A DNA stretch of 64,000 nucleotides from Salinilacihabitans rarus (GTDB taxonomy: Archaea; Halobacteriota; Halobacteria; Halobacteriales; Natrialbaceae). Positions 1 through 64,000 of the stretch are shown here, piece by piece (the stretch's first letter is position 1; each line of letters opens with the position of its first letter). A program made the position numbers and the translations under genes. Location of the stretch: positions 558,001 through 622,000 of the forward strand of contig NZ_CP100762.1 of NCBI RefSeq assembly GCF_024296665.1, given 5' to 3'. The notes under the pieces are model-generated. The model had not been told where the DNA came from, made no database searches, and saw nothing but the letters and a program-made list of their open reading frames with translations.

Positions 1-1109
1 ACGTTTTGGTCAGCAATTCGGCCGTTGAGGTCGGTATTGACTTCGATGTTGACCGAATTCTCTTCGCCGGTCATGACAAGGATAGCTTTCTCCAGCGACT
101 CGGACGGTTGCGCTCGGAGACCTGTTTACGGAAAGCCCGGTGTTACGTGCCAGCAGGGATTGCCGATATGTTGTCGAACCACGACAGCGAGACACTTACC
201 CGACAGGAACTTGATGAGTTGCTGGACGACGCATACCCCGAACCACGTCGTCCCGAGACATTCGACGCACGATACTCAGCGGCAGAGGCGTTCGAACACC
301 TCAATGATCGGCTACGAAACGCTCCGCCAGACGAAGTGCAAGAGATCAAGCGATCGACACTTGACCGTATCAAACGGCACTTTGGCATCGGATCGGAAAC
401 GGAGTTTTCGCTCCGAGATATGGAGGCGTTCACCGGTGCCCTCAACTGGCGAGTACTGACGAAACTACAGTGGTACCGAGGAGATAGCATTCAGTCACTC
501 GTCTACGACCGGACGAGAGAGTACGTCACCGTCTACGACCTGTTTTACCTCCTTAGGTACGGCAACGTAGAATTCGTCGACCGCGGAACGTTCGAGCGGA
601 TCATTCCAGATAGACACAGAGACAGTATCGACCGTAGCCATCGATATGTCGACGGGTTCTGTATCTACGACGGGACGATCCAGACCAACGACGAAGGTTA
701 CGGTCGCAACGTGTATTTTACGGGTGGCACGCTGAACGCGTGGCTGGACCAGACCTCGAATACAGGACGGAAACCACAGACAAAATCTGGGTTGCGAATC
801 GACGTCGATCCGAATGGGACTGGATCGCGCGTTCCTTCAATCACGAAGGTCAACGAACGACTTCGCAAACGAGGTGAGCGAGTTGACGACGAAGAAGAAG
901 GATTACTGTGTTATGCTGTTAGTGGCTCTCCTAGTCGCGTGAAACGACAGTACGGCCTCGACGACTTTTTCTTCCTTTATCCGATTCAGGTACAGAACAA
1001 AGCTGTGCATAGTCTCGCTATCGGAACTGATGCTCTCTACCTTCATTGTCACGTTCTCGAACAAAAGAACCGGCTGACGGATGATACCGGATCTATTAAC
1101 TCCATATGA
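1..1109 (+). CDS. cas3: cas3' helicase, 3' part only (5' end cut by window start)
   Basis: This is the C-terminal 369 codons of the type I-D Cas3' helicase whose complete copy lies at 59752-61851. The visible part starts inside RecA domain 2. It keeps helicase motif V (SAVEVGIDFD) and motif VI (QRLGRLR), followed by a C-terminal region of about 300 residues with no HD nuclease motif. The stop codon overlaps the cas4 start by ATGA at 1106-1109. It is incomplete only because the window opens within it. Confidence 0.93.
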   Translation, partial: VLVSNSAVEVGIDFDVDRILFAGHDKDSFLQRLGRLRSETCLRKARCYVPAGIADMLSNHDSETLTRQELDELLDDAYPEPRRPETFDARYSAAEAFEHLNDRLRNAPPDEVQEIKRSTLDRIKRHFGIGSETEFSLRDMEAFTGALNWRVLTKLQWYRGDSIQSLVYDRTREYVTVYDLFYLLRYGNVEFVDRGTFERIIPDRHRDSIDRSHRYVDGFCIYDGTIQTNDEGYGRNVYFTGGTLNAWLDQTSNTGRKPQTKSGLRIDVDPNGTGSRVPSITKVNERLRKRGERVDDEEEGLLCYAVSGSPSRVKRQYGLDDFFFLYPIQVQNKAVHSLAIGTDALYLHCHVLEQKNRLTDDTGSINSI

Positions 1110-1714
1110 TAGGATCGGGATTCAGGGATGAACTCGTGCACGTTAGTGCGTTACAGGAGTTCGTTTATTGTTCACGACGATATTACTATCATCGATATCA
1201 CGATCAGATCGGTTCGCCGTTTGAGCTCGTTGACGGGCGATCGAAACACGCTACCCAGTCACGCCGTGGCGGTTGGACCACGGAACGGTACTTCCGATCG
1301 GAAGAGCTCGGATTGCATGGAAAGATTGACCTCGTCGAGAGTGATCATGGTTCGCTTACCCCTGTCGAGCGGAAACGGGCCGAGAGTGGGGATTACTATC
1401 TGAGTGATGAGGTTCAGTTGGCTGGATACTGTATGTTGCTTGAGTCTGCGATCGATGAGCAAGTCAATGTCGGATATATTTATCTCTACTCGACAGACGA
1501 ACGACACGCGATCCGAATTTCGGACAACCATCGACAAACCGTGGAAGAAACCGTCTCCCGCATCAACTCGATGACTGTCAGTTCGATCCCACCATTCACG
1601 GATAATCCGAGTAAATGCGACGGCTGTTCTGCACGCGAATACTGCCTACCGGCTGAAACCGCCCGAATGGAACATGATAAAGTCCGTGGCACAGGCTGGG
1701 AGGACCAGCAATGA
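1106..1714 (+). CDS. cas4: Cas4 exonuclease, CRISPR adaptation
   Basis: This 202-residue Cas4 belongs to the PD-(D/E)XK, [4Fe-4S]-cluster nuclease family that trims prespacers and selects their PAM end with Cas1-Cas2. Visible residues are Cys22, Asp75 (GKIDLVE), Glu88-x-Lys90 (VERKR) and the C-terminal cysteines 171, 174 and 180. Together they make the four-cysteine cluster and the acid/lysine active site. It overlaps cas3' upstream and cas1 downstream by ATGA, so the three are translationally coupled. An identical copy lies at 61848-62456. Confidence 0.95.
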   Translation: MIGSGFRDELVHVSALQEFVYCSRRYYYHRYHDQIGSPFELVDGRSKHATQSRRGGWTTERYFRSEELGLHGKIDLVESDHGSLTPVERKRAESGDYYLSDEVQLAGYCMLLESAIDEQVNVGYIYLYSTDERHAIRISDNHRQTVEETVSRINSMTVSSIPPFTDNPSKCDGCSAREYCLPAETARMEHDKVRGTGWEDQQ

Positions 1715-2715
1715 AAGAATCAGAAGCGATCTTCGAGGATTCGGTCATCTTCGTGACCAAACAAGGTACCCAAGTCCGGATCGACGGGGGGCAGGTCGTG
1801 ATCTGGAACGTCGACGCCGAGGAAGATGAAGACCGAAAATTAGCTGGATATCCGATCGAGCAGCTAGATACAATCAACGTCTTCGGCGGGGTCAACTTCT
1901 CGACGCCGTTCGTCGCGAAGGCAAACGAACACGGGATCGTCCTCAACTACTTCACCGAGAACGGGAAGTACCGAGGAAGCTTTGTTCCTGAGAAGAACAC
2001 AATCGCGGAGGTCCGTCGAGCACAGTACGCCCTCTCGAGGGATGATGAGATCGCTATCGCTCGACAGATGATTCAGGCGAAGGTTCGCAACGCACGAACG
2101 CTGCTCTCCCGGAAGGGCGTGTACGGAACGGATGTCCTCAAGGACCTTGGTGTCCGGGTGGAGGACGCGACGACGAAAGACGACATCCGTGGCGTGGAGG
2201 GTGAAGCTGCAGAGCGATACTTCCAGCGACTCGACGAGACGCTCATCGACGGCTGGACGTTCGAAAAACGGACAAAACGACCACCGGAAGATCACATCAA
2301 CTCGTTGTTATCACTGACCTACGTCTTCATGAAAAACGAGGTACTGGCTGCACTTCGACAATATAATCTTGATCCGTTTCTCGGTGTGTTACACGCTGAT
2401 CGCCACGGCCGCCCATCACTCGCATTGGACCTCCAGGAGGAGTTTCGACCGATCTTCTGCGATGCCTTCGTCACGCGGCTAGTCAACCGAGGGACGATTA
2501 CCCACGACGACTTCCGGAAGGACAACCGACTCAACGGCGACGCGTTCAAGACCTACTGCGCGAAGTTCGACGAGTTCATGAAAGAAGAACTGACCCACCC
2601 ACACTTTGAGTACACCGTCACGCGACGTAAGGCAATTCGCCAGCAAGCAATTCTCTTGCGAAAGACAATCACTAGCGAGCTCGACAAGTATCACTCATTT
2701 TCGTTTGTACGATAA
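1711..2715 (+). CDS. cas1: Cas1 integrase, CRISPR adaptation
   Basis: This 334-residue Cas1 inserts new spacers at the leader end as a complex with Cas2. The conserved acid-His-acid set is visible: Glu163 (GVEGEAAERYF), His228 (GVLHAD) and Glu243/244 in ALDLQEEFRP. The length is normal for the family. It starts in the ATGA overlap with cas4 and ends 2 bp before cas2, so it belongs to the same transcript. Nothing suggests inactivation. The same gene appears again at 62453-63457. Confidence 0.96.
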   Translation: MKESEAIFEDSVIFVTKQGTQVRIDGGQVVIWNVDAEEDEDRKLAGYPIEQLDTINVFGGVNFSTPFVAKANEHGIVLNYFTENGKYRGSFVPEKNTIAEVRRAQYALSRDDEIAIARQMIQAKVRNARTLLSRKGVYGTDVLKDLGVRVEDATTKDDIRGVEGEAAERYFQRLDETLIDGWTFEKRTKRPPEDHINSLLSLTYVFMKNEVLAALRQYNLDPFLGVLHADRHGRPSLALDLQEEFRPIFCDAFVTRLVNRGTITHDDFRKDNRLNGDAFKTYCAKFDEFMKEELTHPHFEYTVTRRKAIRQQAILLRKTITSELDKYHSFSFVR

Positions 2716-2717
2716 CC

Positions 2718-2990
2718 ATGCGTCTCGTGATCGCATACGACGTCAGCGACGATACAAATCGCCGCCGTGTGTATCGGACGCTACAACGATACGGTGCTTG
2801 GCAACAGTACAGTGTCTTCGAACTCGAGATAGACAGTGCCCAACGCGTCGAGCTGGTAGACGAACTTGAGTCATACATCAATTCTAGCGACGGAGACCGA
2901 ATTCGGATCTATCGACTCTGTAGTGCCTGCCAAGACGCGACGACGGATATCGGGAGTGAGCCACCCGACGAACAGTCGAACGTAATCTGA
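2718..2990 (+). CDS. cas2: Cas2, CRISPR adaptation
   Basis: This 90-residue Cas2 has a ferredoxin-like fold and forms the dimeric core of the Cas1-Cas2 integrase. The N-terminal strand carries the conserved Asp of the family (LVIAYDVSDD, Asp8), followed by RRRVYRTLQRYG. It is the last gene of the cas operon. A 117-bp leader and CRISPR array 1 follow directly on the same strand. The C-terminal tail is acidic, as is usual for a haloarchaeal protein. A second copy at 63460-63732 is the circular overlap. Confidence 0.96.
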   Translation: MRLVIAYDVSDDTNRRRVYRTLQRYGAWQQYSVFELEIDSAQRVELVDELESYINSSDGDRIRIYRLCSACQDATTDIGSEPPDEQSNVI

Positions 2991-3107
2991 CGGTCTCTCT
3001 TCGTGAACCTTTATTAACTCACTGTACAGCCCCAGTCGACGAATGCAGGTGAGGATTTCAGACCACAAGAAACGTTTTTGATTCCTCTGGTTGTATCTCG
3101 ACCCCCT
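2991..3107 (+). promoter_or_regulatory. Leader of CRISPR array 1
   Basis: This AT-richer stretch between cas2 and the first repeat should hold the pre-crRNA promoter and the integration-anchoring sites. A TATA-like TTATTAA lies at 3011-3017, about 90 bp before the first repeat. Two blocks are shared with the leader of array 2 read on its own strand. The distal block has CTCTTCGT.AACCTTT and TGTACAGCCCC.GTC.ACGAA (about 2998-3043). The repeat-proximal block is GTAT.TCGACCCCC (about 3092-3106). Confidence 0.8.
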
Positions 3108-6100
3108 GTCGCAGAGACCAGAAAACCCAGCACGGGATTGAAACAATTATCTGCTTGCAGGTACGCCCATTCGCGCCAATCGTCGCAGAGACCAGAAAAC
3201 CCAGCACGGGATTGAAACCCTACTGGATCAGCTATACGATGCCCTCGCGCGAGGACGTCGCAGAGACCAGAAAACCCAGCACGGGATTGAAACTCTCAAT
3301 CTCGAACGCGCCCGCCGGCGTGACGAAGTCGCAGAGACCAGAAAACCCAGCACGGGATTGAAACTGCGTGGCATACCAGCGGAGCACTTCGGGCCACGTC
3401 GCAGAGACCAGAAAACCCAGCACGGGATTGAAACAGCTCCACATCCAACCCGGAGACCTTGAGGGCGACGTCGCAGAGACCAGAAAACCCAGCACGGGAT
3501 TGAAACAATTGTGAGAGAGGTCGCGGAGTATGGAGGGTGGATGTCGCAGAGACCAGAAAACCCAGCACGGGATTGAAACATGAGTTCCGGTGTCAGAACA
3601 ACGAGTGTTGGGTGGGTCGCAGAGACCAGAAAACCCAGCACGGGATTGAAACTCGTTGTTACTCATTCTGACCTCCGTCCGTACGGAGTCGCAGAGACCA
3701 GAAAACCCAGCACGGGATTGAAACACAAGACCTCGTCCGTCGCGGCCACCGCGACCGTGTCGTCGCAGAGACCAGAAAACCCAGCACGGGATTGAAACAG
3801 AGCCGCGAGTTTCCACGGCGCGAGTATCCACAACCCGTCGCAGAGACCAGAAAACCCAGCACGGGATTGAAACGTCGGCGAAGTCGTCGGGGATGTTGAA
3901 CGAGGTCTGGTGTCGCAGAGACCAGAAAACCCAGCACGGGATTGAAACCGGGTATGCTGTGGGGAGCACACGGTGACCCACCTGGTCGCAGAGACCAGAA
4001 AACCCAGCACGGGATTGAAACAAAGCGTCGGAACCGATACGCTCACGGCAAACGGCAGTCGCAGAGACCAGAAAACCCAGCACGGGATTGAAACTCTACG
4101 CGATCGACATCAAGCAGGTGGACGCCGACGGTCGCAGAGACCAGAAAACCCAGCACGGGATTGAAACGAGAGTGGCGCGTAACGGCGGTCTACGACCGAT
4201 ACGTCGCAGAGACCAGAAAACCCAGCACGGGATTGAAACTTCCTGGGTGCGCGAGATCGACCAGAGTTCGCGTTGTCGCAGAGACCAGAAAACCCAGCAC
4301 GGGATTGAAACAAGAAGACGACCACCCCCGGGATCGAGCAACTGTCGCAGAGACCAGAAAACCCAGCACGGGATTGAAACACGACGTCGACGACCGACAC
4401 GCCGGTTAACGTCTCGTCGCAGAGACCAGAAAACCCAGCACGGGATTGAAACGACGATGGCGCAGAGATGGCTGCACGGTCCCTCGTGGTGTCGCAGAGA
4501 CCAGAAAACCCAGCACGGGATTGAAACTTAGCTACTCCGCTGGCAACCGAGGGCCGGGCAGGGAGTCGCAGAGACCAGAAAACCCAGCACGGGATTGAAA
4601 CCCGACTACGTGGCCGGCATGGACTTCGCGGCCGAGAGGTCGCAGAGACCAGAAAACCCAGCACGGGATTGAAACACCAAAACGTCGGAATCGAACTCGG
4701 GGAGAGGGATGTCGCAGAGACCAGAAAACCCAGCACGGGATTGAAACCGTTTCTCACGATCGGACACAAGTAACGATCCGTCGGTCGCAGAGACCAGAAA
4801 ACCCAGCACGGGATTGAAACAGGGTCGTCGTCCGCTGAATCGTCTCCTCGGCAAGCGGTCGCAGAGACCAGAAAACCCAGCACGGGATTGAAACATATCC
4901 TCCTCGGGCTGGTGCTGTGGGTCCGCGCCGTCGCAGAGACCAGAAAACCCAGCACGGGATTGAAACTCGCAGGAGTAGAGGCCGCCGTCGGCGTCGATGC
5001 AGTCGCAGAGACCAGAAAACCCAGCACGGGATTGAAACTACCATCGTTCCTGTGATACACAGATCAATAGAGTCGCAGAGACCAGAAAACCCAGCACGGG
5101 ATTGAAACGGATTACGTCGAGACGAACGCTCCCGTGCCGGAGGTCGCAGAGACCAGAAAACCCAGCACGGGATTGAAACCGAGCCACGGGCCGGCGAGCG
5201 CGTCGCCCGCCGTCGGTCGCAGAGACCAGAAAACCCAGCACGGGATTGAAACAAAAACGCGCGCGCGTCGTCGAACCAGCTCGGGTCGTCGCAGAGACCA
5301 GAAAACCCAGCACGGGATTGAAACAAAACGCTCCGGGGCCGATCCGATTTTAAAGATGTCGCAGAGACCAGAAAACCCAGCACGGGATTGAAACCTTCTG
5401 AATGTGATCGTGAAGACCGTCCATCGTCCGAAGTCGCAGAGACCAGAAAACCCAGCACGGGATTGAAACAATAAACGATAGTTCGAAATCCTACCGCGAT
5501 GGTCGATTGTCGCAGAGACCAGAAAACCCAGCACGGGATTGAAACAGGGGACGCGGCGGACGTACGTCGAGGGCGACGAGAGTCGCAGAGACCAGAAAAC
5601 CCAGCACGGGATTGAAACATACATCGAACGGCGAAAGTCTCGGCGCGAGCGATCGTCGCAGAGACCAGAAAACCCAGCACGGGATTGAAACCCGAGATCG
5701 TCGTTGTCTACCTCGCGTGGTGCGGGGGTCGCAGAGACCAGAAAACCCAGCACGGGATTGAAACGTAGCGAGCGGTAACCTGTTAATCCCGGCGCCCGGC
5801 GGTCGCAGAGACCAGAAAACCCAGCACGGGATTGAAACATACCGCAACCGATCTTACATCGTCAGAGTGGCCGTGTCGCAGAGACCAGAAAACCCAGCAC
5901 GGGATTGAAACAGGACGAGCAGCTCGCCCGTGTCGGCGACGACGTCCGTCGCAGAGACCAGAAAACCCAGCACGGGATTGAAACCTCGTTCCAGGCCTCT
6001 TCGAGGAGGTCGCTCACATTGTCGCAGAGACCAGAAAACCCAGCACGGGATTGAAACCATCGAGAAGGTCGCGATGGAGTCGGCCTTCGAGAGTCGCAGG

Positions 6101-6128
6101 AGACCGAAAACCCGAGAAGAGATGAAAC
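3108..6128 (+). CRISPR. CRISPR array 1: 41 identical repeats plus one degenerate terminal repeat
   Basis: The repeats are 37 nt, begin GTCGCAGAGACCAG and end GGGATTGAAAC. The first is at 3108-3144 and the last intact one at 6021-6057. I counted 41 repeat starts separated by 40 spacers of 32-39 nt, none obviously duplicated. A 42nd, 36-nt degenerate copy at 6093-6128 (GTCGCAGGAGACCGAAAACC...GATGAAAC) marks the leader-distal end. With the leader at the cas2 side and GGGATTGAAAC as the 3' handle, transcription is left to right. The apparent ORFs through this region are repeat-read artefacts. Confidence 0.98.
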
Positions 6129-6186
6129 AGGGTCCGTTGAAACAATCTTTCGAGGACCGAATCGACCACTACACGTCCTTTCAAAC

Positions 6187-6196
6187 GGATTTTTTG
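6187..6196 (+). terminator. T-rich tract after CRISPR array 1
   Basis: A run of six T residues within ACGGATTTTTTG lies about 60 bp past the degenerate last repeat, in a region without a gene. Archaeal terminators are commonly simple T tracts, so this is a reasonable end for the pre-crRNA transcript. No stable hairpin was seen. This is an inference from position and composition only. Confidence 0.35.
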
Positions 6197-6255
6197 TAAC
6201 TTAGAATAATCATCCCTTCACAGATCGACTCAATCTATTACTCGCTTAACCGCTC

Positions 6256-6408
6256 TCACTTACCTATATTGTGTTCTTCTGCGATCGCGACGGCCAGCCA
6301 CCGCGCCCGCCGCGCAAGATCGGGATCGACGTCCTCGTAGTCGTCGGCGAGACGCTGCAGTGCGACGATCACGAGCCAGTCCTCCAGCGGTGAGGTCTCG
6401 ACGTGCAT
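6256..6408 (-). CDS. Small hypothetical protein, 50 aa
   Basis: A short acidic protein beginning MHVETSPLEDW and ending AIAEEHNIGK, with a central amphipathic segment (LQRLADDYEDVDPDLARRARWLAVAIAEE is its second half). I do not recognise a family. The start at 6408 is chosen because a TATA box (GTTTATATCC on this strand, 6431-6440) sits 23-32 nt upstream, as for a leaderless haloarchaeal gene. A longer reading to 6450 would run through that promoter. A truncated relative of the same promoter and start occurs at 7762-7869. Confidence 0.6.
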   Translation of the reverse strand: MHVETSPLEDWLVIVALQRLADDYEDVDPDLARRARWLAVAIAEEHNIGK

Positions 6409-6430
6409 CGCCGGCGTTGGCCGCGGCTTC

Positions 6431-6440
6431 GGATATAAAC
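6431..6440 (-). promoter_or_regulatory. TATA-like promoter of the 50-aa gene
   Basis: GTTTATATCC on the minus strand lies 23-32 nt before the ATG at 6408, the spacing of a leaderless haloarchaeal promoter. The block from this box through the start codon (GCCGCGGCCAACGCCGGCGATG with flanks) is nearly repeated at 7834-7869. Confidence 0.55.
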
Positions 6441-6697
6441 CTGAAATCAATAAGGCAAGTGAGGTTGGTGGATTCGGTGTTCAGTTATAAGGAGGGTCAG
6501 AGAACAGTCCGACCAGGACGATCGCTGCGCCCATGCTCGTATTAGTTTTGCAGGAGCCTAGGAAGGCGTGATAAATGCGTGTTCAGGTCTGGTGAAACTG
6601 TTGATGATTCCGCTAGTAGAATCGTCGCTGTCGTAGCCATTTCGGATCGTTTCAGCACGAGCTAAATTCGTGCCTCGGACTGGATAAGACATTAAGA
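6441..6697. other. Gene-poor stretch between the 50-aa gene and the metalloprotease
   Basis: About 290 bp (6441-6731) without a convincing gene on either strand. It is AT-richer than the viral genes. Just downstream of the protease stop, at about 6690-6713, the minus strand has T-rich runs that could end its transcript. No tRNA, repeat or attachment site was recognised. Confidence 0.4.
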
Positions 6698-6731
6698 AAA
6701 CGAATAAAAACCTAATCGCTTCGAGTCTAGC

Positions 6732-7700
6732 CTATCGCCACGGGTTTTCGTTCGCAGGAATCGACGATTTCATAACGGCATCACCCGCCGTACCGATTCC
6801 GTCGCCATAGTGGAAATCTCCTACAACCTGTGCCGTACATTTCGACATAATCGGCATAGGTTTATTCACGTATGCCCACCGTTCCCAGTCACGTCCTTCA
6901 CAGTCTTCTTCACCATCCGGATATTCATCGTCATCCGTGCTTTTAGCCTGCGAAGTGTAGCCGGTAGCCATAACGGAAGGCGTGGCCATACCAGTATTCG
7001 AGGTGTAACTTTCCGAACAGACCGTAATACCCATACGATGGTCGTAATACCCGCTGTTATCGTAAATTTCGGTGTTAAAGGTCTGACCGTGGATTAGTTC
7101 GTGAATAAAGATATTATATCCGTAGTCGTAACCGGTCTGGCTTCCAGTGTCGATGTCGAAGCCGATATCCGCGTGGTCAGCATTGGCAAAGGCGAAAATA
7201 CCTTCGTCTGTCTGGATATCATCACCGCTCGGATCTGATTCGTAATTATACAGGCTTCCCCACGACTGGCCGAGATACGTATCAGTGTTCCGGATGATGG
7301 CGATATTCATATTTTCCGGCGAACGGCGATAGCTGGAAGCCGCATTACGCACGTCATCAGGGGAAAGAACTTCGCGGTCTATCTGAAGCGAAGACCAACC
7401 GTGTTCTCGTGCTGTATACACATCGACATTACCGACATAAGCGAACCAGCTTTCGAGATACTGCGCGAAGTCGTGCGCGGCATCGATACAGCCGTCATAA
7501 AATTCACTATCCTGAGTTGTGATATTAGGTCCGTCGTAAACGTAAATAGTCAGGTCCTGATAGTCGGCTGAATCGTTCGTAAGATGCGAAGCCGACGCGA
7601 GTCCGGAAGTAGCACCGACTGCACCGGCGCTAGCACCTGCGACGGCGGCTGATCTCATAAACGTACGTCGATCGATCGATCGGCAATTACCTTCAGACAT
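6732..7700 (-). CDS. Tat-exported zinc metalloprotease-like protein
   Basis: This 322-residue protein opens with a twin-arginine signal: SIDRRTF at residues 8-14, then an Ala/Gly-rich hydrophobic stretch to about residue 38. The mature part holds an HExxH zinc site (His200-Glu201-x-x-His204 in FIHELIHGQ). It is therefore expected to be a folded secreted metallopeptidase. I could not assign a named family or locate the third zinc ligand. The start at 7700, rather than 7715, fits a TATA box at 7725-7734 for a leaderless transcript. It stands alone, outside any viral operon, flanked by related sequence fragments. It looks like host-derived cargo. Confidence 0.75.
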   Translation of the reverse strand: MSEGNCRSIDRRTFMRSAAVAGASAGAVGATSGLASASHLTNDSADYQDLTIYVYDGPNITTQDSEFYDGCIDAAHDFAQYLESWFAYVGNVDVYTAREHGWSSLQIDREVLSPDDVRNAASSYRRSPENMNIAIIRNTDTYLGQSWGSLYNYESDPSGDDIQTDEGIFAFANADHADIGFDIDTGSQTGYDYGYNIFIHELIHGQTFNTEIYDNSGYYDHRMGITVCSESYTSNTGMATPSVMATGYTSQAKSTDDDEYPDGEEDCEGRDWERWAYVNKPMPIMSKCTAQVVGDFHYGDGIGTAGDAVMKSSIPANENPWR

Positions 7701-7724
7701 TGCAGAACCACCCACAGCAGTGAG

Positions 7725-7734
7725 CTTAATAAAA
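7725..7734 (-). promoter_or_regulatory. TATA-like promoter of the metalloprotease gene
   Basis: TTTTATTAAG on the minus strand is 25-34 nt upstream of the ATG at 7700. It supports that start and a leaderless message. Confidence 0.55.
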
Positions 7735-7761
7735 CCTTACTATAATCCGTCGGCACCTCGT

Positions 7762-7836
7762 TTAGACTCCCCGGTAATCGCGACGGCTCCCGCGAACCCT
7801 TAAGACTCCCCAGTCCCGTACCGAGCTAACGTGCAT
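7762..7836 (-). pseudogene. Truncated copy of the 50-aa gene and its promoter
   Basis: The promoter-to-start block of the 50-aa gene at 6256-6408 is nearly repeated here: a TATA-like GGGTTATAC at 7861-7869, then GCCAACGCCGGCGATGCACGT reading into a start at 7836. The reading frame then diverges and stops after 24 codons. A short part near its end resembles the 3' part of the full gene (GCCGTCGCGAT). It seems to be an internally deleted relative. With the intact copy it brackets the metalloprotease gene in direct orientation. Confidence 0.5.
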
Positions 7837-8025
7837 CGCCGGCGTTGGCCGCGACCTCGCGTATAACCCTGTAGCAGAGAGGGGAGTGGGACGGAGATGG
7901 TAGTGCTCTGGACACCCCTGACTGGCAGAAGGTTGTTGTCCCAGCTGATGTGCCACCCCCTGCGAGTCGACGGTTCGACCAGAAGGCGATACGCCGACTG
8001 GCGAACGAGTTCGCCGCCGACGAGG
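7837..8025. other. Short region without a supported gene
   Basis: Open frames cross this stretch on both strands, but their Arg/Ser-rich composition and lack of a promoter or operon link make them likely shadows. Nothing else was recognised. Confidence 0.35.
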
Positions 8026-8232
8026 CTACGCCGCGCCGCGAAGGCGACCATCGACCGCTTCGAGGCGGTCCTCCTCGAGGGCCAGGTCGATTGCCGAGCG
8101 CGCCTCGTCGGTCGAGAGATTCGAATGCTGGGCGACGACCATAATCGTCTCGAGGCGGACGGCGTCCGGTTGCTTCGGGCTCGTCTGGGCGTCGACCATC
8201 GCGACGACGCGGTCGACCGGGTCCGTAGGCAT
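8026..8232 (-). CDS. Small acidic hypothetical protein, 68 aa
   Basis: Begins MPTDPVDRVVAMVDAQ and ends DGRLRGAA. The central part (VRLETIMVVAQHSNLSTDEARSAI in two pieces) has the length and spacing of a small winged-helix or helical bundle domain. I do not recognise a named family. The start at 8232 was preferred to 8313 because the longer N-terminus overlaps the preceding gene and is Arg/Pro-rich. It is the third gene of a minus-strand operon headed by the helix-turn-helix protein at 8764-9249. Confidence 0.6.
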   Translation of the reverse strand: MPTDPVDRVVAMVDAQTSPKQPDAVRLETIMVVAQHSNLSTDEARSAIDLALEEDRLEAVDGRLRGAA

Positions 8233-8276
8233 ATCCGAGTGTTCGCGAGGAGAAGGCAGCAGTCGGTCGGCCGTGG

Positions 8277-8771
8277 TCAGCCGTCGTGCTCCGCTTGCAG
8301 GCAGCGGTTGCATCTCTCGACGGGCGAATCGTCTGTACCGGATTGGCTATCGGTCGGTCGTCGACTAATCTTGGCCTCCTTGAGGACCTCGCCACATGCG
8401 AGTGTCACTTCATCGGTACCGAGCTCGACGACCCGGTGCCACTGGCCATCGTGACCGGTGGCCCACAACCCGAACGGCACTGACTCATCGACCAGATCGT
8501 ACGGATCGGAAACCACTTCGCGATCGACCGTGGTTCCGGTCTGCATTCGAACTCGTTCGACGACGTGCCGGCCCTCATCATCGAGAACGAGGAGATCCTT
8601 CTCGAGGACCCGTCCGTCGATTCCCTCGACGTCGACGGGACCACGCATATGGTAGACGTGTTCCGAGGTCGTGCCGTCGGCCCAGTGGGTTTGCTCGATC
8701 GCCCAGTTCTCACCCCAGCGCTCGCGGGCGAGTTCCTCGAGCCGTTCGAGCCGGTCGTCGGAGTCACTCAT
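8277..8771 (-). CDS. Hypothetical protein with C-terminal Cys pair, 164 aa
   Basis: An acidic protein beginning MSDSDDRLERLEELARERWGEN. It is predicted to be mostly beta-rich in the middle (EHVYHMRGPVDVEG, RHVVERVRMQTGT). The end has HRVVELGTDEVTLACGE and CNRCLQ, which could make a small zinc site. The family is not recognised. Its start overlaps the end of the upstream gene by 8 bp, so the two are cotranslated. Its position in the putative regulator operon suggests an accessory role in lysogeny or early control, but nothing in the sequence proves it. Confidence 0.7.
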   Translation of the reverse strand: MSDSDDRLERLEELARERWGENWAIEQTHWADGTTSEHVYHMRGPVDVEGIDGRVLEKDLLVLDDEGRHVVERVRMQTGTTVDREVVSDPYDLVDESVPFGLWATGHDGQWHRVVELGTDEVTLACGEVLKEAKISRRPTDSQSGTDDSPVERCNRCLQAEHDG

Positions 8772-9249
8772 CGGCTCCCCCCGCAGCCTCGCGGAGTCGC
8801 TGCATGGCGACGTCGACGTCCATTCCGCCGTTCGCGAGCGCGTGTTCGAGGTCCTCGATCGCGCGGGCGAGCTCCTGCCGATCGGGCGCCTCGGCGAGCC
8901 GGTCGTGGCAGTCGTCGAGGCGCTCTTTGTACGCCTGCCGGTCCTCGCGCGCCTCGGTCAGCGACGCCTCCAGGTCGGCGATTCGCTCCTGGAGGTCGGC
9001 GGGATCGGCAGGTGGTTCGACGTCGTCGCGCGGGTCGTCGACGAGTTCGTAAAGGCCTGGAGCAACGCGTTCGGCGTGACCGTGTTCGAGCATTCGGATA
9101 AGTCGCTCGCTGGCGTACTCCCGACTCTTGTCGAGTTCGTCAGCCACGTACGGCGGCGTGACGCGCCCCTCGCGTAGTAGCCCGAGGATCGATCGATCCG
9201 TGTCGTTCAGGTCGTCGTTACTGAGCACTGGTGAGTCTTTCATGCTCAT
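8764..9249 (-). CDS. Winged-helix regulator with coiled-coil tail, candidate viral repressor
   Basis: A 161-residue protein. Residues about 12-65 (LNDTDRSILGLLREG, then PPYVADELDKSREYASERL and an RMLEHGHAERV wing) read as a winged helix-turn-helix. Residues about 82-155 are a charged coiled coil, probably for dimerisation. The gene heads a minus-strand operon diverging from the plus-strand early genes at 9416. A perfect 9-bp-arm inverted repeat lies in the shared upstream region. This layout is typical of a phage repressor acting on its own and an opposing promoter; the role is inferred. Met1 and Met3 are both possible starts. Confidence 0.75.
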   Translation of the reverse strand: MSMKDSPVLSNDDLNDTDRSILGLLREGRVTPPYVADELDKSREYASERLIRMLEHGHAERVAPGLYELVDDPRDDVEPPADPADLQERIADLEASLTEAREDRQAYKERLDDCHDRLAEAPDRQELARAIEDLEHALANGGMDVDVAMQRLREAAGGADE

Positions 9250-9275
9250 GGCCTACTATTCTACGGGTAACGACA

Positions 9276-9307
9276 AGTAAGCTACGACCTGCAGGTAATA
9301 GCTTACT
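9276..9307. promoter_or_regulatory. Palindromic operator candidate in the divergent regulator region
   Basis: AGTAAGCTA at 9276-9284 and TAGCTTACT at 9299-9307 are perfect reverse complements around a centre that itself contains CCTGCAGG. The site lies 27 bp upstream of the winged-helix gene and about 110 bp upstream of the plus-strand gene at 9416. A dimeric regulator binding here could control both directions. A looser pair (CTATTC near 9256, GAATAG near 9332) flanks it. Confidence 0.55.
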
Positions 9308-9415
9308 ATCCGTAATCTATATGCCGCTGGGGAATAGAGTAGTAACTGAGCACGGGACGGCCGCGGAAAATGGCCGACGCGTTGGAGCGCGTTCGACCGT
9401 GCCGGTGAACGGCAG

Positions 9416-9796
9416 ATGGCAACTACGCAGACTACCCACGAAACGGTTTCGACTCAGGGACAGCCCGACGACTACGACCACGACGACGAGGACGTCGTCT
9501 TCGAGCGGCGGTCGTGGAACTACGCCTACGTCGGCCGCGACGCCGAGGGGCGGTTCCACCACGTCGACCGCAAGCGCGGGCGCATCGTCGTCACCGCGGG
9601 CGACCGCGAGCGCGACGACAGCGAGGCGATTCCTCGCTTCCGTGTGCGCGGACCGACCCTCCACACTGAGGCGATCGAAGACGATGAGACCCTCCGGCGC
9701 TGGATCGAGTTCGTTGACGAGGAGGTGTGCGGCTGGGCCGAGCGGCCGGTTTCGGCGGCCGACACGCTTCAGGACGCGCTCACGGAGGGGATGTAG
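9416..9796 (+). CDS. Hypothetical acidic protein, 126 aa
   Basis: Begins MATTQTTHETVSTQGQ with an Asp/His-rich low-complexity stretch, then a beta-rich core (WNYAYVGRDAEGRFHHVDR, RIVVTAG, RFRVRGPTLHTE) and an acidic helical end. The family is not recognised. It is the first gene of a plus-strand early operon. The next gene begins on the base after its stop codon. No TATA box at leaderless spacing was found, so a leader of some length is likely. Confidence 0.7.
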   Translation: MATTQTTHETVSTQGQPDDYDHDDEDVVFERRSWNYAYVGRDAEGRFHHVDRKRGRIVVTAGDRERDDSEAIPRFRVRGPTLHTEAIEDDETLRRWIEFVDEEVCGWAERPVSAADTLQDALTEGM

Positions 9797-10405
9797 ATGG
9801 CGGCCACCATCCAGACCGACGTCGACCTCGACGAGCGCGATCGGCGCGCGCTCGAACAGTATCTGACGGTGCTCGAGGACTACGGGCCCGCGAAGGGCGC
9901 CGAGGACCTCTACGTGGTCGTCTCGCAGTCGGGGAAGGAGTACCTCGTCGACGCGCGGACGGGCGCGTGTGAATGCCCCGACGCGGAGTATCGCCGACCC
10001 ACGGGCGGATGCAAGCACGTCCGGCGTGTCCAGTTCGCGACCGGACGGCGTCCGATTCCTGCCGGCGTCGACGTCGACCCGCAGCTGAGTGCGCACGTCT
10101 CCGAGGGCGAGCCGCGGTTCGTCGCGACCGACGGCGGCCGGGTGACGAAGGTGCCGCTCGACTCGTTTGACGAGCTCGCATACGGCGACCGAATCGTCTA
10201 CGTCGGGCCCGACGACCTCCCCGGCGGCTGGGCGGCGCCGCGCGATCGCGACCAGCCCTACCGCTTCCTGCACGTCTGCGTCGGCGGGACGCTCACCTGC
10301 GAGACGCGGTTCAAGAGCCGGCGATATCTCGCGCCCGAGCACCCGGCGAACGACCCGCGGCACTGGCGGCGGGCGACCGAGGACGAGATCAAGCGGGGGC
10401 TCTAA
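9797..10405 (+). CDS. SWIM zinc-finger protein
   Basis: A 202-residue protein with a SWIM-type zinc motif: Cys58-x-Cys60, then Cys72-x-His74 (ACECPDAEYR ... GGCKHVRRV). Strands before the motif (LYVVVSQSGKEYLVD) match the usual SWIM fold. SWIM domains bind DNA or protein and are frequent in haloarchaeal mobile elements. The C-terminal half (residues about 95-200) has a beta-rich region ending in basic residues (RFKSRRYLAPEHP). It directly abuts the gene upstream and lies 2 bp before the next, so it is operonic. The specific role is unknown. Confidence 0.8.
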   Translation: MAATIQTDVDLDERDRRALEQYLTVLEDYGPAKGAEDLYVVVSQSGKEYLVDARTGACECPDAEYRRPTGGCKHVRRVQFATGRRPIPAGVDVDPQLSAHVSEGEPRFVATDGGRVTKVPLDSFDELAYGDRIVYVGPDDLPGGWAAPRDRDQPYRFLHVCVGGTLTCETRFKSRRYLAPEHPANDPRHWRRATEDEIKRGL

Positions 10406-10407
10406 CG

Positions 10408-10560
10408 ATGCGCGTCACTGACCTGATTGAGACGCCCGACGGTCGCGACGAGATCGGCACGCCCGACGAGCACCTCGAGCGGTGTCCGAACTGCGGCGCG
10501 CTCTACCGCGTTGACGGATGGCACCGGTGCCCCGACGGGACGGAGGTGAGCCCGGCGTGA
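10408..10560 (+). CDS. Small zinc-ribbon protein, 50 aa
   Basis: MRVTDLIETPDGRDEIG... with CPNCGALYRVDGWHRC, a compact CxxC...C zinc-binding knuckle. It starts 2 bp after the SWIM gene and its TGA overlaps the next start (GTGA at 10557-10560), so coding is well supported despite the length. No specific function can be given. Confidence 0.7.
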   Translation: MRVTDLIETPDGRDEIGTPDEHLERCPNCGALYRVDGWHRCPDGTEVSPA

Positions 10561-11006
10561 GCGACGACACGCCGAAGCGCCTGTGGGAGAACCTGAAGCA
10601 CCGGCCCGCGGGCCTCCCCGAGAACGTCCCGGAGCCGCGGTGTGGGGACATGATCCAGTTCCGCGACCGCGACGATCTCGACTTCGAGCCCGGCATCTAC
10701 CGCGTCGGGACGACGTCGCGCCGGCCGGACGGCGAGGGTGCGAACTACGGCCTCGTCCAGGTCGACGGGACGGACGTCGCGAACCTCTCGGGCGAGACGC
10801 TCGCCTCGCTGTGGGAGACCGAGAAGAGCGCGCTCTGGCCGGTGGTCTACCCGCGAGTGGACCTGATGAAGCGCCGGCGCGACATCGAGAACGGCGGCGT
10901 CACGTGGCACGGCGAGCCGTTGCACGCCGGCAAGGAACGCGCCCGGCGGAAGAAGAACGCCGAGCGCTACATGCGGATCGTCACCGGCGAGGAGGTGGAC
11001 GACTGA
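10557..11006 (+). CDS. Hypothetical protein, 149 aa
   Basis: The GTG start at 10557 overlaps the previous stop codon. An upstream ATG at 10518 would overlap the zinc-ribbon gene more deeply and was not chosen. The protein (VSDDTPKRLWENLKHRPAG...) has a beta-rich centre and a strongly basic C-terminal helix (KERARRKKNAERYMRIV), suggestive of nucleic-acid contact. The family is not recognised. Its stop overlaps the next start (TGATG). Confidence 0.7.
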   Translation: MSDDTPKRLWENLKHRPAGLPENVPEPRCGDMIQFRDRDDLDFEPGIYRVGTTSRRPDGEGANYGLVQVDGTDVANLSGETLASLWETEKSALWPVVYPRVDLMKRRRDIENGGVTWHGEPLHAGKERARRKKNAERYMRIVTGEEVDD

Positions 11007-11245
11007 TGGCCGCCCGTGACACGATCACGATCCGGTGGACACCGCCGGACGCCCGCCCCCGCCGGCTGGTGTTCGAGCCGCGTGACGCTGGCGGCTGGCT
11101 TCGCCGCGAGGAAGTCTGGCGCGACGTCGATGGCGAGGGCCCGCGGTGGACGGTCACGGGCGAGGAGATCGTTTCGAACGTCGGCCTCGAGGCACCCGCG
11201 GCGATCATCCCGCGGCCGGCCAGCAAGACCTGGCGCGGGCCGTAG
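11006..11245 (+). CDS. Small hypothetical protein, 79 aa, with a 3' relative at 13880
   Basis: Begins MAARDTITIRWTPPDARPRR and ends IIPRPASKTWRGP. It is the last gene of the 9416-11245 run. Its final 29 codons have a diverged relative at about 13880-13968, ending in the same IIPRPASKTWRGP. The cargo genes 11322-13821 therefore lie between two versions of the same gene end. The family is unknown. Confidence 0.65.
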   Translation: MAARDTITIRWTPPDARPRRLVFEPRDAGGWLRREEVWRDVDGEGPRWTVTGEEIVSNVGLEAPAAIIPRPASKTWRGP

Positions 11246-11321
11246 AAGACGCTGTTTTTCACCGCAGTTCGATACTACGCGTGGTTAGTATTGGGGCTTC
11301 TGAGCGCTCGACGTCTGGATC

Positions 11322-11639
11322 TTAGTCGCTTCTAGCGTAGACGCGTACGTTTCCGGTGTCCTCGATTCGGATCTCATAGCCAGCATACCGGAACGTAACC
11401 TGTATTCCGGCGGGCTCCAATGGTGTCGTGAACAGTGTGTTGAGGGCATCGGGGTCGATCGCCTCGTTGAGCGGGGGCAATTCGAGCGGGTCGGAGTCAG
11501 CCGCGTCTGCAACTGCAGAGGCGATTGCGTAGACCGGCGTCTGTCCCGGCTCTTGAGACCATCTCGTGCTGCTGACTAGCATTGAATCGGGTGCAGAGGC
11601 GATCTCATTTCCCTGTGATTCTCCCCCGGTCATACTCAT
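11322..11639 (-). CDS. HalOD1 output-domain protein
   Basis: A 105-residue protein whose residues about 35-105 match the haloarchaeal output domain HalOD1: a short helix (PVYAIASAVADA), then LPPLNEAIDPDALNTLF, FRYAGYEIRIE and a final strand NVRVYA. HalOD1 is normally found alone or at the end of haloarchaeal signal-transduction proteins; its biochemical output is unknown. A TATA box (TTTTTATAAG at 11658-11667) about 20-28 nt upstream supports a leaderless start at 11639. It looks chromosomal in origin and belongs to the cargo island. Confidence 0.75.
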   Translation of the reverse strand: MSMTGGESQGNEIASAPDSMLVSSTRWSQEPGQTPVYAIASAVADAADSDPLELPPLNEAIDPDALNTLFTTPLEPAGIQVTFRYAGYEIRIEDTGNVRVYARSD

Positions 11640-11695
11640 GTAGCCAGCACCCTCTCTTATAAAAAGGTTGGCGAATTCAGATAGAATATTTGATC

Positions 11696-12154
11696 TTAAT
11701 GTATTGAGTATCCACTCTGCCGACCGGAGATCTCGTCAATCTGGAGCGCGTACCACGTTCGGTCGAACTCGTCGAGTTCTACTAATTGGGACTCGCCTGT
11801 CTCATCTTCCTCGACGAAGAAAATGGGAGCTAGCTGCACAGAGACTTCGGAGTCCGGAATAGGTGCGATCGGCCCTGTGACGATAACGCTTCTCCAGGAG
11901 TCGACGTCGTCGTACTCGTAGATCGTCAGCGTCGCTTCCTCGGTCGCGACGGCGAATTGGTGTTTCTTACTCTCGGGGGTATTTACGAACCCAAAAATGA
12001 GACGGTCATTGGCTTCATCATACGCATATGATATCGGGAGACCATAGCTCCGGTCCCTACTCGCAATGCTCAAGACGCCGTGGTCGTGTGACGTGAGCAA
12101 CGAGCGGCTCTCCCTCTCGCTTAACTCCGCCCCTACTTCCGAAGCGCCCCCCAT
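11696..12154 (-). CDS. Pyridoxamine 5'-phosphate oxidase-like flavin-binding protein
   Basis: A 152-residue protein of the split-barrel flavin-binding superfamily. HDHGVLSIASRDRSYGLPISYAYDE-type strands open the barrel, followed by RLIFGF, KKHQFAVATEEATLTIYEYDD and WRSVIVTGPIAPI. This pattern is common in haloarchaeal PPOX proteins. The substrate is unknown. The ATG at 12154 is preferred over the GTG at 12169 because CCATAA (12181-12186) sits about 30 nt upstream. It has its own promoter and no operon partner. It is probably host-derived cargo. Confidence 0.75.
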   Translation of the reverse strand: MGGASEVGAELSERESRSLLTSHDHGVLSIASRDRSYGLPISYAYDEANDRLIFGFVNTPESKKHQFAVATEEATLTIYEYDDVDSWRSVIVTGPIAPIPDSEVSVQLAPIFFVEEDETGESQLVELDEFDRTWYALQIDEISGRQSGYSIH

Positions 12155-12426
12155 AGGAAAGACAAACACACCTCAACGTCTTATGGCTTCTGCGGGAGCT
12201 AACAAGTCAGTTCTATCTCCCGAGTGAACTCCACAGCCCCCCATCTGAGACGGGAGACTGCATACCGCGCATGTGTATTATTCACGGCAGATCACTCCTC
12301 TCTGGCAACGCTCCTTGTGATCGGCGAGGAGCACCCCCGCTACGCAAGAAAACGCCTCGAAATATACCATACTGATCACATAACAAAGGTGGTGTCAGTA
12401 GCACCTCGCTCGTGTGTGACTACCCT

Positions 12427-12708
12427 ATGGACGACCTGACCGGCTTTCAACGTGACCTCCTGTACGTCATCGCAGGGATGGACCACCCATCCGGACAGGC
12501 GGTGAAAGACGAACTCGACACGTACTACAAGACTACAATCGACCACGGGCACCTGTACTCAAATCTCGATATCCTTGTCGAGAAGGGTTTGGTCGAAAAA
12601 GGCCGGCAAGACCGTCGGACGAACTATTACGAGCTCACCGACGCGGGCGAGGCGGAAATCCGCGACCGTCGAGCGTGGCGGACGCAATATATCGAGTTAG
12701 AGGTGTAA
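12427..12708 (+). CDS. PadR-family transcription regulator
   Basis: A 93-residue winged-helix protein. MDDLTGFQRDLLYVIAGMDHPSGQAVKDEL, then the DNA-reading helix LYSNLDILVEKGLVEK and the wing RRTNYYELTDAGEAEI are classic PadR features, close to haloarchaeal PadR proteins in length. It probably acts as a dimeric repressor of a nearby gene. Its target is not evident. An upstream in-frame start at 12412 exists, but the ATG at 12427 gives the usual N-terminus. Confidence 0.85.
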   Translation: MDDLTGFQRDLLYVIAGMDHPSGQAVKDELDTYYKTTIDHGHLYSNLDILVEKGLVEKGRQDRRTNYYELTDAGEAEIRDRRAWRTQYIELEV

Positions 12709-12850
12709 GAGACGCAACTCTACACTTTGGAGGGTGTCTTCAGAAGGGCTCAAATGTTCAGTGCAGGTGATTTGTAGATTGTGAAAACTGGGCGTCTGCA
12801 ACCGTTGCAGTGGCCAATTCACTTAAGGGAACCGATGGTGATTATTTAGA

Positions 12851-13258
12851 ATGATGAAAATTAGACTTGTAAATGGGAAACGTGTCATCGACAAATGGGA
12901 CGATGTTTTCGCGGCTGTCATGGCCGAACCGCGCCGCCAGATCATCGTCTCACTGTTGGACACGCCACCGGACCACTCGACTCCACTGCCGGAGAGCGCG
13001 ATGAATCCTAACGTTCCCGTCGACCCCGAAACACTCAGACGAGAACTTCTCCACCAGCATCTCCCGATGCTAGCGGACAGGGATTTCATCGACTGGGAGG
13101 CAGACCCGTTCGTCGTTTCCCGCGGTCCTCGGTTCGAAGAGGTCGGTATCGTATTCGAAGCGCTACACGCACAAGCGGACGAGATCCCCGACTCTCTGGT
13201 CGTCGGTTGTCAGCGGCTCGAAGAAGAACGACAGTTTAGCTCCGGAGAGCTCCGCTAG
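12851..13258 (+). CDS. Haloarchaeal winged-helix protein (DUF7344-like)
   Basis: A 135-residue protein whose core (DDVFAAVMAEPRRQIIVSLLD, then ETLRRELLHQHLPMLADRDFIDWE) has the helix-helix-wing layout of the haloarchaeal DUF7344-type domain often attached to signalling proteins. Adjacent ATG codons at 12851 and 12854 are both possible starts. A TATA-like CTTAAGG lies 25-30 nt upstream. It is monocistronic in the cargo island. The regulatory role is inferred from the fold only. Confidence 0.65.
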   Translation: MMKIRLVNGKRVIDKWDDVFAAVMAEPRRQIIVSLLDTPPDHSTPLPESAMNPNVPVDPETLRRELLHQHLPMLADRDFIDWEADPFVVSRGPRFEEVGIVFEALHAQADEIPDSLVVGCQRLEEERQFSSGELR

Positions 13259-13407
13259 TCCATCGGTCGTGTGCGCTACTCTCTCCCCCAATTCATTTAA
13301 GAATGTTAATGGAACTAACTGAGACTCGGTATCCGGGTATCTGAGGAGGGTAAGAGATTCTATTTCAGCCTAGGTCTTTATTATAAAAGTAGACGTCACC
13401 CACAGGT

Positions 13408-13821
13408 ATGCCCTCCCGCCGCAATCTGCTGGTGTTAGCTTCAACTCTCTCCGTCCCCTTGTCGGGGTGTCAGACTCACTTCCGTGGTCAGCAGGCTGTC
13501 ACACTTCATTCAATTGGAATTCGCAATGACGATCAAGAGTACCACACAATTTCAGTCCAAGTCGAAGAAAACGAAGAGACAGTGTTCCAGGAGGATTACG
13601 AGATTCAACCAGATATGGCGAAGGAGATCAAAGATCCCGGCGGTGAACCAGGCGCATATACAGTTTCGGCTTCATTTGACGGGGGCAATTATAGCCGAGA
13701 TACCACCGCTACGATTGATGAAGGTGACTCGTGCGTCCGCGTCATATGGCAAATTACGCCAGATGAGACATTAGCGTCTGAAGTACAGTCGTACACCCAG
13801 TGCAGTGAGGTAAGCGAATAA
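13408..13821 (+). CDS. Tat-type lipoprotein, hypothetical
   Basis: A 137-residue protein with MPSRRNLLVLASTLSVPLSGC at its start: twin arginine, a short hydrophobic core and a lipobox ending in Cys21. The mature protein is a small beta-sandwich-like domain (SIGIRNDDQEYHTISVQVEEN, YTVSASFDGG) with a late Cys pair. It is expected on the outer face of the membrane. A TATA box (TTTATTATAAAAG, 13377-13389) about 25 nt upstream fits a leaderless start. The exact function is unknown. Confidence 0.75.
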   Translation: MPSRRNLLVLASTLSVPLSGCQTHFRGQQAVTLHSIGIRNDDQEYHTISVQVEENEETVFQEDYEIQPDMAKEIKDPGGEPGAYTVSASFDGGNYSRDTTATIDEGDSCVRVIWQITPDETLASEVQSYTQCSEVSE

Positions 13822-13879
13822 GTTTACTCATCCAGTATTACATCTCTCGTGGCCTATAACGGTCTAGACTCGGTCACAC

Positions 13880-13968
13880 TTGGGCCGGAGATCGTCTCGT
13901 ACGTCGGCCTCGAGGTACCCACGGCGATCATCCCGCGGCCGGCGTCGAAGACCTGGCGCGGGCCCTGA
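13880..13968 (+). pseudogene. 3' remnant related to the 79-aa gene at 11006-11245
   Basis: The reading GPEIVSYVGLEVPTAIIPRP, then ASKTWRGP and a stop, differs at only a few positions from the end of the 79-aa protein at 11006. No start or 5' part is present. The divergence argues against a recent tandem duplication and for a fragment of a related virus left by recombination at the right edge of the cargo island. Confidence 0.6.
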
Positions 13969-14076
13969 CCGCCGCAGCGGGACTCTTCTCTGATTGCCGG
14001 TCGTATCAAAAGAGGCAGCAGTGGCCGTGGTGATACCCTCAACCGGAGATAGTTGCAGAGGGAGAATATAGATCAA

Positions 14077-14175
14077 TTAAAAGTATAGAACGATAGCAGC
14101 ACCCGTAAGGAAGACAACCAGCATCAGCAGCACAATCCAGTCAGGTAGATCCTGTAGTGACTCATCGTTGGCCAT
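14077..14175 (-). CDS. 32-aa single-span membrane protein
   Basis: MANDESLQDLPDW is followed by a hydrophobic span (IVLLMLVVFLTGAAIVLYF) that runs to the stop. It starts 5 bp after the stop of the nuclease-like gene upstream on the same strand, so it is probably translated from that message. The acidic N-terminus and single helix suggest a small membrane anchor or effector. No family can be named. Confidence 0.55.
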   Translation of the reverse strand: MANDESLQDLPDWIVLLMLVVFLTGAAIVLYF

Positions 14176-14180
14176 GTCGA

Positions 14181-14711
14181 TCAAATCCCAAACACATCGC
14201 CGAAACCGCCGCTGCCACCGAAGTCGTGCGGTTCACCAAAGTTCTCACGTCGTTTGATGATAAACGTAAACTGTGTCTGGTCCATCCCTATTCCCATCCC
14301 GCGACCCTGTGTAAACTTGTTTTCTAACTCTCGCCACCCATTGATATCGTCAATGCCGCACGCAAGGGCGATCACATAGGGATAGTTGTCGGCATAGTCT
14401 TCCAACTGCCCTCGGAGTTTCTTCTTTTGTGAGTTAGAAAAATGGCGCTTCATCTCGATGCCGACGATATCGTCAACAACGACATCTCCACGGGAAGCTC
14501 CGCGTTCCCGGTAGACCACATAGTTGCCGCCACCTCCAACCTCACCCAGAAGGTCGTCCATTCCACCGGCGGTCTGCTCGTTCAGCTGTTTGTCAAGATA
14601 ATTAGCTAGTTCTTTCTGAAACTCTCTTTCATGCCCGTAATCCTGCGACGGTCGCCATGCTTCAACTAGTTCAACCACTTTTTGATACGTTTGGTCGCCC
14701 TGTCCAAACAT
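14181..14711 (-). CDS. Possible PD-(D/E)XK nuclease-like protein, 176 aa
   Basis: A 176-residue protein beginning MFGQGDQTYQKVVELVEAW. A helix (EREFQKELANYLDKQL) is followed by RGDVVVDDIVGIEMKRHFS. The spacing Asp-(9-10)-Glu-x-Lys fits the core of the restriction-nuclease-like fold. The C-terminus is Gly/Phe-rich (GGSGGFGDVFGI). No clear family. A TATA-like ATATTTTAAT lies about 16-25 nt upstream of the start, consistent with a leaderless gene. It is followed by the 32-aa membrane protein. A defence or superinfection role is conceivable, but only as inference. Confidence 0.5.
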   Translation of the reverse strand: MFGQGDQTYQKVVELVEAWRPSQDYGHEREFQKELANYLDKQLNEQTAGGMDDLLGEVGGGGNYVVYRERGASRGDVVVDDIVGIEMKRHFSNSQKKKLRGQLEDYADNYPYVIALACGIDDINGWRELENKFTQGRGMGIGMDQTQFTFIIKRRENFGEPHDFGGSGGFGDVFGI

Positions 14712-15030
14712 GGTGATGTATCCAAATTAAAATATGATAAAGGTAGCGACTAACTAGATGAATACTACGGCGAGGTCGACGATTCTTCGAGCTTGTATGG
14801 GTCAAGCAGGCGACTTATGAGCCCTCGTGGCACGCGGAGAGACGAAATCCCCGTCAGGATTGACTATAGAGCTTGGGTTCCCGACTACTTTCAGTTTCCG
14901 TGACTCTCAGGTCGGGTTGTATTTCTGCCACAGGTACCTCCTACTGCCCGACAGAGCGGGATTTCCGAGAGAATCACTTTCGCTCTGGGGGAGAAAAACC
15001 GCTTTTATGTCACGTGTGGACGCCTCTGGT
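14712..15030. other. 319-bp stretch without a supported gene
   Basis: It contains the promoter of the minus-strand gene at 14181-14711 on its left and a TATA box (GCTTTTATGT, 15001-15010) for the gene at 15031 on its right. An open frame from 14827 runs through it, but its first part has no promoter or start signal and looks like readthrough upstream of the real gene. No RNA gene or repeat was recognised. Confidence 0.45.
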
Positions 15031-15297
15031 ATGGCGACGAAACAACGTGCCCGGGTGGTGCTCGACCGAACCAAAGCACACGTCCGCTATCGGTACGTCT
15101 GCCCCCACGGCCACATCGACTGGGACCAGACGAACAACCACATCTGGTGTCGCGGCTGCCGGCGCCAGGCGGAGAACGGCGACGACGTCGACCCCGAACA
15201 CCGAGAGCTCGTCGATAAGAAGACCAGCGAGGTGATCCCGTGGGAGCGCATCGAGATCGTCGTGCCCGAACCGGAGGAGCGGGAAGCGGACGCATGA
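15031..15297 (+). CDS. Small zinc-ribbon-like protein, 88 aa
   Basis: MATKQRARVVLDRTKAHVRY is followed by CPHGHIDWDQTNNHIWCRGC, which presents two cysteine/histidine pairs for one zinc ion, then an acidic helix and a C-terminal strand (ERIEIVVPE). The start at 15031 is set by a TATA box at 15001-15010, 21-30 nt upstream. The family is unnamed to me; similar small zinc proteins are frequent in haloarchaeal viruses and plasmids. Confidence 0.7.
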   Translation: MATKQRARVVLDRTKAHVRYRYVCPHGHIDWDQTNNHIWCRGCRRQAENGDDVDPEHRELVDKKTSEVIPWERIEIVVPEPEEREADA

Positions 15298-15379
15298 TCG
15301 CCGCACGCCATCACGACGATGTAAAGGAGCGTAGGATGGCCGCGACTACCGAGGAGCGAAACCAGCGAGGAGAACAGAC

Positions 15380-15574
15380 TCAATCAGCTGCTGCTGTTGC
15401 GGTGTCTCCGCCGTCCGTTTCGGTGTCGTTTCCCTCGGATTCCTCATTCGCTTCAACGTCTTCAAGTAACCGCTCGATGACGTCATCGAAACTGTCCCCA
15501 GGGCGCTTCCGGTTGTTAAGGCGCTTCCATGTCTCCTCGGTTACACGAATGTGGGTGTCGGCTTTTCGGCCCAT
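15380..15574 (-). CDS. Ribbon-helix-helix regulator A
   Basis: A 64-residue protein whose first 45 residues (GRKADTHIRVTEETWKRLNN then RKRPGDSFDDVIERLLED) have the strand-helix-helix arrangement of an RHH DNA-binding antitoxin or CopG-like domain. The acidic tail is disordered. It faces the paralogue at 15701-15838 across a 126-bp shared promoter region, with a TATA box about 29 nt from its start. No toxin gene is adjacent, so autoregulation or virus gene control is more likely than a toxin-antitoxin pair. Confidence 0.75.
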   Translation of the reverse strand: MGRKADTHIRVTEETWKRLNNRKRPGDSFDDVIERLLEDVEANEESEGNDTETDGGDTATAAAD

Positions 15575-15595
15575 ACCTGCCTGTTATAGCCTGCA

Positions 15596-15676
15596 CCTAT
15601 ATAAAATATGGGCTAAAACGGCCATTGTTAACCATGGTAACGTCCGGGTTAATTGTCCATCCGGTAATTTTATGCC
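15596..15676. promoter_or_regulatory. Mirror-image promoters and palindrome between two RHH genes
   Basis: A TATA box for the minus-strand gene (CCTATATAAAATAT read on the plus strand, 15596-15609) and one for the plus-strand gene (GGTAATTTTATG, 15663-15674) sit 28-31 nt from their respective starts. Between them lies the near-palindrome GTTAACCATGGTAAC at 15627-15641, a plausible binding site for either RHH protein. Confidence 0.6.
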
Positions 15677-15700
15677 CCATGGAAAAGAAGGTTGGTGGTG

Positions 15701-15838
15701 ATGTCGTCGGACACGAGAATCCGAGTCTCTGAAGAAAACTGGAAGCGGATCAACCGCGCACGCGAGCCGGGTGAGACGTTCGACGACACGCTTCAGAGGC
15801 TCTTAGACGGCGACAGTGACGAACCGGTTGAAGAGTAG
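15701..15838 (+). CDS. Ribbon-helix-helix regulator B, 45 aa
   Basis: MSSDTRIRVSEENWKRINRA, then REPGETFDDTLQRLLDG and an acidic tail. It aligns over its whole length with the minus-strand neighbour (IRV-E-WKR--N, PG--FDD---RLL), so the pair arose by duplication. The start is supported by a TATA box about 31 nt upstream. It likely acts as a dimer on the shared intergenic palindrome. Which promoter each protein controls cannot be told. Confidence 0.7.
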   Translation: MSSDTRIRVSEENWKRINRAREPGETFDDTLQRLLDGDSDEPVEE

Positions 15839-15915
15839 GCGCCGCCTGCGCGCTCGGCCTCGGGTACCAATCGACTCCGGGCGCGCAGGTGGATGCTCAC
15901 CACACGTCAATACCC

Positions 15916-16212
15916 ATGACGTACGACGCCACGCGGGACGACACGTCCCGCAATGATAGGAGTATCGCATCAGACCAAGAGAGCGACGCCAAAACTGTTA
16001 GGGCCGATAATGTCGAGACCGGTGACACCACCCACACCCGGCGGACCCGCATCGTCACGGAGTTCGACGCCGCCGAGGCGGACGCCCGCGACGCGCAGTA
16101 CACCCGCCCCGTCGCGACGCTGACGCCGGCCGGCCAGCTGCACATCGTCGGCGCCGGCGACGACGAGTGGCTCACCACCACCTACGCGATCGCCGCGGGT
16201 GATGCGCGATGA
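15916..16212 (+). CDS. Small hypothetical protein, 98 aa
   Basis: MTYDATRDDTSRNDRSIASD, a Thr/Asp-rich low-complexity region, then a short ordered end (TLTPAGQLHIVGAGDDEWLTT). An upstream in-frame GTG at 15889 is an alternative start. It is the first gene of a long overlapping early operon that runs to 20456 or beyond; its end overlaps the next ATG. The function is unknown. Confidence 0.6.
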   Translation: MTYDATRDDTSRNDRSIASDQESDAKTVRADNVETGDTTHTRRTRIVTEFDAAEADARDAQYTRPVATLTPAGQLHIVGAGDDEWLTTTYAIAAGDAR

Positions 16213-16541
16213 CGGGGTTCGTCGACGCCGACGACGTCGAGCCGATGCTCGAACCGGAGTACGTCGGCGCGCACTCCGCGCTCGCGAGTGCCGAGTGCCA
16301 GCACTGGGACGACGCCGACCCCGACGTCGAACGCACGGTCCCGACGAAGTGCGGCCAACCAGCGACGCACACGATCGTCCTGCTCGGGAAGTACGGCCTG
16401 CGGGAGGTCGCGATGTGCGACATCCACGGCGAACCGGAGGACGTCACCGCCGGCGAACGCGAGTGGACCGGCGCCCTGCGCGAGCACATCGTTGAAGCGA
16501 CCGACGAGGAGGTCGCCGACCACATCGGGGGTGACGCCTGA
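16209..16541 (+). CDS. Hypothetical Cys/His protein, 110 aa
   Basis: MTGFVDADDVEPMLEPEYVG is followed by CQHWDD, TKCGQPATHTIVLLGKYGLREVAMCDIHGE, a spacing of Cys and His residues that could bind one zinc. The rest is acidic helix. It overlaps the genes on both sides (ATGA and TGATG type), so expression is coupled. No named family. Confidence 0.65.
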   Translation: MTGFVDADDVEPMLEPEYVGAHSALASAECQHWDDADPDVERTVPTKCGQPATHTIVLLGKYGLREVAMCDIHGEPEDVTAGEREWTGALREHIVEATDEEVADHIGGDA

Positions 16542-17014
16542 TGGTCGACGCGGAGGTCCGCCCCGGCGACGTCGTCCACGACCTCGTCGAGCGGGGAAAG
16601 ATGCAGGTCGTCGCCATCGCGGCCGACTCGGTCGCCGCCTACCGCGAGCGCGAGGACTTCGACCTCGCGGCGTACAAGAGCCACCCGCTGCTCGGCGTCG
16701 GTGACGACGAGCCGGTCTACACCTGCGTCTACCTGCCGGACGCACCGACGGCCACCTTCAGCGGGACCTACGACTTTCCGCGCTCGCGGCTGGCGCGCGT
16801 CCCCGTCGAGGAGGCGAACGCCGACCTCGACCGCATCCAGAACGCGCTGGCGATCGACCTGCTCGAGAAGCTGTTCACCCGCGCGGCGGAGGATGACGAG
16901 AACGCGGTCGCGGTCCTCGAACGCTACGCGACCGACGCCGGGATCGACGCGGACGCCGTTGCGGCCGCGCGCGAGCTCGCCGCGGCCGACCAGATCGGAG
17001 GTGACGGGGCGTGA
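16541..17014 (+). CDS. Hypothetical protein, 157 aa
   Basis: MVDAEVRPGDVVHDLVERGK, a beta-rich first half (MQVVAIAADSVAAYRE, PVYTCVYLPDAPTATFSGTYDFP) followed by an Ala-rich helical second half. No recognised domain. It overlaps its neighbours at both ends within the early operon. Confidence 0.65.
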   Translation: MVDAEVRPGDVVHDLVERGKMQVVAIAADSVAAYREREDFDLAAYKSHPLLGVGDDEPVYTCVYLPDAPTATFSGTYDFPRSRLARVPVEEANADLDRIQNALAIDLLEKLFTRAAEDDENAVAVLERYATDAGIDADAVAAARELAAADQIGGDGA

Positions 17015-17415
17015 CCCTCCGCGAGCGTTTCGGCCTCGGCTCGGAGGCCGGGCCGCAGGCCGAGGACGTCGACGTCGACGACCTGCTGGCGGCCGTCCGC
17101 AACCGGCGGCGACGCCACCTCGTCCAGCATCTCGCGCGCGACCACGGGCCCGAGGACGTCGTGACGATCTCGCAGCTCGCGGAGTACGTCGCCGCCGTCG
17201 AGTTCGGCCCCGATTTCGACGGGGCCGAGCGCAAGGCCGTCTACGTCGCGCTCTACCAGACCCACCTCGACGCGCTCGAAGACGTCGGCGCCGTCGAGTG
17301 TGTCGACGACCGCGAGCGCGCGTACCGTCCGGGGCCGAACGCCGCGGCCCTCGCCGAAGTGATCGACGTCGCCGAGCGCGTTGCCGGTGAGACCGTGAGG
17401 GGTGACGAGGCGTGA
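17011..17415 (+). CDS. Winged-helix protein (DUF7344-like), 134 aa
   Basis: Residues about 25-110 (DDLLAAVRNRRRRHLVQHLAR, then ISQLAEYVAAVEFG, KAVYVALYQTHLDALEDVGAVECVDD) follow the haloarchaeal winged-helix pattern with a basic first helix and a wing. It is probably a transcription regulator of the early genes. The start is the GTG at 17011, overlapping the previous stop; the end overlaps the next gene. Confidence 0.7.
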   Translation: MTLRERFGLGSEAGPQAEDVDVDDLLAAVRNRRRRHLVQHLARDHGPEDVVTISQLAEYVAAVEFGPDFDGAERKAVYVALYQTHLDALEDVGAVECVDDRERAYRPGPNAAALAEVIDVAERVAGETVRGDEA

Positions 17416-18152
17416 TCGCCGGCACCCTCGCGTTCCTCGTCGAGCCGGCCGCCGAGCCGCTCGCGAACTACCACGACACCCACCGCGCACTCCACGTCGA
17501 GTCGGCAGTCAGCTACCTCGACGACCTGACCGTCCAGCGTGGGACCGTCGCCGGGCGCGTCCCGAAAGAAGAGGAGATCGTCTCGATGGACGGCCACGAG
17601 ATCGAGGTCGAACGCGAGACGCGCACGCGCACGGTCGCTTCGGACTGGATCGGCGACGTCACTGGCGGCGGCTGGCTCGTCGCCGAGCGCACGCACTCCC
17701 CACGGCAGGAGGACGAACACCTCGACGTCGACTGGCCGTTTACGGCGTTCGTCAAGCGCACGGGCGTCGAGATCGAGCCGGTCGCCCTCTCACCCGCGCA
17801 GTTCGTCCGCAACCAGCGCGACGCCGACCGCGATTACACGATCGAGATGGCCTCGCGCGAGTACAACGTCGACGACGTCTCGATCCAGTGGGGGCAAGGT
17901 GCGCTCAAAAAAGACGCCATCAAGTCCGACGTCGGCGTCGCGCTGACGACCCTCTGGCGCGGCGAGTTCGTCCGGCTGGTCCTCTACGGCTCTGGATACT
18001 TCGCCGTCTGGGAGCCCGCCGAGTGGCCGATCGAGGAGTTCGCCCGGTTCGTCGACGAGGAGATCGTCCCGATTGCCTTCGTCCCCGAAGAGGACGAGAC
18101 CGAGGCCGAACAGGAGACGCTCGACGGCGACCGCGAGCGGGTGAGCGCCTGA
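17412..18152 (+). CDS. Hypothetical protein, 246 aa
   Basis: GTG start overlapping the previous stop. The protein (MIAGTLAFLVEPAAEPLANYHD...) is mixed alpha/beta, with a run of strands at VERETRTRTVASDWIGDV and LVLYGSGYFAVWEP and an acidic tail. I recognise no domain or catalytic motif. It precedes the Gp37/Gp68-family gene with a TGATG overlap, so the two are coexpressed. Confidence 0.65.
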   Translation: MIAGTLAFLVEPAAEPLANYHDTHRALHVESAVSYLDDLTVQRGTVAGRVPKEEEIVSMDGHEIEVERETRTRTVASDWIGDVTGGGWLVAERTHSPRQEDEHLDVDWPFTAFVKRTGVEIEPVALSPAQFVRNQRDADRDYTIEMASREYNVDDVSIQWGQGALKKDAIKSDVGVALTTLWRGEFVRLVLYGSGYFAVWEPAEWPIEEFARFVDEEIVPIAFVPEEDETEAEQETLDGDRERVSA

Positions 18153-18931
18153 TGTCGTTCACCGAGACCAACATCCGGTGGACGGACACGACGTGGAATC
18201 CCGTCCACGGGTGCTCGAAGACGAGCGAGGGGTGTCGGAACTGCTACGCCGAGGCGGTGAGCCGGCGCTACGGCCACACCGAGGCCGACTGGACGCACGT
18301 CAATGCAGAGGCGAACGTCCAGCTGAAAACGCACTACCTCGGCGACCGCCTCCGCGACCCGCGCTGGGTGTTCGTCAACAGCATGTCTGACCTGCTGCAC
18401 GCCGAGGTGCCCGACGCGTTCGTCGGGGCAGTCCTGGAGGCGTGCGCGGACATGCCCGCCTCCGCGTTTCAGGTTCTCACGAAGCACGGGCCGGACGCCG
18501 ATCGGGACGTCCCGGTCGGCCTGCCGGAGAACGTCATGCTGGGCGTGAGCGTCGAGTCGGCGCGCCGCGAGTACCGCCTCGACTGGCTTCGCGAGCAGGA
18601 CGCGACGACCCGGTTCGTCAGCTTCGAGCCGCTCGTCGAGCCCGTCACGGACCCTGACCTCGCGGGGATCGACTGGGCGATCATCGGTGGCGAATCCGGC
18701 GCCGCCGACCACCGACGGGAGATGGATCCCGCGTGGGCGCGCGCCCTCGTCACCGCGTGCCGGGAGCAGGACGTCGCGGTGTTCTTCAAGCAGCACAGCG
18801 GGCCGCACCCGGAGCGCGACGTCCGCCTCGATCTCGGTGACGGCCCCGAACGAATCGAGGAGTTCCCCGCGCTGCCCGACGGCGTCGTCCCAGCACCGCA
18901 GGAGTTCCTTACCGACGAGGTGGTCGCATGA
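18152..18931 (+). CDS. Phage Gp37/Gp68 family protein (DUF5131)
   Basis: A 259-residue protein. IRWTDTTWNPVHGCSKTSEG, then CRNCYAE, is the hallmark N-terminus of the phage Gp37/Gp68 (DUF5131) family, with Cys residues in the pattern GC(S)...GCxxCY that may hold an iron-sulfur cluster. Later conserved parts are FVNSMSDLLH, FQVLTKHG, VMLGVSVESARR, FVSFEPLVEP, IGGESGA and VFFKQHSG. The fold is TIM-barrel-like and the family is often compared with radical-SAM proteins; its reaction is unknown. It is widespread in phages and archaeal viruses, which supports a viral origin for this operon. Confidence 0.9.
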   Translation: MSFTETNIRWTDTTWNPVHGCSKTSEGCRNCYAEAVSRRYGHTEADWTHVNAEANVQLKTHYLGDRLRDPRWVFVNSMSDLLHAEVPDAFVGAVLEACADMPASAFQVLTKHGPDADRDVPVGLPENVMLGVSVESARREYRLDWLREQDATTRFVSFEPLVEPVTDPDLAGIDWAIIGGESGAADHRREMDPAWARALVTACREQDVAVFFKQHSGPHPERDVRLDLGDGPERIEEFPALPDGVVPAPQEFLTDEVVA

Positions 18932-19071
18932 CGCTCCGCTACGAGGTCGTCGGCGCGGTCGATCGGTCGGTCGGGGACTCGCTCGACCTCGGCGGCGAGA
19001 CCATCCTCGTCGACGACGGCGACGACGACCTGCTGCTCGCCCAGCCCACCGGCGGTGATGCCGATGAGTGA
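18928..19071 (+). CDS. Small hypothetical protein, 47 aa
   Basis: MTLRYEVVGAVDRSVGDSLD, a short beta-rich acidic protein. The ATGA overlap with the upstream stop and a deeper overlap with the downstream ATG (19064) support translation in this packed operon. No function is suggested. Confidence 0.55.
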   Translation: MTLRYEVVGAVDRSVGDSLDLGGETILVDDGDDDLLLAQPTGGDADE

Positions 19072-19333
19072 CGGTAACGCTTACTACGCCTTCGCGAACG
19101 GCGTCCAGACGGAAACGGTCTGCTACACCAATATCCGGAACACGCGCGCCTGCGTCGTTGTTCCGGAGGATATCCCGGTCGACCACCTCCACGAGGTGAT
19201 GCACCTCTCCCGGTGCAACGGATTCGTCTGTACGCATGTCAACCCGCTCGACGGCGAAGCCTTTGACTTCGAACTCGAGTTCACGCCGATCGACGCCGTC
19301 GACATCAATCGGGGTGACGGCAGCGATGAGTGA
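19064..19333 (+). CDS. Hypothetical protein, 89 aa
   Basis: MSDGNAYYAFANGVQTETVC, then RACVVVPEDIPVDHLHEVMHLSRCNGFVCTHVNP. It has three late Cys/His residues but no clear zinc knuckle. The start at 19064 overlaps the preceding stop. The ATG pair at 19055 is an alternative. Part of the early operon; function unknown. Confidence 0.6.
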   Translation: MSDGNAYYAFANGVQTETVCYTNIRNTRACVVVPEDIPVDHLHEVMHLSRCNGFVCTHVNPLDGEAFDFELEFTPIDAVDINRGDGSDE

Positions 19334-20456
19334 CTGCGACGTCTGTGGCGGTCGCTCGTACCTCTGCCGGGAGTGTCGCCACGAGGCGCTCGAACGGCGC
19401 CACGGGACGCCTGCGGACAACCTCGACGATGACGTCGAGTGCTGGGTCCAGGACCTCACCGAGATGTGGCACGCCTCGATGTACTTCGAGGGCGAGCGCC
19501 ACGTCGCGGCCTGCGGCACGATCCTCGAGACGCCGGTCGCCGGCGTTCGCGACGACCCGCGGTTCGTCGACGGCGCCGACGCCTGCGAGGCCTGTGTCGC
19601 CTCCCTCGACCGCGAGAGCGACGAGCAGCGGCTCCCCGACGGCGGGGAGTTCGAGCGCGCGAGTGAACTGCGGGCGGATGGTGGTCGGCGACTCGACCCG
19701 GCGATCGACGTCGGTGCCGTTCGCGAGCGCGTCGACTGCTGGGTCCGGTTCCCCAGCCAGCGCGCGCAGGCGATCCACGTCCCCACGGACGCCGACCGCG
19801 AGGCGCCGGCGACGCCCTGCCGGCACAAGCCCCGTATCGGAGCGCCGAAGGCGTACGACCTCGGTCACTTCACCGACGCCGACCTCGAGGCTCGGCTCTG
19901 CGAGGAGTGCGCCTTCGAGGCGCTCGGCATCCGGCGCGAGGTGGACACGAGCAAGTTCGGCCGGTCGCCTGCGGACGTCCTCGCCGCGGCCGGCCTCGAC
20001 GAGCCCGACGATCGCGATCACGAACTCGTCACCGACGGCGGTCGTAATACAGCGACGAGCGAGAGTTATCGTTCGTTGTCACCCGGCAATCAGGCCCAGG
20101 GCTCCGACGATCGCCATTCCAACTCCCATAATTCGGGTGAGTGCCACTTTCCAATCTGCTGGTTCGACTTCGGACCAGGACCGCTTGCTCCCGATCGAGT
20201 CAAGTTGCTCCTCGAACCGCGCGAGCTTATACGGCCAGATCGCACCAGGGGCCCCGAAAACAAGAAGGAAGATTGCCAATGGCGTTTCCATATTTCGCCC
20301 TGCCAGTGTCAAGTAATAACTCTTCTGGGACGACTCTTCAGGCCAGCAGTCGCTTCAGATCCCGACTCAGTTCCTTCTATCCAGTGCGCAAAGCAACGAA
20401 CGCTCCGTGACATTTGCACGGGAGCTGAGCAGCGGGGTGGTCGGGATGCCGAGTAA
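19326..20456 (+). CDS. Multi-CxxC zinc-binding protein with aberrant C-terminal extension
   Basis: MSDCDVCGGRSYLCRECRHEAL opens a protein with repeated Cys pairs (CDVC, CREC, CEAC, CEEC) over about 240 residues, suggesting two or three zinc sites. From about residue 245 (after HELVTDGGR) the composition changes to Ser/Asn/Pro-rich. The frame there runs antisense across an inserted minus-strand membrane-protein gene before stopping at 20456. The true protein probably ended soon after 20040, and its original 3' end was lost to the insertion. Confidence 0.6.
   Translation: MSDCDVCGGRSYLCRECRHEALERRHGTPADNLDDDVECWVQDLTEMWHASMYFEGERHVAACGTILETPVAGVRDDPRFVDGADACEACVASLDRESDEQRLPDGGEFERASELRADGGRRLDPAIDVGAVRERVDCWVRFPSQRAQAIHVPTDADREAPATPCRHKPRIGAPKAYDLGHFTDADLEARLCEECAFEALGIRREVDTSKFGRSPADVLAAAGLDEPDDRDHELVTDGGRNTATSESYRSLSPGNQAQGSDDRHSNSHNSGECHFPICWFDFGPGPLAPDRVKLLLEPRELIRPDRTRGPENKKEDCQWRFHISPCQCQVITLLGRLFRPAVASDPDSVPSIQCAKQRTLRDICTGAEQRGGRDAE
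20079..20291 (-). CDS. DUF6199-like small membrane protein
   Basis: A 70-residue protein, METPLAIFLLVFGAPGAIWP then YKLARFEEQLDSIGSKRSWSEVEPADWKVALTRIMGVGMAIVGALGL. Two membrane spans flank a conserved haloarchaeal cytoplasmic loop (the IGSKRSWSEVEPADW part), which I recognise as DUF6199-type. The start at 20291 fits a TATA-like element at about 20310-20320. It is antisense to its surroundings and clearly a separate insertion, probably taken from a host chromosome. Confidence 0.7.
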   Translation of the reverse strand: METPLAIFLLVFGAPGAIWPYKLARFEEQLDSIGSKRSWSEVEPADWKVALTRIMGVGMAIVGALGLIAG

Positions 20457-20787
20457 CGGCGCGAACGTCGGTCCGATCATCTTCGCGAACGAGATCGCGC
20501 GCTCGCAGCTCGTCAACGAGGGCGAGGTCGTCTCGTTCCGGCAGGGCCGGCGAACCACGGGCGAGACGTGGTGGCGAAAGAGCCGGACCAGCCCGAAGGA
20601 AGGTGACGTCCTCGTCGAGGAGATCGGGCCCGTCGATCCCGGCCTGCCGTGCAGCCGGTTCGAAGCCCACGCCGACCTGAGCGGGTTCGCCTCTGCTGAC
20701 GAATGGCGGGAGGCGATCTACGACCTCTACGGCCGCTACCCGGACGGCTACCTCTACCGGGTTACGGAGCGTGGTCGCGATGCGTGA
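20446..20787 (+). CDS. Hypothetical ASCH/PUA-like protein, 113 aa
   Basis: MPSNGANVGPIIFANEIARS, then EGEVVSFRQGRRTTGETWWRKSR, DVLVEEIGPVDPG and a helical end with YDLYGRYPDGYLYRV. The order of strands around an RQGRRTTGETW loop is reminiscent of ASCH/PUA-type RNA-binding folds, but I would not insist on it. A GTG at 20437 or the TTG-region start at 20407 are alternatives. It overlaps the next gene by ATG within its last codons. Confidence 0.6.
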   Translation: MPSNGANVGPIIFANEIARSQLVNEGEVVSFRQGRRTTGETWWRKSRTSPKEGDVLVEEIGPVDPGLPCSRFEAHADLSGFASADEWREAIYDLYGRYPDGYLYRVTERGRDA

Positions 20788-20998
20788 CGACGAGGGCGTC
20801 GTCTACGTGGCCTGCCACAGCGCGAGTCGGCGCGTCTACCACACCGACCCCGACTGCCGGTACGTCGCGCAGGCCGACCACCGCGTCCAGACGTGGCAGC
20901 GCGAGACTGCCGAGGCGTGGGACCTCCGAGAGTGCCAGCGGTGTGCTGGCGCCCTCGGCCCCGCCGCCGACACCGACGTCGGAGGTGAGTCCGCATGA
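20780..20998 (+). CDS. Small Cys/His protein, 72 aa
   Basis: MRDDEGVVYVACHSASRRVY, then HTDPDCRYV and ECQRCAGAL. The H-x-DPDCRYV...CQRC arrangement recurs in small haloarchaeal mobile-element proteins and probably binds zinc. It overlaps the previous stop and the next start (ATGA at 20995). Function unknown. Confidence 0.65.
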   Translation: MRDDEGVVYVACHSASRRVYHTDPDCRYVAQADHRVQTWQRETAEAWDLRECQRCAGALGPAADTDVGGESA

Positions 20999-22224
20999 GC
21001 CACGTCGACGACGCGCTCCATCGGCTCGCCGACGTCGTCGAGGCCCTCGAAGAGACGGCGGTCGACGTCGACCGCGCGCACGTCCTCGACTGGGACGACC
21101 AGACGGTCACAGGCCAACTGGTCGTGATCGCACCGGCCGACGGCGACCTCGCGATCGGGGCGGTCGCGCCGGCGACCGGTGCCGACGAGTCGGTAGCTGA
21201 CGACCAGAACGCGGACACTGATCAGGAGGCCGACGAGTACGCCTGTGACGTCCCCGGCTGTGACTACACGGGATCGGAACGCGGTCTCGCGATCCACAAG
21301 GGCCGTGCGCACAAGGGCGGCGGCGACGCGGACGACGAGCCCGAGGACGAGGACGACGACACCGGTGAGGACCCGTTCGTCGAGGCACGGAAACGCCAGC
21401 AGGACAGCGAGGAGAGCGACCCCTCCACCGAGGACGACACTACGTCAGAGGCCACGTCAGAGGCACCCGATGTCGACCTCGCGGAGGCGGACGCGGACGA
21501 CGGCGCCGAAGGATCCGGCGCCGCCGGCGACGACGACCAGGACGAGAGCGCGGCGGCGGACGGCGCCCAAGAGACCGGTGCTGAATCCGAGAACGAGACC
21601 GAAACCGAGGCCGAAGACGGCGCCGACGCTGGGTCGTCGCGACGCTACCAGTGCGCCTGCGGCGTCGCCTGCGAAACCAGCTTCGAGTACTACGTCCACC
21701 GCACCGAGGACCACGGCGTCCCGCAGGCACACCTCGGCTACCTCGAACCCGGCGAGTTCGAGGAGATCGTTCGCGAGGGGGAGACGCTCCAGGACATCGT
21801 CGACGCGACCGGCTGGAGCCCCGAGCGGACGCTCCGGGCGCTCGGCGTCTACGGCCTCTCCGACGTCGTCGGACCCGACGGGATCGAACTCTCGAATCTG
21901 ACCGACTACGAGTTCGAGGGCGTTGCCGCCGTCGACGAGGCCGGCGACGAGGAGACGGAGGCCGTCGACGAAGTGGCCGAGGAGCCTGAGCGATCGGTCG
22001 CGAACGATGGCGGCGCCGTCGCCTTTCGCGACTACTCCGGGTCGGCAGGTAACGCGAACCGATGCTCGAATTGCGGCGCCCACCTCGACAAGAAGTTCAC
22101 CCGGGTCTTTGAGCCCGACGAGGAGGGCGCCCCGCGGGCCTGCCCGAACTGCGACAACCTCGTCCGCGAGGCGGACGCCCAGACGATCCGTGAGAAGCGC
22201 AGCAAGCGCGGGGGTGGTGTCTGA
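20995..22224 (+). CDS. Multi-zinc-finger protein with acidic linker
   Basis: A 409-residue protein in four parts. Residues 1-80 are a helical/beta head. Residues about 81-105 are a C2H2 finger (CDVPGCDYTGSERGLAIHKG with its final RAH). A very acidic, low-complexity linker follows to about residue 215. Then comes a second Cys2-His2-like finger (CACGVACETSFEYYVHRTED plus H), a helix-turn-helix-like segment (TLQDIVDATGWSPERTLRAL) and a C-terminal zinc ribbon (CSNCGAHL ... CPNC). It should bind DNA and may regulate early or replication genes. The chain starts at the ATGA overlap and ends overlapping a tiny membrane-protein gene. Confidence 0.75.
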   Translation: MSHVDDALHRLADVVEALEETAVDVDRAHVLDWDDQTVTGQLVVIAPADGDLAIGAVAPATGADESVADDQNADTDQEADEYACDVPGCDYTGSERGLAIHKGRAHKGGGDADDEPEDEDDDTGEDPFVEARKRQQDSEESDPSTEDDTTSEATSEAPDVDLAEADADDGAEGSGAAGDDDQDESAAADGAQETGAESENETETEAEDGADAGSSRRYQCACGVACETSFEYYVHRTEDHGVPQAHLGYLEPGEFEEIVREGETLQDIVDATGWSPERTLRALGVYGLSDVVGPDGIELSNLTDYEFEGVAAVDEAGDEETEAVDEVAEEPERSVANDGGAVAFRDYSGSAGNANRCSNCGAHLDKKFTRVFEPDEEGAPRACPNCDNLVREADAQTIREKRSKRGGGV

Positions 22225-22325
22225 TGTGCGAGCGCGCGCAGCTGACCCCTAAGGGCACGATCGGGTTCCTCGCCGCCTACCTCGCGGTCCTCGCCGGCGC
22301 CTACGTCGTGGGGGTGATCGTGTGA
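22224..22325 (+). CDS. 33-aa single-span membrane protein
   Basis: MCERAQLTPKG followed by one hydrophobic span (TIGFLAAYLAVLAGAYVVGV then IV). It sits between two well-supported genes with TGATG overlaps at both ends, which argues for real translation. No function is known. Confidence 0.55.
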   Translation: MCERAQLTPKGTIGFLAAYLAVLAGAYVVGVIV

Positions 22326-22702
22326 TGGCCACTGACACCGACGCCGACAGCGATGCCGACCCTCGCCGGCGCTGGAACCCCGCGACCGACCCCGCGATCG
22401 ACGAGGCGATCCGCGAGCGATACCGGGCCGTCGAGATGGCCATCGGGCACGTCAGCGACCACGTCTACCGCAAGTGGGCCCGCCGGGCGCCCGCCCACAC
22501 CGAGTGCGACGTCGTCACAGCGTGGCACGACGGCGAGCCCGTCCACTACCCGAGCGCGGCCAACGGCGCCGTCGCGCGCTACCACCGCGAGAGCGATATG
22601 CTCGTCCTCGCGCGGATGGGCGCGCTCGTCTCGACCGTCCCGCTGGGCGACCGCCCGCGTGACGAACAGCAGTACGTCCGCAATCAGGTGACCTCCGAAT
22701 GA
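22325..22702 (+). CDS. Hypothetical protein, 125 aa
   Basis: MATDTDADSDADPRRRWNPA, then helix-rich (IDEAIRERYRAVEMAIGHVS) and a strand-rich end (MLVLARMGALVSTVPLGDRP). It has no recognised motif. It overlaps both neighbours in the operon. Confidence 0.65.
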   Translation: MATDTDADSDADPRRRWNPATDPAIDEAIRERYRAVEMAIGHVSDHVYRKWARRAPAHTECDVVTAWHDGEPVHYPSAANGAVARYHRESDMLVLARMGALVSTVPLGDRPRDEQQYVRNQVTSE

Positions 22703-22905
22703 GTACGAGCAATACGCCGTTTGATTCAATTCGCAACGACGACGACGTCCGTGCCGGCACTGAAGAGCTTGCAGAACGTGACGGGAAACTCGGCGCACTC
22801 GCCCGGATCACGCTCGCGATCGCGGACGGACAAGAACCGAACCCGGACGACTGCGAAGAAGCTGGCCTCGAGACGCTCCCGAAACTCGCGCGAGGTGAGG
22901 AGTGA
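22699..22905 (+). CDS. Small hypothetical protein, 68 aa
   Basis: MSTSNTPFDSIRNDDDVRAG, an acidic mainly helical protein. It is the last gene of the plus-strand early operon and ends 2 bp before the end of the convergent integrase gene. The ATGA overlap with the previous gene supports the start. Confidence 0.6.
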   Translation: MSTSNTPFDSIRNDDDVRAGTEELAERDGKLGALARITLAIADGQEPNPDDCEEAGLETLPKLARGEE

Positions 22906-22907
22906 TG

Positions 22908-24206
22908 TCAGTTCGAACTCTCGAGTTCGTCAGCGAGGGTGACTGGGTCGTCGATCGCCTCGAGGACGGTTCGGACGGCCTGACGTTCTTCGGCAGACAG
23001 CGGGTCGTCGCTATCGAGCGCCTCGTCAAGTGCGTCGTCGGACGCCGCGTCAGTCTCCTCGGCCAGCTGCTCGATGTCGGGGCCAAAGAGTTCGTCACAG
23101 GACGGGCACCGACGCCAGTGATCTTTGAGGAGTTCGCCACACGTCGGACAGGCGTCGGGAGTCATGGGGCTCTCGCGCTCGGGTTCGCGGTAGCCGACTG
23201 CAATCTCGGCCTTCTCGACGTACTCGTCGTTCGTTACGTGCGCGTAGACCGTCTCGAGGATCGTGCTGTCGGGTGCGACACCGAGCAACGACCGCAGCGT
23301 GTCGCTGTCGAGATCGTAGTCGCGCTTCATGACGGTCACGAAGTAGTGTCGGAAGTTGTGCGGATTCACCGGCTTATCGACGCCAGCCCGATCGGCGATG
23401 CGCTTCAGGTGTTGGCGGATCCCGGGATCGCTCCATGGCTCGTCGAGGTTCGTCCGGTGGTTCTTCGGATCGCCGACGAACAGCGGCGCGTCGGGGTCGT
23501 CCTTTCGAGGATGGTACTGCAGCCAGTCACGGACGTATTTCCGCGCGCCGAACATCGGTCGCTTCCGACCGCGATCGGCAGCGCCTTTCAGTCCGTCGAC
23601 GTCGTCGTTGAGGTAGATCACGCCCTCTTGGACGTCGGCGTCCCGGATGCGAAGCGTCTGAAGTGCGGTGATGCGCTGACCGGTGAAGATGAGCAACTCG
23701 AGGAAGGCCCGGTCTCGCGGCGTCTCGCACGCCTCGCGAAGTGCGTCGACCTCATCGTGAGTGAACATATCCTGTTCGTCGTGGCGCGGCGGCGACCGCT
23801 CGCTGTAGACGTGGATATCGTCGGGGTCGACTCCGAGAGTATCGTGATAGCGGTAGAAGGTCCGTGCGGCGGACTGGTAGCGGGCGAGCGTCGTCTTCGA
23901 GAGGCCACGGTCGTCGTGCTGGCCATCGATGAACGCGTTGAACTCCTCGGCCGAACACTTGAGGAGATCACAGCCGCGCTCGACGCACAGCCGGAGGCTC
24001 TGCAGGTAGGCCTCGATCGACCGCGGAGCGTAGGTCTTCTCGCTCCCGTCGGCGTCGAAGTATTTTCGGCGCGTCGTCTCGCCATCGAGCGCGTCAGCCC
24101 ACTCAAGGAGCGCGTCGCGAACATCTCGCGAGAGTTCGCCGACGTCAGCGAGTTCGTCGATCGTGTTCTTCTCGCGGTTGAGTCGGTCGCGCGGCGTCGT
24201 AGCCAT
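22908..24206 (-). CDS. int: Tyrosine integrase with C-terminal zinc ribbon
   Basis: A 432-residue site-specific recombinase. A SAM-like core-binding domain spans about residues 15-125. The catalytic domain has Arg178 (TGQRITAL), His283-x-x-Arg286 (NPHNFRHYF) and Tyr321 (ETVYAHVT). The usual third-box histidine (LGH) is Val310 (LGVAPDS), a change also tolerated in some recombinases. After the catalytic domain comes a zinc ribbon (CPTC ... CPSC, about 353-370) and an acidic tail, common in haloarchaeal viral integrases. It would integrate and excise the circular genome. No clear attP core was spotted next to it. Confidence 0.9.
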   Translation of the reverse strand: MATTPRDRLNREKNTIDELADVGELSRDVRDALLEWADALDGETTRRKYFDADGSEKTYAPRSIEAYLQSLRLCVERGCDLLKCSAEEFNAFIDGQHDDRGLSKTTLARYQSAARTFYRYHDTLGVDPDDIHVYSERSPPRHDEQDMFTHDEVDALREACETPRDRAFLELLIFTGQRITALQTLRIRDADVQEGVIYLNDDVDGLKGAADRGRKRPMFGARKYVRDWLQYHPRKDDPDAPLFVGDPKNHRTNLDEPWSDPGIRQHLKRIADRAGVDKPVNPHNFRHYFVTVMKRDYDLDSDTLRSLLGVAPDSTILETVYAHVTNDEYVEKAEIAVGYREPERESPMTPDACPTCGELLKDHWRRCPSCDELFGPDIEQLAEETDAASDDALDEALDSDDPLSAEERQAVRTVLEAIDDPVTLADELESSN

Positions 24207-24391
24207 GAACTATCTGGACAGTCAGGTTCTGACACAATAATGTTTGGCGTGTCTGCAACACGGCGAACGCGGTGTTCGTCGTCGCATGGTAACGGCGAAG
24301 AGAGCGTCCAGAACTGCCGAAAACGCGATATTTCTGTCTCGGGTGGAGGGATAGCGTATACTGCTACATCAAACTCAGGGGGTGTTCCGGC
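24207..24391. promoter_or_regulatory. Divergent integrase / replication-protein promoter region
   Basis: On the minus side, CATTATTG about 26-35 nt upstream of the integrase ATG looks like its TATA box. An imperfect palindrome with arms AACAC (24257-24261) and GTGTT (24272-24276), enclosing GCG..CGC, lies between the two genes. It could be an operator or part of an origin next to the replication gene. A GTATAC element near 24358 may serve the plus-strand gene. Confidence 0.4.
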
Positions 24392-26941
24392 GTGACGGTG
24401 CCGGGGCTCACCCCGACCCAGCAGGTCCCGGCGTCTGCCGCGGCCGCGATCGATCTCGACACCCAGCCGGTGACCGCCCTCTGGGAGGAAGTCATCTCCT
24501 ACGACGATGTTGCCGACACGTTCGTCCGCGCGCTGCGCGCGTTCGCCGCCGGCAAGACCGTCCCCGAACTCTACGCCGCGCTTGACGAGCGGGACGTCCC
24601 GCGACGGCTGTGGTCGTGGATCCGCGACGTCGGCCTCGGGAATCGTCGGTCGGCACTGTGGCTCACAGCGAAGCTCCTCCCGAACCTCGGTCAGGTCCAC
24701 TCCTCGACGGCCGATCTCTTCGCAACGGCGCGGCTGTTCGAGTGCGTTAGCGAAACCGGAACCCCCACTCGGACGCTCGCGTTCATCGTCGACCGCGCGT
24801 TCGAGGACGCCGACCGGCGCAAGCGCGTCGACGTCTGCCGGCTCCTCTCGATCCTCGCGCGCGCGTTCGACGTCCGCCTCGTCGCGAGCGGCGTCACCGA
24901 GGCGTTCCTGCGAACTCAGCATCGCGAGGACCTCCCCGGCGTTAGCGAGTGGCGGGATGCACACCGTGACGTGGGGCCGCTGGCCGAGGTCGTCGACGCG
25001 GCGACGGCCCGCCTCGATCCCGACGGGCGCGACGTCCAGGTCCTCCGGGCGCTCGCCGACGAACCCAGCGAGACACTGGCCTACGGCCAACTCTATGGCC
25101 TGTTCCCGGCGATCGACGACTCGCGCGTCCGCCAGTGTGTCGGCCGGCTCGCCGACCTCGAACTCGTCGCGACGTTCGGACCTCGACAGGATCGGAAGGT
25201 CGAGCTCCTTGAGGCCGGCCGGCGCGTTCTCGAGACGTTCGACGCCAAAATCGGCCGACAGCGACGCCTCGATGAGAGCGTTAGCGAGACCGGAAAGTCC
25301 TCTCCCCAGTGCCGTGTAACCCCGCGCACGGGAGGGGAGGGAGAGGATGGCCCCCAACCGTACGAGGTCGGGTGGATGGGCCGGCCTGGCCACGCCGCGG
25401 CGGCAGCCTGCGGCCGCCCCGGCGGCGTGACGCTTGTACGCGGCCGCCTGCCAGACGGTGACGGCCGAACCCACGAGGTGAGCTATGACGCCGACCGCGA
25501 CGAGGCCGTAGTGGCCGTGCGGGCCGCCGAGCCCCTGCCCTACGTGGTGAGCGTTGCAGTGGCGTTAGCGACGCCGTGGTTCCTCGACGCGGTTCTCCCG
25601 TCGCGGCGGCTCGAACAGGTTGTCGATCGGGAACCGCCGGCGATTCTTCGCGACGCTCGCTGTATCGGCGCGCTCTCGGACGAGGCCCTCGCCGATCCGA
25701 CCGTCCTTCGCGACGAGCTCGTCGCGTGGGGCCAGCGCCTCCAGGACCTCACAGTCGACCTCCGAAACGGCGAGTACGACGACCGCGACGCCTTCCGGGC
25801 GGCAATCATGCGCTCGGCACACGGTCTGGCGGGGTCGATCGTTCACCTCCTGGACGTCGCTGGTGTCGACCTCGTCCGGGAGGTGCGCGTCCCGGCCGGC
25901 GTCGATCGCGACGACCTCGACGCCCTCGCAAAATCGATGGCGATTTCGGCGGCGATCCAGTCGCGGTACGCCGGCGTCCACAACGCCTACCGCCACCTGT
26001 TCGAGTCTCGTCCCGAGAAGCGGGCAGCGGCGTTCACGCCGGAGGTCGACGCCGCCGATCCCGTCGGCCGGCTCATCGGATCGTTCGTCGTCCGCGGCGA
26101 GGACGTCCACCGGCTTCGGCCGGCCCTCGAGGAGTGTCTGGCCAGGCCGCAGGAACTTCACGAGGACGCTCCGGAGTTCGTCGTCTCGGTCCCGATCACC
26201 GAGGTCGGCCGGGCGGCCCACGTGGCGGTCGCGAACCGCCTCCTCCTGCCGAAGCGGATCCGCCCGACCGACGCCAGCGTAACCCTCGTCCACGCACTCG
26301 TTCCGGATCCGTACGCCGCGGCGAGGGCGCTGCACCAACTCGGCGCCGAGGATCAGCCTCGCGACCTCCGGCTCGGCGAACTTCGCTACGCCCTCGGGAC
26401 GCTCGACGCCGCCGACCTCCTGCCGGACCTCCCACCGACGGTCGGGAAAGTGGTGTCGGCCCTCCTCGTGGCCGAGGCGCCGCTCACTCAGCGCGCCCTC
26501 GCCGACGCCGCCGGCGTCTCGACGCGGTCGGTCCGCACCCACCGTCACCGTCTCACGTCGCTGGGACTCGTCGAGGCGACCGGCGCCGGCCTTCGCCTTG
26601 CCCTGCCGTTCGCCGACGAGCGCGGCGACGACGTCCGCCCGGCGCTCCTCAAGGGCGCCCTGCTCGTCGACGCCGTCGATGCGCTGCTCGTCGCTACCCT
26701 CTCACCAGAACGGTATGCCGATCCCGACGACCCGCTCGGTGGGGTACTGTTCGACCTTCCCGGCGATCCGGCGGACCCATGGCGACTCGTCGACGACGCC
26801 GATCTCGGCTCGTGGGTCGCCCTCGCAGGTCGGCTCACCGCGATGGATCGCCCCGACGCCGAGACGGCCATCGCGATGGGCCCGGCGATCGAGCAGGCGC
26901 CGCTGCCTACCGTCGGCGACGAGGAGGTGATCTCGGCGTGA
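24392..26941 (+). CDS. Large winged-helix protein, candidate replication initiator (RepH-like)
   Basis: An 849-residue protein with GTG start. It lacks ATPase, HUH or primase motifs. It has several predicted winged-helix units, the clearest near residues 218-290 (LAYGQLYGLFPAIDDSRVRQ and a wing) and 685-735 (TQRALADAAGVSTRSVRTHR). Its size, its place opposite the integrase, and the small coupled gene after it resemble the RepH region of haloarchaeal tailed viruses and plasmids. That is why a replication role is proposed; I cannot show homology here. The end overlaps the next gene by GTGA. Confidence 0.5.
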   Translation: MTVPGLTPTQQVPASAAAAIDLDTQPVTALWEEVISYDDVADTFVRALRAFAAGKTVPELYAALDERDVPRRLWSWIRDVGLGNRRSALWLTAKLLPNLGQVHSSTADLFATARLFECVSETGTPTRTLAFIVDRAFEDADRRKRVDVCRLLSILARAFDVRLVASGVTEAFLRTQHREDLPGVSEWRDAHRDVGPLAEVVDAATARLDPDGRDVQVLRALADEPSETLAYGQLYGLFPAIDDSRVRQCVGRLADLELVATFGPRQDRKVELLEAGRRVLETFDAKIGRQRRLDESVSETGKSSPQCRVTPRTGGEGEDGPQPYEVGWMGRPGHAAAAACGRPGGVTLVRGRLPDGDGRTHEVSYDADRDEAVVAVRAAEPLPYVVSVAVALATPWFLDAVLPSRRLEQVVDREPPAILRDARCIGALSDEALADPTVLRDELVAWGQRLQDLTVDLRNGEYDDRDAFRAAIMRSAHGLAGSIVHLLDVAGVDLVREVRVPAGVDRDDLDALAKSMAISAAIQSRYAGVHNAYRHLFESRPEKRAAAFTPEVDAADPVGRLIGSFVVRGEDVHRLRPALEECLARPQELHEDAPEFVVSVPITEVGRAAHVAVANRLLLPKRIRPTDASVTLVHALVPDPYAAARALHQLGAEDQPRDLRLGELRYALGTLDAADLLPDLPPTVGKVVSALLVAEAPLTQRALADAAGVSTRSVRTHRHRLTSLGLVEATGAGLRLALPFADERGDDVRPALLKGALLVDAVDALLVATLSPERYADPDDPLGGVLFDLPGDPADPWRLVDDADLGSWVALAGRLTAMDRPDAETAIAMGPAIEQAPLPTVGDEEVISA

Positions 26942-27195
26942 GCGCCACCCGCCGCGCTCAGCAGTCGGACCGCCCACGCTACCCCGACGTCGAGGCGGCG
27001 GTCGGCGAGGACCCGGCACGGTTTCTCGCCTGTTCCGAACACTACCTCCCGCTGGCACGCATCCGGGGGATCCAGGACAAGGGCCTGCTCTCGGCGTACC
27101 GGGCGGTCGAGATCCGCGAGTTCGGCGGCCGGGAGATCGTTCTCGAGGCGATCGAGGAACGCGAGCGCGAACTCGACGCGGAGGGGTCGCGATGA
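26938..27195 (+). CDS. Small protein coupled to the RepH-like gene, 85 aa
   Basis: GTG start inside the previous stop. The protein begins VSATRRAQQSDRPRYPDVEA, continues ARFLACSEHYLPLARIRGIQ and ends in a charged helix. A partner ORF of this size follows RepH-type genes in other haloarchaeal elements, so it may assist replication or copy control. This is inference from position. It overlaps the next start by ATGA. Confidence 0.6.
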   Translation: MSATRRAQQSDRPRYPDVEAAVGEDPARFLACSEHYLPLARIRGIQDKGLLSAYRAVEIREFGGREIVLEAIEERERELDAEGSR

Positions 27196-27455
27196 CGTAC
27201 GACTACTCGCGGCTGGTCAGCGACGAGGAGTTCGTCGACACGGTCGCCGACCTCTACGCCGCGGGCGAGCGCCTGCCGGGTGACGGCGGCGTCCCGATCG
27301 ACGCCGTCGCGGACACTCTCGGCGTCTCGAAGGACACGGCCTCACGACACCTCAAGCGCCTCGCCGACGCCGGCGAGGTCGACCGAGTGCTGGGCCTCGG
27401 CCCGAAGGGCCCGCAACCGAGTTACGCCCCCGTGGAGGTGGACGATGCAGGGTGA
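27192..27455 (+). CDS. Helix-turn-helix protein, 87 aa
   Basis: MTYDYSRLVSDEEFVDTVAD, then VPIDAVADTLGVSKDTASRH followed by LKRLADAGEVDRV, a clear winged helix-turn-helix. It lies in the replication cluster with ATGA overlaps on both sides and may regulate it. Confidence 0.75.
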   Translation: MTYDYSRLVSDEEFVDTVADLYAAGERLPGDGGVPIDAVADTLGVSKDTASRHLKRLADAGEVDRVLGLGPKGPQPSYAPVEVDDAG

Positions 27456-27834
27456 GACGATCGGGGAGACGGACGCAGAGCGACGCAAACGCTCGAAGGA
27501 AGTCTACGAGGCCGTTATTCGCGCAGTCGACTTCAACTCCGGGCGGATGCAACCACCGCTCGCTTCGCAGCCGTCGGTGATCGGAACCCTCTATCGCGGG
27601 CGCTACGGACTCGATGAGGTCCATCGAGCGATCACCGCCGCTCGTGCGAACGGCGACCTCGTCCGGGTCCGCGACGCCGAAGGGCGGGTCCGCCTCGGGA
27701 TCGACGACCGGTGGAGACTGCGCGAGAAGATCGATAGCTATCGCAGAACCGTCGACGGCCCGCGGCGGGACCTGATCGGGCTGGCGAACCGGCGCGTCCA
27801 GCAGCTCCGCGAGCGAGGTGAGGATGATGCGTAG
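27445..27834 (+). CDS. Hypothetical DNA-binding-like protein, 129 aa
   Basis: MQGETIGETDAERRKRSKEV with repeated basic helical segments (EVHRAITAARANGDLVRVRD, IDSYRRTVDGPRRDLIGLAN). Residues 45-85 may form a winged helix. It overlaps the previous gene by 11 bp. It is the last gene of the replication operon. The precise role is unknown. Confidence 0.6.
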   Translation: MQGETIGETDAERRKRSKEVYEAVIRAVDFNSGRMQPPLASQPSVIGTLYRGRYGLDEVHRAITAARANGDLVRVRDAEGRVRLGIDDRWRLREKIDSYRRTVDGPRRDLIGLANRRVQQLRERGEDDA

Positions 27835-28067
27835 GGGGAGGCTGACTGGAAGGGGAATAGGTGGTGATGTGATGATGGTGTTCGTGACGGCGTCAGGCTC
27901 TCCCCCCACGATGGCCCCGAATGGGGCCAACTTAGCGTGGGAAACCTACCTCTGTGGTGCCCCCGGCGACACTTGCAAGCAGTTAAACACAGAGCGGGAT
28001 TCGGCCCGGTCGCTACCACTCACGCAGGAGATTACATTATGTACAATCTCCACCCGAAACGAAGGGG
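27835..28067. other. 233-bp intergenic region with a promoter
   Basis: Composition falls toward AT in its right half. A TATA-like ATTACATTAT at about 28031-28040 precedes the GTG at 28068 by about 28 nt. An open frame on the plus strand from 27818 through this region is not supported by any start signal and was not called. Confidence 0.4.
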
Positions 28068-28430
28068 GTGGGGTCGGTGGCTAAGTACTCGATCCCGGAC
28101 GGCCACTGGGACGACGACGACGAAGACGACGCCGCGGCCGTCGAGCCGCCGGTCCGGCTGTACTCGCACGTCGTCTGGATCGACGACGACCGCGACGCCC
28201 ACGGCTACGAGTACGGCCTCGAGTGGGCGTTCGCGATCGAGGACGGCACTGTCACTGGCGTCTCCTGCGGGCACTACCTTGAGGGCCGGACGCAGGCCGA
28301 CCTGATGGCCGTCACGTGGGCCGACGTCCCCGAGTACGTCAAACTGGTCCTCGAGCGCGAGCTCAACGTCGACGATGTCGATGACCACCTGGATCTCCCG
28401 GCGTTCCGGCGGGGTGATCGCGATGCCTGA
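28068..28430 (+). CDS. Acidic hypothetical protein, 120 aa
   Basis: GTG at 28068 (alternative GTG at 28077) gives VGSVAKYSIPDGHWDDDDED. The core (VRLYSHVVWIDDDRDAHGYE, then WAFAIEDGTVTGVSCGH) is beta-rich. No recognised family. The ATG of the next gene overlaps its end, so the two form an operon. Confidence 0.6.
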   Translation: MGSVAKYSIPDGHWDDDDEDDAAAVEPPVRLYSHVVWIDDDRDAHGYEYGLEWAFAIEDGTVTGVSCGHYLEGRTQADLMAVTWADVPEYVKLVLERELNVDDVDDHLDLPAFRRGDRDA

Positions 28431-28698
28431 GCAACTTCCACCAGAGATTGTCGACGACACGCCGGCGACGCGGCTCGTCTATCTCGTCCTCGAGGACACA
28501 GTTCTGAACCAGACGATGCTTGCCGAACGAACTGGGCTCTCGACACGCCGTGCTCGGGAGGCAGCGAACAATCTCGTCGACCGCGAGCTGCTGATTTCCT
28601 ACCGAGATCCGACGGACCAGCGCCGCCGCGTCTACTATCGACCGGACTGTTTCGCCAGCGTCGTAGCCGCACACCGATCGTATACGAAGCTTCGGTAG
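28423..28698 (+). CDS. MarR/TrmB-type winged-helix protein, 91 aa
   Basis: MPEQLPPEIVDDTPATRLVY, then LEDTVLNQTMLAERTGLSTR, RAREAANNLVDRELLISYRD and a wing QRRRVYYRPD. This is a standard small haloarchaeal MarR-like regulator, common in viruses and plasmids. It overlaps the preceding gene's stop. The target is unknown. Confidence 0.75.
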   Translation: MPEQLPPEIVDDTPATRLVYLVLEDTVLNQTMLAERTGLSTRRAREAANNLVDRELLISYRDPTDQRRRVYYRPDCFASVVAAHRSYTKLR

Positions 28699-28701
28699 CG
28701 T

Positions 28702-29007
28702 TCAGAATACCGTCGAGAGGCTCTCGAAGAATCCGAGGGTGACGAGAAGCCGGCCGAGGCTTCCGAGAAACGTCGCGATCGCGAATCTCGCGTAATTCCG
28801 TTCGAGAACGGCAAACGCGTAGATCGAGACCGTATCGGGGAAAAACGGAACGGAGAGGGCCAGTGCGAGTCCGCCGTATCCGTACCGCTGTGCGAGTTGA
28901 ACGGATCGTTTTTCGGACCACTCCATGATGCCCCATCTCGACTCTCGTAACCAGCGCGTGATTGGTCCAGACCGTTTGACCTCCTGACCGATGTGGAACG
29001 CGAACAT
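28702..29007 (-). pseudogene. 5'-truncated VTT-domain membrane protein
   Basis: MFAFHIGQEVKRSGPITRWL ... VQLAQRYGYGGLALALSVPFFPDTVSIYAFAVLE matches the second half of haloarchaeal VTT (SNARE-associated) membrane proteins, which normally have about 80-100 residues before the G-S-x-FA-Y/F motif seen here. In frame upstream there are only a few codons (GKAAGS) before a stop, and no promoter. The gene therefore appears cut at about 29030, at the left edge of another rearranged patch. It may still make a partial protein. Confidence 0.6.
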
Positions 29008-29039
29008 GCTTCCGGCCGCCTTTCCGGTCGCACACCCAG

Positions 29040-29147
29040 CTCATTCTTCACGAGCTCGGTGAGTACCTCGGGTACTCGCCACCGCTGCTGTTGAAGCGGC
29101 TAATCGAAGACGCACAGAAGATCCACCAGCAGCGACCGATACTGTAA
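29040..29147 (+). pseudogene. Possible 3' remnant of an unidentified gene
   Basis: The frame LILHELGEYLGYSPPLLLKR, then LIEDAQKIHQQRPIL and a stop, reads like the C-terminal end of a globular protein rather than a shadow. It has no start and abuts the truncated VTT gene. I cannot name its parent. The adjoining break points to a recombination junction at about 29030-29040. Confidence 0.35.
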
Positions 29148-29291
29148 GCGACACTCGCTACCGCTACGCAACCGGGTGTGAGTCTTAGCTAAAGACGGAT
29201 GTCAATCCGCCCATATGGATTGATATATTATTTAGAAGTGTTAGCATCAATCACCCATACTTTTATGCTGATGGAAATAGCCTTTGGTTAT

Positions 29292-29825
29292 GTGGTCGAC
29301 GAAAGCAACTCCAACCTGAACCGACGGACCATACTTCAATTAAGCGGCGCCGGCCTCACCACCTTCGCAGGCCTCTCCGCCGTCGACACTACCGCAGCAA
29401 CCGGCTTCGAAAACCGAGCCGGATCATACAGAGTCGACGAACAACAACAAAACATTCCAAACGTCGTCCCCGACTCCAAAGTCGGATTCGCAAAAGGCGG
29501 CCTGAACAAACCAGTCACACAAAACACCATCGACGCCCTCTACACCAAGATCATCGCGACCAATACCGACACGAATAATCTCGCCCTCCCCCGCCCAGCA
29601 ACCTACGAAGGCGGGCCCCAAGAGCAAGAGAACAAGGTCCTCGGCGTGGTTGTCTCGATGGAACAAGGCGAACCCTACATTTCGGCTGAGAAGATCCCCG
29701 GCGATCTCACGCCTGCCAACGACCAAATAAAGAAAGGAATCGAAGCAGACATTCACAAAATCGTCGACAAGAAAGCAGCTGCAGCCGCACAAAACGACAC
29801 CGACAGCGGCAACGGAGGTGACTAA
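29292..29825 (+). CDS. Tat-signal hypothetical secreted protein, 177 aa
   Basis: With a GTG start at 29292 the protein begins MVDESNSNLNRRTILQLSGA (GTG read as Met), a twin-arginine signal with hydrophobic core to about residue 35. The mature part is Thr/Asn/Ala-rich with no known domain. A TATA-like CTTTTATG lies about 27-32 nt upstream of that start. ATG codons at 29265 and 29271 give longer forms. It ends 2 bp before the next gene, so they form an operon of AT-richer, host-like or accessory genes. Confidence 0.65.
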   Translation: MVDESNSNLNRRTILQLSGAGLTTFAGLSAVDTTAATGFENRAGSYRVDEQQQNIPNVVPDSKVGFAKGGLNKPVTQNTIDALYTKIIATNTDTNNLALPRPATYEGGPQEQENKVLGVVVSMEQGEPYISAEKIPGDLTPANDQIKKGIEADIHKIVDKKAAAAAQNDTDSGNGGD

Positions 29826-29827
29826 CC

Positions 29828-30547
29828 ATGGGTGACGTCGTTCGCTACGACGACAACGTCCACGTCTATCAGAACAACTCCGACTGTGGCTCGAAAGTCG
29901 GCGAATTCCGGCTAGCCAGCCGCTTGGAACGATACGACTACATTGACGAATACAGTGGCGCCCAACGGTCAGAGTGGGCCATGTCACAGAAGGGCTTTAT
30001 CTGGCCGCTCGCCGCAAATCCAGACGAATTCAACTACTGTTATGACTGCTTCGGCGACCAGTACCAGTGCTGGAAGACCGACGAGGCAGAACTGACTCAG
30101 AACTGGAACCGCAGCGAGCTGGACGACCTCGGCATCTACGAATACGCCCCCTCGTACCAAGACGAACAGGAAACCTCGATCAATACGTCGATCTCCGCTT
30201 CGGCGCCGAAATCTGTCGGCGTGTCCGTCTCGATTGATACGCCAAAGCTCAGAATTCAATCGGAGTTGATCGACAAGAAGCTCAAAAGCACCTACGGCTT
30301 CTGGAACATCTGGGGCGAGCTCGATGCCGCCGATGAAGACGTCCAGCTCGGAACCGTGATGGCCTGGGACTCGAAGGCGCCGGATAGCGGGGACAAGGTC
30401 GCGCCGACCTACATGTATACCCAGTTCATCGGTCCGGACTTCTACTGTCACGAACTCAACGGGTGTGCCACCGACTTCCGAGAGGAAGTCTACCCGAGTT
30501 CATCGACCTTCAACTTCTTCTACGAGTACAACATCGACGACCTCTGA
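29828..30547 (+). CDS. Hypothetical protein coupled to the Tat-signal gene, 239 aa
   Basis: MGDVVRYDDNVHVYQNNSDC ... with several aromatic residues and Cys pairs (YCYDCFGDQYQCW, CHELNGC). It has no signal peptide. It is probably a globular, disulfide- or metal-containing protein. I do not recognise it. Only 2 bp separate it from the Tat protein, which suggests that they function together. Confidence 0.6.
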   Translation: MGDVVRYDDNVHVYQNNSDCGSKVGEFRLASRLERYDYIDEYSGAQRSEWAMSQKGFIWPLAANPDEFNYCYDCFGDQYQCWKTDEAELTQNWNRSELDDLGIYEYAPSYQDEQETSINTSISASAPKSVGVSVSIDTPKLRIQSELIDKKLKSTYGFWNIWGELDAADEDVQLGTVMAWDSKAPDSGDKVAPTYMYTQFIGPDFYCHELNGCATDFREEVYPSSSTFNFFYEYNIDDL

Positions 30548-30696
30548 GTCACTGCAGACCAGCATCTCACACTCCATAACTACCAACGACTGCCAAATTT
30601 TTTTGATCGGCTGACGACGGTGTATTTAATAACCATAAACAATTGACACCATATATCTCTTGTGTCTGGCTTACGTCTATTCCCTCTATTGAACGT

Positions 30697-31383
30697 TCAG
30701 AGTATCCTGTCGAGGTGGTGAGTGAGACAACCGATAACGAGTTCACGGAACTGCTTCGACCAGTGTCGTGAGCGGATGAACACTATCTTCACGGCTAACG
30801 CGCGAATCTCCTGGTCGTCGTATCCTTTGTTGCCGAGGAGAATCGCTACTTCACTGGTATTTCGCTTGATGAGCGACGGCGCGATCTTCGAGTCGTGTTT
30901 TCTAATCGTCGTCACGTGAAGATCGAGGACGGCATTCGCTCTCGTATCCACGAAAAGTGTGACGTTCAACTGCTGAAGCGTCAACTTCGTTCGCTTTGTG
31001 TAGTGGTTCGAGGCGTGACTACGGTTAAAGCCGGAGGCATCGATACCGACGACACCGTTAGTCGAGAGGAGTGTGACCGAGAGGTTGAGCAGGACGCGCC
31101 AAACAGCCATGTCAAGGCGGTTGAACGCCTTACACAACGTCGAAGGGGACGGGAGTTCCTCAAGATCGAGGGCACTCCGAATCGGGGGCATCTCGATAAG
31201 TTTGTTAAGAAGTGTCCGATACGTCGTGTTCTTCCGAACTTTGAGGCAGAGCAAGACGATGTGCTGGTGGAGCATGTAGCGCCGTTTCGAGAACGTCGAG
31301 GAATACCGTGCAACAGCTCGGCGAGCCAAGTGAAATGCCCGCTCAACGACCCGTAGTAGTTGCGACTTTGGAAGGGCTTACAT
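30697..31383 (-). pseudogene. Inactivated IS5-family (ISH-type) transposase
   Basis: The reading resembles haloarchaeal IS5-family transposases: ERAFHLARRAVARYSS, KVRKNTTYRTLLNKLIEMP, LPSPSTLCKAFNRLDMAVWR, and the first catalytic Asp in VVGIDASGFNRSH. It carries three lesions. Codon 2 after the ATG at 31383 is TAA. The second catalytic Asp of LGDKGYDD is Asn (LLGNKGYDD). About 50 residues with the catalytic Glu are deleted between RALAVKIV and FIRSRHWSKQFREL. No terminal inverted repeats were identified. It cannot transpose on its own. Confidence 0.85.
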
Positions 31384-31637
31384 CCAGCCACACTACTGGT
31401 TGAACCTGTAACTCTCCGAGGATTTCAACAGAGCCAAATGAGTGTGTTATCGCCATCCCGTATGATTATAACCGCCAGAAGGGCATCAAACAACCGGACG
31501 TCTGTTACTGATTGTTGGCTTTTTAAGCCGACATCTCGCCTTACGTGAGTGTAGCGACAGTGTCGAGACGGTCCCGGATCGAGGCCGCGATGACGTCCGG
31601 GCCCGGCCGACAGCCGAGAGTTTCTCCCCACTGCATC
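31384..31637. promoter_or_regulatory. Region before the late operon with a palindromic TATA-like element
   Basis: GGCTTTTTAAGCC at 31517-31529 is a 5-bp-arm palindrome that includes a TATA-like core. It lies 16-28 nt before a GTG at 31545 and 109 nt before the ATG at 31638. It is the last promoter-like element before the structural genes and may drive them. The rest of the region shows nothing recognisable. Confidence 0.45.
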
Positions 31638-32150
31638 ATGTCGACGACAGCACACACCATCGACGAGGTTCAGGCCCGCGACGAGCCGGCGAACGTCTTC
31701 GAGCGGTACGTCTTCGAGGATCCATCCTGCTGTAGCAGTTGCTTCCGACGGATCAAGAGCGACCACCGCCGCATCGCGTGGGGGACGGCGGGGCAGGACA
31801 AGGAGGACCACGACCCGATCCCGGGGTACCTCCGCGACGAGGACGACGACCGCGAGGCCTATGGTGCGATCGCCTCCTATCCGACGCGGACCGTGTGCGA
31901 TGCCTGCGGGTCGATCGCCGGCCAGGCGCCGGACGAGACGCTCTCGCGACGCGAGGCGATCCAGCGGACCGACGCCCTCGCGGATCGTCTCCTCGAGCTG
32001 GGTGAGCCGATCGGCGAGACCGAGCGCGACGAGCTCAAGCGCTCGGTCGGCATCCTCAAATCGAAACCGGAGATCCGCGGGTACGACCGCGAGATCTTCT
32101 CGCGGGCGACGAAGGTGATCGTCCGCCGGGCTCGCACCCGTCACTGGTGA
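31638..32150 (+). CDS. Cys-pair protein at the head of the late region, 170 aa
   Basis: MSTTAHTIDEVQARDEPANV, then PSCCSSCFRRI and VCDACGSIAG, four cysteines in two pairs that make a zinc site, followed by an acidic helical half. In-frame extension to a GTG at 31545 is possible and would fit the palindromic promoter. Similar zinc proteins precede terminase genes in other haloarchaeal tailed viruses. The role is unknown. Confidence 0.65.
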   Translation: MSTTAHTIDEVQARDEPANVFERYVFEDPSCCSSCFRRIKSDHRRIAWGTAGQDKEDHDPIPGYLRDEDDDREAYGAIASYPTRTVCDACGSIAGQAPDETLSRREAIQRTDALADRLLELGEPIGETERDELKRSVGILKSKPEIRGYDREIFSRATKVIVRRARTRHW

Positions 32151-32157
32151 GCCGACC

Positions 32158-32340
32158 ATGTCGACCCAGCTACCCCCGCCGGGCCAGCGGGTCACCGTCG
32201 AGTTCGGGCCTCGGACGGTCGAGGGCGTCGTCGACGACGTCCGCTGGCGGCCGTCGTTCAACGCCTCCGATGAGCAGATCGTCGTCGACGCCGGCGCCGC
32301 GACGATCACCGCCGACCCCGGAGACGTCCGCCCCCGATGA
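32158..32340 (+). CDS. Small beta-rich protein, 60 aa
   Basis: MSTQLPPPGQRVTVEFGPRT, then VEGVVDDVRWRPSFNASDEQ and IVVDAGAATITAD. The strand pattern is that of a small SH3-like or OB-like barrel. No named family. It lies 7 bp after the previous gene. Confidence 0.6.
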   Translation: MSTQLPPPGQRVTVEFGPRTVEGVVDDVRWRPSFNASDEQIVVDAGAATITADPGDVRPR

Positions 32341-32341
32341 C

Positions 32342-32370
32342 GCCCGACGTCGTCCCTGTTCACGTCGGGC
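32342..32370 (+). terminator. Perfect 9-bp hairpin between late genes
   Basis: GCCCGACGT (32342-32350) and ACGTCGGGC (32362-32370) pair perfectly around an 11-nt loop, just after the 60-aa gene. No T tract follows, so it may be an RNA-processing or attenuation element rather than a full terminator. Confidence 0.4.
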
Positions 32371-32558
32371 CGAGGGCATCTGCATCGCTTCGGGACGGAT
32401 TCCACGGCCGACTGCACATAGGTGGCGTTCTCCGATCGAGACCGAGACCGAGTCAGCATCCCGTTGACACACGGCCCCGTCCCGACCGCGCCGGAGTCTG
32501 GCCGGAAAGGCCTCCCGCACGGGACCCGGCGCACCCACACCGCTCTCTGTTTCCATAC

Positions 32559-32906
32559 ATGACCGACGATTCAGACCCGCCGACCATCCTCTCGAGACTC
32601 GTCCGCTTCGTCCGTGAGGCCGGCGCGCCGAGCGAGGACGACACCGACCGCGACGGCTTCCTGAGCTACCACGCCGAGAGCCACGCCGCCGGTGTCGGCC
32701 TCGGCGTCGGAATCGCCGCGTCGGCCACCGGCGACCTACAGTACGCCGGGGCTATCCTCGCGATGGCCTTCGGGCTCAACCGTGGGCCGACACTCTCGAA
32801 CGCGAAGATCACCGAGGACGTCCGCCAGGAGCCCCACTACGCGCTCGGCGGCCTCGGTCTCGGGCTCCTCCTCGGTTCGGTCCTCGGTTCTACCGTCTCA
32901 CTGTGA
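32559..32906 (+). CDS. Small membrane protein, holin candidate A, 115 aa
   Basis: MTDDSDPPTILSRLVRFVRE leads into a helix, then two hydrophobic segments (GVGLGVGIAASATGDLQYAG-AILAMAFG and ALGGLGLGLLLGSVLGSTVS). An in-frame extension to 32337 would add a Pro/Arg-rich head with little coding character, so the ATG at 32559 is preferred. Its place before the terminase and its pairing with another small membrane protein suggest a lysis-type role, by analogy only. Confidence 0.6.
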   Translation: MTDDSDPPTILSRLVRFVREAGAPSEDDTDRDGFLSYHAESHAAGVGLGVGIAASATGDLQYAGAILAMAFGLNRGPTLSNAKITEDVRQEPHYALGGLGLGLLLGSVLGSTVSL

Positions 32907-32921
32907 ACGTTGACCGATGCC

Positions 32922-33233
32922 ATGTCTGTTCCACCCAACACACGCACGCCGCTGGACCGCGCGAAGATCGAACTCGTCTGTTTGGGGAGAGCACTGATGC
33001 CCGACGACGACTCACTCGACCGAACCCTCGCGACGCTCACGCTGTTCGCGGTCTGGGCCGGGATCGTCCTCGGGCCGATGTTCACTCATGCCGACCCTCC
33101 GCCGTACGAGATCGTCGTCGGCGTCACCTCGATCGTCTTCCTCATCCTCGGGCGGATGTGGGGCCTCGAGGTCGAGCGCATCCTCGACGGCATCACGATC
33201 TCCGCCGGCAACCGCTCGGAGGACGACGACTGA
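32922..33233 (+). CDS. Small membrane protein, holin candidate B, 103 aa
   Basis: MSVPPNTRTPLDRAKIELVC ... with two membrane spans (LATLTLFAVWAGIVLGPMF and IVVGVTSIVFLILGRMWGL) and a charged C-terminal tail. Starts at 32910 (TTG) and 32997 (ATG) are also possible; the last gives the two spans only. The tail overlaps the next gene (TGATG). It fits a class II holin layout but is not proven. Confidence 0.6.
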   Translation: MSVPPNTRTPLDRAKIELVCLGRALMPDDDSLDRTLATLTLFAVWAGIVLGPMFTHADPPPYEIVVGVTSIVFLILGRMWGLEVERILDGITISAGNRSEDDD

Positions 33234-33442
33234 TGTGGGCCTGCTCGTCCGGCGCCGCGCCCGACTGCGTCGGGTCGGACCTCTACGACCCGCCAGCCAG
33301 AACTCTCCAGGGGGAGCCGCTCTGTCTCGCCTGCGCCCGCGCCCTCGGATGCATCAGCCCACACGATTCGGAACGAGAAGACGAGAGTGACCGAGACGAC
33401 TTCTCGGCGCGCGACGACGCGCCGTACGGTCTCACCGACTGA
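33233..33442 (+). CDS. Small Cys-rich protein, 69 aa
   Basis: MWACSSGAAPDCVGSDLYDP ... GEPLCLACARALGC ... and an acidic tail. The CSx..C and CxxC pairs could bind zinc. It overlaps the membrane-protein gene and ends before the terminase promoter. Function unknown. Confidence 0.55.
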   Translation: MWACSSGAAPDCVGSDLYDPPARTLQGEPLCLACARALGCISPHDSEREDESDRDDFSARDDAPYGLTD

Positions 33443-33453
33443 CCGTGCGCCCC

Positions 33454-33468
33454 ACTTAAAGTATATAC
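33454..33468 (+). promoter_or_regulatory. TATA-like promoter before the terminase genes
   Basis: ACTTAAAGTATATAC lies 36-50 nt upstream of the ATG at 33504. A transcript from here would have a short leader of about 10-15 nt. It marks a likely start of the packaging and head transcript. Confidence 0.5.
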
Positions 33469-33503
33469 CACCCGTCGACGCTGCAGAACGGATTAGACGT
33501 CCT

Positions 33504-34235
33504 ATGAGCACGAAACAACGCCGCGTCACTCTCGCCCTCAAGTGGCACTATCTGGATAACCTCTCGGTCGAGGAGATCCAGCAGCGCTTCGAGGACGAGG
33601 GAATCGGCTCTTACGCGCGGTCGACCATCCGCGGCTACCTCAACGAGGACCCAGCTGACGAGGTCCTCGAGATGATCGAGGAGGAACACGCAAACACGCG
33701 CCTCCAGATTGCCGAACGTGAAGAGCGGCTGTACCAGCGCGCTCGAGAGGCCGAATCGAGGGCGCTGACGGACGAGCCGATCCAGCGGGTCGTCCCACAG
33801 ACGGACCGTGTCCCGGCCGATCGTGAATCGCCGATGACGTGGCAGGACTGGGAGTACGTCGACCCCGATGACGAGGACTGGCCGGAGTGGGCCGAGGAGC
33901 GCGACATCATCATCCGGTTCACAGACCAGAAGCGCCAGTTGATGCCCGGCGAGGAGTATCCGCTCCGCGCCGTCGACGGCTCGCCGAAGTACACGACTGA
34001 GTTCGTCGGCCTCGAGCGCGACGTCGACGACCTCAAGGGACAGTCGATGGCCCGTCGGGAACAGTCCCAGCACCTCCAGGCGAAGGGCGACGTCCTCGGT
34101 GTCTACAAGGACCGCGTCGAGATCGACGGCGCGATCGAGACAGAGTCGACCGTCGGCCTCGACGAGGAGACGAAGGAGATCGCGCGAGAGGTACTCCGGG
34201 AGCGCTACACGGAGGGTGACGATGGCGACGAGTGA
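33504..34235 (+). CDS. terS: Terminase small subunit (predicted)
   Basis: A 243-residue protein. Residues about 5-50 (RRVTLALKWHYLDNLSVEEI, then a turn and YARSTIRGYLNE) form a helix-turn-helix suited to binding packaging sites. Residues 55-100 are a coiled coil. The rest is acidic. It ends with a 14-bp overlap into the large terminase gene, the usual TerS-TerL pairing. The assignment rests on this position and the N-terminal domain. It would recognise viral DNA and stimulate the TerL motor. Confidence 0.75.
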   Translation: MSTKQRRVTLALKWHYLDNLSVEEIQQRFEDEGIGSYARSTIRGYLNEDPADEVLEMIEEEHANTRLQIAEREERLYQRAREAESRALTDEPIQRVVPQTDRVPADRESPMTWQDWEYVDPDDEDWPEWAEERDIIIRFTDQKRQLMPGEEYPLRAVDGSPKYTTEFVGLERDVDDLKGQSMARREQSQHLQAKGDVLGVYKDRVEIDGAIETESTVGLDEETKEIAREVLRERYTEGDDGDE

Positions 34236-35814
34236 GTCCGTCGACCCCGACGTCGTCCTCGGGACGTTCGAGGACCCGCATGCACTACGCGAGGTCCTCA
34301 ACCCGTTCGACGGCTGCCCGTGGGACGTCTACTACAACCGCCTCACTGAGGGGTACATGGCGGCCGAGCGGGATCCACACGTCCCGATCGGCGACGTCCA
34401 CACGCACTGGGCCAAGACGTTCGAGTCCGACCAGAACATCGGCATCCTCGCCCACCGTGACGCGCTGAAGACGACGTTCACGCTGGGCTATCTGATTGCC
34501 TGCCTCGAGTACATCGACGGCTTCCGCGCCCACTGGATCACGAACACCCAGGGGCAGGCCCACAAGAAGGCCGACACCGAGTTCTGGAAGATGGTCGAAC
34601 GCAACCCGTGGCTCACCACTCTCAACAGCGACCCCGTCCAGGACACGAAGGAAGCCAAGGAGTTTCAGAACGGGGCGATGCTGTACGCCGGCTGGCTCTT
34701 CGGCGCGATCGAGGGCGACCGCTCGCACTTGCTCGTCCTCGACGACGTCATCAAGGAGCACGGCGACGGCGAGACGCAGAACATCCTCCAGTGGATCGAG
34801 GGCGTCACCGTCCCGATGGTCAAAGACTCAGGGAAGACGGCCGTCGTCGGCACTCGAAAGCGCCCGGACGACATCTACTCGCACCTGATCGATCGCGACG
34901 CCTACGACTTCACGGAGTACCCGGCGATCCTCGAGGTCTGGGACCAGGAGTTCCGTGAGGACGACACCTGGCGCGAGCGCCGGCCACCGGAAGCTCTCTA
35001 CACCGAGGTCGAGGATCCGTGGCACGAGGGCGAGACGATCCACGTCCTCTGGCCGGAGGCACGGGGCCCGCAGTACCTCGCGGAGAAACACGAGCAGATG
35101 AGCTCGCACCTGTTCTACCGCGAGTTCTGCATGGTCATCCGGGGGGCATCGGGTAACCTCGTCGACGAGGCGGACGTCAACCGACTCGCCGAGGACGGCG
35201 GCTGTTCGATCCGCGGACAGACGCCCCCGCGGCAGCTGACGCCCGGTGCTGGCGAGGCGACGATCGTCTCGCTCGATCCAGCGCAGAGCCCCACTGGCGA
35301 TAACATCGCGTTCGAGGCGTGGCACGTCGGTCGCGACGGCCGGCGGACGCTCCTTGATGCGATCGCCGAGAAGGGGATGCCGCCGTCGCAGGTCAAGGCG
35401 ACGCTGACCGACTTGGATGAGCGCTACGACCCGGCAGTGATCGTGATCGAGTCGAACGGTATCCAGCAGTACATCGCGAACGACGCGATCGAGTTCTCGC
35501 CGTCGCTGATGGCGAAGGTTACCGGCATCCCGACGACGGGGAAGAAGCACTCGTGGGAGAACGGCATCCCGCGGCTACGGACGCTCGTCGAGAACGGCGG
35601 CCTGCAGCTCTACCGCGGCCACCCGGGGACCGAGGACTTCATCACGGCGATGCTCTCGCTCGAACTTACCGACGGGAAGCTCAAGGGCCATACACCGGAC
35701 CTGATCGCGGCGTGGTACATGGCCGAACAGGGGCTCCGGCGGCTCGAAAACATCGTCGGCGACGACGCTGGCGACGAAGCTGACGAGCCCGACACGGGCG
35801 TCTCTGGCATCTAA
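34222..35814 (+). CDS. terL: Terminase large subunit
   Basis: A 530-residue packaging ATPase-nuclease. The ATPase domain has a deviant Walker A (LAHRDALKTT, residues 76-85), as in many archaeal and T4-like terminases, and Walker B LVLDD (171-175) followed by a helix with Glu. The RNase H-like nuclease domain shows Asp352 (VSLDPAQ), Glu410 (VIVIESNG) and Asp493 (HTPDLIAAWY). The length is normal. It overlaps terS and precedes the portal by about 20 bp. It drives DNA into the procapsid. Confidence 0.93.
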   Translation: MATSESVDPDVVLGTFEDPHALREVLNPFDGCPWDVYYNRLTEGYMAAERDPHVPIGDVHTHWAKTFESDQNIGILAHRDALKTTFTLGYLIACLEYIDGFRAHWITNTQGQAHKKADTEFWKMVERNPWLTTLNSDPVQDTKEAKEFQNGAMLYAGWLFGAIEGDRSHLLVLDDVIKEHGDGETQNILQWIEGVTVPMVKDSGKTAVVGTRKRPDDIYSHLIDRDAYDFTEYPAILEVWDQEFREDDTWRERRPPEALYTEVEDPWHEGETIHVLWPEARGPQYLAEKHEQMSSHLFYREFCMVIRGASGNLVDEADVNRLAEDGGCSIRGQTPPRQLTPGAGEATIVSLDPAQSPTGDNIAFEAWHVGRDGRRTLLDAIAEKGMPPSQVKATLTDLDERYDPAVIVIESNGIQQYIANDAIEFSPSLMAKVTGIPTTGKKHSWENGIPRLRTLVENGGLQLYRGHPGTEDFITAMLSLELTDGKLKGHTPDLIAAWYMAEQGLRRLENIVGDDAGDEADEPDTGVSGI

Positions 35815-35833
35815 CGCAGACCTGATCTGATCC

Positions 35834-37759
35834 ATGAGCACAGACGACGACACGCCTACGACCACGACCACAACGGACGACGGCCCGGCCGGCCACGTCG
35901 GCAAGGGAGCCTACTCGGAGATCACGCGGTCGATCACCGAGAAGGCCGAAGAAACACAGCAACTCGAAGAGCGTGCCAAGGGCAAGATCCGCGGTGGGGC
36001 GGTCCTGCCGCCGTTCGACCCGGCGAAGCTGGCGAAGCTCCTCGAGGTGAACACCACCCACGCGAAGTGTGTCTACTCGAAGGCGCGCAACGTCGCCGGC
36101 TACGGCCTCGAGATCGTTCCGCACCCGGACATCGAAGACCCGGACGAGACGCAGCGCGAGGTAGCGGAAAACTTCTGGTTCGGCGCGGACTCGACGTGGC
36201 AGGTCGGCCCGGTCTCTTCGGAGCGATCGACGCCGGCAGACGTCCTCGAGATGGGCTGGATCGACTACGAGGGCATCGGCTGGCTCTCGCTCGAAGTGCT
36301 GACGACGATGGACGGTACGCCGATCGGGCTGGCGTACGTCCCGGCGATGACGGTCCGCCGGCGCAAGGACGAACCCGGCTACGCCCAGCTTCGCGAGGGG
36401 CGGATTACCTACTACGGCGCGTTCGGCGATCGGTATCGCGGGCTCGAACCGACGATCGCCGACGGGGCCGGTGACGAACCGCCGACGGTCACCTACGAGA
36501 CCGACGGGGATGCCGACGAGGCGCCGCAGTTCGTCGACGCCGAAAGCGGTGACTCAGGGCCCGACATCAACTCACAGAACCAAGCGAATGAACTGATCTT
36601 CAAGCGCAATCACTCGCCGCTGTACACCTACTATGGCGCGCCAGACATCATTCCGGGCCTTCCGACGATCGAGGCCGACGACGCCGCGCGCGACTTCAAC
36701 ATCGACTTCTTCGAGAACAACGCCGTTCCGCGGCTGGCGATCATCGTCGAGGGCGGCGAACTCACGCAGGGCGCCCGGCAGGACATCCACGACCTCCTAC
36801 ACGGGATGAAAGACCAGGACCACCGGACGGTGATCCTTGAGGTCGAGAAGCTGCTCGAGACGACCGACGGGATCACGATGGACGACGACGCGGACGACCT
36901 CGCGATCCGCGTCGAGCCACTGACCGTTGGCATCAACGAGGACGCCAGCTTTCAGGATTTCCGCGATCGCAACGAGCATGAGATCCTCAAGACACACGAG
37001 GTTCCGCCGATCGAGGCGGGCCAGATCAAAAGCGGGGCGTTCTCGACGGATGCGCAGGCCCAGCGGAAGGGCTACATCGAGACGGTCATCCGACCCAAGC
37101 AGGAGGCGTACGCCCAGCTACTCTACGAGACGGTCCACGCGGCGCTGGGCGTCACCGACTACACGATCCGGTTCAAGACGCGCGGCGTCGACACACGGCT
37201 GATCGACGCCGACTACGCCTCGAAGCTGATCCAGTCGTCGCAGGGTGCGATCACAGTCAACGAGGCCCGCGAGGTCATCGCGAACATCACCGGCGAGGAC
37301 CTCGGCCAACTCGAAGACGACCGCGGCAACCAGTTGCTCGCGGCTCTTGACAGGCGCGGCGGCAACGGCGACGGTGGCGGCGCCGAGGAGGCCGAGCGAC
37401 CGGACGCGGCGCCGCCGCCGCGGATGAAGATCGGCGAGAACCCGGCGATCGACGTCTCGAAGGACATCGACATGGTGCAGTTCGACTCGTCGAACCTGCG
37501 GGCCGGGCTGTACGACTACGACACCCGCGACCTGTACATCCGGTTCATCGGCGACCCGCAGGACCGCATCTACGTCTATCGGTTCGTCGAGCCGGAGACG
37601 TGGGAGGCGCTCAAAAACGCTTCGAGCCACGGTAGCTACCACTATCACAATATCCGGATGGCCTACCCGTACGAGGAGCTGACGGCGTCGGATTGGCCCC
37701 AGCAGGGCCGGGCGGCACCCGATCGGAATGACGCCGTCCGAGCCTTCCTGGAGGCGTAA
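35834..37759 (+). CDS. Portal protein with C-terminal KTSC-like domain
   Basis: A 641-residue protein. The first 510 residues carry portal features: VYSKARNVAGYGLEI in the wing, the PAMTVRRR strand, and the clip/stem region NHSPLYTYYGAPDIIPGLPT, followed by DFFENNAVPRLAIIVEGG. The last 100 residues (VQFDSSNLRAGLYDYDTRDL, YIRFIG, VYRFVEPETWEALKNASSHG) match the small KTSC fold sometimes attached to phage proteins. It forms the dodecameric DNA entry ring and anchors the head to the tail. The C-terminal fusion may face the capsid interior or be cut off. Confidence 0.9.
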   Translation: MSTDDDTPTTTTTTDDGPAGHVGKGAYSEITRSITEKAEETQQLEERAKGKIRGGAVLPPFDPAKLAKLLEVNTTHAKCVYSKARNVAGYGLEIVPHPDIEDPDETQREVAENFWFGADSTWQVGPVSSERSTPADVLEMGWIDYEGIGWLSLEVLTTMDGTPIGLAYVPAMTVRRRKDEPGYAQLREGRITYYGAFGDRYRGLEPTIADGAGDEPPTVTYETDGDADEAPQFVDAESGDSGPDINSQNQANELIFKRNHSPLYTYYGAPDIIPGLPTIEADDAARDFNIDFFENNAVPRLAIIVEGGELTQGARQDIHDLLHGMKDQDHRTVILEVEKLLETTDGITMDDDADDLAIRVEPLTVGINEDASFQDFRDRNEHEILKTHEVPPIEAGQIKSGAFSTDAQAQRKGYIETVIRPKQEAYAQLLYETVHAALGVTDYTIRFKTRGVDTRLIDADYASKLIQSSQGAITVNEAREVIANITGEDLGQLEDDRGNQLLAALDRRGGNGDGGGAEEAERPDAAPPPRMKIGENPAIDVSKDIDMVQFDSSNLRAGLYDYDTRDLYIRFIGDPQDRIYVYRFVEPETWEALKNASSHGSYHYHNIRMAYPYEELTASDWPQQGRAAPDRNDAVRAFLEA

Positions 37760-37763
37760 TCTG

Positions 37764-37877
37764 ATGCCCCACACCGACCCCGTGTTCTGCGGCCGCTGTA
37801 AGTCACAGCTCGACCTCGATCGCGAGAACTGCCCCAACTGCGGGGCGTGGGTCGAGGCGGTGACCGACGCGGTCTGA
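37764..37877 (+). CDS. 37-aa zinc-ribbon protein
   Basis: MPHTDPVFCGRCKSQLDLDR then ENCPNCGAWVEAVTDAV. Two CxxC pairs form a rubredoxin-like knuckle. It begins 4 bp after the portal stop, inside the head operon. No function is known. Confidence 0.65.
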   Translation: MPHTDPVFCGRCKSQLDLDRENCPNCGAWVEAVTDAV

Positions 37878-37985
37878 TCGTCGCCGATCACCAATCGCCG
37901 ACCGACCGCAGCAGGGCGATACCGATGACCGCCGGGACGCACCCGACCCGGTGCGAGGGCCCGATCGGGACTGGAGTTCTCAGAC

Positions 37986-38096
37986 ATGAAAAACAGCGAC
38001 AAAGAGCGCGGCGCCAAGCGCGGTCTTCTCGGGACCGATCGAGCCCAGAAGCTCGAGAAGACCGCCGACGCCGCCACCGACGACGAGGAGGAGTAG
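37986..38096 (+). CDS. 36-aa charged protein
   Basis: MKNSDKERGAKRGLLGTDRA then QKLEKTADAATDDEEE. The N-terminus is basic and the C-terminus acidic. It ends 4 bp before the protease/scaffold gene. Translation is plausible from its position but not certain. Confidence 0.45.
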   Translation: MKNSDKERGAKRGLLGTDRAQKLEKTADAATDDEEE

Positions 38097-38100
38097 CACC

Positions 38101-39672
38101 ATGCCGGTACAGAAGGGCGAAACGTTCGAGAAACGCGTCGAGTTCAAGGCCACCGACGACGAGCGGCGCGTCGCGACCGGCGGCGTCCTCGTGCCGTCGA
38201 AGGTCGACCTCCAGGGTGACTGGCTGACGTCGGAGCAGATCCGCGAGCTGGCGGACGACTTCATGGCCCGCCTCCAGGCGGCCGACGACGACGACGTCGA
38301 TTCGGTCCCAGGCGTGATGCACGCGGTCTTTCCGCCCGAGCACGTCACGCTCGTCGAGAACCGCGTCCTTGAGGAAGCCGAGACGATCGGCGGCAAGGAG
38401 TTCCCCGCCGGCTCGTGGATCCAGTCGTGGCGCTTCGACGACGACGAACTCTGGAGTCTCGTCGCCGACGGCATCCTCTCGGGGTACTCGATCGGCGCGA
38501 TCGACGTCAAGTGGGAAGGCCCATACGACCAGTCCGAACTGCCCGAGGGCATCACTGTCGCCGACGGCTACCCGGACGACGAGCCGGCGTGGCAGATCGT
38601 CGCGGCGACGATCGCCGAAGTGTCGAGTGTCGACATCCCGGCGGTCCCCGACGCCGTCATGGCCTCGGTGAAAGCCGCCGGCGTCCAGACCTACAGCCGC
38701 GAGAAGAACGTCCTCGACCGCGTCGGCGGGAAAGACGAGTTCCTCGAGGTGATGGCCGACCGCGGCCACGACGAGGAGGCGGCCACGCGGATGTGGAGCT
38801 ACCTCCAGCGAGCCGCCGAGGAAGGCGCCGATCAGCACCCAGCTGACAAAGCGTCCGATGGCGTCCTCCGTCGGATGGGCCGGGCGGCGCTCAACGCCTT
38901 TTCTTCCGGCGGGCCCGACGCCGAGTCGGCCCCGCAGGCCGCTGCGAAGTCGACCGATGACGGCGCTCCCTCGCCAGAGGCGACCGCAGCGAAAGAGGGA
39001 CGGACGCTCTCGCGGGCGAACCGCAACGCGCTGTTCGCGACGATCGACGCCTCGCTGGACGTCCTCCAGGACGCCGGCGTCGATCACGGCATGACGCGGT
39101 TCACCGATCGCGAGGAGATCGACTGGACGCTCGACGACCACACCGCCCGCGAGTGGGCGACACCCGACGACGACGAGGACGCGGACGGCGAGGACGACGA
39201 GGAGACGGCGCCAGTCGACCCGAGTTTCGAATCCGCTACCGGCGGCGAGACGCCGGACGACACGACCATGAGCGCAGACGACACCGACACCGACACCCCC
39301 GACGACACGTTCGCCGACGCCCCGGAGTGGGCGAAGGCGATCCACGACCAGACCCAGGAGAACAGCAAGCGAATCGAGGAACTCGTCGACGACGGCGACG
39401 AGCCCGAGAAGGACGCCGACGAGCCCGACGACCCGGAGAAGAGCACCGACGCCAACGAGGACGTCGACGAGGGGCCCCCGGAGTGGGCGAAGGCGATCCA
39501 GGAACAGACCGAGAAGAACGCCGATCGGATCGAGAGTCTGGCGAAGGCCTCGGGCCAGAGCCAGCAGCTCGACGAGCCGGCGCAGACCACGGAATCGACC
39601 GACACCAACCGCAAGTTCTCGTCCGCGTGGGACCAGACGTTCGGCATCGGCGCGGCCGAGGGAGGTGACTGA
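38101..39672 (+). CDS. XkdF-like prohead protease fused to scaffold
   Basis: A 523-residue protein. Residues 1-200 resemble the XkdF/prohead-protease family: VATGGVLVPSKVDLQGDWLT, then VMHAVFPPEHVTLVENRVLE, DGILSGYSIGAIDV and VSSVDIPAVPDAV, with a probable Ser nucleophile near GYSIGA. The middle is a Gln/Glu helical linker. The end is very acidic and contains two copies of a 20-residue motif, PEWAKAIHDQTQENSKRIEE and PEWAKAIQEQTEKNADRIES. This looks like a scaffold part that is processed during head assembly. It lies directly before the capsid gene. Confidence 0.8.
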   Translation: MPVQKGETFEKRVEFKATDDERRVATGGVLVPSKVDLQGDWLTSEQIRELADDFMARLQAADDDDVDSVPGVMHAVFPPEHVTLVENRVLEEAETIGGKEFPAGSWIQSWRFDDDELWSLVADGILSGYSIGAIDVKWEGPYDQSELPEGITVADGYPDDEPAWQIVAATIAEVSSVDIPAVPDAVMASVKAAGVQTYSREKNVLDRVGGKDEFLEVMADRGHDEEAATRMWSYLQRAAEEGADQHPADKASDGVLRRMGRAALNAFSSGGPDAESAPQAAAKSTDDGAPSPEATAAKEGRTLSRANRNALFATIDASLDVLQDAGVDHGMTRFTDREEIDWTLDDHTAREWATPDDDEDADGEDDEETAPVDPSFESATGGETPDDTTMSADDTDTDTPDDTFADAPEWAKAIHDQTQENSKRIEELVDDGDEPEKDADEPDDPEKSTDANEDVDEGPPEWAKAIQEQTEKNADRIESLAKASGQSQQLDEPAQTTESTDTNRKFSSAWDQTFGIGAAEGGD

Positions 39673-39674
39673 TC

Positions 39675-40613
39675 ATGACGCAGGCACAGCGATCGCTCGA
39701 CAAGGTAACGACTGGTGACTTCAGCGCGGGCGGCCTCCTCAACCGCCAGCAGTTCGAAGAGTTCTTCCGCGAGGTGCAGGCGCAGGCGCAGATCCTCGGG
39801 CAGGTCCGGTTCGAGCCGGTCGACGCCCCGAAGGGCCAGATCGACAAGATCGGCGTCGGCCAGCGCCTCCTGCGCTCGGCGACCGAGGCCACCGAGGGCA
39901 GCCTGAACACGCCAAACACGGGCAAGGTCGACTACGACACCGAGAAGGTCGAACTCCCGTGGGAAGTCTCGATGGAGACCGTCGAAGACACCATCGAGGG
40001 TGAAGGTACTGCTGACACGCTGGTCGAGCTCTTTGCGAACCAGATGTCGGCCGATCTCGAGGACCTCGGCGGAAACGGTGACACGAGCGCCAGCGGCGTC
40101 ACCGACGAGAACTTCATCACCATCGTCGACGGGTGGCTCACCTACGCCGAGACCGACACCGACACGAACACCTACGACCACCAGAGCGCTGCGATCGACA
40201 AGAGCCTCTTCAAGGAACTGAAGATGTCGCTCGACCCGCGCTACCGGCGGGATGCGAGCAACCTCCGCTGGCTCATGTCCGAGGACCAGAAGGAGGAGTT
40301 CAAGGATTACCTCACCGACCGCTCGACGTCGGCTGGTGACGCGATGCTGATGACCGGCCAGGAGCCGACGCCGCTGGGCATCCCGATCGAGACGCCAGTC
40401 AACTGGCCCGACGACACGATCATGCTGACGCCGCTGGAGAACCTCGTCTGGATCGTCCAGCGGGACGTCAACATGCGCTTCACCGACGAGGGCGAGGCGG
40501 TCGTCCGCCGCGACCTGTACGGCATCTACAACCTGCTCGCGCGGATCGACTACGTCATCGAGGATACCAAGGGCGTCGGCCTCGCACAGAACGTCGCGTC
40601 GCCGACCGCGTAG
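39675..40613 (+). CDS. Major capsid protein, HK97 fold
   Basis: A 312-residue protein placed right after the protease/scaffold. It shows the HK97-type order: an N-terminal helical arm, then QVRFEPVDAPKGQIDKIGVG, ELPWEVSMETVEDTIEGEGT, SLDPRYRRDASNLRWLMSED, GIPIETPVNWPDDTIMLTPL and a final strand VVRRDLYGIYNLLARIDYVIE. The E-loop and P-domain strands can be traced although sequence similarity in this family is low. It builds the icosahedral shell. Confidence 0.85.
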   Translation: MTQAQRSLDKVTTGDFSAGGLLNRQQFEEFFREVQAQAQILGQVRFEPVDAPKGQIDKIGVGQRLLRSATEATEGSLNTPNTGKVDYDTEKVELPWEVSMETVEDTIEGEGTADTLVELFANQMSADLEDLGGNGDTSASGVTDENFITIVDGWLTYAETDTDTNTYDHQSAAIDKSLFKELKMSLDPRYRRDASNLRWLMSEDQKEEFKDYLTDRSTSAGDAMLMTGQEPTPLGIPIETPVNWPDDTIMLTPLENLVWIVQRDVNMRFTDEGEAVVRRDLYGIYNLLARIDYVIEDTKGVGLAQNVASPTA

Positions 40614-40625
40614 AGGTGATCTGAC

Positions 40626-40946
40626 ATGGGGATCACCTACACCGAAACCGACCACCGCTGGACCGGCGGCATCCAGCGCGAGAAAACCGTCGAGGCGGCG
40701 TTCGACTCCTCGTACACCGCCGGCGGCGAGCCGCTCACGCCCACCGACGTCGGCCTCGGTTCGATCGAGAACGTGACGATCGAGTCGGGCACCACCGACT
40801 CGGGGTACGTCGTCCAGTGGGACGACGCCACCGAGGCGCTCGTCGTTCGCGAAGAGTCCGACGCCGGCGGCGGCCTCACCGAGGTTGCTGATGCGACCGA
40901 CCTGTCGGGCGAGAGCGTCCGCCTCGCCGTTCGGGGGCGATCCTGA
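40626..40946 (+). CDS. Putative capsid decoration or minor head protein, 106 aa
   Basis: MGITYTETDHRWTGGIQREK, then an all-beta chain (VGLGSIENVTIESGTTDSGY and VVQWDDATEALVVRE). Its position directly after the capsid gene and its size fit a decoration protein. No further evidence. It overlaps the next start by ATGG at 40946. Confidence 0.6.
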   Translation: MGITYTETDHRWTGGIQREKTVEAAFDSSYTAGGEPLTPTDVGLGSIENVTIESGTTDSGYVVQWDDATEALVVREESDAGGGLTEVADATDLSGESVRLAVRGRS

Positions 40947-41350
40947 TGGTCCGCGTTCGCCTTCTCGACGACGGGCCGGCACAGTACCGTAACCGCTCGG
41001 GCGTCTCCGCCGACGAGGACGATCCCGTCGTCGACGTCGACGACGAGCAGGCGGCGTACCTCGTCGACGAGACGGGCTACTTCGAGTTCGTCGACCCCGA
41101 TCCGCGCCTCGAGGCGGCCGCCGATGCCGACGCCAGTGATGACGCCGCCGGCGACGACGGAGGTGACGACCCGCCCGACGAGGGGAAACCCGCGGGTCTC
41201 GACCCGAGCGGGTACACCCTCGAGGAACTCGAGGTCGAACTCGCAACGGGCGACTACGACGATCGCCTCGACGCGATCGAGGCGGCCGAGCGGGCCGAGA
41301 AGGATCGCGACGGCGCGTACGCCCTCATCGACGCACGCCGGGAGGAGTAA
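40946..41350 (+). CDS. Small head-region hypothetical protein, 134 aa
   Basis: MVRVRLLDDGPAQYRNRSGV ... a first half rich in strands, then an acidic linker (DASDDAAGDDGGDDPPDEGK) and a C-terminal helical segment (GYTLEELEVELATGDYDD). This kind of head protein with a short HeH-like end is common between capsid and connector genes. Function inferred from position only. Confidence 0.65.
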   Translation: MVRVRLLDDGPAQYRNRSGVSADEDDPVVDVDDEQAAYLVDETGYFEFVDPDPRLEAAADADASDDAAGDDGGDDPPDEGKPAGLDPSGYTLEELEVELATGDYDDRLDAIEAAERAEKDRDGAYALIDARREE

Positions 41351-41353
41351 GCC

Positions 41354-42082
41354 ATGGCCGACGTCGGCTACTGCACCGTCGAGGACCTCCGGCGAGCGCT
41401 GCGCGCGGCCGACCTTCCAGGCGACGCCGCGCAGGACCGCGAGATCGCGATCGACGCGATCACCGCCCAGACCGAGTGGCTTCAGGAGGAGACGAACCGC
41501 CACTGGTACGAGCCGACCGGCCTCGACGAGGACACCGACGGCTTGATCCCGACGGCGCCGCTGGTCCACGAATCCGACGAGCAGGATATCTCGACGGGGA
41601 CGATCATGTTCGCCGACGAGGAGATCACGCCCTCGACGCGGATCGGCTCCTACACGCCGGTCTCGCTCTTCCGGCGAGACGTCACCCAGCTGACCGAGTT
41701 GCTGGTGCTGAACAACGCGGGCGGCTTCGACGACTGGGTTGCCTCAAGCGATCACACGGAGGGCCGCGGCGAGGACTACTTCCTCCAGGTCGACGACGCC
41801 GACGGCTGGACAACGCTCTACCTCGACACGGAGTCGCTCGACGATGAAGACGTCACGGACTACCGCAACGCGGTGGTTGCGACTTACGAATACGGCATCG
41901 AGGGGACCACGAAGACGGTCCGGCGCGCCGTCGCGATGAAGGCAGCCGCGCAGCTGCTCACCGACGACGAGACCGCCCTCGGCATCCCGGACAACGGCAA
42001 CCTCGTGCCAGCGGAGTCGAAACTTAAGGCACTCGAACGACAGGCCGAAGAACTCCTCGGCATCCACGAGGACAGCCGATGA
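41354..42082 (+). CDS. Head-tail connector protein
   Basis: A 242-residue protein. YCTVEDLRRALRAADLPGDA at the start, then a helical segment with TAQTEWLQEETNRHWYEPTG and a C-terminal helix bundle (VRRAVAMKAAAQLL). These features and the site after the head genes match gp6/gp15-like adaptor proteins that sit under the portal. It overlaps the next gene by ATGA. Confidence 0.75.
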   Translation: MADVGYCTVEDLRRALRAADLPGDAAQDREIAIDAITAQTEWLQEETNRHWYEPTGLDEDTDGLIPTAPLVHESDEQDISTGTIMFADEEITPSTRIGSYTPVSLFRRDVTQLTELLVLNNAGGFDDWVASSDHTEGRGEDYFLQVDDADGWTTLYLDTESLDDEDVTDYRNAVVATYEYGIEGTTKTVRRAVAMKAAAQLLTDDETALGIPDNGNLVPAESKLKALERQAEELLGIHEDSR

Positions 42083-42537
42083 GCCTCGACCTCGAACGCG
42101 GCTTCGAGGCGAAGCTCCGCGAGGCCGTCCTCGACGACATCGAGCAGCGCCTCCGCGAGGACCTCGGGCCGGCACTCGAGGAGACCGCCCGCGAGAACTG
42201 GGAGGCCTACGCCTCTCGGAACGGCTACGACATCGAGCACGTCTGGGAGGAGGCCGAGGGCCCGTTCGTCGGGCGCGACGGCGACGGCGTCACGCTCCGG
42301 ATCGAGTGGCCGGGGCTGTCAGCGCTATTTGAGTTCGGAGTGGAGCCGCATACGATCGAAGGATCGCCCCTGCTCGCGTTCATCTGGGAAGACGCCCCGG
42401 CGGACGTCGTCGAGCAGCACGGCGAAGACCCGCTGATGGTCAGGCAAAAGGTCAACTGGGGGAGCGAGACGGGCGGCATCCCCGAGTCGCAGGCGATCCG
42501 TGACGCGCTCGAACAGTTCCGCCAGGAGGTGAGCTGA
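42079..42537 (+). CDS. Tail completion protein (HK97 gp10-like)
   Basis: A 152-residue protein. A helical N-terminus (FEAKLREAVLDDIEQRLRED) is followed by VTLRIEWPGLSALFEFGVEP and SPLLAFIWEDAP, the strand order of HK97 gp10-type head-tail joining proteins. It lies between the connector and the terminator genes, as expected. Confidence 0.7.
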   Translation: MSLDLERGFEAKLREAVLDDIEQRLREDLGPALEETARENWEAYASRNGYDIEHVWEEAEGPFVGRDGDGVTLRIEWPGLSALFEFGVEPHTIEGSPLLAFIWEDAPADVVEQHGEDPLMVRQKVNWGSETGGIPESQAIRDALEQFRQEVS

Positions 42538-42538
42538 C

Positions 42539-43060
42539 GTGCAGGATGAAGTCACCTGGGTCCTCGACACCATCAAGACCGGATGGCCGGGCAGCTGGCC
42601 AGCAGACGATGACGGCGACCCGCTGCTCTACCGCATCAACCGCGACGAGCCGGAGATCCTCGAGACCGGCGAGCGGACACGATCGCTCGACCTCTCGAAG
42701 GCTTCGGCGATCGGCGCCGCACTGGGCTCGCGCTCGCCAACGCCAACCGGGACCGAGTACCGCAACCGCGTCGAGACCGTCGTCAGTGTTCGCTTCGAGG
42801 GCCTGACGTCCCGGGGTGGCGAGTGGGGTCATGTCGACTCGGCCGCGGACGTCGAGCAGTTGGTCCGCTACGCCCAGCACGCTCTCTTAGCGCAGCGTTC
42901 GTATCCGACGATCAACGACGTCGACCAGGACGCGATCGGTTCCGTCGCCTATCACTCGCTGTTCGTCGAGAACGAGACCGACCAGAGTCACGACCATCGC
43001 GACTACTTCCGACGGGACTGGGACGTCCGCTTCGTCGGCTACAGCAATCCAGACTCATGA
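42539..43060 (+). CDS. Tail terminator-like protein, 173 aa
   Basis: GTG start at 42539. The protein (MQDEVTWVLDTIKTGWPGSW ..., initiator read as Met) has a helix, VSVRFEGLTSRGGEWGHVDS, and a C-terminal strand pair ending RRDWDVRFVGYSNPD, similar to tail-terminator folds. The position just before the tail tube supports this. Its stop overlaps a 12-codon mini-ORF (43057-43095) that leads into the tail-tube ATG. Confidence 0.65.
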   Translation: MQDEVTWVLDTIKTGWPGSWPADDDGDPLLYRINRDEPEILETGERTRSLDLSKASAIGAALGSRSPTPTGTEYRNRVETVVSVRFEGLTSRGGEWGHVDSAADVEQLVRYAQHALLAQRSYPTINDVDQDAIGSVAYHSLFVENETDQSHDHRDYFRRDWDVRFVGYSNPDS

Positions 43061-43095
43061 TTCGATACACTACCACTGACGGAGGTACAGTATGA
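43057..43095 (+). CDS. 12-aa mini-ORF coupling to the tail-tube gene
   Basis: MIRYTTTDGGTV overlaps the previous stop (ATGA) and ends within the next start (ATGA at 43092). Inside it, GGAGGT at 43081-43086 lies 5 nt before the tail-tube ATG. It is a good Shine-Dalgarno site and rare in this window. The peptide is probably just a coupling device. Confidence 0.4.
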   Translation: MIRYTTTDGGTV

Positions 43096-44000
43096 CCGGC
43101 GCGGGTTCTGCGACCGTGGCGTACGCGCTCGAACAGACCTACGGCGGGTCGCTCGTCGACGAAGACAGCGACGGCACGCCGGAGTGGTACCAGCCGGGCG
43201 TCGACGTCACCGTCGGCGACCTCTCGGTCGAGAACGCCCTCGAACGGATCCGCCAGCCGGACGATCCGACGCCGGCTGGCTCTCGCGAGGGCAATTTCGA
43301 GGGCGCCGCCTCGGTGTCGTTCACCCTCACGGACGACAACTTCCACGACCTCGTCTTCGCCGACGGCGGCACCGCACTCCCGTCGAGTCCGATGGCGGCG
43401 CCCTCGTCGACGTGGTACTTCGGCGTCGATCACGTCGACGGCAACGAGGCGCGAACCCCCACTGGGGCGATCGTCGTCGACGCCACGATCAACTACCAGC
43501 AGGGCGCCGACGTCACCGTCGAGCTGACGATGCTCTACGGCGACGAACCGGACGACGTCACCGCGCCGTCGTCGATCACGCAGCCCTCGGACGCCGACGT
43601 CTTCACGTGGCACGGCGCCGACCTCACCGTCGACGCCGTCGACCAGACGCTCATGCAGACGGCGTCGCTGTCGCTGTCCGGGCTGGCACGCTTCCGTCGG
43701 GGACAGTCCCGGCATCCGTTCGACGCGGTCGTCGGGGCGATCGAGCCGTCGCTCTCGACCGATGCGACGTTCACGGAGAACGCCCAGCTGCAGGCCGCCT
43801 ACGGTGGCGCGACGACCCCGCAGGACACCATCGGCAAGGTCTCCGGCAGCCTCTCGTTCCAGAACGGCCAGGGCACGACGATCAGCTACGATCTGACGGG
43901 CCTGCAGCCGACGTCCTACGGCTGGAACGATCTCGTCAACCCCGACGAGGACCTGTCCGAGGCCGTCGAGTACCACGTCGCCGACGTCGCGGTGGTCTAA
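43092..44000 (+). CDS. Major tail tube protein
   Basis: A 302-residue protein. MTGAGSATVAYALEQTYGGS, then VDVTVGDLSVENALERIRQP, and repeated beta segments in two halves (FEGAASVSFTLTDDNFHDLV; LSGSLSFQNGQGTTISYDLT-like at the end). This two-lobed beta architecture and the position before the chaperone and tape-measure genes are typical of tube proteins in siphovirus-type tails. Start set by the GGAGGT site. Confidence 0.75.
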   Translation: MTGAGSATVAYALEQTYGGSLVDEDSDGTPEWYQPGVDVTVGDLSVENALERIRQPDDPTPAGSREGNFEGAASVSFTLTDDNFHDLVFADGGTALPSSPMAAPSSTWYFGVDHVDGNEARTPTGAIVVDATINYQQGADVTVELTMLYGDEPDDVTAPSSITQPSDADVFTWHGADLTVDAVDQTLMQTASLSLSGLARFRRGQSRHPFDAVVGAIEPSLSTDATFTENAQLQAAYGGATTPQDTIGKVSGSLSFQNGQGTTISYDLTGLQPTSYGWNDLVNPDEDLSEAVEYHVADVAVV

Positions 44001-44531
44001 ATGGCCGAACCCGAGACACGCGAAGTCGTCCTCGAGGAGGAGGCCGACCGCCTCGTCGAGGCGTGCGAGGAGATCGCCGACCGGATGGTCGATCTCGATC
44101 CGTCGACGGACCTCTACCAGACACTGCGGGCGCGAGGCAACCGCCTCGACACCCACCGCCGCGGCATCGGGTGGGCGCTCGAGGCGTGGGACGTCGAGAC
44201 GCTCACGTTCAAGGCGCTCACGTTGGGCGACGAGGCCCGCATCGCCGACGAGTTCGACGGTCGCGGCTCGAAGCCCGGCGCCGAGCGCATCTGGCAGATT
44301 GCCCTCGGGACGTACGACGCGCCCTACCTCGAACACGACCCGGAGAACCCGACCGACGCGGCGCTCCAGGAGACGGTCGCGAACGTCGCGACCATCGACG
44401 CCCTCGCGTTCGGTCGCTGGGCTGAAAGCCAGATCGACGAGTTGAGTGCGGTGGGAAACTGGAACGACGAGCGGAGTTTCGCGCGCTTCTTAACGGAGAA
44501 ACAGGCGGAACAGAGCCAGACCGAGGAGTGA
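44001..44531 (+). CDS. Tail assembly chaperone, long part
   Basis: A 176-residue helical acidic protein (MAEPETREVVLEEEADRLVE ... TFKALTLGDEARIADEFDGR ... FARFLTEKQAEQSQTEE). It begins on the base after the tail-tube stop. The pair with a 41-aa ORF, just before the tape-measure gene, is the usual layout of lambda gpG/gpGT-type chaperones. Those use a programmed frameshift, but here the second ORF has its own ATGA overlap start. Confidence 0.7.
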   Translation: MAEPETREVVLEEEADRLVEACEEIADRMVDLDPSTDLYQTLRARGNRLDTHRRGIGWALEAWDVETLTFKALTLGDEARIADEFDGRGSKPGAERIWQIALGTYDAPYLEHDPENPTDAALQETVANVATIDALAFGRWAESQIDELSAVGNWNDERSFARFLTEKQAEQSQTEE

Positions 44532-44656
44532 TGACGGACTACCTGCTCGCGGTCGCGATGCGCAACGGGCACGACCCGCGCGAGGCCCGCGAGTACCCCG
44601 TCCGTGACCTCCGCCTGCTCGCGATGCTCGACGCCGCCCGAGGTGGCCTTCGATGA
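44531..44656 (+). CDS. Tail assembly chaperone, short part, 41 aa
   Basis: MTDYLLAVAMRNGHDPREAR then EYPVRDLRLLAMLDAARGGL and R. It starts in the ATGA overlap of the previous gene and its end overlaps the tape-measure start. Many siphovirus-type tail modules have such a small second chaperone ORF in this position. Either reinitiation or frameshifting could express it. Confidence 0.6.
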   Translation: MTDYLLAVAMRNGHDPREAREYPVRDLRLLAMLDAARGGLR

Positions 44657-45783
44657 GCGAGTTCGAAACCGAGGCGACCGTCGGCCTGGTCGTTCGCGAA
44701 CGCGACCTCCGGCGGGTCCGCGAGCAGATCGAGGAGGCCGTCGGCGACGCCGCGGTTCAGCCCGGTGCGGGTGCCGGCGGGCGGCCGCCGGAGATGGCGA
44801 CCGACGGCGGGGCCAGCGGCCGCCAGCGCCGGCGTGCGCGTCGCTCGTACCGGATGGAGATCCAGCGGACCGACGACCTCGAGGAACTGCTCGAGGTCGC
44901 CTACGCGATCGAGGACAAGGTCGGCGGCGATGGCGGGATGCTGTCGGAACTGTTCGGCGGTGGCATCCTCGGTGGGTTGCTCGGTGGCGCCGGCGGCGCT
45001 GCCGGCGGTATCGGTGGCGGCCTCGCGACTGGCATCGGCGCCGCCGTGGGGTCGGCCGTCGGGGACGCCGTCGGCGAGGCGCTCTCGGAGGACTTCGCGA
45101 TCGAGGAACCCGACTGGGTGCCGATCGCCGTCGAGGAGCCGGGCGCGCTCCCGGTCGAGGACCCCGGTCCGTTCGCGGTCGAGCATCCCGATTCGATTCC
45201 GCTCGACCATCCGGACGACGTCCCGCTCGATCACCCGGAGGACATCCCGCTGGACGCACCGGAGGCGATCCCGGTCGAAGACGTCGACCCGCTCCCGGTC
45301 GAAGAGATCGATCCGATCTCGGTCGACGCTCCTGAGTCGATTCCGGTCGACATGTCGGTCCGCACAGCGACCAACGGCCAACCTGCCGCTGGCGACTCAG
45401 CGTCACCTTCAGCGTGGCAGCGCTTTCGAGATGAGAAACTGCGACGCGTTCCCGGTGTCGGTATCCTCGGCGACATCGATGCCGAGACAGAAGACTGGTT
45501 CGAGCCGTTCGGGGACATCCCGGGCATCGGGATGGGGTCGCCCGGCTCTGGCGGTGGTTCGCTAGGTGGGCAGCCAAGCGGCCAAGGCAGGGCGGCAGTG
45601 CCGACCATCAACGTCACGCAGACGTTCAACACGGAGCTGATCGTCGACGAACTCCGCGGGGTCGCCGACGCGATCTCTCAGCTTGAACGCGAACTGGACT
45701 CGGCGTACGACGAACTCGAAAGCGAGATCGACGCTGTCCAGTCGGACGTGGACGATCTCGAACGGCAACTTACGCGGCGGTGA
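44653..45783 (+). CDS. Short tape-measure-like protein with octapeptide repeats
   Basis: A 376-residue protein at the tape-measure position. A basic N-terminal part is followed by a Gly/Ala-rich hydrophobic segment (residues 100-143, GGGILGGLLGGAGGAAGGIG and on). Then come about ten tandem 8-residue units at 151-233, for example HPDSIPLD, HPDDVPLD, HPEDIPLD, APEAIPVE and APESIPVD. A coiled coil closes residues 335-375. A chain of this length would set a short tail. The repeats are an unusual way to build such a ruler. Confidence 0.65.
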   Translation: MSEFETEATVGLVVRERDLRRVREQIEEAVGDAAVQPGAGAGGRPPEMATDGGASGRQRRRARRSYRMEIQRTDDLEELLEVAYAIEDKVGGDGGMLSELFGGGILGGLLGGAGGAAGGIGGGLATGIGAAVGSAVGDAVGEALSEDFAIEEPDWVPIAVEEPGALPVEDPGPFAVEHPDSIPLDHPDDVPLDHPEDIPLDAPEAIPVEDVDPLPVEEIDPISVDAPESIPVDMSVRTATNGQPAAGDSASPSAWQRFRDEKLRRVPGVGILGDIDAETEDWFEPFGDIPGIGMGSPGSGGGSLGGQPSGQGRAAVPTINVTQTFNTELIVDELRGVADAISQLERELDSAYDELESEIDAVQSDVDDLERQLTRR

Positions 45784-45816
45784 TATTTATGAGCGCAGGC
45801 AAACAAGGCGCCAGTT

Positions 45817-46017
45817 ATGAACGTCAGCGTGACCACACTCGTTTGGGTTCGCCGCCTGTTACTCGCCGCACTCGCGGTCGTCTTTTTCGGCATCGTGACA
45901 GCGTATATCGGCGGCGGTGTCGTTGCCTTCGTGGTGGTCGCAGCGGTCTCGGTCGGGATGTATCTCTTGCTTACCTGGCGGCCGACAGAAGACCCTGCGC
46001 CCGATACGCCAGAGTAG
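45817..46017 (+). CDS. Two-span membrane protein, 66 aa
   Basis: MNVSVTTLVWVRRLLLAALA then a first span VVFFGIVTAYIGGGVVAF and a second VVVAAVSVGMYLLLTW, and an acidic tail. The TATA-like GATATTTATG at 45782-45791 lies 26-35 nt before the ATG, so this gene has its own leaderless promoter inside the tail operon. It could be a holin or a host-envelope-modifying protein, but no family is evident. Confidence 0.65.
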   Translation: MNVSVTTLVWVRRLLLAALAVVFFGIVTAYIGGGVVAFVVVAAVSVGMYLLLTWRPTEDPAPDTPE

Positions 46018-46074
46018 CCTCCCGATCCCCGTCGCCGCGCGGTCACTGCGGCCCCGTTTTCCATACCGAGACTC

Positions 46075-46734
46075 ATGCCCGGACTTAGAGACACGGCTGT
46101 CCTCGAGATCGACCTCGACGATAGCACGACCGGCGTCTTCGAACTCCAGGAGGACCTCACCGATACGGGGACGGTCCAAAAGCAGTACCTCCTAAGCAAC
46201 CGCGGGCAGTACCTCCGCGAGGCGTACGACATCGGCGTCGACCTCCTCCCGGACGAGGTCGAGGAGGCCGACCTCGAGGATCGCAAGGGCTACCACGTCG
46301 ACGGCGGCGCCGGCGGCTACCAGGAACAGTTGAGCTTCAAAGCCGGCGCCGAGGGCGCCCAGTGGGGTGACGGCTCGACCGATCCCACCAACCCCGACGA
46401 CATCGCGAAGACCGACGCGACGGGCGCCGACCCGGTGGCGATGAAGCAGGTCTTCGAGTGGTACGTCACGCAGAGCCGCAGCGATAGCCGCGGCGGCTGT
46501 CGACTCCACATCGGCGAGTGGACCGACGGTTCACACTCGACGGAGGCCGGCGTTTTCGGGCAGCCGCTGCCGGTCGCGATCACCGAGGCGACGGTCACCT
46601 ACGACCCGGACGACCCGGGCGCGATCGAGGTGACACTCGAACTCGAATGGACGGCCGTCTTCCCGGACGTCGACCTCCAGGGTGCGATCAACGACGGCCT
46701 CGACGACCTCGCCGAACTGATCCCGGACTTCTGA
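46075..46734 (+). CDS. Tail protein, probably distal tail, 219 aa
   Basis: MPGLRDTAVLEIDLDDSTTG ... beta-rich with a final strand region (VAITEATVTYDPDDPGAIEV then TLELEWTAVFPDVDLQG). It sits after the tape measure and before the large tail proteins, the place of distal tail or baseplate proteins. No named family. Confidence 0.6.
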   Translation: MPGLRDTAVLEIDLDDSTTGVFELQEDLTDTGTVQKQYLLSNRGQYLREAYDIGVDLLPDEVEEADLEDRKGYHVDGGAGGYQEQLSFKAGAEGAQWGDGSTDPTNPDDIAKTDATGADPVAMKQVFEWYVTQSRSDSRGGCRLHIGEWTDGSHSTEAGVFGQPLPVAITEATVTYDPDDPGAIEVTLELEWTAVFPDVDLQGAINDGLDDLAELIPDF

Positions 46735-46745
46735 CCCACTGACCC

Positions 46746-47906
46746 ATGAAGTACCTGTACAACAGCCCGCTCCCCGAGTCGGCAGCAACGGACGAACGCG
46801 ACCGCCTCGGCCAGCAACTCGCCGAGGCGGGTCTGCTCGACGAGGACAGCGCGATGGTCGAGTCGATCGCCTCGCAGGCAGCCGACCTCACGCTCGAAGG
46901 CCAGTACCGCTGGGGCGAGGACGTTTCGACGATGCTCGCGACCGAACTCGACGAACTGTCGGGTGCCTCGACTGGAGCGCTCCCGCTGTACCGCCGCAGC
47001 GGCGGCTACCCGAACGCGGGCTACTACGAGATCGCCAGCGCCGACGTCGCGCCGCTGCACGCGAACGACCGAAGCGTCTGGCGATACACCCTCTCGCTGA
47101 CTCACGCCGGCGCACGTGGCCGGCACTTCCGGGCGATCGAGCCGACCCAGCGCCAACTCGATCACGAGTTCGGGACCGATACGCAGGCGCTCGTCGCCGT
47201 GCCCACCACGGCGAGCAAGGTCCGCTGGTTCGATCCGGAGTCAAAGGCCATCGCGCAGGCGACCACCCTCGAGACGCGGGCGGCCGAGCCGCTTGACGTC
47301 GACGTCTACGACCTAGCCGACGGTGAGGCCGCGGTCGGCGTCAGCGACCCGTGGCTCATCTACGACGTCAGCTACGCCGACGACGTCCGCACCGGCGTGC
47401 GCGCCTACGACACGCGCGGGAACGCGGAGAAGTTCATGACGACGGGCGACGGCAGTCAGGGCCCGCGCCAGTGGCAGACGATCCACTCCACCGGCCACGA
47501 CATCACCAACGAGATCGTCCTCGATAACGGCCTGCTGCGGCTACGTCCGGACGAGACCGCGGGGACGATGAGCGCCGAGATGTGGGACGATACGAACGGC
47601 GTCTGGTCGGACACGGGCCTCGCGGGCACCCAGCCGGCGACGGTCACGCTGCTCGATGTCGACCTGACGGCGGTCTCGATGGTGCGCGACGTCGTCCAGT
47701 TGCTGTTCGACGTCGACGGCTCGCTGTTCGCGTTGAACGCGATCGTCGCGAAGGGCTACGACGAGGTGCTGTTCTCGATCCCGGAGAACGAGACGGGGCC
47801 GATCCCGACCGATCTGGAGACGTGGCTGTCGTCGATCGCCAGTTCGTCGATTACGGATCCGAACGCGGCGAAGACGCTCGTCCCCCGCTCGGAGGTGCGG
47901 CGGTAG
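46746..47906 (+). CDS. Tail/baseplate protein, 386 aa
   Basis: MKYLYNSPLPESAATDERDR ... with several strand-rich sections (VSDPWLIYDVSYADDVRTGV, VDLTAVSMVRDVVQLLFDVD). Its stop codon is immediately followed by the ATG of the fibre gene. It probably belongs to the tail tip and joins the fibre. No clear homologue is recognised. Confidence 0.6.
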   Translation: MKYLYNSPLPESAATDERDRLGQQLAEAGLLDEDSAMVESIASQAADLTLEGQYRWGEDVSTMLATELDELSGASTGALPLYRRSGGYPNAGYYEIASADVAPLHANDRSVWRYTLSLTHAGARGRHFRAIEPTQRQLDHEFGTDTQALVAVPTTASKVRWFDPESKAIAQATTLETRAAEPLDVDVYDLADGEAAVGVSDPWLIYDVSYADDVRTGVRAYDTRGNAEKFMTTGDGSQGPRQWQTIHSTGHDITNEIVLDNGLLRLRPDETAGTMSAEMWDDTNGVWSDTGLAGTQPATVTLLDVDLTAVSMVRDVVQLLFDVDGSLFALNAIVAKGYDEVLFSIPENETGPIPTDLETWLSSIASSSITDPNAAKTLVPRSEVRR

Positions 47907-50900
47907 ATGGCGGAGTTCTCCAAAACGTACGATACGTCAGGCGAGTACACGCTCGATCTCCACCCGAACGCGACGAACATCTGGGTTCAACTCAACGGCG
48001 CGGGCGGTGGTGGTGGCGGCCATGATAGCGGTGGTGACGGTGGGTACGCCGAAGGATACCTCCCCGACAGCCTCGCCGCCGGTCAAACTCTCACGATCCG
48101 AGTCGGCGAGGGGGGTAAAGCGGAATCAAAGAGCAGTACGTTCAACGGTGGCGCTGGCGCTGGCTCTGCGGATGGACAGTCGGCCAGACGAAGTGCTTCA
48201 GGCGGCGGGGCGAGTGACATCCGCATCGGCGGAACGACGCTCGACGATCGTGTCGCGGTCGCGGGTGGCGGCGGCGGTGCCGGTAATGCGGCGGAGTCTG
48301 CTGATACAGGGGGTGGCGGTGACGGCGGCGGACTTGAGGGCAATGCCGGCGGCGACCATTTCGGCTCCACTGGCGGTGGTCAGGGTGGTACCCAGACTTC
48401 GGGCGGCGCTGGAGAGCCCGGCGCGGACGACGGGGTGTTCGGAGCGGGTGGTGCTGGCGAGGACGTGGTGTATCCGGATTACAGCGGCGCTGGCGGTGGC
48501 GGCGGCTGGTACGGCGGCGGCGGGGGTCACGGAGCTACGACGACCGGCGGCGGCGGTGGCGGGTCGGCGTACATCGACGACCTCACCAGCGCGACGACGA
48601 CGACCGGCGCTGGGTCGGCGGGCGGATCGGTGGACGCGGACGGCACGGACGGGAGTATCACGATCGAGTGGGACATCGAGGTCACGGCACCGAGCGACCT
48701 CTCCGTCGACGCGACACGCGACACCGAGGTCGACCTCTCGTGGACCGAGCCCGACCCCGACGTCGACGGCCACGAGATCTACCGCTCGATGTCGTCACCC
48801 GTCGATCCCGCGACCGATACGCTCGTCGCCGACCTCCCGCAGGGGACCGTCTCCTACACCGACACGGGGATCAACAACGGGACGACGTACCACTATCTCA
48901 TCGTCTCGTACGTCGAGATCGACGGCAGTCGCTCGACCGACCAGTCAAACGAAGCCAGCGGGACGACGACCCTCCCGGACGTCGACGGCTTCGTCCTCGA
49001 TGGGAGCGTCCAGGGCGAACTCCTCGCCGAAGAGTTCGACGCCGGGCTCAACACCGGCCAGTACCGCATCCGGTGGAAGCGGTCGGTCAACAGCACGTAC
49101 GACGCGGCGAACGAGGCGACGGTCCCGTTCGACGCCGATCCACTCGAGTACGTCATCACCAACGTTCTCGACGGGGAGAAGTACGACGTCGGCATCCGCT
49201 CGGAGACTGCCGACGTCACCGGCGCATGGCACACGGCCGCCGAGATCACAGCACTCATCCCCGCCTCGGGCCTCCAGGGGACGTCAATCGGGCAGCATTC
49301 GGTGACGCTCGGCTGGACGGTCGAATCCAATTTCGACGGCAGCCAACAGATCTGGCGGCGGCGCGAAGACGGCAAGCGCGACCGCGTCTACGACGACCCC
49401 GAGGACGGCGAGTTGATCGCGACGCTCGATACGGTGACCGAGAGCTATACCGACGACTCCGACGGGCTCTACCCGGACCGCGAGTTCACCTACACGGTCC
49501 GCGCGGTCACCCAGTACGTCTACGCCGATACGAGTCTCACGCTCACCACCGCGTCGGCGGGCCTCGCGCAGTCGGCGGCGCCACCGCGGGGCTGGCACGT
49601 CGAACTCGACCATCCCTCGGGCCAGACGCTCACCCCCCGCATCCTCGACGGCGCCCGGCTTGAACCGCGGGTGAACGACCTCCCGCGAGCCCGCATCCCG
49701 ATCCCGCGCGACGACGCCTACGCGCTCCAGTCGTACGAGGGCGCGCCGATGCGGGTCTACCGGGATGGGGAGCGCCAGCCGATCGACGAACTCCGCGACG
49801 TCGTCATCGAGCCCGGGCGGGCCGAACTCGTCGGCGTCGGCGGGACGCAACTCGAACGCCGGATCCAGCGCGACGTCGACCAGGAGGCCGCCCACACGCT
49901 CGCCGACGACCTTATCACGACCGAGACGTCATACGCGGCGGTCGTCGACGCCCCCGCCGTCGACGAGGTGGTCGACGAACCGCTCCAGAGTGCCTCGACA
50001 GGGACGGAGTTCGCAGAGGTCTTCTCGCCCAAGGCGACGACGCCGGTCGTCTTCCGCGACGGCGGCTTCGAGAACGCGCAGACCAGTTTCCTCCGCGACA
50101 CCCAGTTCTATCTGTCCGGGAACGCGGGGTACATCTCGGATCCGATCTACTCGATGGGCGAGACGTACACCTTCAGTGCCAGCGGCGACGGGCTCGAATC
50201 GACCTCGTTCTCCGTCGAGTACACGATCCCGGCGAGCGAGGTCGGGATCGCGGCGCGCGTCAGCGCCGACGGCTCAAGCCCGGCGTATTTTCGCGTCCAC
50301 GTCGTCGACGACTCTGACGGTACATCGTTGGGCAAGGCCACGTTCGAAGACATCGGCTACGGCAGCAGCCCCGGCTGGTTCGGTGATTCGACGCAGTTCG
50401 ACGACGTCGACTACACTGGGTGGGACGGCGGCGACATCCCACCGGGCGAGTACCGACTCGAAGTCGAGTGTTACTGGGATGGCGATCTGATCTACTTCGA
50501 CGCCGCCTCGCTCCACGATATGCGATACTACGACAGCACTGACTTCGACGAGAACGGGGAACTGACCGACGGCAAGGCACTCGACAAGCCGGTAGACTAC
50601 AAGCCGGTGACGGTCGAGTCGGACGATGCCCAGACGGTCTACTCGGTCACGACGGGGTATCTCGACACCACGTGGACCGATACGTCGGGCGCGCAGGCGA
50701 TCGCGCTCTCGAACGACAACGGCCGGTCGTGGACCGAGGTGACGAACGCGACGTCCGTCTCGACGGACTTCGACGCCCTCGGCGCCAGTCTCCGGGCGCG
50801 CGTGACGTTCGACGGCTACGAACCGGACGGCGTCCGGAGTCAGTCACCCCGGTATGGCTATGCGCCCCAGCGCGTCGAGAGCTACGAGTTGTCGTTCGAC

Positions 50901-51713
50901 GGCGACGACACGCCGCTGGTCGTCAACGCGAGCTGGGATACCGACCTGCTGGACGTCCTGGTCGAGATCGCCGAGCAGTCCGACTCGCTGTTCGAAGTGC
51001 GGTATAGCGACGCCAACGGCACCGAGATCCACTGGGCGCAGGCCGGCCAGCGCTCGAGCACCGAGGCACCCTCGCTCGCAAACTACTCGGTGACGAAACG
51101 GGGCGATCGCACCTTACGGGCGACCGTTCTCGGTGGGGGCCGCTCGGAGACCGAGACGATCACCGCCGACCTGGGGACGTCGATCGAACTCGAGCACACG
51201 AACCTCATCTCGGGGACTGAGACCGTCCGAGATGCCGACAGCGGCGAGAGGTTCGAATACCTTCAAGACTACACGATCCAGAACACGACCGGGACGATCA
51301 CGTTCCTCGCCGACGGGAGCATCACCGACGGGCAGGAGATCGAGATTTCGTACAACTACAAGGTCTCCGGCACCTACGAGGCCGACGCCTACGACGGCGA
51401 CCCGCGCTACGATCGGACGGCCACGATCTCCGGGATCACGACCGAACGCGGCTGCGAACTTGCGGCGAAACTAATCGTCGACACAGCGGCCGACCCCCGC
51501 TGGGAGGCAGACGTCGAGATTCCGGCGAGCGCGGCCCTCGACGGCCTCCTGGAGGCGCTCGATCTCGAGGGGGTCCCGGGCGAGGCGATGAGCGTCTACG
51601 ACCTGACGGTCTCACCGGAACGCCTCTCGCTGCGGCTGGGCTCGCGGGAGCGCGTCCGGGAGACGATCGAGCAGATCCGCTCGACGGTCGAGACGGCGAG
51701 CGAGCGGGTCTGA
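47907..51713 (+). CDS. Large tail fibre / receptor-binding protein with Gly-rich and FN3 domains
   Basis: A 1268-residue protein, the largest and last of the tail operon. Residues 1-30 are a cap strand. Residues about 30-245 are extremely Gly-rich (for example GAGGGGGGHDSGGDGG and GGGGGWYGGGGGHGATTTGG), resembling poly-glycine-helix adhesins of some phages. Two fibronectin type III-like domains follow at about 255-350 and 450-555. From about 560 on (GWHVELDHPSGQTLTPRILD ...) comes a baseplate-hub or carbohydrate-binding-like region to the end. It probably contacts the host surface. The Gly-rich head may have been acquired separately. Confidence 0.7.
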   Translation: MAEFSKTYDTSGEYTLDLHPNATNIWVQLNGAGGGGGGHDSGGDGGYAEGYLPDSLAAGQTLTIRVGEGGKAESKSSTFNGGAGAGSADGQSARRSASGGGASDIRIGGTTLDDRVAVAGGGGGAGNAAESADTGGGGDGGGLEGNAGGDHFGSTGGGQGGTQTSGGAGEPGADDGVFGAGGAGEDVVYPDYSGAGGGGGWYGGGGGHGATTTGGGGGGSAYIDDLTSATTTTGAGSAGGSVDADGTDGSITIEWDIEVTAPSDLSVDATRDTEVDLSWTEPDPDVDGHEIYRSMSSPVDPATDTLVADLPQGTVSYTDTGINNGTTYHYLIVSYVEIDGSRSTDQSNEASGTTTLPDVDGFVLDGSVQGELLAEEFDAGLNTGQYRIRWKRSVNSTYDAANEATVPFDADPLEYVITNVLDGEKYDVGIRSETADVTGAWHTAAEITALIPASGLQGTSIGQHSVTLGWTVESNFDGSQQIWRRREDGKRDRVYDDPEDGELIATLDTVTESYTDDSDGLYPDREFTYTVRAVTQYVYADTSLTLTTASAGLAQSAAPPRGWHVELDHPSGQTLTPRILDGARLEPRVNDLPRARIPIPRDDAYALQSYEGAPMRVYRDGERQPIDELRDVVIEPGRAELVGVGGTQLERRIQRDVDQEAAHTLADDLITTETSYAAVVDAPAVDEVVDEPLQSASTGTEFAEVFSPKATTPVVFRDGGFENAQTSFLRDTQFYLSGNAGYISDPIYSMGETYTFSASGDGLESTSFSVEYTIPASEVGIAARVSADGSSPAYFRVHVVDDSDGTSLGKATFEDIGYGSSPGWFGDSTQFDDVDYTGWDGGDIPPGEYRLEVECYWDGDLIYFDAASLHDMRYYDSTDFDENGELTDGKALDKPVDYKPVTVESDDAQTVYSVTTGYLDTTWTDTSGAQAIALSNDNGRSWTEVTNATSVSTDFDALGASLRARVTFDGYEPDGVRSQSPRYGYAPQRVESYELSFDGDDTPLVVNASWDTDLLDVLVEIAEQSDSLFEVRYSDANGTEIHWAQAGQRSSTEAPSLANYSVTKRGDRTLRATVLGGGRSETETITADLGTSIELEHTNLISGTETVRDADSGERFEYLQDYTIQNTTGTITFLADGSITDGQEIEISYNYKVSGTYEADAYDGDPRYDRTATISGITTERGCELAAKLIVDTAADPRWEADVEIPASAALDGLLEALDLEGVPGEAMSVYDLTVSPERLSLRLGSRERVRETIEQIRSTVETASERV

Positions 51714-51842
51714 TCAATCGTAACAAAGCGCTACAATTGCGAACAGTACGGCGATAGGCGAATTGGTCTACTGATTCAACCTACCAAGGCTTTCTGCTTA
51801 GTGAGACGGGCGGTCGCCTAAACCGCCTTCTGGACATTGACG
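51714..51842. terminator. Gap between the fibre gene and CRISPR array 2, with hairpin
   Basis: GGCGGT (51809-51814) and ACCGCC (51822-51827) can form a short stem. It lies about 95 bp after the fibre gene stop and just before the degenerate last repeat of array 2, where the late transcript and the converging pre-crRNA would meet. No T tract follows, so its terminator role is uncertain. Confidence 0.35.
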
Positions 51843-53281
51843 GGTTCCAATTCCGTTCTGGGTTTCTCCCTGCTGCGACCTACCGACGCGGCCGGTAGAT
51901 ACACCGCCAATCGCCCGTTTCAATCCCGTTCTGGGTTTTCTGACTCCTGCGACACAGCCACAGTCACGGCGGCATCAGCTACGATTAGTTTCAATCCCGT
52001 GCTGGGTTTTCTGACTCCTGCGACTCCGCGATAAGTTCGTTGTCGGGGCCGGGAACAGCTAGTTTCAATCCCGTGCTGGGTTTTCTGACTCCTGCGACAG
52101 CCGGTCGACGAGCGGACGAACGCCTATCGACCGACCGACGCCGGCCGGTTTCAATCCCGTGCTGGGTTTTCTGACTCCTGCGACATGGACTCGCTGACCC
52201 GTTCGCGAGCACTGGAGGCTGTTTCAATCCCGTGCTGGGTTTTCTGACTCCTGCGACGGTCACCTCCGAACGGCAGGTCGAACCCCCAGATGAGTTTCAA
52301 TCCCGTGCTGGGTTTTCTGACTCCTGCGACCGCCTCGGCGTCGCTCTCGTCTTTCACGAGGCCGGCGTTTCAATCCCGTGCTGGGTTTTCTGACTCCTGC
52401 GACATCGTCGGGACGTCGTTGGTGGCGACGGTCTGGCGTTTCAATCCCGTGCTGGGTTTTCTGACTCCTGCGACAATCAGTGACCACGATCGTCTCGGTC
52501 AACTCCGACAGGTTTCAATCCCGTGCTGGGTTTTCTGACTCCTGCGACCTCGCGGATGACTTCCGCGAGCATCCCGACAAGATCGTTTCAATCCCGTGCT
52601 GGGTTTTCTGACTCCTGCGACTTCGGCGGACGTGGGCGACCGACTGTTACTATAGTCTGTTTCAATCCCGTGCTGGGTTTTCTGACTCCTGCGACGGACT
52701 CACACGGGCGCTCCTCGCCGTTTTGGTGTGGGTTTCAATCCCGTGCTGGGTTTTCTGACTCCTGCGACGAGTGGGGCCACGACGAGACCGAGTTACTCGA
52801 CCGGTTTCAATCCCGTGCTGGGTTTTCTGACTCCTGCGACACGAGGATGTTAACCGAGTCGCATTCGACCTCGAACTGTTTCAATCCCGTGCTGGGTTTT
52901 CTGACTCCTGCGACTTCGACACTGAGCAGCGCGACGATGACGGCAACTTCGTTTCAATCCCGTGCTGGGTTTTCTGACTCCTGCGACCGCGATTGTCGTC
53001 GCCGCTCTGATTATAGGAGAGTTGTTTCAATCCCGTGCTGGGTTTTCTGACTCCTGCGACACACGCGGCTCCCGGCGGTCGACGAGCCGGACGAGCTGTT
53101 TCAATCCCGTGCTGGGTTTTCTGACTCCTGCGACTACATCGGTTGCATTGATCCCGGTGAATCTTAATGGTGTTTCAATCCCGTGCTGGGTTTTCTGACT
53201 CCTGCGACAATCGTGCCGGACAGTGACGAACCGTTTGTTGACGAGTTTCAATCCCGTGCTGGGTTTTCTGACTCCTGCGAC
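51843..53281 (-). CRISPR. CRISPR array 2: 19 repeats plus one degenerate terminal repeat
   Basis: Repeats are 37 nt. Read on the minus strand they begin GTCGCAGGAGTCAG and end GGGATTGAAAC, differing from array 1 only at positions 8-11 (GAGT for AGAC). The leader-proximal repeat is 53245-53281. Eighteen copies are identical, and the one at 51917-51953 has a single change. The leader-distal copy at 51843-51879 is strongly degenerate. Spacers are 34-37 nt except one of 49 nt at 52099-52147. Leader and csa3 lie to the right, so transcription runs right to left, opposite to array 1. Confidence 0.97.
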
Positions 53282-53392
53282 TGGGGGTCGAAATACGTCT
53301 ATGCAAACTATAAACGTCTATCATCACATCATTTTCGGCTAGCAGTTCGTGGACCGGGGCTGTACACAGGGTTCAAAAAGGTTGACGAAGAG
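53282..53392 (-). promoter_or_regulatory. Leader of CRISPR array 2
   Basis: Read on the minus strand it shares with leader 1 the blocks CTCTTCGTCAACCTTTTTG and TGTACAGCCCCGGTCCACGA (53349-53390) and the repeat-proximal CGTATTTCGACCCCC (53282-53297). These blocks mark promoter and integration signals kept in both leaders. The middle part differs fully between them. It starts right at the csa3 stop codon. Confidence 0.78.
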
Positions 53393-54043
53393 TTATTCTC
53401 GAGTAACCTCCGAGAGCAACCACCCCGTCGGTGTTACCTCGACGTACTTTGCTCGCCCACTGTTTTGAGTCGTGACCAGACCGTCGTCCTCGAGGACGGC
53501 GACGTGCCGGGCAATCGTACTCGAGTCGTGATCAGTTTTACTGGTGAGTTCAGAGATCGATAGCTGTTGATCAGCCATCGCGAGCGCCCGTAACGTCGGA
53601 CGTGCATGCTCAGGAATTGTTGCGGTAAGGTGGGGAAGCTCAATCTCCGCCACCTGTTGGTCGATATCGGTGTACTGGAACGCCTGTTCGATACGGTGAG
53701 CATACATCGTGGCAGCCATCGAGAGCGGAAGGAACACCTCGCGTGCTCCACCGCCGAAATTGACGATCACCGAACCGTCGGCGTCGTCAATGATCGCACC
53801 ACACTGTTGCACCGCGTCGGGAACGTCGCTCGTATCGATGCGCTCAACTGCAACCTTCACGCCCGGCGTGATCTTCTGGAGCGTCTCTCGCACATGATCG
53901 ACCGCAGCCATTGCACGATCGTCTTCACGCTCCGTTTCGGGCCGCAACAGTCGAACGACGTCGCCGTCCTCAAGTCCGTTACGCAACACTGGTCGCGTAA
54001 CCCGCGTCTCGTCAAACCCCAGCGTCGACACGTACGTCCGCAT
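53393..54043 (-). CDS. csa3: Csa3-family CARF/winged-helix regulator
   Basis: A 216-residue protein. Residues 1-135 form a CARF-like Rossmann domain (MRTYVSTLGFDETRVTRPVL; VIVNFGGGAREVFLPLSMAA as the ligand loop). Residues 145-216 form a winged helix (ISELTSKTDHDSSTIARHVA, then VLEDDGLVTTQNSGRAKYVE). Csa3 proteins sense cyclic oligoadenylate or other signals and regulate cas operons or CRISPR transcripts. The gene diverges from cas6, and its ATG has a TATA-like CTTTAG about 26 nt upstream. Its terminator region doubles as the leader of array 2. It may control both. Confidence 0.85.
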   Translation of the reverse strand: MRTYVSTLGFDETRVTRPVLRNGLEDGDVVRLLRPETEREDDRAMAAVDHVRETLQKITPGVKVAVERIDTSDVPDAVQQCGAIIDDADGSVIVNFGGGAREVFLPLSMAATMYAHRIEQAFQYTDIDQQVAEIELPHLTATIPEHARPTLRALAMADQQLSISELTSKTDHDSSTIARHVAVLEDDGLVTTQNSGRAKYVEVTPTGWLLSEVTRE

Positions 54044-54220
54044 TGCTGAATTCGTCGTGGAGAGCGACTAAAGGTGTACCGACAGGTCGACGGTCAGCGA
54101 CTCGGTCCGTCGGTGTCCCTCACTTCGTCGCGGTGCAACTGACCGGTACTAGTCTCATCGCTGTACAAGAAATATCTAATCTCCGATATCTTTATCACCT
54201 CCCGGTCGGTAGAGAGTGCC
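54044..54220. promoter_or_regulatory. Divergent csa3 / cas operon promoter region
   Basis: TTTATC at 54191-54196 lies 25-30 nt before the cas6 GTG, so the cas operon should start leaderless. On the other strand CCTTTAG (54066-54072) serves csa3. An inverted repeat with arms ACCGAC (54077-54082) and GTCGGT (54108-54113), with inner arms CGACGG/CCGTCG, sits next to the csa3 promoter and could be a Csa3 binding site. This is suggested by symmetry only. Confidence 0.45.
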
Positions 54221-55090
54221 GTGTCATCGCAGCACGCCCGACCGCAAACAGCACTCCGGCGCGTCGACTTGACGCTTCGAGCCGAGTCGACGTTTCCAGT
54301 GCCATACTCCGACGGCTACTCGGTGTATGGTGCCTTGCTCGATGCCCTCGATTCGGTTGACGCCGACGTGAGCCAGCGCGTCCACGACGCGCCTCTGGGG
54401 AGTGTCCACAGCAGTGGGCTACTCGGTCCATTCGGGAACAGCAACCGTCCCTATCACAAGTCTGTCCGGAACGGTGAGCAATACCGGCTCTCGCTCGGCA
54501 TCGTCGACCCGTCGGATGTCGAAATCTTCCAGGCGCTTGTCAACGCCGTCGTCCTCGAGGGTAACTCGCTCGAACTTTCCCACGGGTTGCTCCACGTCGA
54601 GACCTTCGAAAGCGAGAACGAGACCCACGAGGAGATCCTTGGACGTGCATCACGCGTGGACGATCCGACGCTCGAAATGCGGTTCCAGACGCCGACCTGC
54701 ATCGAGGAAGCCGGCGACGTGACGACGATGTTCCCGCATCGGATTCCAGTGTTTACCTCGCTACTCGGAAAGTGGAACCGGACCGCACCCGAGGAACTCG
54801 AGTTGGATCTCTCACAGGAGGAGATTGCCGGAAACGTGCTTGAGAAACCCGATCCTGATCGCTACGACACCCACTCGGTACTGGTGAGTCGCGGTGAAAC
54901 CGACGATAGGGAGACCCGAAGCATCATGAAGCAAGGGTTCACCGGCCTGTGTGAGTACGAGTTCAAGGACGCGAGTGAGGCGGTAGAGAACGCCGTAACG
55001 ACGCTTGCGCTGTTCGGGAAGTACTCAGGTGTTGGAAGTGCCGTCGCGCGAGGGTGTGGAGACGTGGAGGTGACTATCTCCGATGACTGA
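54221..55090 (+). CDS. cas6: Cas6 crRNA-processing endoribonuclease
   Basis: A 289-residue RAMP protein with GTG start. It has the ferredoxin-like beginning VDLTLRAESTFPVPYSDGYS and a Gly-rich C-terminal loop (TLALFGKYSGVGSAVARGCG). Cas6 cuts pre-crRNA within each repeat to leave an 8-nt 5' handle; the GGATTGAAAC end of both arrays fits. It is the first gene of the cas operon and its end overlaps the cas10d start by 8 bp. One enzyme would have to handle both repeat variants. Confidence 0.88.
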   Translation: MSSQHARPQTALRRVDLTLRAESTFPVPYSDGYSVYGALLDALDSVDADVSQRVHDAPLGSVHSSGLLGPFGNSNRPYHKSVRNGEQYRLSLGIVDPSDVEIFQALVNAVVLEGNSLELSHGLLHVETFESENETHEEILGRASRVDDPTLEMRFQTPTCIEEAGDVTTMFPHRIPVFTSLLGKWNRTAPEELELDLSQEEIAGNVLEKPDPDRYDTHSVLVSRGETDDRETRSIMKQGFTGLCEYEFKDASEAVENAVTTLALFGKYSGVGSAVARGCGDVEVTISDD

Positions 55091-57611
55091 CGACCGCTCG
55101 GACGAGGACGTCCTCGATTCAATCCTCGGAAATCTCCGTCCACAGTCGGGCGGCGGGACCGAAGTCGAGCGATCGGTGGAGGAGACGGTGCTGGAAGACT
55201 TCCGGACATCCGTCGATCCTAGAATCGTCGACACTGGGTGGGGATTCGAGGCTGCGAAGAGTGTTGAGTTGGGGAAAACGGACCAGTCATTACTCAACCA
55301 TGTCAGGAACGGTGTATTCGTACTCGCACAGTTGAATGAGGCCGCCCGATCGCTCGGCGGATACACACTTGACGAAGCAGATCTGCGAGCTACGATCGCA
55401 TTGTTCACGATCCACGATATCCACAAGCTCAATTCCGAGCGTGACGTGGACCCCGAATCCCGGTTCGACATTTCGGCTAAGGAAGTGCAACAGTACGTCG
55501 AAGCGTTTGGACTCGACGACTTTGCGCCGGAATTGACTACCAAGGATTTCCGATCATGTGCGATCGACCACCATGACGACTGGACGGCCAACTACGACCA
55601 GACGACGCGCCGGTTCGACGATCTGCGTCCGTTCGTACGAGTTGCGGACGCATTTGCATCGTGTGACACACCCGAAGCAGCAACGACTAAATCTGTCCAG
55701 ACAGCGATCAACCGCGCCTATCTCAAATCGGAATTTGAACTCCGCTGCCACGTCATCGATGACGTGAAAGGGGTCTTGACGAATCTCCTGAACGCGGCGG
55801 TCTCCGAACGCTTGGGCGCGTTCGACTATCAGCCGGTGGCGATCTATCAGGACGGATGCGTCTACCTCGCGCCAGAAGATGTGAATCGGCCAGAGGTAGA
55901 TCAAACACTGGTCGATGAAATTTTAGAGCAACTTCAAGAAAATACACAGAAATCACATTCCGCATTCGCGTCTGCAAGCGAACTTAGGTCGAATCTGTCT
56001 ACCCGATATGCGAAGGATTTCTACGGGATCAATGATCAAGATTTCTTCTACGCTGGTGCAGAAACCGTGCTTGCTGCGGTAGCTCAAAAATCTGTTTCGG
56101 ACGCAAATCCAGATGAAGAGCCCACCGAAAACATGGTAGAGACGATGGAGAGTCTTGAGGAATATATCCCACTAAATATTGAACGCACGCGTAGGCCAGT
56201 CGGAATAGCAAGATTCGTATATACCGTACGGCGTGCGTTCGTCGATCCACTGATTGAAGATAATGCAGATTCTCAACTGAAAGAAACATGTAAGATATTA
56301 TCCATCTCTGATGAAGTTCTTGAGGGGTTGCTGAAAGCATCTGAAGAGGATGATAATGATAAGTCAGACTTCTCTTTGACTGCCGGAGGAAGATGGGACT
56401 ATGCTTACGGAATTGGACAAGCTCTGCTCAACGAAGATTTGACCGATCCAGTTAAATTGAAAGAACGAGCCAATTCAGGTCTCAGTCGGCGTGCTGAAAA
56501 TTGGGCCGAGATCGTCGAAGACTTCCATGCCGGAAATCTACGCGAAGAACTCGCAGCGTACCTATCTGACGTGGTATCTATCGATGGATGTCCAATCGCT
56601 GTAGGCAGCGAGACCCTCAGTGACCCATTCGAGGAATATCATAATACCCGGCGGGGGAAAACGTGTGTGCTTTGCAACCGTGGTACAACGAGTACGCGAA
56701 AGGCCGATATCGAGACCCCTAAGTCACTAACAACACTCAAAGCGGGGTATTCCAATCATGTGCCAGTGGATGCCGGCAAACCCGACAATCTGCTCACTTG
56801 TATTCCATGTCAGATAGAACTCTCGTTACGGGAAACCGGTGCATCTCAAAGAGAAGAGGGTCGACTCTTTGTTCACCTGATCCCTGATTACTTCTACACA
56901 CCGCTATCGTGGCGTAGCTACAGCGACGTCATGAGCGAATTTACTGGGGAGAGCCAAATCGAACTCGGACGGCTGGCGGAAGCAATACTGTGGCTGACGG
57001 ACGACCCTGAGGCGGCGAACGTTGAGGGATTCGAGAACGCGCTCTTCGATGAGGAAAGCGGTCGTCCGATGGTTGAAACGCTCGATCAGGGATTTAATCC
57101 GGGAACGCAGTACGGTGCTCGCACTCTCGGGTACTACAAACCGCAAGACAACGAGGCGGAATTCCAGTTCTTCGGTGTGTATGTTGCCCTTGCTGTCGCA
57201 GCATACGCCGGTCTTCGAGTATATGTCTCGGAGTCTCCGATCCCCGACATCAGGGGTCGAGACTTCCAGACGTACGCTCGCGTTGGGGCCGGGTTTACAC
57301 AGGTCCATGATTTCTACAGCACAGAAATACCACTGTCGCGAGTTGAATCCCGATTGCGAGCTGCGTCAGCACTTGTCAAATTAGGGTATGGAGCGATGGA
57401 TAGTAACAATAAAAAGCGAAACGACGCGCTGTTCGCGAAGTTCCTCCGGGTAACGCGGAATCAGCTGCTCCCCGGATCACACCTGCTCAAGCGCATCGCG
57501 CAGGCCGATGATGGCAGTGACGCTCGCTATCTGCTGGAGGAAGCACGGGTGCTCGATCAGGAAACTGGTATAGATTCGACAACTAACACCACCAAAATAC
57601 ACGACAAATGA
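55083..57611 (+). CDS. cas10d: Cas10d (Csc3), type I-D large subunit with HD nuclease
   Basis: An 842-residue protein. The N-terminal HD nuclease domain is intact: His73 (LLNHVRN), His111-Asp112 and His114 (TIHDIHK), His163-164 (IDHHDD) and Asp189 (RVADAF). A zinc site is formed by Cys528, Cys531, Cys573 and Cys576 (CVLC ... CIPC). The chain ends after a helical domain, about 100-150 residues shorter than usual fused Csc3. The missing C-terminal portion follows as the separate gene at 57608. It is the signature gene of type I-D and supplies the DNA-cutting HD activity that Cas3' lacks. Confidence 0.92.
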   Translation: MTDDRSDEDVLDSILGNLRPQSGGGTEVERSVEETVLEDFRTSVDPRIVDTGWGFEAAKSVELGKTDQSLLNHVRNGVFVLAQLNEAARSLGGYTLDEADLRATIALFTIHDIHKLNSERDVDPESRFDISAKEVQQYVEAFGLDDFAPELTTKDFRSCAIDHHDDWTANYDQTTRRFDDLRPFVRVADAFASCDTPEAATTKSVQTAINRAYLKSEFELRCHVIDDVKGVLTNLLNAAVSERLGAFDYQPVAIYQDGCVYLAPEDVNRPEVDQTLVDEILEQLQENTQKSHSAFASASELRSNLSTRYAKDFYGINDQDFFYAGAETVLAAVAQKSVSDANPDEEPTENMVETMESLEEYIPLNIERTRRPVGIARFVYTVRRAFVDPLIEDNADSQLKETCKILSISDEVLEGLLKASEEDDNDKSDFSLTAGGRWDYAYGIGQALLNEDLTDPVKLKERANSGLSRRAENWAEIVEDFHAGNLREELAAYLSDVVSIDGCPIAVGSETLSDPFEEYHNTRRGKTCVLCNRGTTSTRKADIETPKSLTTLKAGYSNHVPVDAGKPDNLLTCIPCQIELSLRETGASQREEGRLFVHLIPDYFYTPLSWRSYSDVMSEFTGESQIELGRLAEAILWLTDDPEAANVEGFENALFDEESGRPMVETLDQGFNPGTQYGARTLGYYKPQDNEAEFQFFGVYVALAVAAYAGLRVYVSESPIPDIRGRDFQTYARVGAGFTQVHDFYSTEIPLSRVESRLRAASALVKLGYGAMDSNNKKRNDALFAKFLRVTRNQLLPGSHLLKRIAQADDGSDARYLLEEARVLDQETGIDSTTNTTKIHDK

Positions 57612-58048
57612 AAGAGACAAGCGATACAATTGCAGAACTCGCAGCGCGTTCGTTCGACGTGATACGGCCCGCGCCGGGAAACGACAAACCGTACGCGATC
57701 GAACGTGTATTCCGCGAGAGCGTCAAGGCAGTCAAAGAGTTCGGACCGCTTGAAATTTCCCGACAGGACGCGATCGATGCAGTTGCCGGTCGAGTCGGGA
57801 AAGTTCCCGAACGAAGTGAACAGGTCTATCGCGTCCCATACGAAGACAGTGATGTCGGTGGCGCTTACAATGAGCGCGTCGAACGATATGCCGAATTCTT
57901 CGTCGATGAGGTCCTAATCGGGATGTTCGACGGCAAGCCGTCGCGGTTGAAGCGCCGGGCGAACAATCTCGCAGACGGGTTCTACGCGGCGACGCTCCGG
58001 CTGCAGCGCGAACAGTTCGAAAACGACTCCGCAAATACCGACAACTAA
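57608..58048 (+). CDS. cas11d: Separate small subunit, Cas11d-like (C-terminal part of Cas10d)
   Basis: A 146-residue helical protein. MKETSDTIAELAARSFDVIR, then a region with YAIERVFRESVKAVKEFGPL, ISRQDAIDAVAGRVGKVPER and VERYAEFFVDEVLIGMFDGK, ending in RLKRRANNLADGFYAATLRL. This matches the order of the C-terminal part of fused Cas10d/Csc3 proteins, which is known in bacterial type I-D to be made additionally as Cas11d from an internal start. Here it has its own gene with an ATGA overlap, so it should be the stand-alone small subunit lining the crRNA backbone. Confidence 0.75.
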   Translation: MKETSDTIAELAARSFDVIRPAPGNDKPYAIERVFRESVKAVKEFGPLEISRQDAIDAVAGRVGKVPERSEQVYRVPYEDSDVGGAYNERVERYAEFFVDEVLIGMFDGKPSRLKRRANNLADGFYAATLRLQREQFENDSANTDN

Positions 58049-59043
58049 TGATCGACCAAGACACCTATCCCGAACTTGAACCTGGTACTGTTCCCGCAGA
58101 CGAGATGACGCTCCGTCCTCGGAGCAATTTCGTTAATCTACTCGTCCTTCGTGAACTCGAGAGTCATGCAGTTTTCACGACCAATGGAGAGGACGCTGAC
58201 ATCGCAACTGTTCCCCTCGGTACCACTAATGGACCTCAGGACTACGCTCCCGGTCTCATGTTCATGCGAAAACAGACCGGGAGCGACCGACGCTTCGGGA
58301 AAGCCCTACAGCGCGACCTCGACCTCTTCGATGATGACGAAGACGAGTGTACGATGCAAGTTAACGAGATGTGTCAAGACTGCATTGAGTGCATCCTCTA
58401 TGGAAGCGCCGCGAGTAACAATGAAGGGAACGACATTTCGATCACTTCGCGGGTCATGTACGACACGGCCTACTCATTACGCGACGCGAGCGTCGTAATT
58501 GACGAGAAGTTCCAGAATGCGCCCGGTGACGATTTCGCCAAATCCGCGGAGGCAACGATCCGGGAACCCGACTTCTTCGAGCCCGGAACGATGTTTCCCA
58601 GCGTCGTGACGCTTCGAGACGCGACTCCAGCAGAGGTCGCGTTCGTACTCGGAATTACTGCCAAGAACAAACGCTATGGAGCGACAACGTCCCGACTCGG
58701 ACGAGTCAATAACCGAATTCTCGGCATGTATGTTGGGAGCGAAGAAGGGCCAGCGAACCTAGAGTTGACGCGAGAAGCGATCTCGCGGTTGCGAGACGAT
58801 GAACGGACCGATTACGATTCGGTTACTGACGTGGTGATGGCCGAAACACTCGATCCGTCACGCACCGCAGATCACGTTCAGGCCGCGTTTGAGGGCGCTA
58901 TCGACGCCGATGGCTTAGACCTAGAACGAGTGTCCGATGGAACGGTCGCCGAGATTCTCGATAAGGCGACGAGCGAGGAGCTCGGCGACTTGCTGGCAGA
59001 GCAGCGAGAACACTCGAGGACATTCCTCGATCAGGCGGAGTAA
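58048..59043 (+). CDS. csc2: Csc2 (Cas7d), type I-D backbone subunit
   Basis: A 331-residue RAMP protein of the Csc2 family. RPRSNFVNLLVLRELESHAV at the start of the fold, then QRDLDLFDDDEDECTMQVNE, a Cys-rich loop (MCQDCIECILYGSAASNNEG) and VTLRDATPAEVAFVLGITAK, NKRYGATTSRLGRVNNRILG. Csc2 multimerises along the crRNA guide in the type I-D Cascade. The gene starts in the TAATG overlap with cas11d and ends 4 bp before csc1. Confidence 0.9.
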   Translation: MIDQDTYPELEPGTVPADEMTLRPRSNFVNLLVLRELESHAVFTTNGEDADIATVPLGTTNGPQDYAPGLMFMRKQTGSDRRFGKALQRDLDLFDDDEDECTMQVNEMCQDCIECILYGSAASNNEGNDISITSRVMYDTAYSLRDASVVIDEKFQNAPGDDFAKSAEATIREPDFFEPGTMFPSVVTLRDATPAEVAFVLGITAKNKRYGATTSRLGRVNNRILGMYVGSEEGPANLELTREAISRLRDDERTDYDSVTDVVMAETLDPSRTADHVQAAFEGAIDADGLDLERVSDGTVAEILDKATSEELGDLLAEQREHSRTFLDQAE

Positions 59044-59047
59044 AGGC

Positions 59048-59755
59048 ATGAAGGTTCTCGAAGCGATTCTTCGGACGCGCGGGGAAGTCACGTTCACCTC
59101 GCGAGAGGTCGGACGACTGGCCGATACGGAGCCGTACATCCTCAACACGGCTCTCTACTACGCGCTGGGTCTCGCGAGTGGTCGCTACGTGGATACCTCA
59201 TACGAACCGACTTATATCGAGGACACTGCGGATATCACCGACATCTACGTCTCGCCTGCTGCGCCAACCGACGAAGCCGCACCGAACTACGTGACGACCA
59301 CCTACAATGCGACGCGCGACGAATACGCGGAGGTGAACTACTCGGCTCAAGATGACCCGAACGCCAAACAGAACCTGCCTTCATATGGGCGACGACGGTC
59401 ACTCGCTCACGGGACGCCGCTCCGGTTTTTCATCATCCCGCGCGGACGATCGGTAGCCGACCTCGAACGACGGTTGCCGAGCTACGTCAGGCTGGGCAAA
59501 AAACGAGGGAAAGCCAGACTCGATGTCAAACGACGCCCTTCAACCCGACAAACCGGAAAGTTTAGACTGAATCATCCGATCGGCGCGTACGATCATCCCG
59601 ATCCTCCAGAGGGTAATGTCATTACGAAGGCGATGAAGCCCACGCCACTCGTGATGCAGGGCGATTACACCGGCGAGTACATCAGCATCGACCGGGGCGA
59701 GAACGACCCTATTCACTTTCCTGCCGGACTCATCTTCCTCGCGACCAAACGATGA
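59048..59755 (+). CDS. csc1: Csc1 (Cas5d), type I-D crRNA 5'-handle subunit
   Basis: A 235-residue protein. MKVLEAILRTRGEVTFTSRE then LADTEPYILNTALYYALGLA is the typical Csc1 opening; RGRSVADLERRLPSYVRLGK and PTPLVMQGDYTGEYI follow. It caps the 5' end of the crRNA and takes part in PAM recognition in type I-D. The start at 59048 lies 4 bp after the csc2 stop; a longer upstream frame would overlap csc2. The stop overlaps cas3' by ATGA. Confidence 0.9.
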   Translation: MKVLEAILRTRGEVTFTSREVGRLADTEPYILNTALYYALGLASGRYVDTSYEPTYIEDTADITDIYVSPAAPTDEAAPNYVTTTYNATRDEYAEVNYSAQDDPNAKQNLPSYGRRRSLAHGTPLRFFIIPRGRSVADLERRLPSYVRLGKKRGKARLDVKRRPSTRQTGKFRLNHPIGAYDHPDPPEGNVITKAMKPTPLVMQGDYTGEYISIDRGENDPIHFPAGLIFLATKR

Positions 59756-61851
59756 CAACGCTCAATCTCGCCGGCGTTGCACTCCGAACGTACGATCATC
59801 CCTATCCGTTCGACGTCGCTCCCTTCGCCCACCAGCGGGAAATGTTGTGGTTATTTCAAGAACGCGATCGATTTGTCGCGGTAAACGATAGTCCAACTGG
59901 TGGTGGAAAAACATCGTCGTGGCTGGCCCCAGTCCTCGACGAACAACTCGACACAATCGCGATCTACCCCACCAACGCGCTCATTGCAGATCAGCAAGAT
60001 GCCATCCAACGTGCAGTCGACGATGCAGTAAATCACGACGTTGCCGTGTTGAGAGTGACCGCGGACAGGCTAGCTGAAAGGAGTGACCAGTTCGCTCCTA
60101 ATTCGCATGGAGGAGTCCTTGACGACTGGCTTCAACAGGAGGGACGCTACAACGATCAGCGTATCCTGTTGACGAACCCAGACCTTCTCGTGATGATGCG
60201 TCGCAACCTCTATCGAAGAGGATCACGTGAATACAAGGACTTCGAAGCCGCGATCGTCGATGAATTTCATCGAGCCGGTCGCAAGGAGCAGAACACTCTT
60301 CGCTTTCTGCTTGACGAGATGCAAGCGGAAGACGAGGAGATCGTCGCGCTCCGGAAGGTGGCGTTTCTTAGTGCGACACCTGACGAACGCCAAGAACGAC
60401 TTTTCGAACACGCGATGGAGGCACCGTACGTGCGGATCACCAAAGAAAATTGTTGTGAACTGGCATCGTTCACCGATCCACCCGGCGACGATTGGTACGG
60501 AGTAATGCCACCTATCGAACTCAATGTCCGAACGGCGCCAACCTTCGGCACGGGTGAGACACTCAAAAGCGATGAGGAGGAGACGCTGTCGTTCTGTCGC
60601 AGGGGCAGAACGGTCATCATGCTCGACGGTATTCACGAGGTCGAAGCCGTCCACAGGTGGCTCCAGAACACGCTTGACGGCCGCGTTGAACGGATTGACG
60701 GCTTCGACAGGGGCGACAAGCGCGAAAAACTCAATCAGTTCGACGTTTTGGTCAGCAATTCGGCCGTTGAGGTCGGTATTGACTTCGATGTTGACCGAAT
60801 TCTCTTCGCCGGTCATGACAAGGATAGCTTTCTCCAGCGACTCGGACGGTTGCGCTCGGAGACCTGTTTACGGAAAGCCCGGTGTTACGTGCCAGCAGGG
60901 ATTGCCGATATGTTGTCGAACCACGACAGCGAGACACTTACCCGACAGGAACTTGATGAGTTGCTGGACGACGCATACCCCGAACCACGTCGTCCCGAGA
61001 CATTCGACGCACGATACTCAGCGGCAGAGGCGTTCGAACACCTCAATGATCGGCTACGAAACGCTCCGCCAGACGAAGTGCAAGAGATCAAGCGATCGAC
61101 ACTTGACCGTATCAAACGGCACTTTGGCATCGGATCGGAAACGGAGTTTTCGCTCCGAGATATGGAGGCGTTCACCGGTGCCCTCAACTGGCGAGTACTG
61201 ACGAAACTACAGTGGTACCGAGGAGATAGCATTCAGTCACTCGTCTACGACCGGACGAGAGAGTACGTCACCGTCTACGACCTGTTTTACCTCCTTAGGT
61301 ACGGCAACGTAGAATTCGTCGACCGCGGAACGTTCGAGCGGATCATTCCAGATAGACACAGAGACAGTATCGACCGTAGCCATCGATATGTCGACGGGTT
61401 CTGTATCTACGACGGGACGATCCAGACCAACGACGAAGGTTACGGTCGCAACGTGTATTTTACGGGTGGCACGCTGAACGCGTGGCTGGACCAGACCTCG
61501 AATACAGGACGGAAACCACAGACAAAATCTGGGTTGCGAATCGACGTCGATCCGAATGGGACTGGATCGCGCGTTCCTTCAATCACGAAGGTCAACGAAC
61601 GACTTCGCAAACGAGGTGAGCGAGTTGACGACGAAGAAGAAGGATTACTGTGTTATGCTGTTAGTGGCTCTCCTAGTCGCGTGAAACGACAGTACGGCCT
61701 CGACGACTTTTTCTTCCTTTATCCGATTCAGGTACAGAACAAAGCTGTGCATAGTCTCGCTATCGGAACTGATGCTCTCTACCTTCATTGTCACGTTCTC
61801 GAACAAAAGAACCGGCTGACGGATGATACCGGATCTATTAACTCCATATGA
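59752..61851 (+). CDS. cas3: Cas3' helicase of type I-D, complete
   Basis: A 699-residue superfamily 2 helicase without HD domain, as in type I-D where the HD nuclease is in Cas10d. Motif I is SPTGGGKT (residues 47-54), motif II DEFH (169-172), motif III LSATPD (205-210), motif V SAVEVGIDFD and motif VI QRLGRLR. The C-terminal 280 residues are an accessory domain. It would unwind target DNA after Cascade binding. It overlaps csc1 and cas4 by ATGA, so it sits between the interference and adaptation genes in one operon. Confidence 0.93.
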   Translation: MTTLNLAGVALRTYDHPYPFDVAPFAHQREMLWLFQERDRFVAVNDSPTGGGKTSSWLAPVLDEQLDTIAIYPTNALIADQQDAIQRAVDDAVNHDVAVLRVTADRLAERSDQFAPNSHGGVLDDWLQQEGRYNDQRILLTNPDLLVMMRRNLYRRGSREYKDFEAAIVDEFHRAGRKEQNTLRFLLDEMQAEDEEIVALRKVAFLSATPDERQERLFEHAMEAPYVRITKENCCELASFTDPPGDDWYGVMPPIELNVRTAPTFGTGETLKSDEEETLSFCRRGRTVIMLDGIHEVEAVHRWLQNTLDGRVERIDGFDRGDKREKLNQFDVLVSNSAVEVGIDFDVDRILFAGHDKDSFLQRLGRLRSETCLRKARCYVPAGIADMLSNHDSETLTRQELDELLDDAYPEPRRPETFDARYSAAEAFEHLNDRLRNAPPDEVQEIKRSTLDRIKRHFGIGSETEFSLRDMEAFTGALNWRVLTKLQWYRGDSIQSLVYDRTREYVTVYDLFYLLRYGNVEFVDRGTFERIIPDRHRDSIDRSHRYVDGFCIYDGTIQTNDEGYGRNVYFTGGTLNAWLDQTSNTGRKPQTKSGLRIDVDPNGTGSRVPSITKVNERLRKRGERVDDEEEGLLCYAVSGSPSRVKRQYGLDDFFFLYPIQVQNKAVHSLAIGTDALYLHCHVLEQKNRLTDDTGSINSI

Positions 61852-62456
61852 TAGGATCGGGATTCAGGGATGAACTCGTGCACGTTAGTGCGTTACAGGA
61901 GTTCGTTTATTGTTCACGACGATATTACTATCATCGATATCACGATCAGATCGGTTCGCCGTTTGAGCTCGTTGACGGGCGATCGAAACACGCTACCCAG
62001 TCACGCCGTGGCGGTTGGACCACGGAACGGTACTTCCGATCGGAAGAGCTCGGATTGCATGGAAAGATTGACCTCGTCGAGAGTGATCATGGTTCGCTTA
62101 CCCCTGTCGAGCGGAAACGGGCCGAGAGTGGGGATTACTATCTGAGTGATGAGGTTCAGTTGGCTGGATACTGTATGTTGCTTGAGTCTGCGATCGATGA
62201 GCAAGTCAATGTCGGATATATTTATCTCTACTCGACAGACGAACGACACGCGATCCGAATTTCGGACAACCATCGACAAACCGTGGAAGAAACCGTCTCC
62301 CGCATCAACTCGATGACTGTCAGTTCGATCCCACCATTCACGGATAATCCGAGTAAATGCGACGGCTGTTCTGCACGCGAATACTGCCTACCGGCTGAAA
62401 CCGCCCGAATGGAACATGATAAAGTCCGTGGCACAGGCTGGGAGGACCAGCAATGA
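61848..62456 (+). CDS. cas4: Cas4 (overlap copy of 1106-1714)
   Basis: Identical protein to the gene at 1106-1714, with the four-cysteine cluster (Cys22, 171, 174, 180) and the Asp75/Glu88/Lys90 site. In this copy the upstream gene is the complete cas3', which confirms that cas4 belongs to the same operon as the interference genes. It counts once if the molecule is circular. Confidence 0.95.
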   Translation: MIGSGFRDELVHVSALQEFVYCSRRYYYHRYHDQIGSPFELVDGRSKHATQSRRGGWTTERYFRSEELGLHGKIDLVESDHGSLTPVERKRAESGDYYLSDEVQLAGYCMLLESAIDEQVNVGYIYLYSTDERHAIRISDNHRQTVEETVSRINSMTVSSIPPFTDNPSKCDGCSAREYCLPAETARMEHDKVRGTGWEDQQ

Positions 62457-63457
62457 AAGAATCAGAAGCGATCTTCGAGGATTCGGTCATCTTCGTGACC
62501 AAACAAGGTACCCAAGTCCGGATCGACGGGGGGCAGGTCGTGATCTGGAACGTCGACGCCGAGGAAGATGAAGACCGAAAATTAGCTGGATATCCGATCG
62601 AGCAGCTAGATACAATCAACGTCTTCGGCGGGGTCAACTTCTCGACGCCGTTCGTCGCGAAGGCAAACGAACACGGGATCGTCCTCAACTACTTCACCGA
62701 GAACGGGAAGTACCGAGGAAGCTTTGTTCCTGAGAAGAACACAATCGCGGAGGTCCGTCGAGCACAGTACGCCCTCTCGAGGGATGATGAGATCGCTATC
62801 GCTCGACAGATGATTCAGGCGAAGGTTCGCAACGCACGAACGCTGCTCTCCCGGAAGGGCGTGTACGGAACGGATGTCCTCAAGGACCTTGGTGTCCGGG
62901 TGGAGGACGCGACGACGAAAGACGACATCCGTGGCGTGGAGGGTGAAGCTGCAGAGCGATACTTCCAGCGACTCGACGAGACGCTCATCGACGGCTGGAC
63001 GTTCGAAAAACGGACAAAACGACCACCGGAAGATCACATCAACTCGTTGTTATCACTGACCTACGTCTTCATGAAAAACGAGGTACTGGCTGCACTTCGA
63101 CAATATAATCTTGATCCGTTTCTCGGTGTGTTACACGCTGATCGCCACGGCCGCCCATCACTCGCATTGGACCTCCAGGAGGAGTTTCGACCGATCTTCT
63201 GCGATGCCTTCGTCACGCGGCTAGTCAACCGAGGGACGATTACCCACGACGACTTCCGGAAGGACAACCGACTCAACGGCGACGCGTTCAAGACCTACTG
63301 CGCGAAGTTCGACGAGTTCATGAAAGAAGAACTGACCCACCCACACTTTGAGTACACCGTCACGCGACGTAAGGCAATTCGCCAGCAAGCAATTCTCTTG
63401 CGAAAGACAATCACTAGCGAGCTCGACAAGTATCACTCATTTTCGTTTGTACGATAA
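62453..63457 (+). CDS. cas1: Cas1 (overlap copy of 1711-2715)
   Basis: Identical to the gene at 1711-2715, with Glu163, His228 and Glu243 in place. It overlaps cas4 and precedes cas2 by 2 bp. It is the same gene if the molecule is circular. Confidence 0.96.
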   Translation: MKESEAIFEDSVIFVTKQGTQVRIDGGQVVIWNVDAEEDEDRKLAGYPIEQLDTINVFGGVNFSTPFVAKANEHGIVLNYFTENGKYRGSFVPEKNTIAEVRRAQYALSRDDEIAIARQMIQAKVRNARTLLSRKGVYGTDVLKDLGVRVEDATTKDDIRGVEGEAAERYFQRLDETLIDGWTFEKRTKRPPEDHINSLLSLTYVFMKNEVLAALRQYNLDPFLGVLHADRHGRPSLALDLQEEFRPIFCDAFVTRLVNRGTITHDDFRKDNRLNGDAFKTYCAKFDEFMKEELTHPHFEYTVTRRKAIRQQAILLRKTITSELDKYHSFSFVR

Positions 63458-63459
63458 CC

Positions 63460-63732
63460 ATGCGTCTCGTGATCGCATACGACGTCAGCGACGATACAAA
63501 TCGCCGCCGTGTGTATCGGACGCTACAACGATACGGTGCTTGGCAACAGTACAGTGTCTTCGAACTCGAGATAGACAGTGCCCAACGCGTCGAGCTGGTA
63601 GACGAACTTGAGTCATACATCAATTCTAGCGACGGAGACCGAATTCGGATCTATCGACTCTGTAGTGCCTGCCAAGACGCGACGACGGATATCGGGAGTG
63701 AGCCACCCGACGAACAGTCGAACGTAATCTGA
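63460..63732 (+). CDS. cas2: Cas2 (overlap copy of 2718-2990)
   Basis: Identical to the gene at 2718-2990, including the N-terminal Asp8 strand. It is followed by the same leader and the first repeats of array 1. Confidence 0.96.
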   Translation: MRLVIAYDVSDDTNRRRVYRTLQRYGAWQQYSVFELEIDSAQRVELVDELESYINSSDGDRIRIYRLCSACQDATTDIGSEPPDEQSNVI

Positions 63733-63849
63733 CGGTCTCTCTTCGTGAACCTTTATTAACTCACTGTACAGCCCCAGTCGACGAATGCAGGTGAGGATTT
63801 CAGACCACAAGAAACGTTTTTGATTCCTCTGGTTGTATCTCGACCCCCT
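63733..63849 (+). promoter_or_regulatory. Leader of CRISPR array 1 (overlap copy)
   Basis: Same bases as 2991-3107, with the TATA-like TTATTAA at 63753-63759 and both leader-conserved blocks. Confidence 0.8.
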
Positions 63850-64000
63850 GTCGCAGAGACCAGAAAACCCAGCACGGGATTGAAACAATTATCTGCTTGC
63901 AGGTACGCCCATTCGCGCCAATCGTCGCAGAGACCAGAAAACCCAGCACGGGATTGAAACCCTACTGGATCAGCTATACGATGCCCTCGCGCGAGGACGT
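63850..64000 (+). CRISPR. Start of CRISPR array 1 (overlap copy, cut by window end)
   Basis: Repeats at 63850-63886 and 63924-63960 with one full 37-nt spacer between them, then a 38-nt spacer and the first two bases of a third repeat. It is the same as 3108-3258. Confidence 0.97.

What the first reader, a model, noticed from the sequence alone, without database searches (positions are those of the whole stretch)
51843..64000. Complete type I-D CRISPR-Cas system carried by a tailed-virus-like circular genome
Seen in sequence: csa3, cas6, cas10d, a cas11d-like gene, csc2, csc1, cas3', cas4, cas1, cas2 and two arrays (continuing to 6128 in the circle) lie on the same 60.7 kb molecule as terminase, portal, capsid, tail tube and fibre genes. 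All catalytic residues checked are intact. The 15 kb locus sits between the end of the tail operon and the accessory region. Known: viral CRISPR systems have been described, but mostly small or partial and mostly in bacterial phages; a full adaptation-competent type I-D set on an archaeal tailed-virus genome would be unusual. Inference: it serves inter-virus conflict or host protection during lysogeny.
Basis: partly seen in the sequence, partly recalled or inferred. Interest (0 to 1): 0.95.

Follow-up and report, generated by a model that had tools for sequence, protein, structure and literature searches.

The report
Complete CRISPR immune system inside provirus
A virus lying dormant in the chromosome of a salt-loving archaeon carries a complete, learning-capable CRISPR immune system, the only one in the cell, in a genome slot where related viruses carry other, unrelated CRISPR systems or none.

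Summary
The gene content is real; the "60.7 kb circular genome" is not what the assembly shows. The window lies in a 3.62-Mb haloarchaeal chromosome holding two identical head-to-tail copies of a 60,742-bp provirus. They are bounded by three copies of a 19-bp att core that splits a 412-aa host gene. All ten I-D genes and two arrays (60 spacers) lie inside the att-bounded unit, between the tail-fibre gene and the accessory/integrase module. The cas genes are intact and under purifying selection. The genome has no other Cas1, and repeats of this sequence occur nowhere else in it.

Relatives give the wider result. The slot after the tail fibre is a cargo bay. In about 30 related proviruses it holds CRISPR material in 7: complete I-D (here), two complete unrelated I-B systems, a variant I-D with cas1/2/4 but no array, an adaptation-less I-B, and two arrays without detected cas genes. 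In all four with cas1, it is the genome's only Cas1.

One spacer matches tnpB of an IS carried by tailed haloviruses phiH and ChaoS9; no self-targeting was found. Proviral I-B systems are published, one very probably the G138 relative seen here. Complete I-D on a provirus, and repeated capture in one slot, I did not find described. Function is untested.

The parts
24260..24278 (.). 19-bp att core ACGGCGAACGCGGTGTTCG at the junction of the two tandem provirus copies (attP-like); the outer copies are at genome 521518 and 643002
   Evidence: flanks joined at the core give an uninterrupted 412-aa ORF
22908..24206 (-). tyrosine integrase at the right end of the element, next to att
   Evidence: Pfam Phage_integrase E 1e-19
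24392..26941 (+). RepH-like replication protein
   Evidence: phrog_17376 E 4e-116; about 30% identity to RepH of phiH and PhiCh1
34222..35814 (+). terminase large subunit
   Evidence: phrog_38, Pfam Terminase_6C; 57-59% to phiH and PhiCh1 TerL
35834..37759 (+). portal protein
   Evidence: phrog_12 E 2e-31
38101..39672 (+). head maturation protease
   Evidence: phrog_3017, phrog_34096; matches the phiH and PhiCh1 prohead protease region
39675..40613 (+). major capsid protein
   Evidence: phrog_1623, phrog_70; 32-33% to phiH HP32 and PhiCh1 gpE; 85% to the G138 provirus
43092..44000 (+). minor tail protein
   Evidence: phrog_18409 E 5e-120; 63.5% to virus BJ1
46746..47906 (+). virion-region protein g028, marker used for the slot survey
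   Evidence: phrog_18406; 36-47% to BJ1, CGphi46 and HJTV-4
47907..51713 (+). tail-fibre-like protein (1268 aa), the left border of the cargo slot
   Evidence: phrog_18315 E 2e-180; ends 131 bp before the first repeat of array A
51844..53281 (-). CRISPR array A: 20 repeats (37 nt; distal one degenerate), 19 spacers, leader at the cas-proximal end
53393..54043 (-). csa3, CARF-HTH regulator, divergent from the cas operon
   Evidence: TIGR01884 E 2e-25
54221..55090 (+). cas6d, crRNA-processing RNase
   Evidence: PADLOC Cas6d E 7e-135; TIGR01877 below its cut-off
55083..57611 (+). cas10d/csc3, large subunit with N-terminal HD motif (HDIHK)
   Evidence: TIGR03174 E 2e-145, profile 1-785; motif
57608..58048 (+). 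cas11d, small subunit as a separate gene
   Evidence: TIGR03174 profile 825-946, E 2e-23
58048..59043 (+). csc2/cas7d, backbone
   Evidence: TIGR03157 E 8e-87
58937..59755 (+). csc1/cas5d
   Evidence: TIGR03159 E 1e-51
59752..61851 (+). cas3' helicase (GGGKT, DEFH, SAT, QRLGR motifs)
   Evidence: TIGR03158 E 2e-85; motifs
61848..62456 (+). cas4
   Evidence: TIGR00372 E 1e-29
62453..63457 (+). cas1d, the genome's only cas1 (present once per copy)
   Evidence: TIGR04093 E 6e-112, 374 bits against a cut-off of 385; TIGR00287 above cut-off; PF01867 over the whole genome finds only the two copies
63460..63732 (+). cas2
   Evidence: TIGR01573 E 6e-16
63850..64000 (+). start of CRISPR array B (runs on to genome 624870; the full copy of the other provirus is at window 3108-6128): 42 repeats, 41 spacers
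3580..3615 (+). spacer b7 (in the other copy's array B), matching tnpB of ISH12-type elements
   Evidence: 33 of 34 nt to phiH and ChaoS9, E 4e-5; also about 30 haloarchaeal genomes

Best explanation
This is a temperate tailed virus of a Natrialbaceae-type haloarchaeon, integrated twice in tandem by its own integrase. It carries a complete type I-D CRISPR-Cas system as cargo in a variable slot directly after the tail-fibre gene. During lysogeny the provirus most likely expresses the system under Csa3. Cas1-Cas2-Cas4 add spacers next to the two leaders, which both face the cas genes. Cas6 makes crRNAs, and the Cas10d-Csc1-Csc2-Cas11d complex with Cas3' destroys matching DNA of competing viruses and mobile elements, protecting both host and provirus. 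The slot is a cargo bay into which unrelated CRISPR systems and other defence genes have been captured several times in this virus lineage. Shown: anatomy, att ends, gene intactness, purifying selection, slot conservation, sole Cas1 of the genome, one spacer target. Inferred: expression, acquisition, interference, excision and infectivity.
For: Provirus: tandem copies, 19-bp cores and an interrupted 412-aa host ORF; integrase and head/tail genes. CRISPR: all I-D genes; 60 spacers with degenerate repeats only at the leader-distal ends. Selection: dN/dS about 0.05-0.22 for the nine operon genes against Halorhabdus amylolytica and G362 wherever dS is finite; catalytic motifs present by eye. Sole immunity: no other Cas1; the repeat occurs only inside the element. 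Slot: relative G138 (MCP 85%, TerL 89%) has a complete I-B system there; further CRISPR in the same slot in G052a, G323, G119, G116 and G032. Horizontal origin: Cas10d groups with H. amylolytica and G362 from other families, not with I-D of its own host family. Target: b7 hits tnpB in phiH and ChaoS9; no self hit over the part of the spacer set searched against the whole host genome.
Against: Only one of 60 spacers has a convincing target, an IS gene also found on plasmids and chromosomes, so 'inter-virus' is weak. No expression, packaging or excision data. No I-D gene was found in IMG/VR or phage records, so no virion-associated example exists here. No tape-measure gene was recognised, so particle formation is not certain. 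The identical tandem copies could be an assembly product of an episome plus one integrated copy.
Confidence: 0.78

Rival explanations
1. Misassembly or a chromosomal CRISPR locus adjacent to a provirus: the cas genes are not part of the mobile unit.
For: The closest I-D relatives (G362, H. amylolytica) showed no gene of this virus within about 40 kb; the two copies are 100% identical, which can arise in assembly.
Against: Virus genes lie on both sides inside the att ends, including the integrase on the far side. G138, G052a and G323 show CRISPR at the same point in independent assemblies. The whole unit, cas included, is present in both tandem copies.
Confidence: 0.04
2. Counter-defence weapon: as in phage ICP1, the CRISPR system mainly destroys host-encoded anti-virus islands or resident elements during infection, rather than protecting the lysogen.
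For: Targets are mostly unknown; the one target, tnpB, is also common on host chromosomes and plasmids. ICP1 carries its CRISPR in a swappable locus (PMC11656645).
Against: The element is temperate; long arrays with old degenerate ends and the sole Cas1 of the genome fit a standing immune memory of the lysogen. No spacer was found to hit a defence island.
Confidence: 0.13
3. Dead cargo: a decaying provirus with a residual, non-functional CRISPR locus.
For: No tape-measure gene recognised; only 1 of 60 spacers with a target; no virion record.
Against: All cas ORFs are intact with low dN/dS. Identical tandem copies with clean att cores imply recent site-specific recombination. By contrast some other I-D loci carry stops in cas10d (G175, G368, G299).
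Confidence: 0.08
4. A CRISPR-associated transposon of type I-D or another integrative element rather than a virus.
For: I-D Tn7-like transposons exist (PMC11656645).
Against: Cas3' and the Cas10d HD motif are retained; the unit is bounded by tyrosine-integrase-type direct repeats and has a full head gene set.
Confidence: 0.01

Closest known systems
Provirus CP095390_pro, nested complete type I-B (PMC11705971); very probably the G138 relative seen here
   Same: Related head-tailed provirus (TerL 89%, MCP 85%) with a CRISPR-Cas system and two arrays in the same slot after the tail fibre; the host's only Cas1.
   Different: Subtype I-B, 30-nt repeats, about 135 spacers. Identity with G138 rests on array counts (75 repeats in one array against 74 published spacers) and repeat length; accession not confirmed. 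The shared slot and subtype swap were not found in the passages of that paper read here.
Provirus-encoded I-B systems of Haloferax lucentense, Natrinema salifodinae and Halobacterium GSL-19 (PMC12596717)
   Same: Effector cas genes and arrays on haloarchaeal proviruses, proposed to act in inter-virus competition.
   Different: They lack cas1, cas2 and cas4 and are I-B; this one is I-D and adaptation-complete. G119 here resembles their type.
Vibrio phage ICP1 type I-F (as described in PMC11656645)
   Same: Complete phage-borne CRISPR in a locus that holds another system in sister phages.
   Different: ICP1 is bacterial, I-F, and its CRISPR targets a host PLE; here an integrated archaeal provirus, I-D, targets mostly unknown.
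Haloarchaeal I-D loci on chromosomes and plasmids (Halorhabdus amylolytica; 58-kb plasmid NZ_CP035122 of Halorussus pelagicus)
   Same: Same gene order, flanking arrays and separate cas11d; 59-90% protein identity over the operon genes.
   Different: No gene of this virus was found within the stretches read around them.
phiH, PhiCh1 (Vertoviridae) and BJ1/CGphi46
   Same: TerL, portal and RepH relate to phiH/PhiCh1, minor tail and g028 to BJ1/CGphi46.
   Different: phiH (read whole) and PhiCh1 (first 50 kb read) have no annotated CRISPR-Cas; the present element is a mosaic not assigned to a family here.

Membership tests
CRISPR-Cas type I-D | cas10d with csc1 and csc2 (signature effector genes) | tested here: met
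   TIGR03174, TIGR03159 and TIGR03157 all above cut-off
CRISPR-Cas type I-D | Cas3' helicase without HD domain, HD in Cas10d | tested here: met
   TIGR03158 hit, no Cas3'' hit; HDIHK motif in the Cas10d N-terminus; motifs read by eye
CRISPR-Cas type I-D | adaptation module cas1d-cas2-cas4 and cas6 | tested here: met
   Cas1d model 374 bits against its own cut-off of 385, general Cas1 model above cut-off
CRISPR-Cas type I-D | arrays with leader-end growth | tested here: met
   similar leaders at the cas-proximal ends, degenerate repeats at the distal ends; growth itself not observed
CRISPR-Cas type I-D | crRNA production and DNA interference | not testable with these tools
   needs RNA-seq or plasmid assays
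Head-tailed (Caudoviricetes) provirus | TerL, portal, protease, major capsid, tail genes in canonical order | tested here: met
   tape measure not recognised
Head-tailed (Caudoviricetes) provirus | integrase and att direct repeats interrupting a host gene | tested here: met
Head-tailed (Caudoviricetes) provirus | forms particles or excises | not testable with these tools
   no reads or induction data
Adaptation-less proviral I-B systems (PMC12596717) | type I-B effector, no cas1/cas2/cas4 | tested here: not met
   I-D effector and cas1/2/4 present
Tn7-like I-D CAST | transposase genes and disabled Cas3 or Cas10d nuclease | tested here: inconclusive
   Cas3' and HD motif retained, ends are integrase-type; no dedicated tns model search was run

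The most novel reading that the evidence does not exclude
A lineage of haloarchaeal tailed proviruses has a dedicated cargo bay after the tail fibre into which complete, adaptation-competent CRISPR-Cas systems of different subtypes (I-D, variant I-D, two unrelated I-B) have been independently loaded, so that the virus supplies the host's only adaptive immune system and can exchange it as a module.
Probability: 0.55. Interest if true: 0.78.

Novelty: new variant of a known kind. Interest (0 to 1): 0.66.

Why it matters
Complete, adaptation-capable CRISPR systems are rarely reported in viruses under 200 kb (PMC11656645). Here one sits on an apparently recently mobile provirus and is the only Cas1-bearing system of its cell, with relatives that carry different systems in the same slot. 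That makes two questions testable in culturable haloarchaea: whether temperate viruses move adaptive immunity between hosts as a module, and how a virus with its own Cas1-Cas2 avoids acquiring spacers against itself when it replicates.

Tried and rejected
- Circular 60.7-kb genome: rejected; tandem integration in a chromosome.
- Split Cas10d as a special feature: rejected; most of the closer haloarchaeal I-D loci examined have cas11d as a separate ORF.
- Self-targeting or mutual targeting: our spacers against the element and flanks, and spacers of G138, G052a and ten I-D loci against the element and sister proviruses, gave only weak, chance-level matches.
- Whole-genome self-targeting: the query left out spacers a16, a19 and b27-b41 and searched the rest; only the arrays themselves matched.
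- Targets in IMG/VR: 22-nt exact searches with three leader-proximal spacers found nothing; b7 found only a 55,145-bp contig, the length of ChaoS9.
- Other weak phage and plasmid spacer hits (Streptomyces tape measure 6e-3, Haloarcula HTH 2e-3) treated as noise.
- PAM: targets of b7 have mostly GCG, once GTG, just 5' of the protospacer; one target cannot define a PAM.
- I-D on viral records: none found.
- Provirus length check of G138 against 62,752 bp by att search: nothing found.
- First gene caller picked antisense ORFs in GC-rich DNA; replaced by an acidity-trained one.
- First Cas10d tree had five rows on the wrong strand; rebuilt.
Full report
What the window is. The window is G000:C1:558001-622000 of a single-contig 3,622,565-bp genome. 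The apparent 60.7-kb circle is a tandem repeat: sequence 521518-582278 recurs without a mismatch at 582260-643020, offset 60,742 bp. The 19-bp surplus is a core, ACGGCGAACGCGGTGTTCG, present three times at 521518, 582260 and 643002 and not elsewhere in the 240 kb examined; the sequence outside is unrelated to the element ends and rises to about 70% G+C. Joining the two outer flanks at one core gives an uninterrupted 412-aa ORF (it looks like a TctA-type membrane protein, my reading, no model search), which the element truncates. A tyrosine integrase lies at the right end. This is a tandem double provirus. Two identical 60.7-kb copies with clean cores mean recent site-specific recombination, or an assembly of an episome plus one integrated copy; reads would be needed to tell which. 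Window position 24260 is the copy boundary, so the structural and cas genes of the finding belong to one copy.

The virus. TerL, portal, maturation protease, major capsid, minor tail and a RepH-like protein are recognised. TerL is 57-59% identical to phiH and PhiCh1, the capsid 32-33%; the minor tail protein is 63.5% identical to BJ1. It is a mosaic head-tailed virus. No tape-measure gene was identified. The host family is probably Natrialbaceae: genome G032 of the same family contains a 58,487-bp contig, the length of PhiCh1 of Natrialba magadii, an inference.

The CRISPR-Cas locus. All ten genes hit expected models. The Cas10d profile is covered by two ORFs, 842 aa (1-785) and 146 aa (825-946); most of the closer I-D loci show the same split. 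Motifs read by eye are intact: Cas3' GGGKT, DEFH, SAT, QRLGR; Cas10d HDIHK; Cas1 E-H-D context; Cas4 cysteines. Arrays A and B have 19 and 41 spacers. Similar leaders lie at the cas-proximal ends and degenerate repeats at the far ends, so both arrays point away from the cas genes. Against H. amylolytica and G362, dN/dS of the nine operon genes is about 0.05-0.22 where dS is finite; csa3 is more diverged (dN 0.45-0.52). Twelve I-D loci in other genomes have the same gene order, and most show the same flanking arrays, so the system itself is ordinary; its location is not. In the Cas10d tree the proviral protein joins H. amylolytica and G362, of other families, with full support, while I-D systems of the host's family lie elsewhere.

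Sole immunity of the cell. Cas1 (PF01867) occurs in this genome only in the two provirus copies, and this repeat only inside the element.

Relatives and the slot. Of 394 genomes of the class, 24 have Cas10d and 19 this capsid protein; only this genome has both. The closest provirus, in G138 (capsid 85%, TerL 89%), has a Cas1 at the corresponding place. Reading that region gave a complete I-B system: cas1b, cas4, cas3, cas5b, cas7, cas8b, with two arrays of 30-nt repeats, 75 copies in one and about 60 in the other; its cas2 and cas6 were not confirmed by a model here. This very probably is CP095390_pro of PMC11705971 (74 and 61 spacers, 30-bp repeats). I then used g028, just upstream of the tail fibre, as marker: 43 of 394 genomes match. 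About 30 proviruses had fibre and downstream module on one contig. CRISPR material lies in the slot after the fibre in seven: this one; G138; G052a, an I-B system with cas8, 7, 5, 3, 4 and 1 and 123 repeats, only distantly like that of G138 (Cas8 32%, Cas1 57%); G323, a variant I-D with cas1, cas2, cas4, cas6 and csa3, Cas10d of PADLOC family PDLC02022 and no array found; G119, I-B cas8/7/5/3 without cas1; G116 and G032, arrays without detected cas genes. In G000, G138, G052 and G323 the provirus-borne Cas1 is the genome's only one. Two slots in G389 hold other defence-like genes: methylase plus helicase of HMA/Pbe type, and a SIR2 protein. In the present element the fibre stop is 131 bp from the first repeat; in G138 fibre-like sequence ends about 200 bp from an array. 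The limits of this survey: cas detection used I-B and I-D queries only, and the sample was 394 genomes.

Targets. Spacer b7 matches tnpB of an ISH12-type element with one mismatch over 34 nt in phiH and ChaoS9 (E 4e-5), and similar tnpB copies in about 30 haloarchaeal genomes and several plasmids. The other 59 spacers have no convincing target. One search covered 43 of the 60 spacers against the whole host genome and found only the arrays themselves; all 60 were tested against the element and about 118 kb of flanks with no convincing hit.

Mechanism. The best-supported reading is that the provirus expresses a standing immune system in the lysogen that excludes rival elements, benefiting host and virus. 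The anatomy, the sole-Cas1 pattern and the single IS target fit. Counter-defence of the ICP1 kind is not excluded, since targets are mostly unknown. How the virus avoids self-acquisition is open; the separate Csa3 regulator is a candidate control point, by inference only.

Prior art and novelty. Haloarchaeal proviruses with adaptation-less I-B systems (PMC12596717) and one with a nested I-B system (PMC11705971) are published; complete CRISPR on phages is known from ICP1 and jumbo phages, and surveys find it rare below 200 kb (PMC11656645). I found no report of I-D on a provirus or of repeated capture of different subtypes in one slot, in an open-access library only. I therefore rate it a new variant of a known kind.

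Noticed in passing
G323:C2:170943-180487 (locus L150): A related provirus (integrase 76% identical) carries a divergent I-D system with cas1, cas2, cas4, cas6 and csa3 but no CRISPR array was found in the 80 kb read. Its closest large-subunit relatives are on plasmids of Halostella, Salinibaculum and Halarchaeum (88-89%).
   Followed up: partly
G052:C1:3413160-3430400 (loci L172, L173): Type I-B system with adaptation genes and a 123-repeat array directly after the tail fibre of another related provirus; the only Cas1 of that genome.
   Followed up: partly
G389:C1:2362373-2377452 and 4017567-4036151 (loci L154, L156, L157): The same slot in two other proviruses of one genome holds other defence-like genes: a SIR2-domain protein (PDC-S65) in one, HMA/Pbe-like methylase and helicase in the other.
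   Followed up: partly
G000:C1:2624915-2671633 (loci L165, L166, L220): A second, related provirus region in the same host: tail-fibre part 83% and g008-g011 homologues up to 88% identical; no cas genes. Large unknown ORFs sit beside its fibre.
   Followed up: partly
G386:C1:3910079-3911200 and 3949267-3950388: The marker gene g028 recurs with identical scores 39,188 bp apart (and once near the contig start), which suggests another tandem provirus.
   Followed up: no
G138:C1:3161700-3162068 (locus L072): A second copy of the 3' end of the tail-fibre gene lies next to the CRISPR array, like an alternative fibre cassette.
   Followed up: no
G116:C47:192952-194436 and G032:C1:1647603-1649342: CRISPR arrays in the proviral slot without detectable I-B or I-D cas genes nearby; no Cas1 in either genome.
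   Followed up: partly
window 52099-52147 (spacer a16): One spacer is 49 nt against 32-39 nt for all the others.
   Followed up: no
window 11322-12154: Accessory region of the provirus has a HalOD1-domain protein and a pyridoxamine-oxidase-like protein; a 58% identical homologue of the latter lies in the host's second provirus region.
   Followed up: no

Follow-up and report, generated by a model that had tools for sequence, protein, structure and literature searches.

A haloarchaeal type I-D CRISPR–Cas locus with a predicted stand-alone cas11d gene at the cas10d stop codon

The window, a 64,000-nucleotide stretch of the Salinilacihabitans rarus genome, very probably encodes a complete type I-D CRISPR–Cas system in which the small subunit, Cas11d, is specified by a gene of its own, would be expressed by reinitiation together with, probably, direct initiation, and would build the small-subunit filament entirely from free Cas11d. 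The large-subunit gene cas10d/csc3 (55083–57611, + strand) encodes 842 residues and is closed by a TGA (57609–57611) that lies inside the start of the stand-alone small-subunit gene cas11d (57608–58048, + strand; 146 residues; ATG at 57608–57610). The second gene is in the −1 frame relative to the first, and the 4-nt stop/start overlap, ATGA (57608–57611, + strand), is on sequence grounds a putative termination–reinitiation site. The first-pass annotation had described a cas10d stopping after 842 residues and a 146-residue ORF entered through ATGA, and its coordinates, lengths and overlap proved exact. Conservation across relatives and a structural model together show a predicted Cas10d in which the HD, palm/zinc-finger and thumb regions are retained and the Cas11 domain is missing; the HD motif (H111 D112) is invariant and the zinc-finger cysteines are conserved.

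The two genes lie within a run of closely packed cas genes, all on the + strand. The upstream neighbor, cas6 (Cas6d; 54221–55090; PDLC02043, E 7e-135), overlaps cas10d by 8 nt, while cas11d shares 1 nt (TAATG) with cas7d/csc2 (58048–59043; TIGR03157, E 8e-87). Next is cas5d/csc1 (59048–59755; TIGR03159, E 1e-51), the likely start of which is Met38 of the ORF at 58937, where the PDLC02040 match begins. The genes for the Cas3′ helicase (59752–61851; TIGR03158, E 2e-85), cas4 (61848–62456; TIGR00372, E 1e-29) and cas1 (Cas1d; 62453–63457; TIGR04093, E 6e-112) each overlap the preceding gene by 4 nt, and a 90-residue ORF (63460–63732), positioned as cas2 is in Halorussus pelagicus, is a probable cas2. 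Upstream of the operon are a csa3 CARF-HTH regulator gene (53393–54043, − strand; TIGR01884, E 2e-25) and CRISPR array 1 (51917–53281, + strand), which contains 19 repeats of 37 nt, GTTTCAATCCCGTGCTGGGTTTTCTGACTCCTGCGAC, and whose spacers gave no match to phage records. Array 2 starts at 63850 (63850–64000 in the window, − strand), carries 41 copies of a variant repeat and runs to window coordinate about 66800. The arrays flank the operon in opposite orientation, and their repeat ends differ slightly (TGACTCCTGCGAC versus TGGTCTCTGCGAC). Matches above cut-off to TIGR03174, TIGR03157, TIGR03159 and TIGR03158 are those of type I-D, and the operon is accompanied by the two arrays, by cas4 and cas1 from profile matches and by cas2 from its position only. 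The usual I-D trait of a small subunit inside cas10d is absent, as cas11d is in another frame; the locus is a type I-D variant, its subtype being defined by its other genes.

Profile searches showed that the Csc3 family is divided between the two proteins. The 842-residue protein covers positions 1–785 of TIGR03174 (Csc3, 946 positions) and the 146-residue protein matches 825–946 (E 1.8e-23, above cut-off); likewise, the PADLOC Cas10_Id profile PDLC02023 (964 positions) is covered at 19–820 by Cas10d and matched at 825–963 by the small protein (E 2.6e-55). This complementary coverage of the Csc3 profiles and the associated E values argue that the small ORF is not a chance reading frame. PDB sequence searches using the small protein alone or its profile did not identify Cas11d significantly, the Cas11d chain 7sba_J appearing with an E of 0.45 among chance influenza HA2 matches; the fold comparison recovered it. 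An AF2 model of the small protein, generated from a 21-sequence alignment (pLDDT 89.9, pTM 0.87), had as its best Foldseek match in the PDB the same chain, Cas11d of 7SBA (prob 1.00, TM 0.71). By VIA-align, the model aligned with residues 830–975 of 7sba_I (Z 16.8, 136 aligned, rmsd 2.9) and with residues 718–847 of 6yes_A (Z 8.7). The I-D entries 7sba, 7sbb, 6yes and 6thh gave Z values of 8.7–16.8 and unrelated structures at most 7.1.

These alignments also indicate where the break falls. Residue 1 of the small-protein model pairs with residue 830 of 7sba_I, and the Synechocystis Cas10d (pSYSA, 975 aa) has a Met at 830 in the codon context ATGACC; residues 830–975 number 146, as many as in the solved Cas11d chain 7sba_J. 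The model of the 842-residue Cas10d, which is of moderate quality (pLDDT 68.5) and poor at 508–591 and 621–674, aligns to 7sba_I 14–837 and to 6yes_B 14–722. The alignment of the small protein to 830–975, the presence of Met830 and the end of the Cas10d model alignment at 837 of 7sba_I thus place the break at the known internal-start residue. Among fused relatives, all 20 proteins have a Met in an 11-residue window where the Cas11 domain begins, compared to 0.175 expected for each on average from the Met content of each protein; although not independent of one another, these 20 are drawn from several deep lineages. Sequence and modeled fold together show the 146-residue protein to be a predicted Cas11d with its own gene, the first residue of which would correspond to the internal-start Met of a fused cas10d. 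This bears out the first-pass annotation, which had proposed both a separate cas11d gene and a split at the internal start of the fused forms, and had counted the lack of an alignment to the Csc3 C-terminus as a refutation.

Each protein was used as a query against 391 genomes of the haloarchaeal class, and the survey was extended to 392 genomes from the order, 392 from the phylum and the GTDB contigs. The loci parsed comprised 17 intact split loci, 1 decayed split locus and 20 fused loci, and none of them combined a fused domain with a separate cas11d. Split loci are present in Halorhabdus amylolytica, Natrialba asiatica, Haloferax sulfurifontis, three Halarchaeum species, Halococcus dombrowskii and Halorutilus salinus, as well as in a Halorientalis MAG, genomes G359 and G174, an ANME-2 MAG and one contig from an Eremiobacterota bin. 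Among the fused loci are those of Halorubrum lacusprofundi, Natribaculum luteum, Halorussus pelagicus and Halorientalis persicus, together with five from distant members of the phylum. The split locus on the Candidatus Eremiobacterota contig (L066) is nearly identical to that of the ANME-2 MAG (L065), so the contig is possibly misbinned; a recent transfer is the other possibility. The decayed I-D locus (L107, genome G297) has in-frame stops in cas10d, and its separate small-subunit ORF is still open. In the public record of Halococcus dombrowskii the halves are two intact overlapping CDS, and because both are named "Cas10d/Csc3" the split is hidden in the annotation.

The survey of haloarchaeal I-D loci suggested in the first-pass annotation revealed this split in at least ten other species, at the identical ATG and with differing nucleotides around it. 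This recurrence bears directly on whether the split is simply damage, be it a cas10d that has become a pseudogene or an error of sequencing or assembly. Decay does occur in this family, as the in-frame stops in G297 illustrate, and a second copy of the whole cas locus, located 60,742 bp upstream, is identical to that analyzed here, so the two copies are not independent witnesses. Against this, the species that share the split are independent of one another, all cas genes and both arrays in the window are intact, and the Halococcus dombrowskii record annotates two intact genes. In addition, the dN/dS of the small gene is 0.03–0.05 in five of seven pairs, where it is lower than that of cas10d, and 0.18 and 0.24 in the other two, and these ratios indicate that both halves are under purifying selection. 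Damage is scarcely credible given the recurrence and the selection, and we rejected it; the same two results exclude the single-base sequencing error that the first-pass annotation had listed as a refutation.

Every overlap in the intact haloarchaeal split loci is exactly 4 nt, ATGA. With cas11d in the −1 frame, this is the geometry by which a fusing slip could occur, and programmed −1 frameshifting would make the two ORFs a single gene in which slippage at the overlap still yields a full-length Cas10d–Cas11d fusion. However, a slippery heptamer is absent, and the nucleotides before the overlap are not conserved across the split loci, the preceding cas10d codon being variously AAA, GAA, AGA or CCA. 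Moreover, in the ANME-2-type pair the overlap is 8 nt long and lies in the other frame, and in G507 the halves are separated by a 5-nt gap (the distant G485 is likewise split), so that no common slip would bridge all of them. The other junctions of the operon are also mostly short overlaps or gaps, and the cas10d/cas11d junction thus looks like an ordinary gene boundary. Frameshifting is accordingly very improbable and was rejected, as the slippery motif is missing and both the frame and the length of the overlap differ between lineages.

How, then, might Cas11d be made? The window cas11d ATG has no Shine-Dalgarno motif upstream. Such motifs are often missing in haloarchaea, and they are missing in most of the haloarchaeal split loci, which led us to reject the motif as a general explanation. 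Termination–reinitiation at the ATGA is the likely expression route, by analogy to Haloferax. In H. volcanii, nine of nine gene pairs with a short overlap or short gap, an ATGA overlap included, were strictly coupled (PMC6728339), and reinitiation declines steeply with distance (PMC10666635); the 4-nt overlap that this locus shares with the other intact haloarchaeal split loci has the stop–start spacing of a reinitiation pair. A ribosome that finishes Cas10d would reinitiate at the overlapping ATG to yield Cas11d, as the Haloferax ATGA overlaps suggest, and direct initiation at the same ATG, the counterpart of which is kept in all fused relatives, would probably add more.

The demand for Cas11d can be estimated from the solved I-D Cascade, Cas10d1:Cas7d7:Cas5d1:Cas11d2, in which the Cas11 domain of Cas10d forms a further filament element (PMC9123187). 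Since a fused system combines one Cas10d bearing a Cas11 domain with two Cas11d, a split system would need about three Cas11d per Cas10d. Free Cas11d would occupy all small-subunit sites on the Cas7d backbone, among them the site by the Cas10d thumb, which fused systems fill with a covalently attached domain. A single Cas11d for each Cas10d would be too few, and so both reinitiation and direct initiation, or unequal stability of the subunits, are to be expected. The argument in the first-pass annotation that coupling would fix the subunit ratio is for the same reason incomplete, as strict 1:1 coupling would under-supply the filament. In other respects we envisage an ordinary I-D Cascade, whereby Cas11d would stabilize the R-loop and the displaced strand, after which Cas3′ would be recruited and the HD domain of Cas10d would cut.

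The stoichiometry is also compatible with direct internal initiation as the only route, as in the fused systems, with the ATGA a mere by-product of frame loss and coupling irrelevant. The ATG and its position are identical in fused and split forms, an internal start is proven for Haloferax Cas11b (PMC11899642), and the second codon in the fused genes usually begins with A (Met-Ser/Thr), from which it follows that a frame change gives ATGA automatically. Yet all nine H. volcanii pairs cited above were strictly coupled, and most other boundaries in this operon are short overlaps or gaps like this one. We therefore consider direct initiation alone possible though unlikely, and favor reinitiation supplemented by probable direct initiation.

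The distribution of the two layouts was analyzed on a tree of 38 Cas10d proteins (822 columns, Cas11 domain excluded). This tree requires at least six split/fused changes, five of them forced by well-supported branches; removal of long branches and the decayed locus leaves at least five, four of them so forced. A single origin of the split set was rejected by the AU test (p-AU 4e-5), which eliminates a simple single fission, and fused tips (Halorussus pelagicus, G273 and YIM A00013) are nested in split clades. On this tree, lineages changed from one layout to the other several times. The direction of change depends on the weighting: equal costs give four fissions and one fusion, costly fusions give six fissions, and costly fissions give one fission and four fusions. 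The first-pass annotation had spoken of natural fission. Because split and fused forms are interleaved, fission is only one possible direction, and the tree allows anything from six fissions to one old fission followed by four re-fusions.

A simple mechanism may underlie these switches. Because Cas11d is already translated independently in the fused form, a frame-changing indel just upstream of its ATG would split the gene with little penalty, and a second, compensating indel would re-fuse it, as appears to have happened several times. In a large fused haloarchaeal clade (loci L015, L016, L018–L023, L063 and L067), the internal start reads ATGAGTGA or ATGACTGA and both other frames stop within 8 nt, so that any upstream frame change would end at the cas11d start. 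Our reading is that these closed frames make the split nearly free; alternatively, they could be mere Met-Ser/Thr-Asp codons. Once split, a Cascade has no covalently attached Cas11 domain, and the small subunit beside Cas10d would thus be exchangeable. Between Halarchaeum rubridurum and H. nitratireducens, Cas10d is 93% identical and Cas11d 67%, and the nucleotide identity dips only in cas11d (L062:7450-7888 versus L061), the flanks being about 88–97% identical. That cas11d alone is divergent suggests that it was exchanged separately or evolved very differently. On balance, we favor the view that the cas10d/cas11d boundary is an evolutionary switch, at which small indels shortly before a conserved ATG repeatedly interconvert a gene within a gene and a two-gene operon with the product kept, and that the small subunit of split lineages is exchangeable and recombines separately.

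The cas locus resides in a 60,742-bp element that is bounded by a 19-bp direct repeat and is present as an exact tandem dimer. The duplication spans genome positions 521518–643020, with copies of the repeat, ACGGCGAACGCGGTGTTCG, at the left end, in the middle (window 24260–24278) and at the right end; it represents either an integrated element in dimeric form or an artefact of the assembly of such an element. A tyrosine integrase gene (22908–24206, − strand) lies beside the middle repeat. The same element contains head-tailed virus genes (window 24392–51713) for a replication protein, terminase large subunit, portal, maturation protease, head, minor tail and long tail-like protein, indicating that an archaeal provirus here carries a complete I-D system together with its two arrays and its adaptation genes. 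Provirus-borne haloarchaeal CRISPR systems are known in the form of adaptation-less I-B systems (PMC12596717), a report with no mention of a complete I-D system with cas1 and two arrays. No relative of the window Cas10d was found on IMG/VR viral contigs, nor did the 20-kb flanks of six related I-D loci or the 5-kb flanks of others contain relatives of the window virion genes, the sole match in the flanks examined being a weak one, for the replication protein, near the Natrialba asiatica locus. The provirus setting is thus not general for the clade.

In the reports that we found, I-D Cas11d has so far been described as an internal product of cas10d, and a review states that internal Cas11d expression is apparently widely conserved in all Cas10d lineages (PMC10212523). 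Our literature search, mostly without subscription papers, yielded no account of a stand-alone I-D cas11d, though a passing mention may exist. The natural split indicates that covalent attachment of the Cas11 domain to Cas10d is dispensable. As I-D tools in eukaryotic cells are helped by added cas11d (PMC10212523), separate cas11d genes are ready-made for such tools, and the related split and fused loci form a clean set for studying how genes within genes and operons are interchanged.

The closest structural counterpart is the Synechocystis PCC 6803 I-D Cascade (7SBA, 7SBB), which has the same subunits and a 146-residue Cas11d with the same fold, starting at Met830. There, however, Cas11d arises from inside a 975-aa cas10d and Cas10d retains its Cas11 domain, whereas here the two are in separate frames and the domain is missing. 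That type I-D Cascade, with its Cas10d/Cas11d, was reportedly described by McBride in 2020 (cited in PMC10212523). In type III (Csm2/Cmr5) and I-A/I-E systems the small subunit is, as here, its own gene in a multi-gene operon, and the helical fold of our small protein is similar to 8bmw_B (Z 5.0). Those genes, however, are not the detached 3′ end of a large-subunit gene, and type III Cas10 retains its own Cas11-like C-terminal domain. Haloferax volcanii I-B Cas8b/Cas11b offers a haloarchaeal small subunit that also comes from the 3′ end of the large-subunit gene, but in another subtype and from an experimentally established internal in-frame start within an intact cas8b rather than from a separate frame (PMC11899642). 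The Sulfolobus islandicus Cas10d (6YES, 6THH) has the same domain order, and its Cas11-like domain, residues 718–847, is the region matched by the small protein at Z 8.7; it is a fused 847-aa protein with a 14-kDa internal-start product (PMC7689449), in contrast to the split form here. The same study states that I-D lacks a cas11 gene (PMC7689449), which does not hold for this clade.
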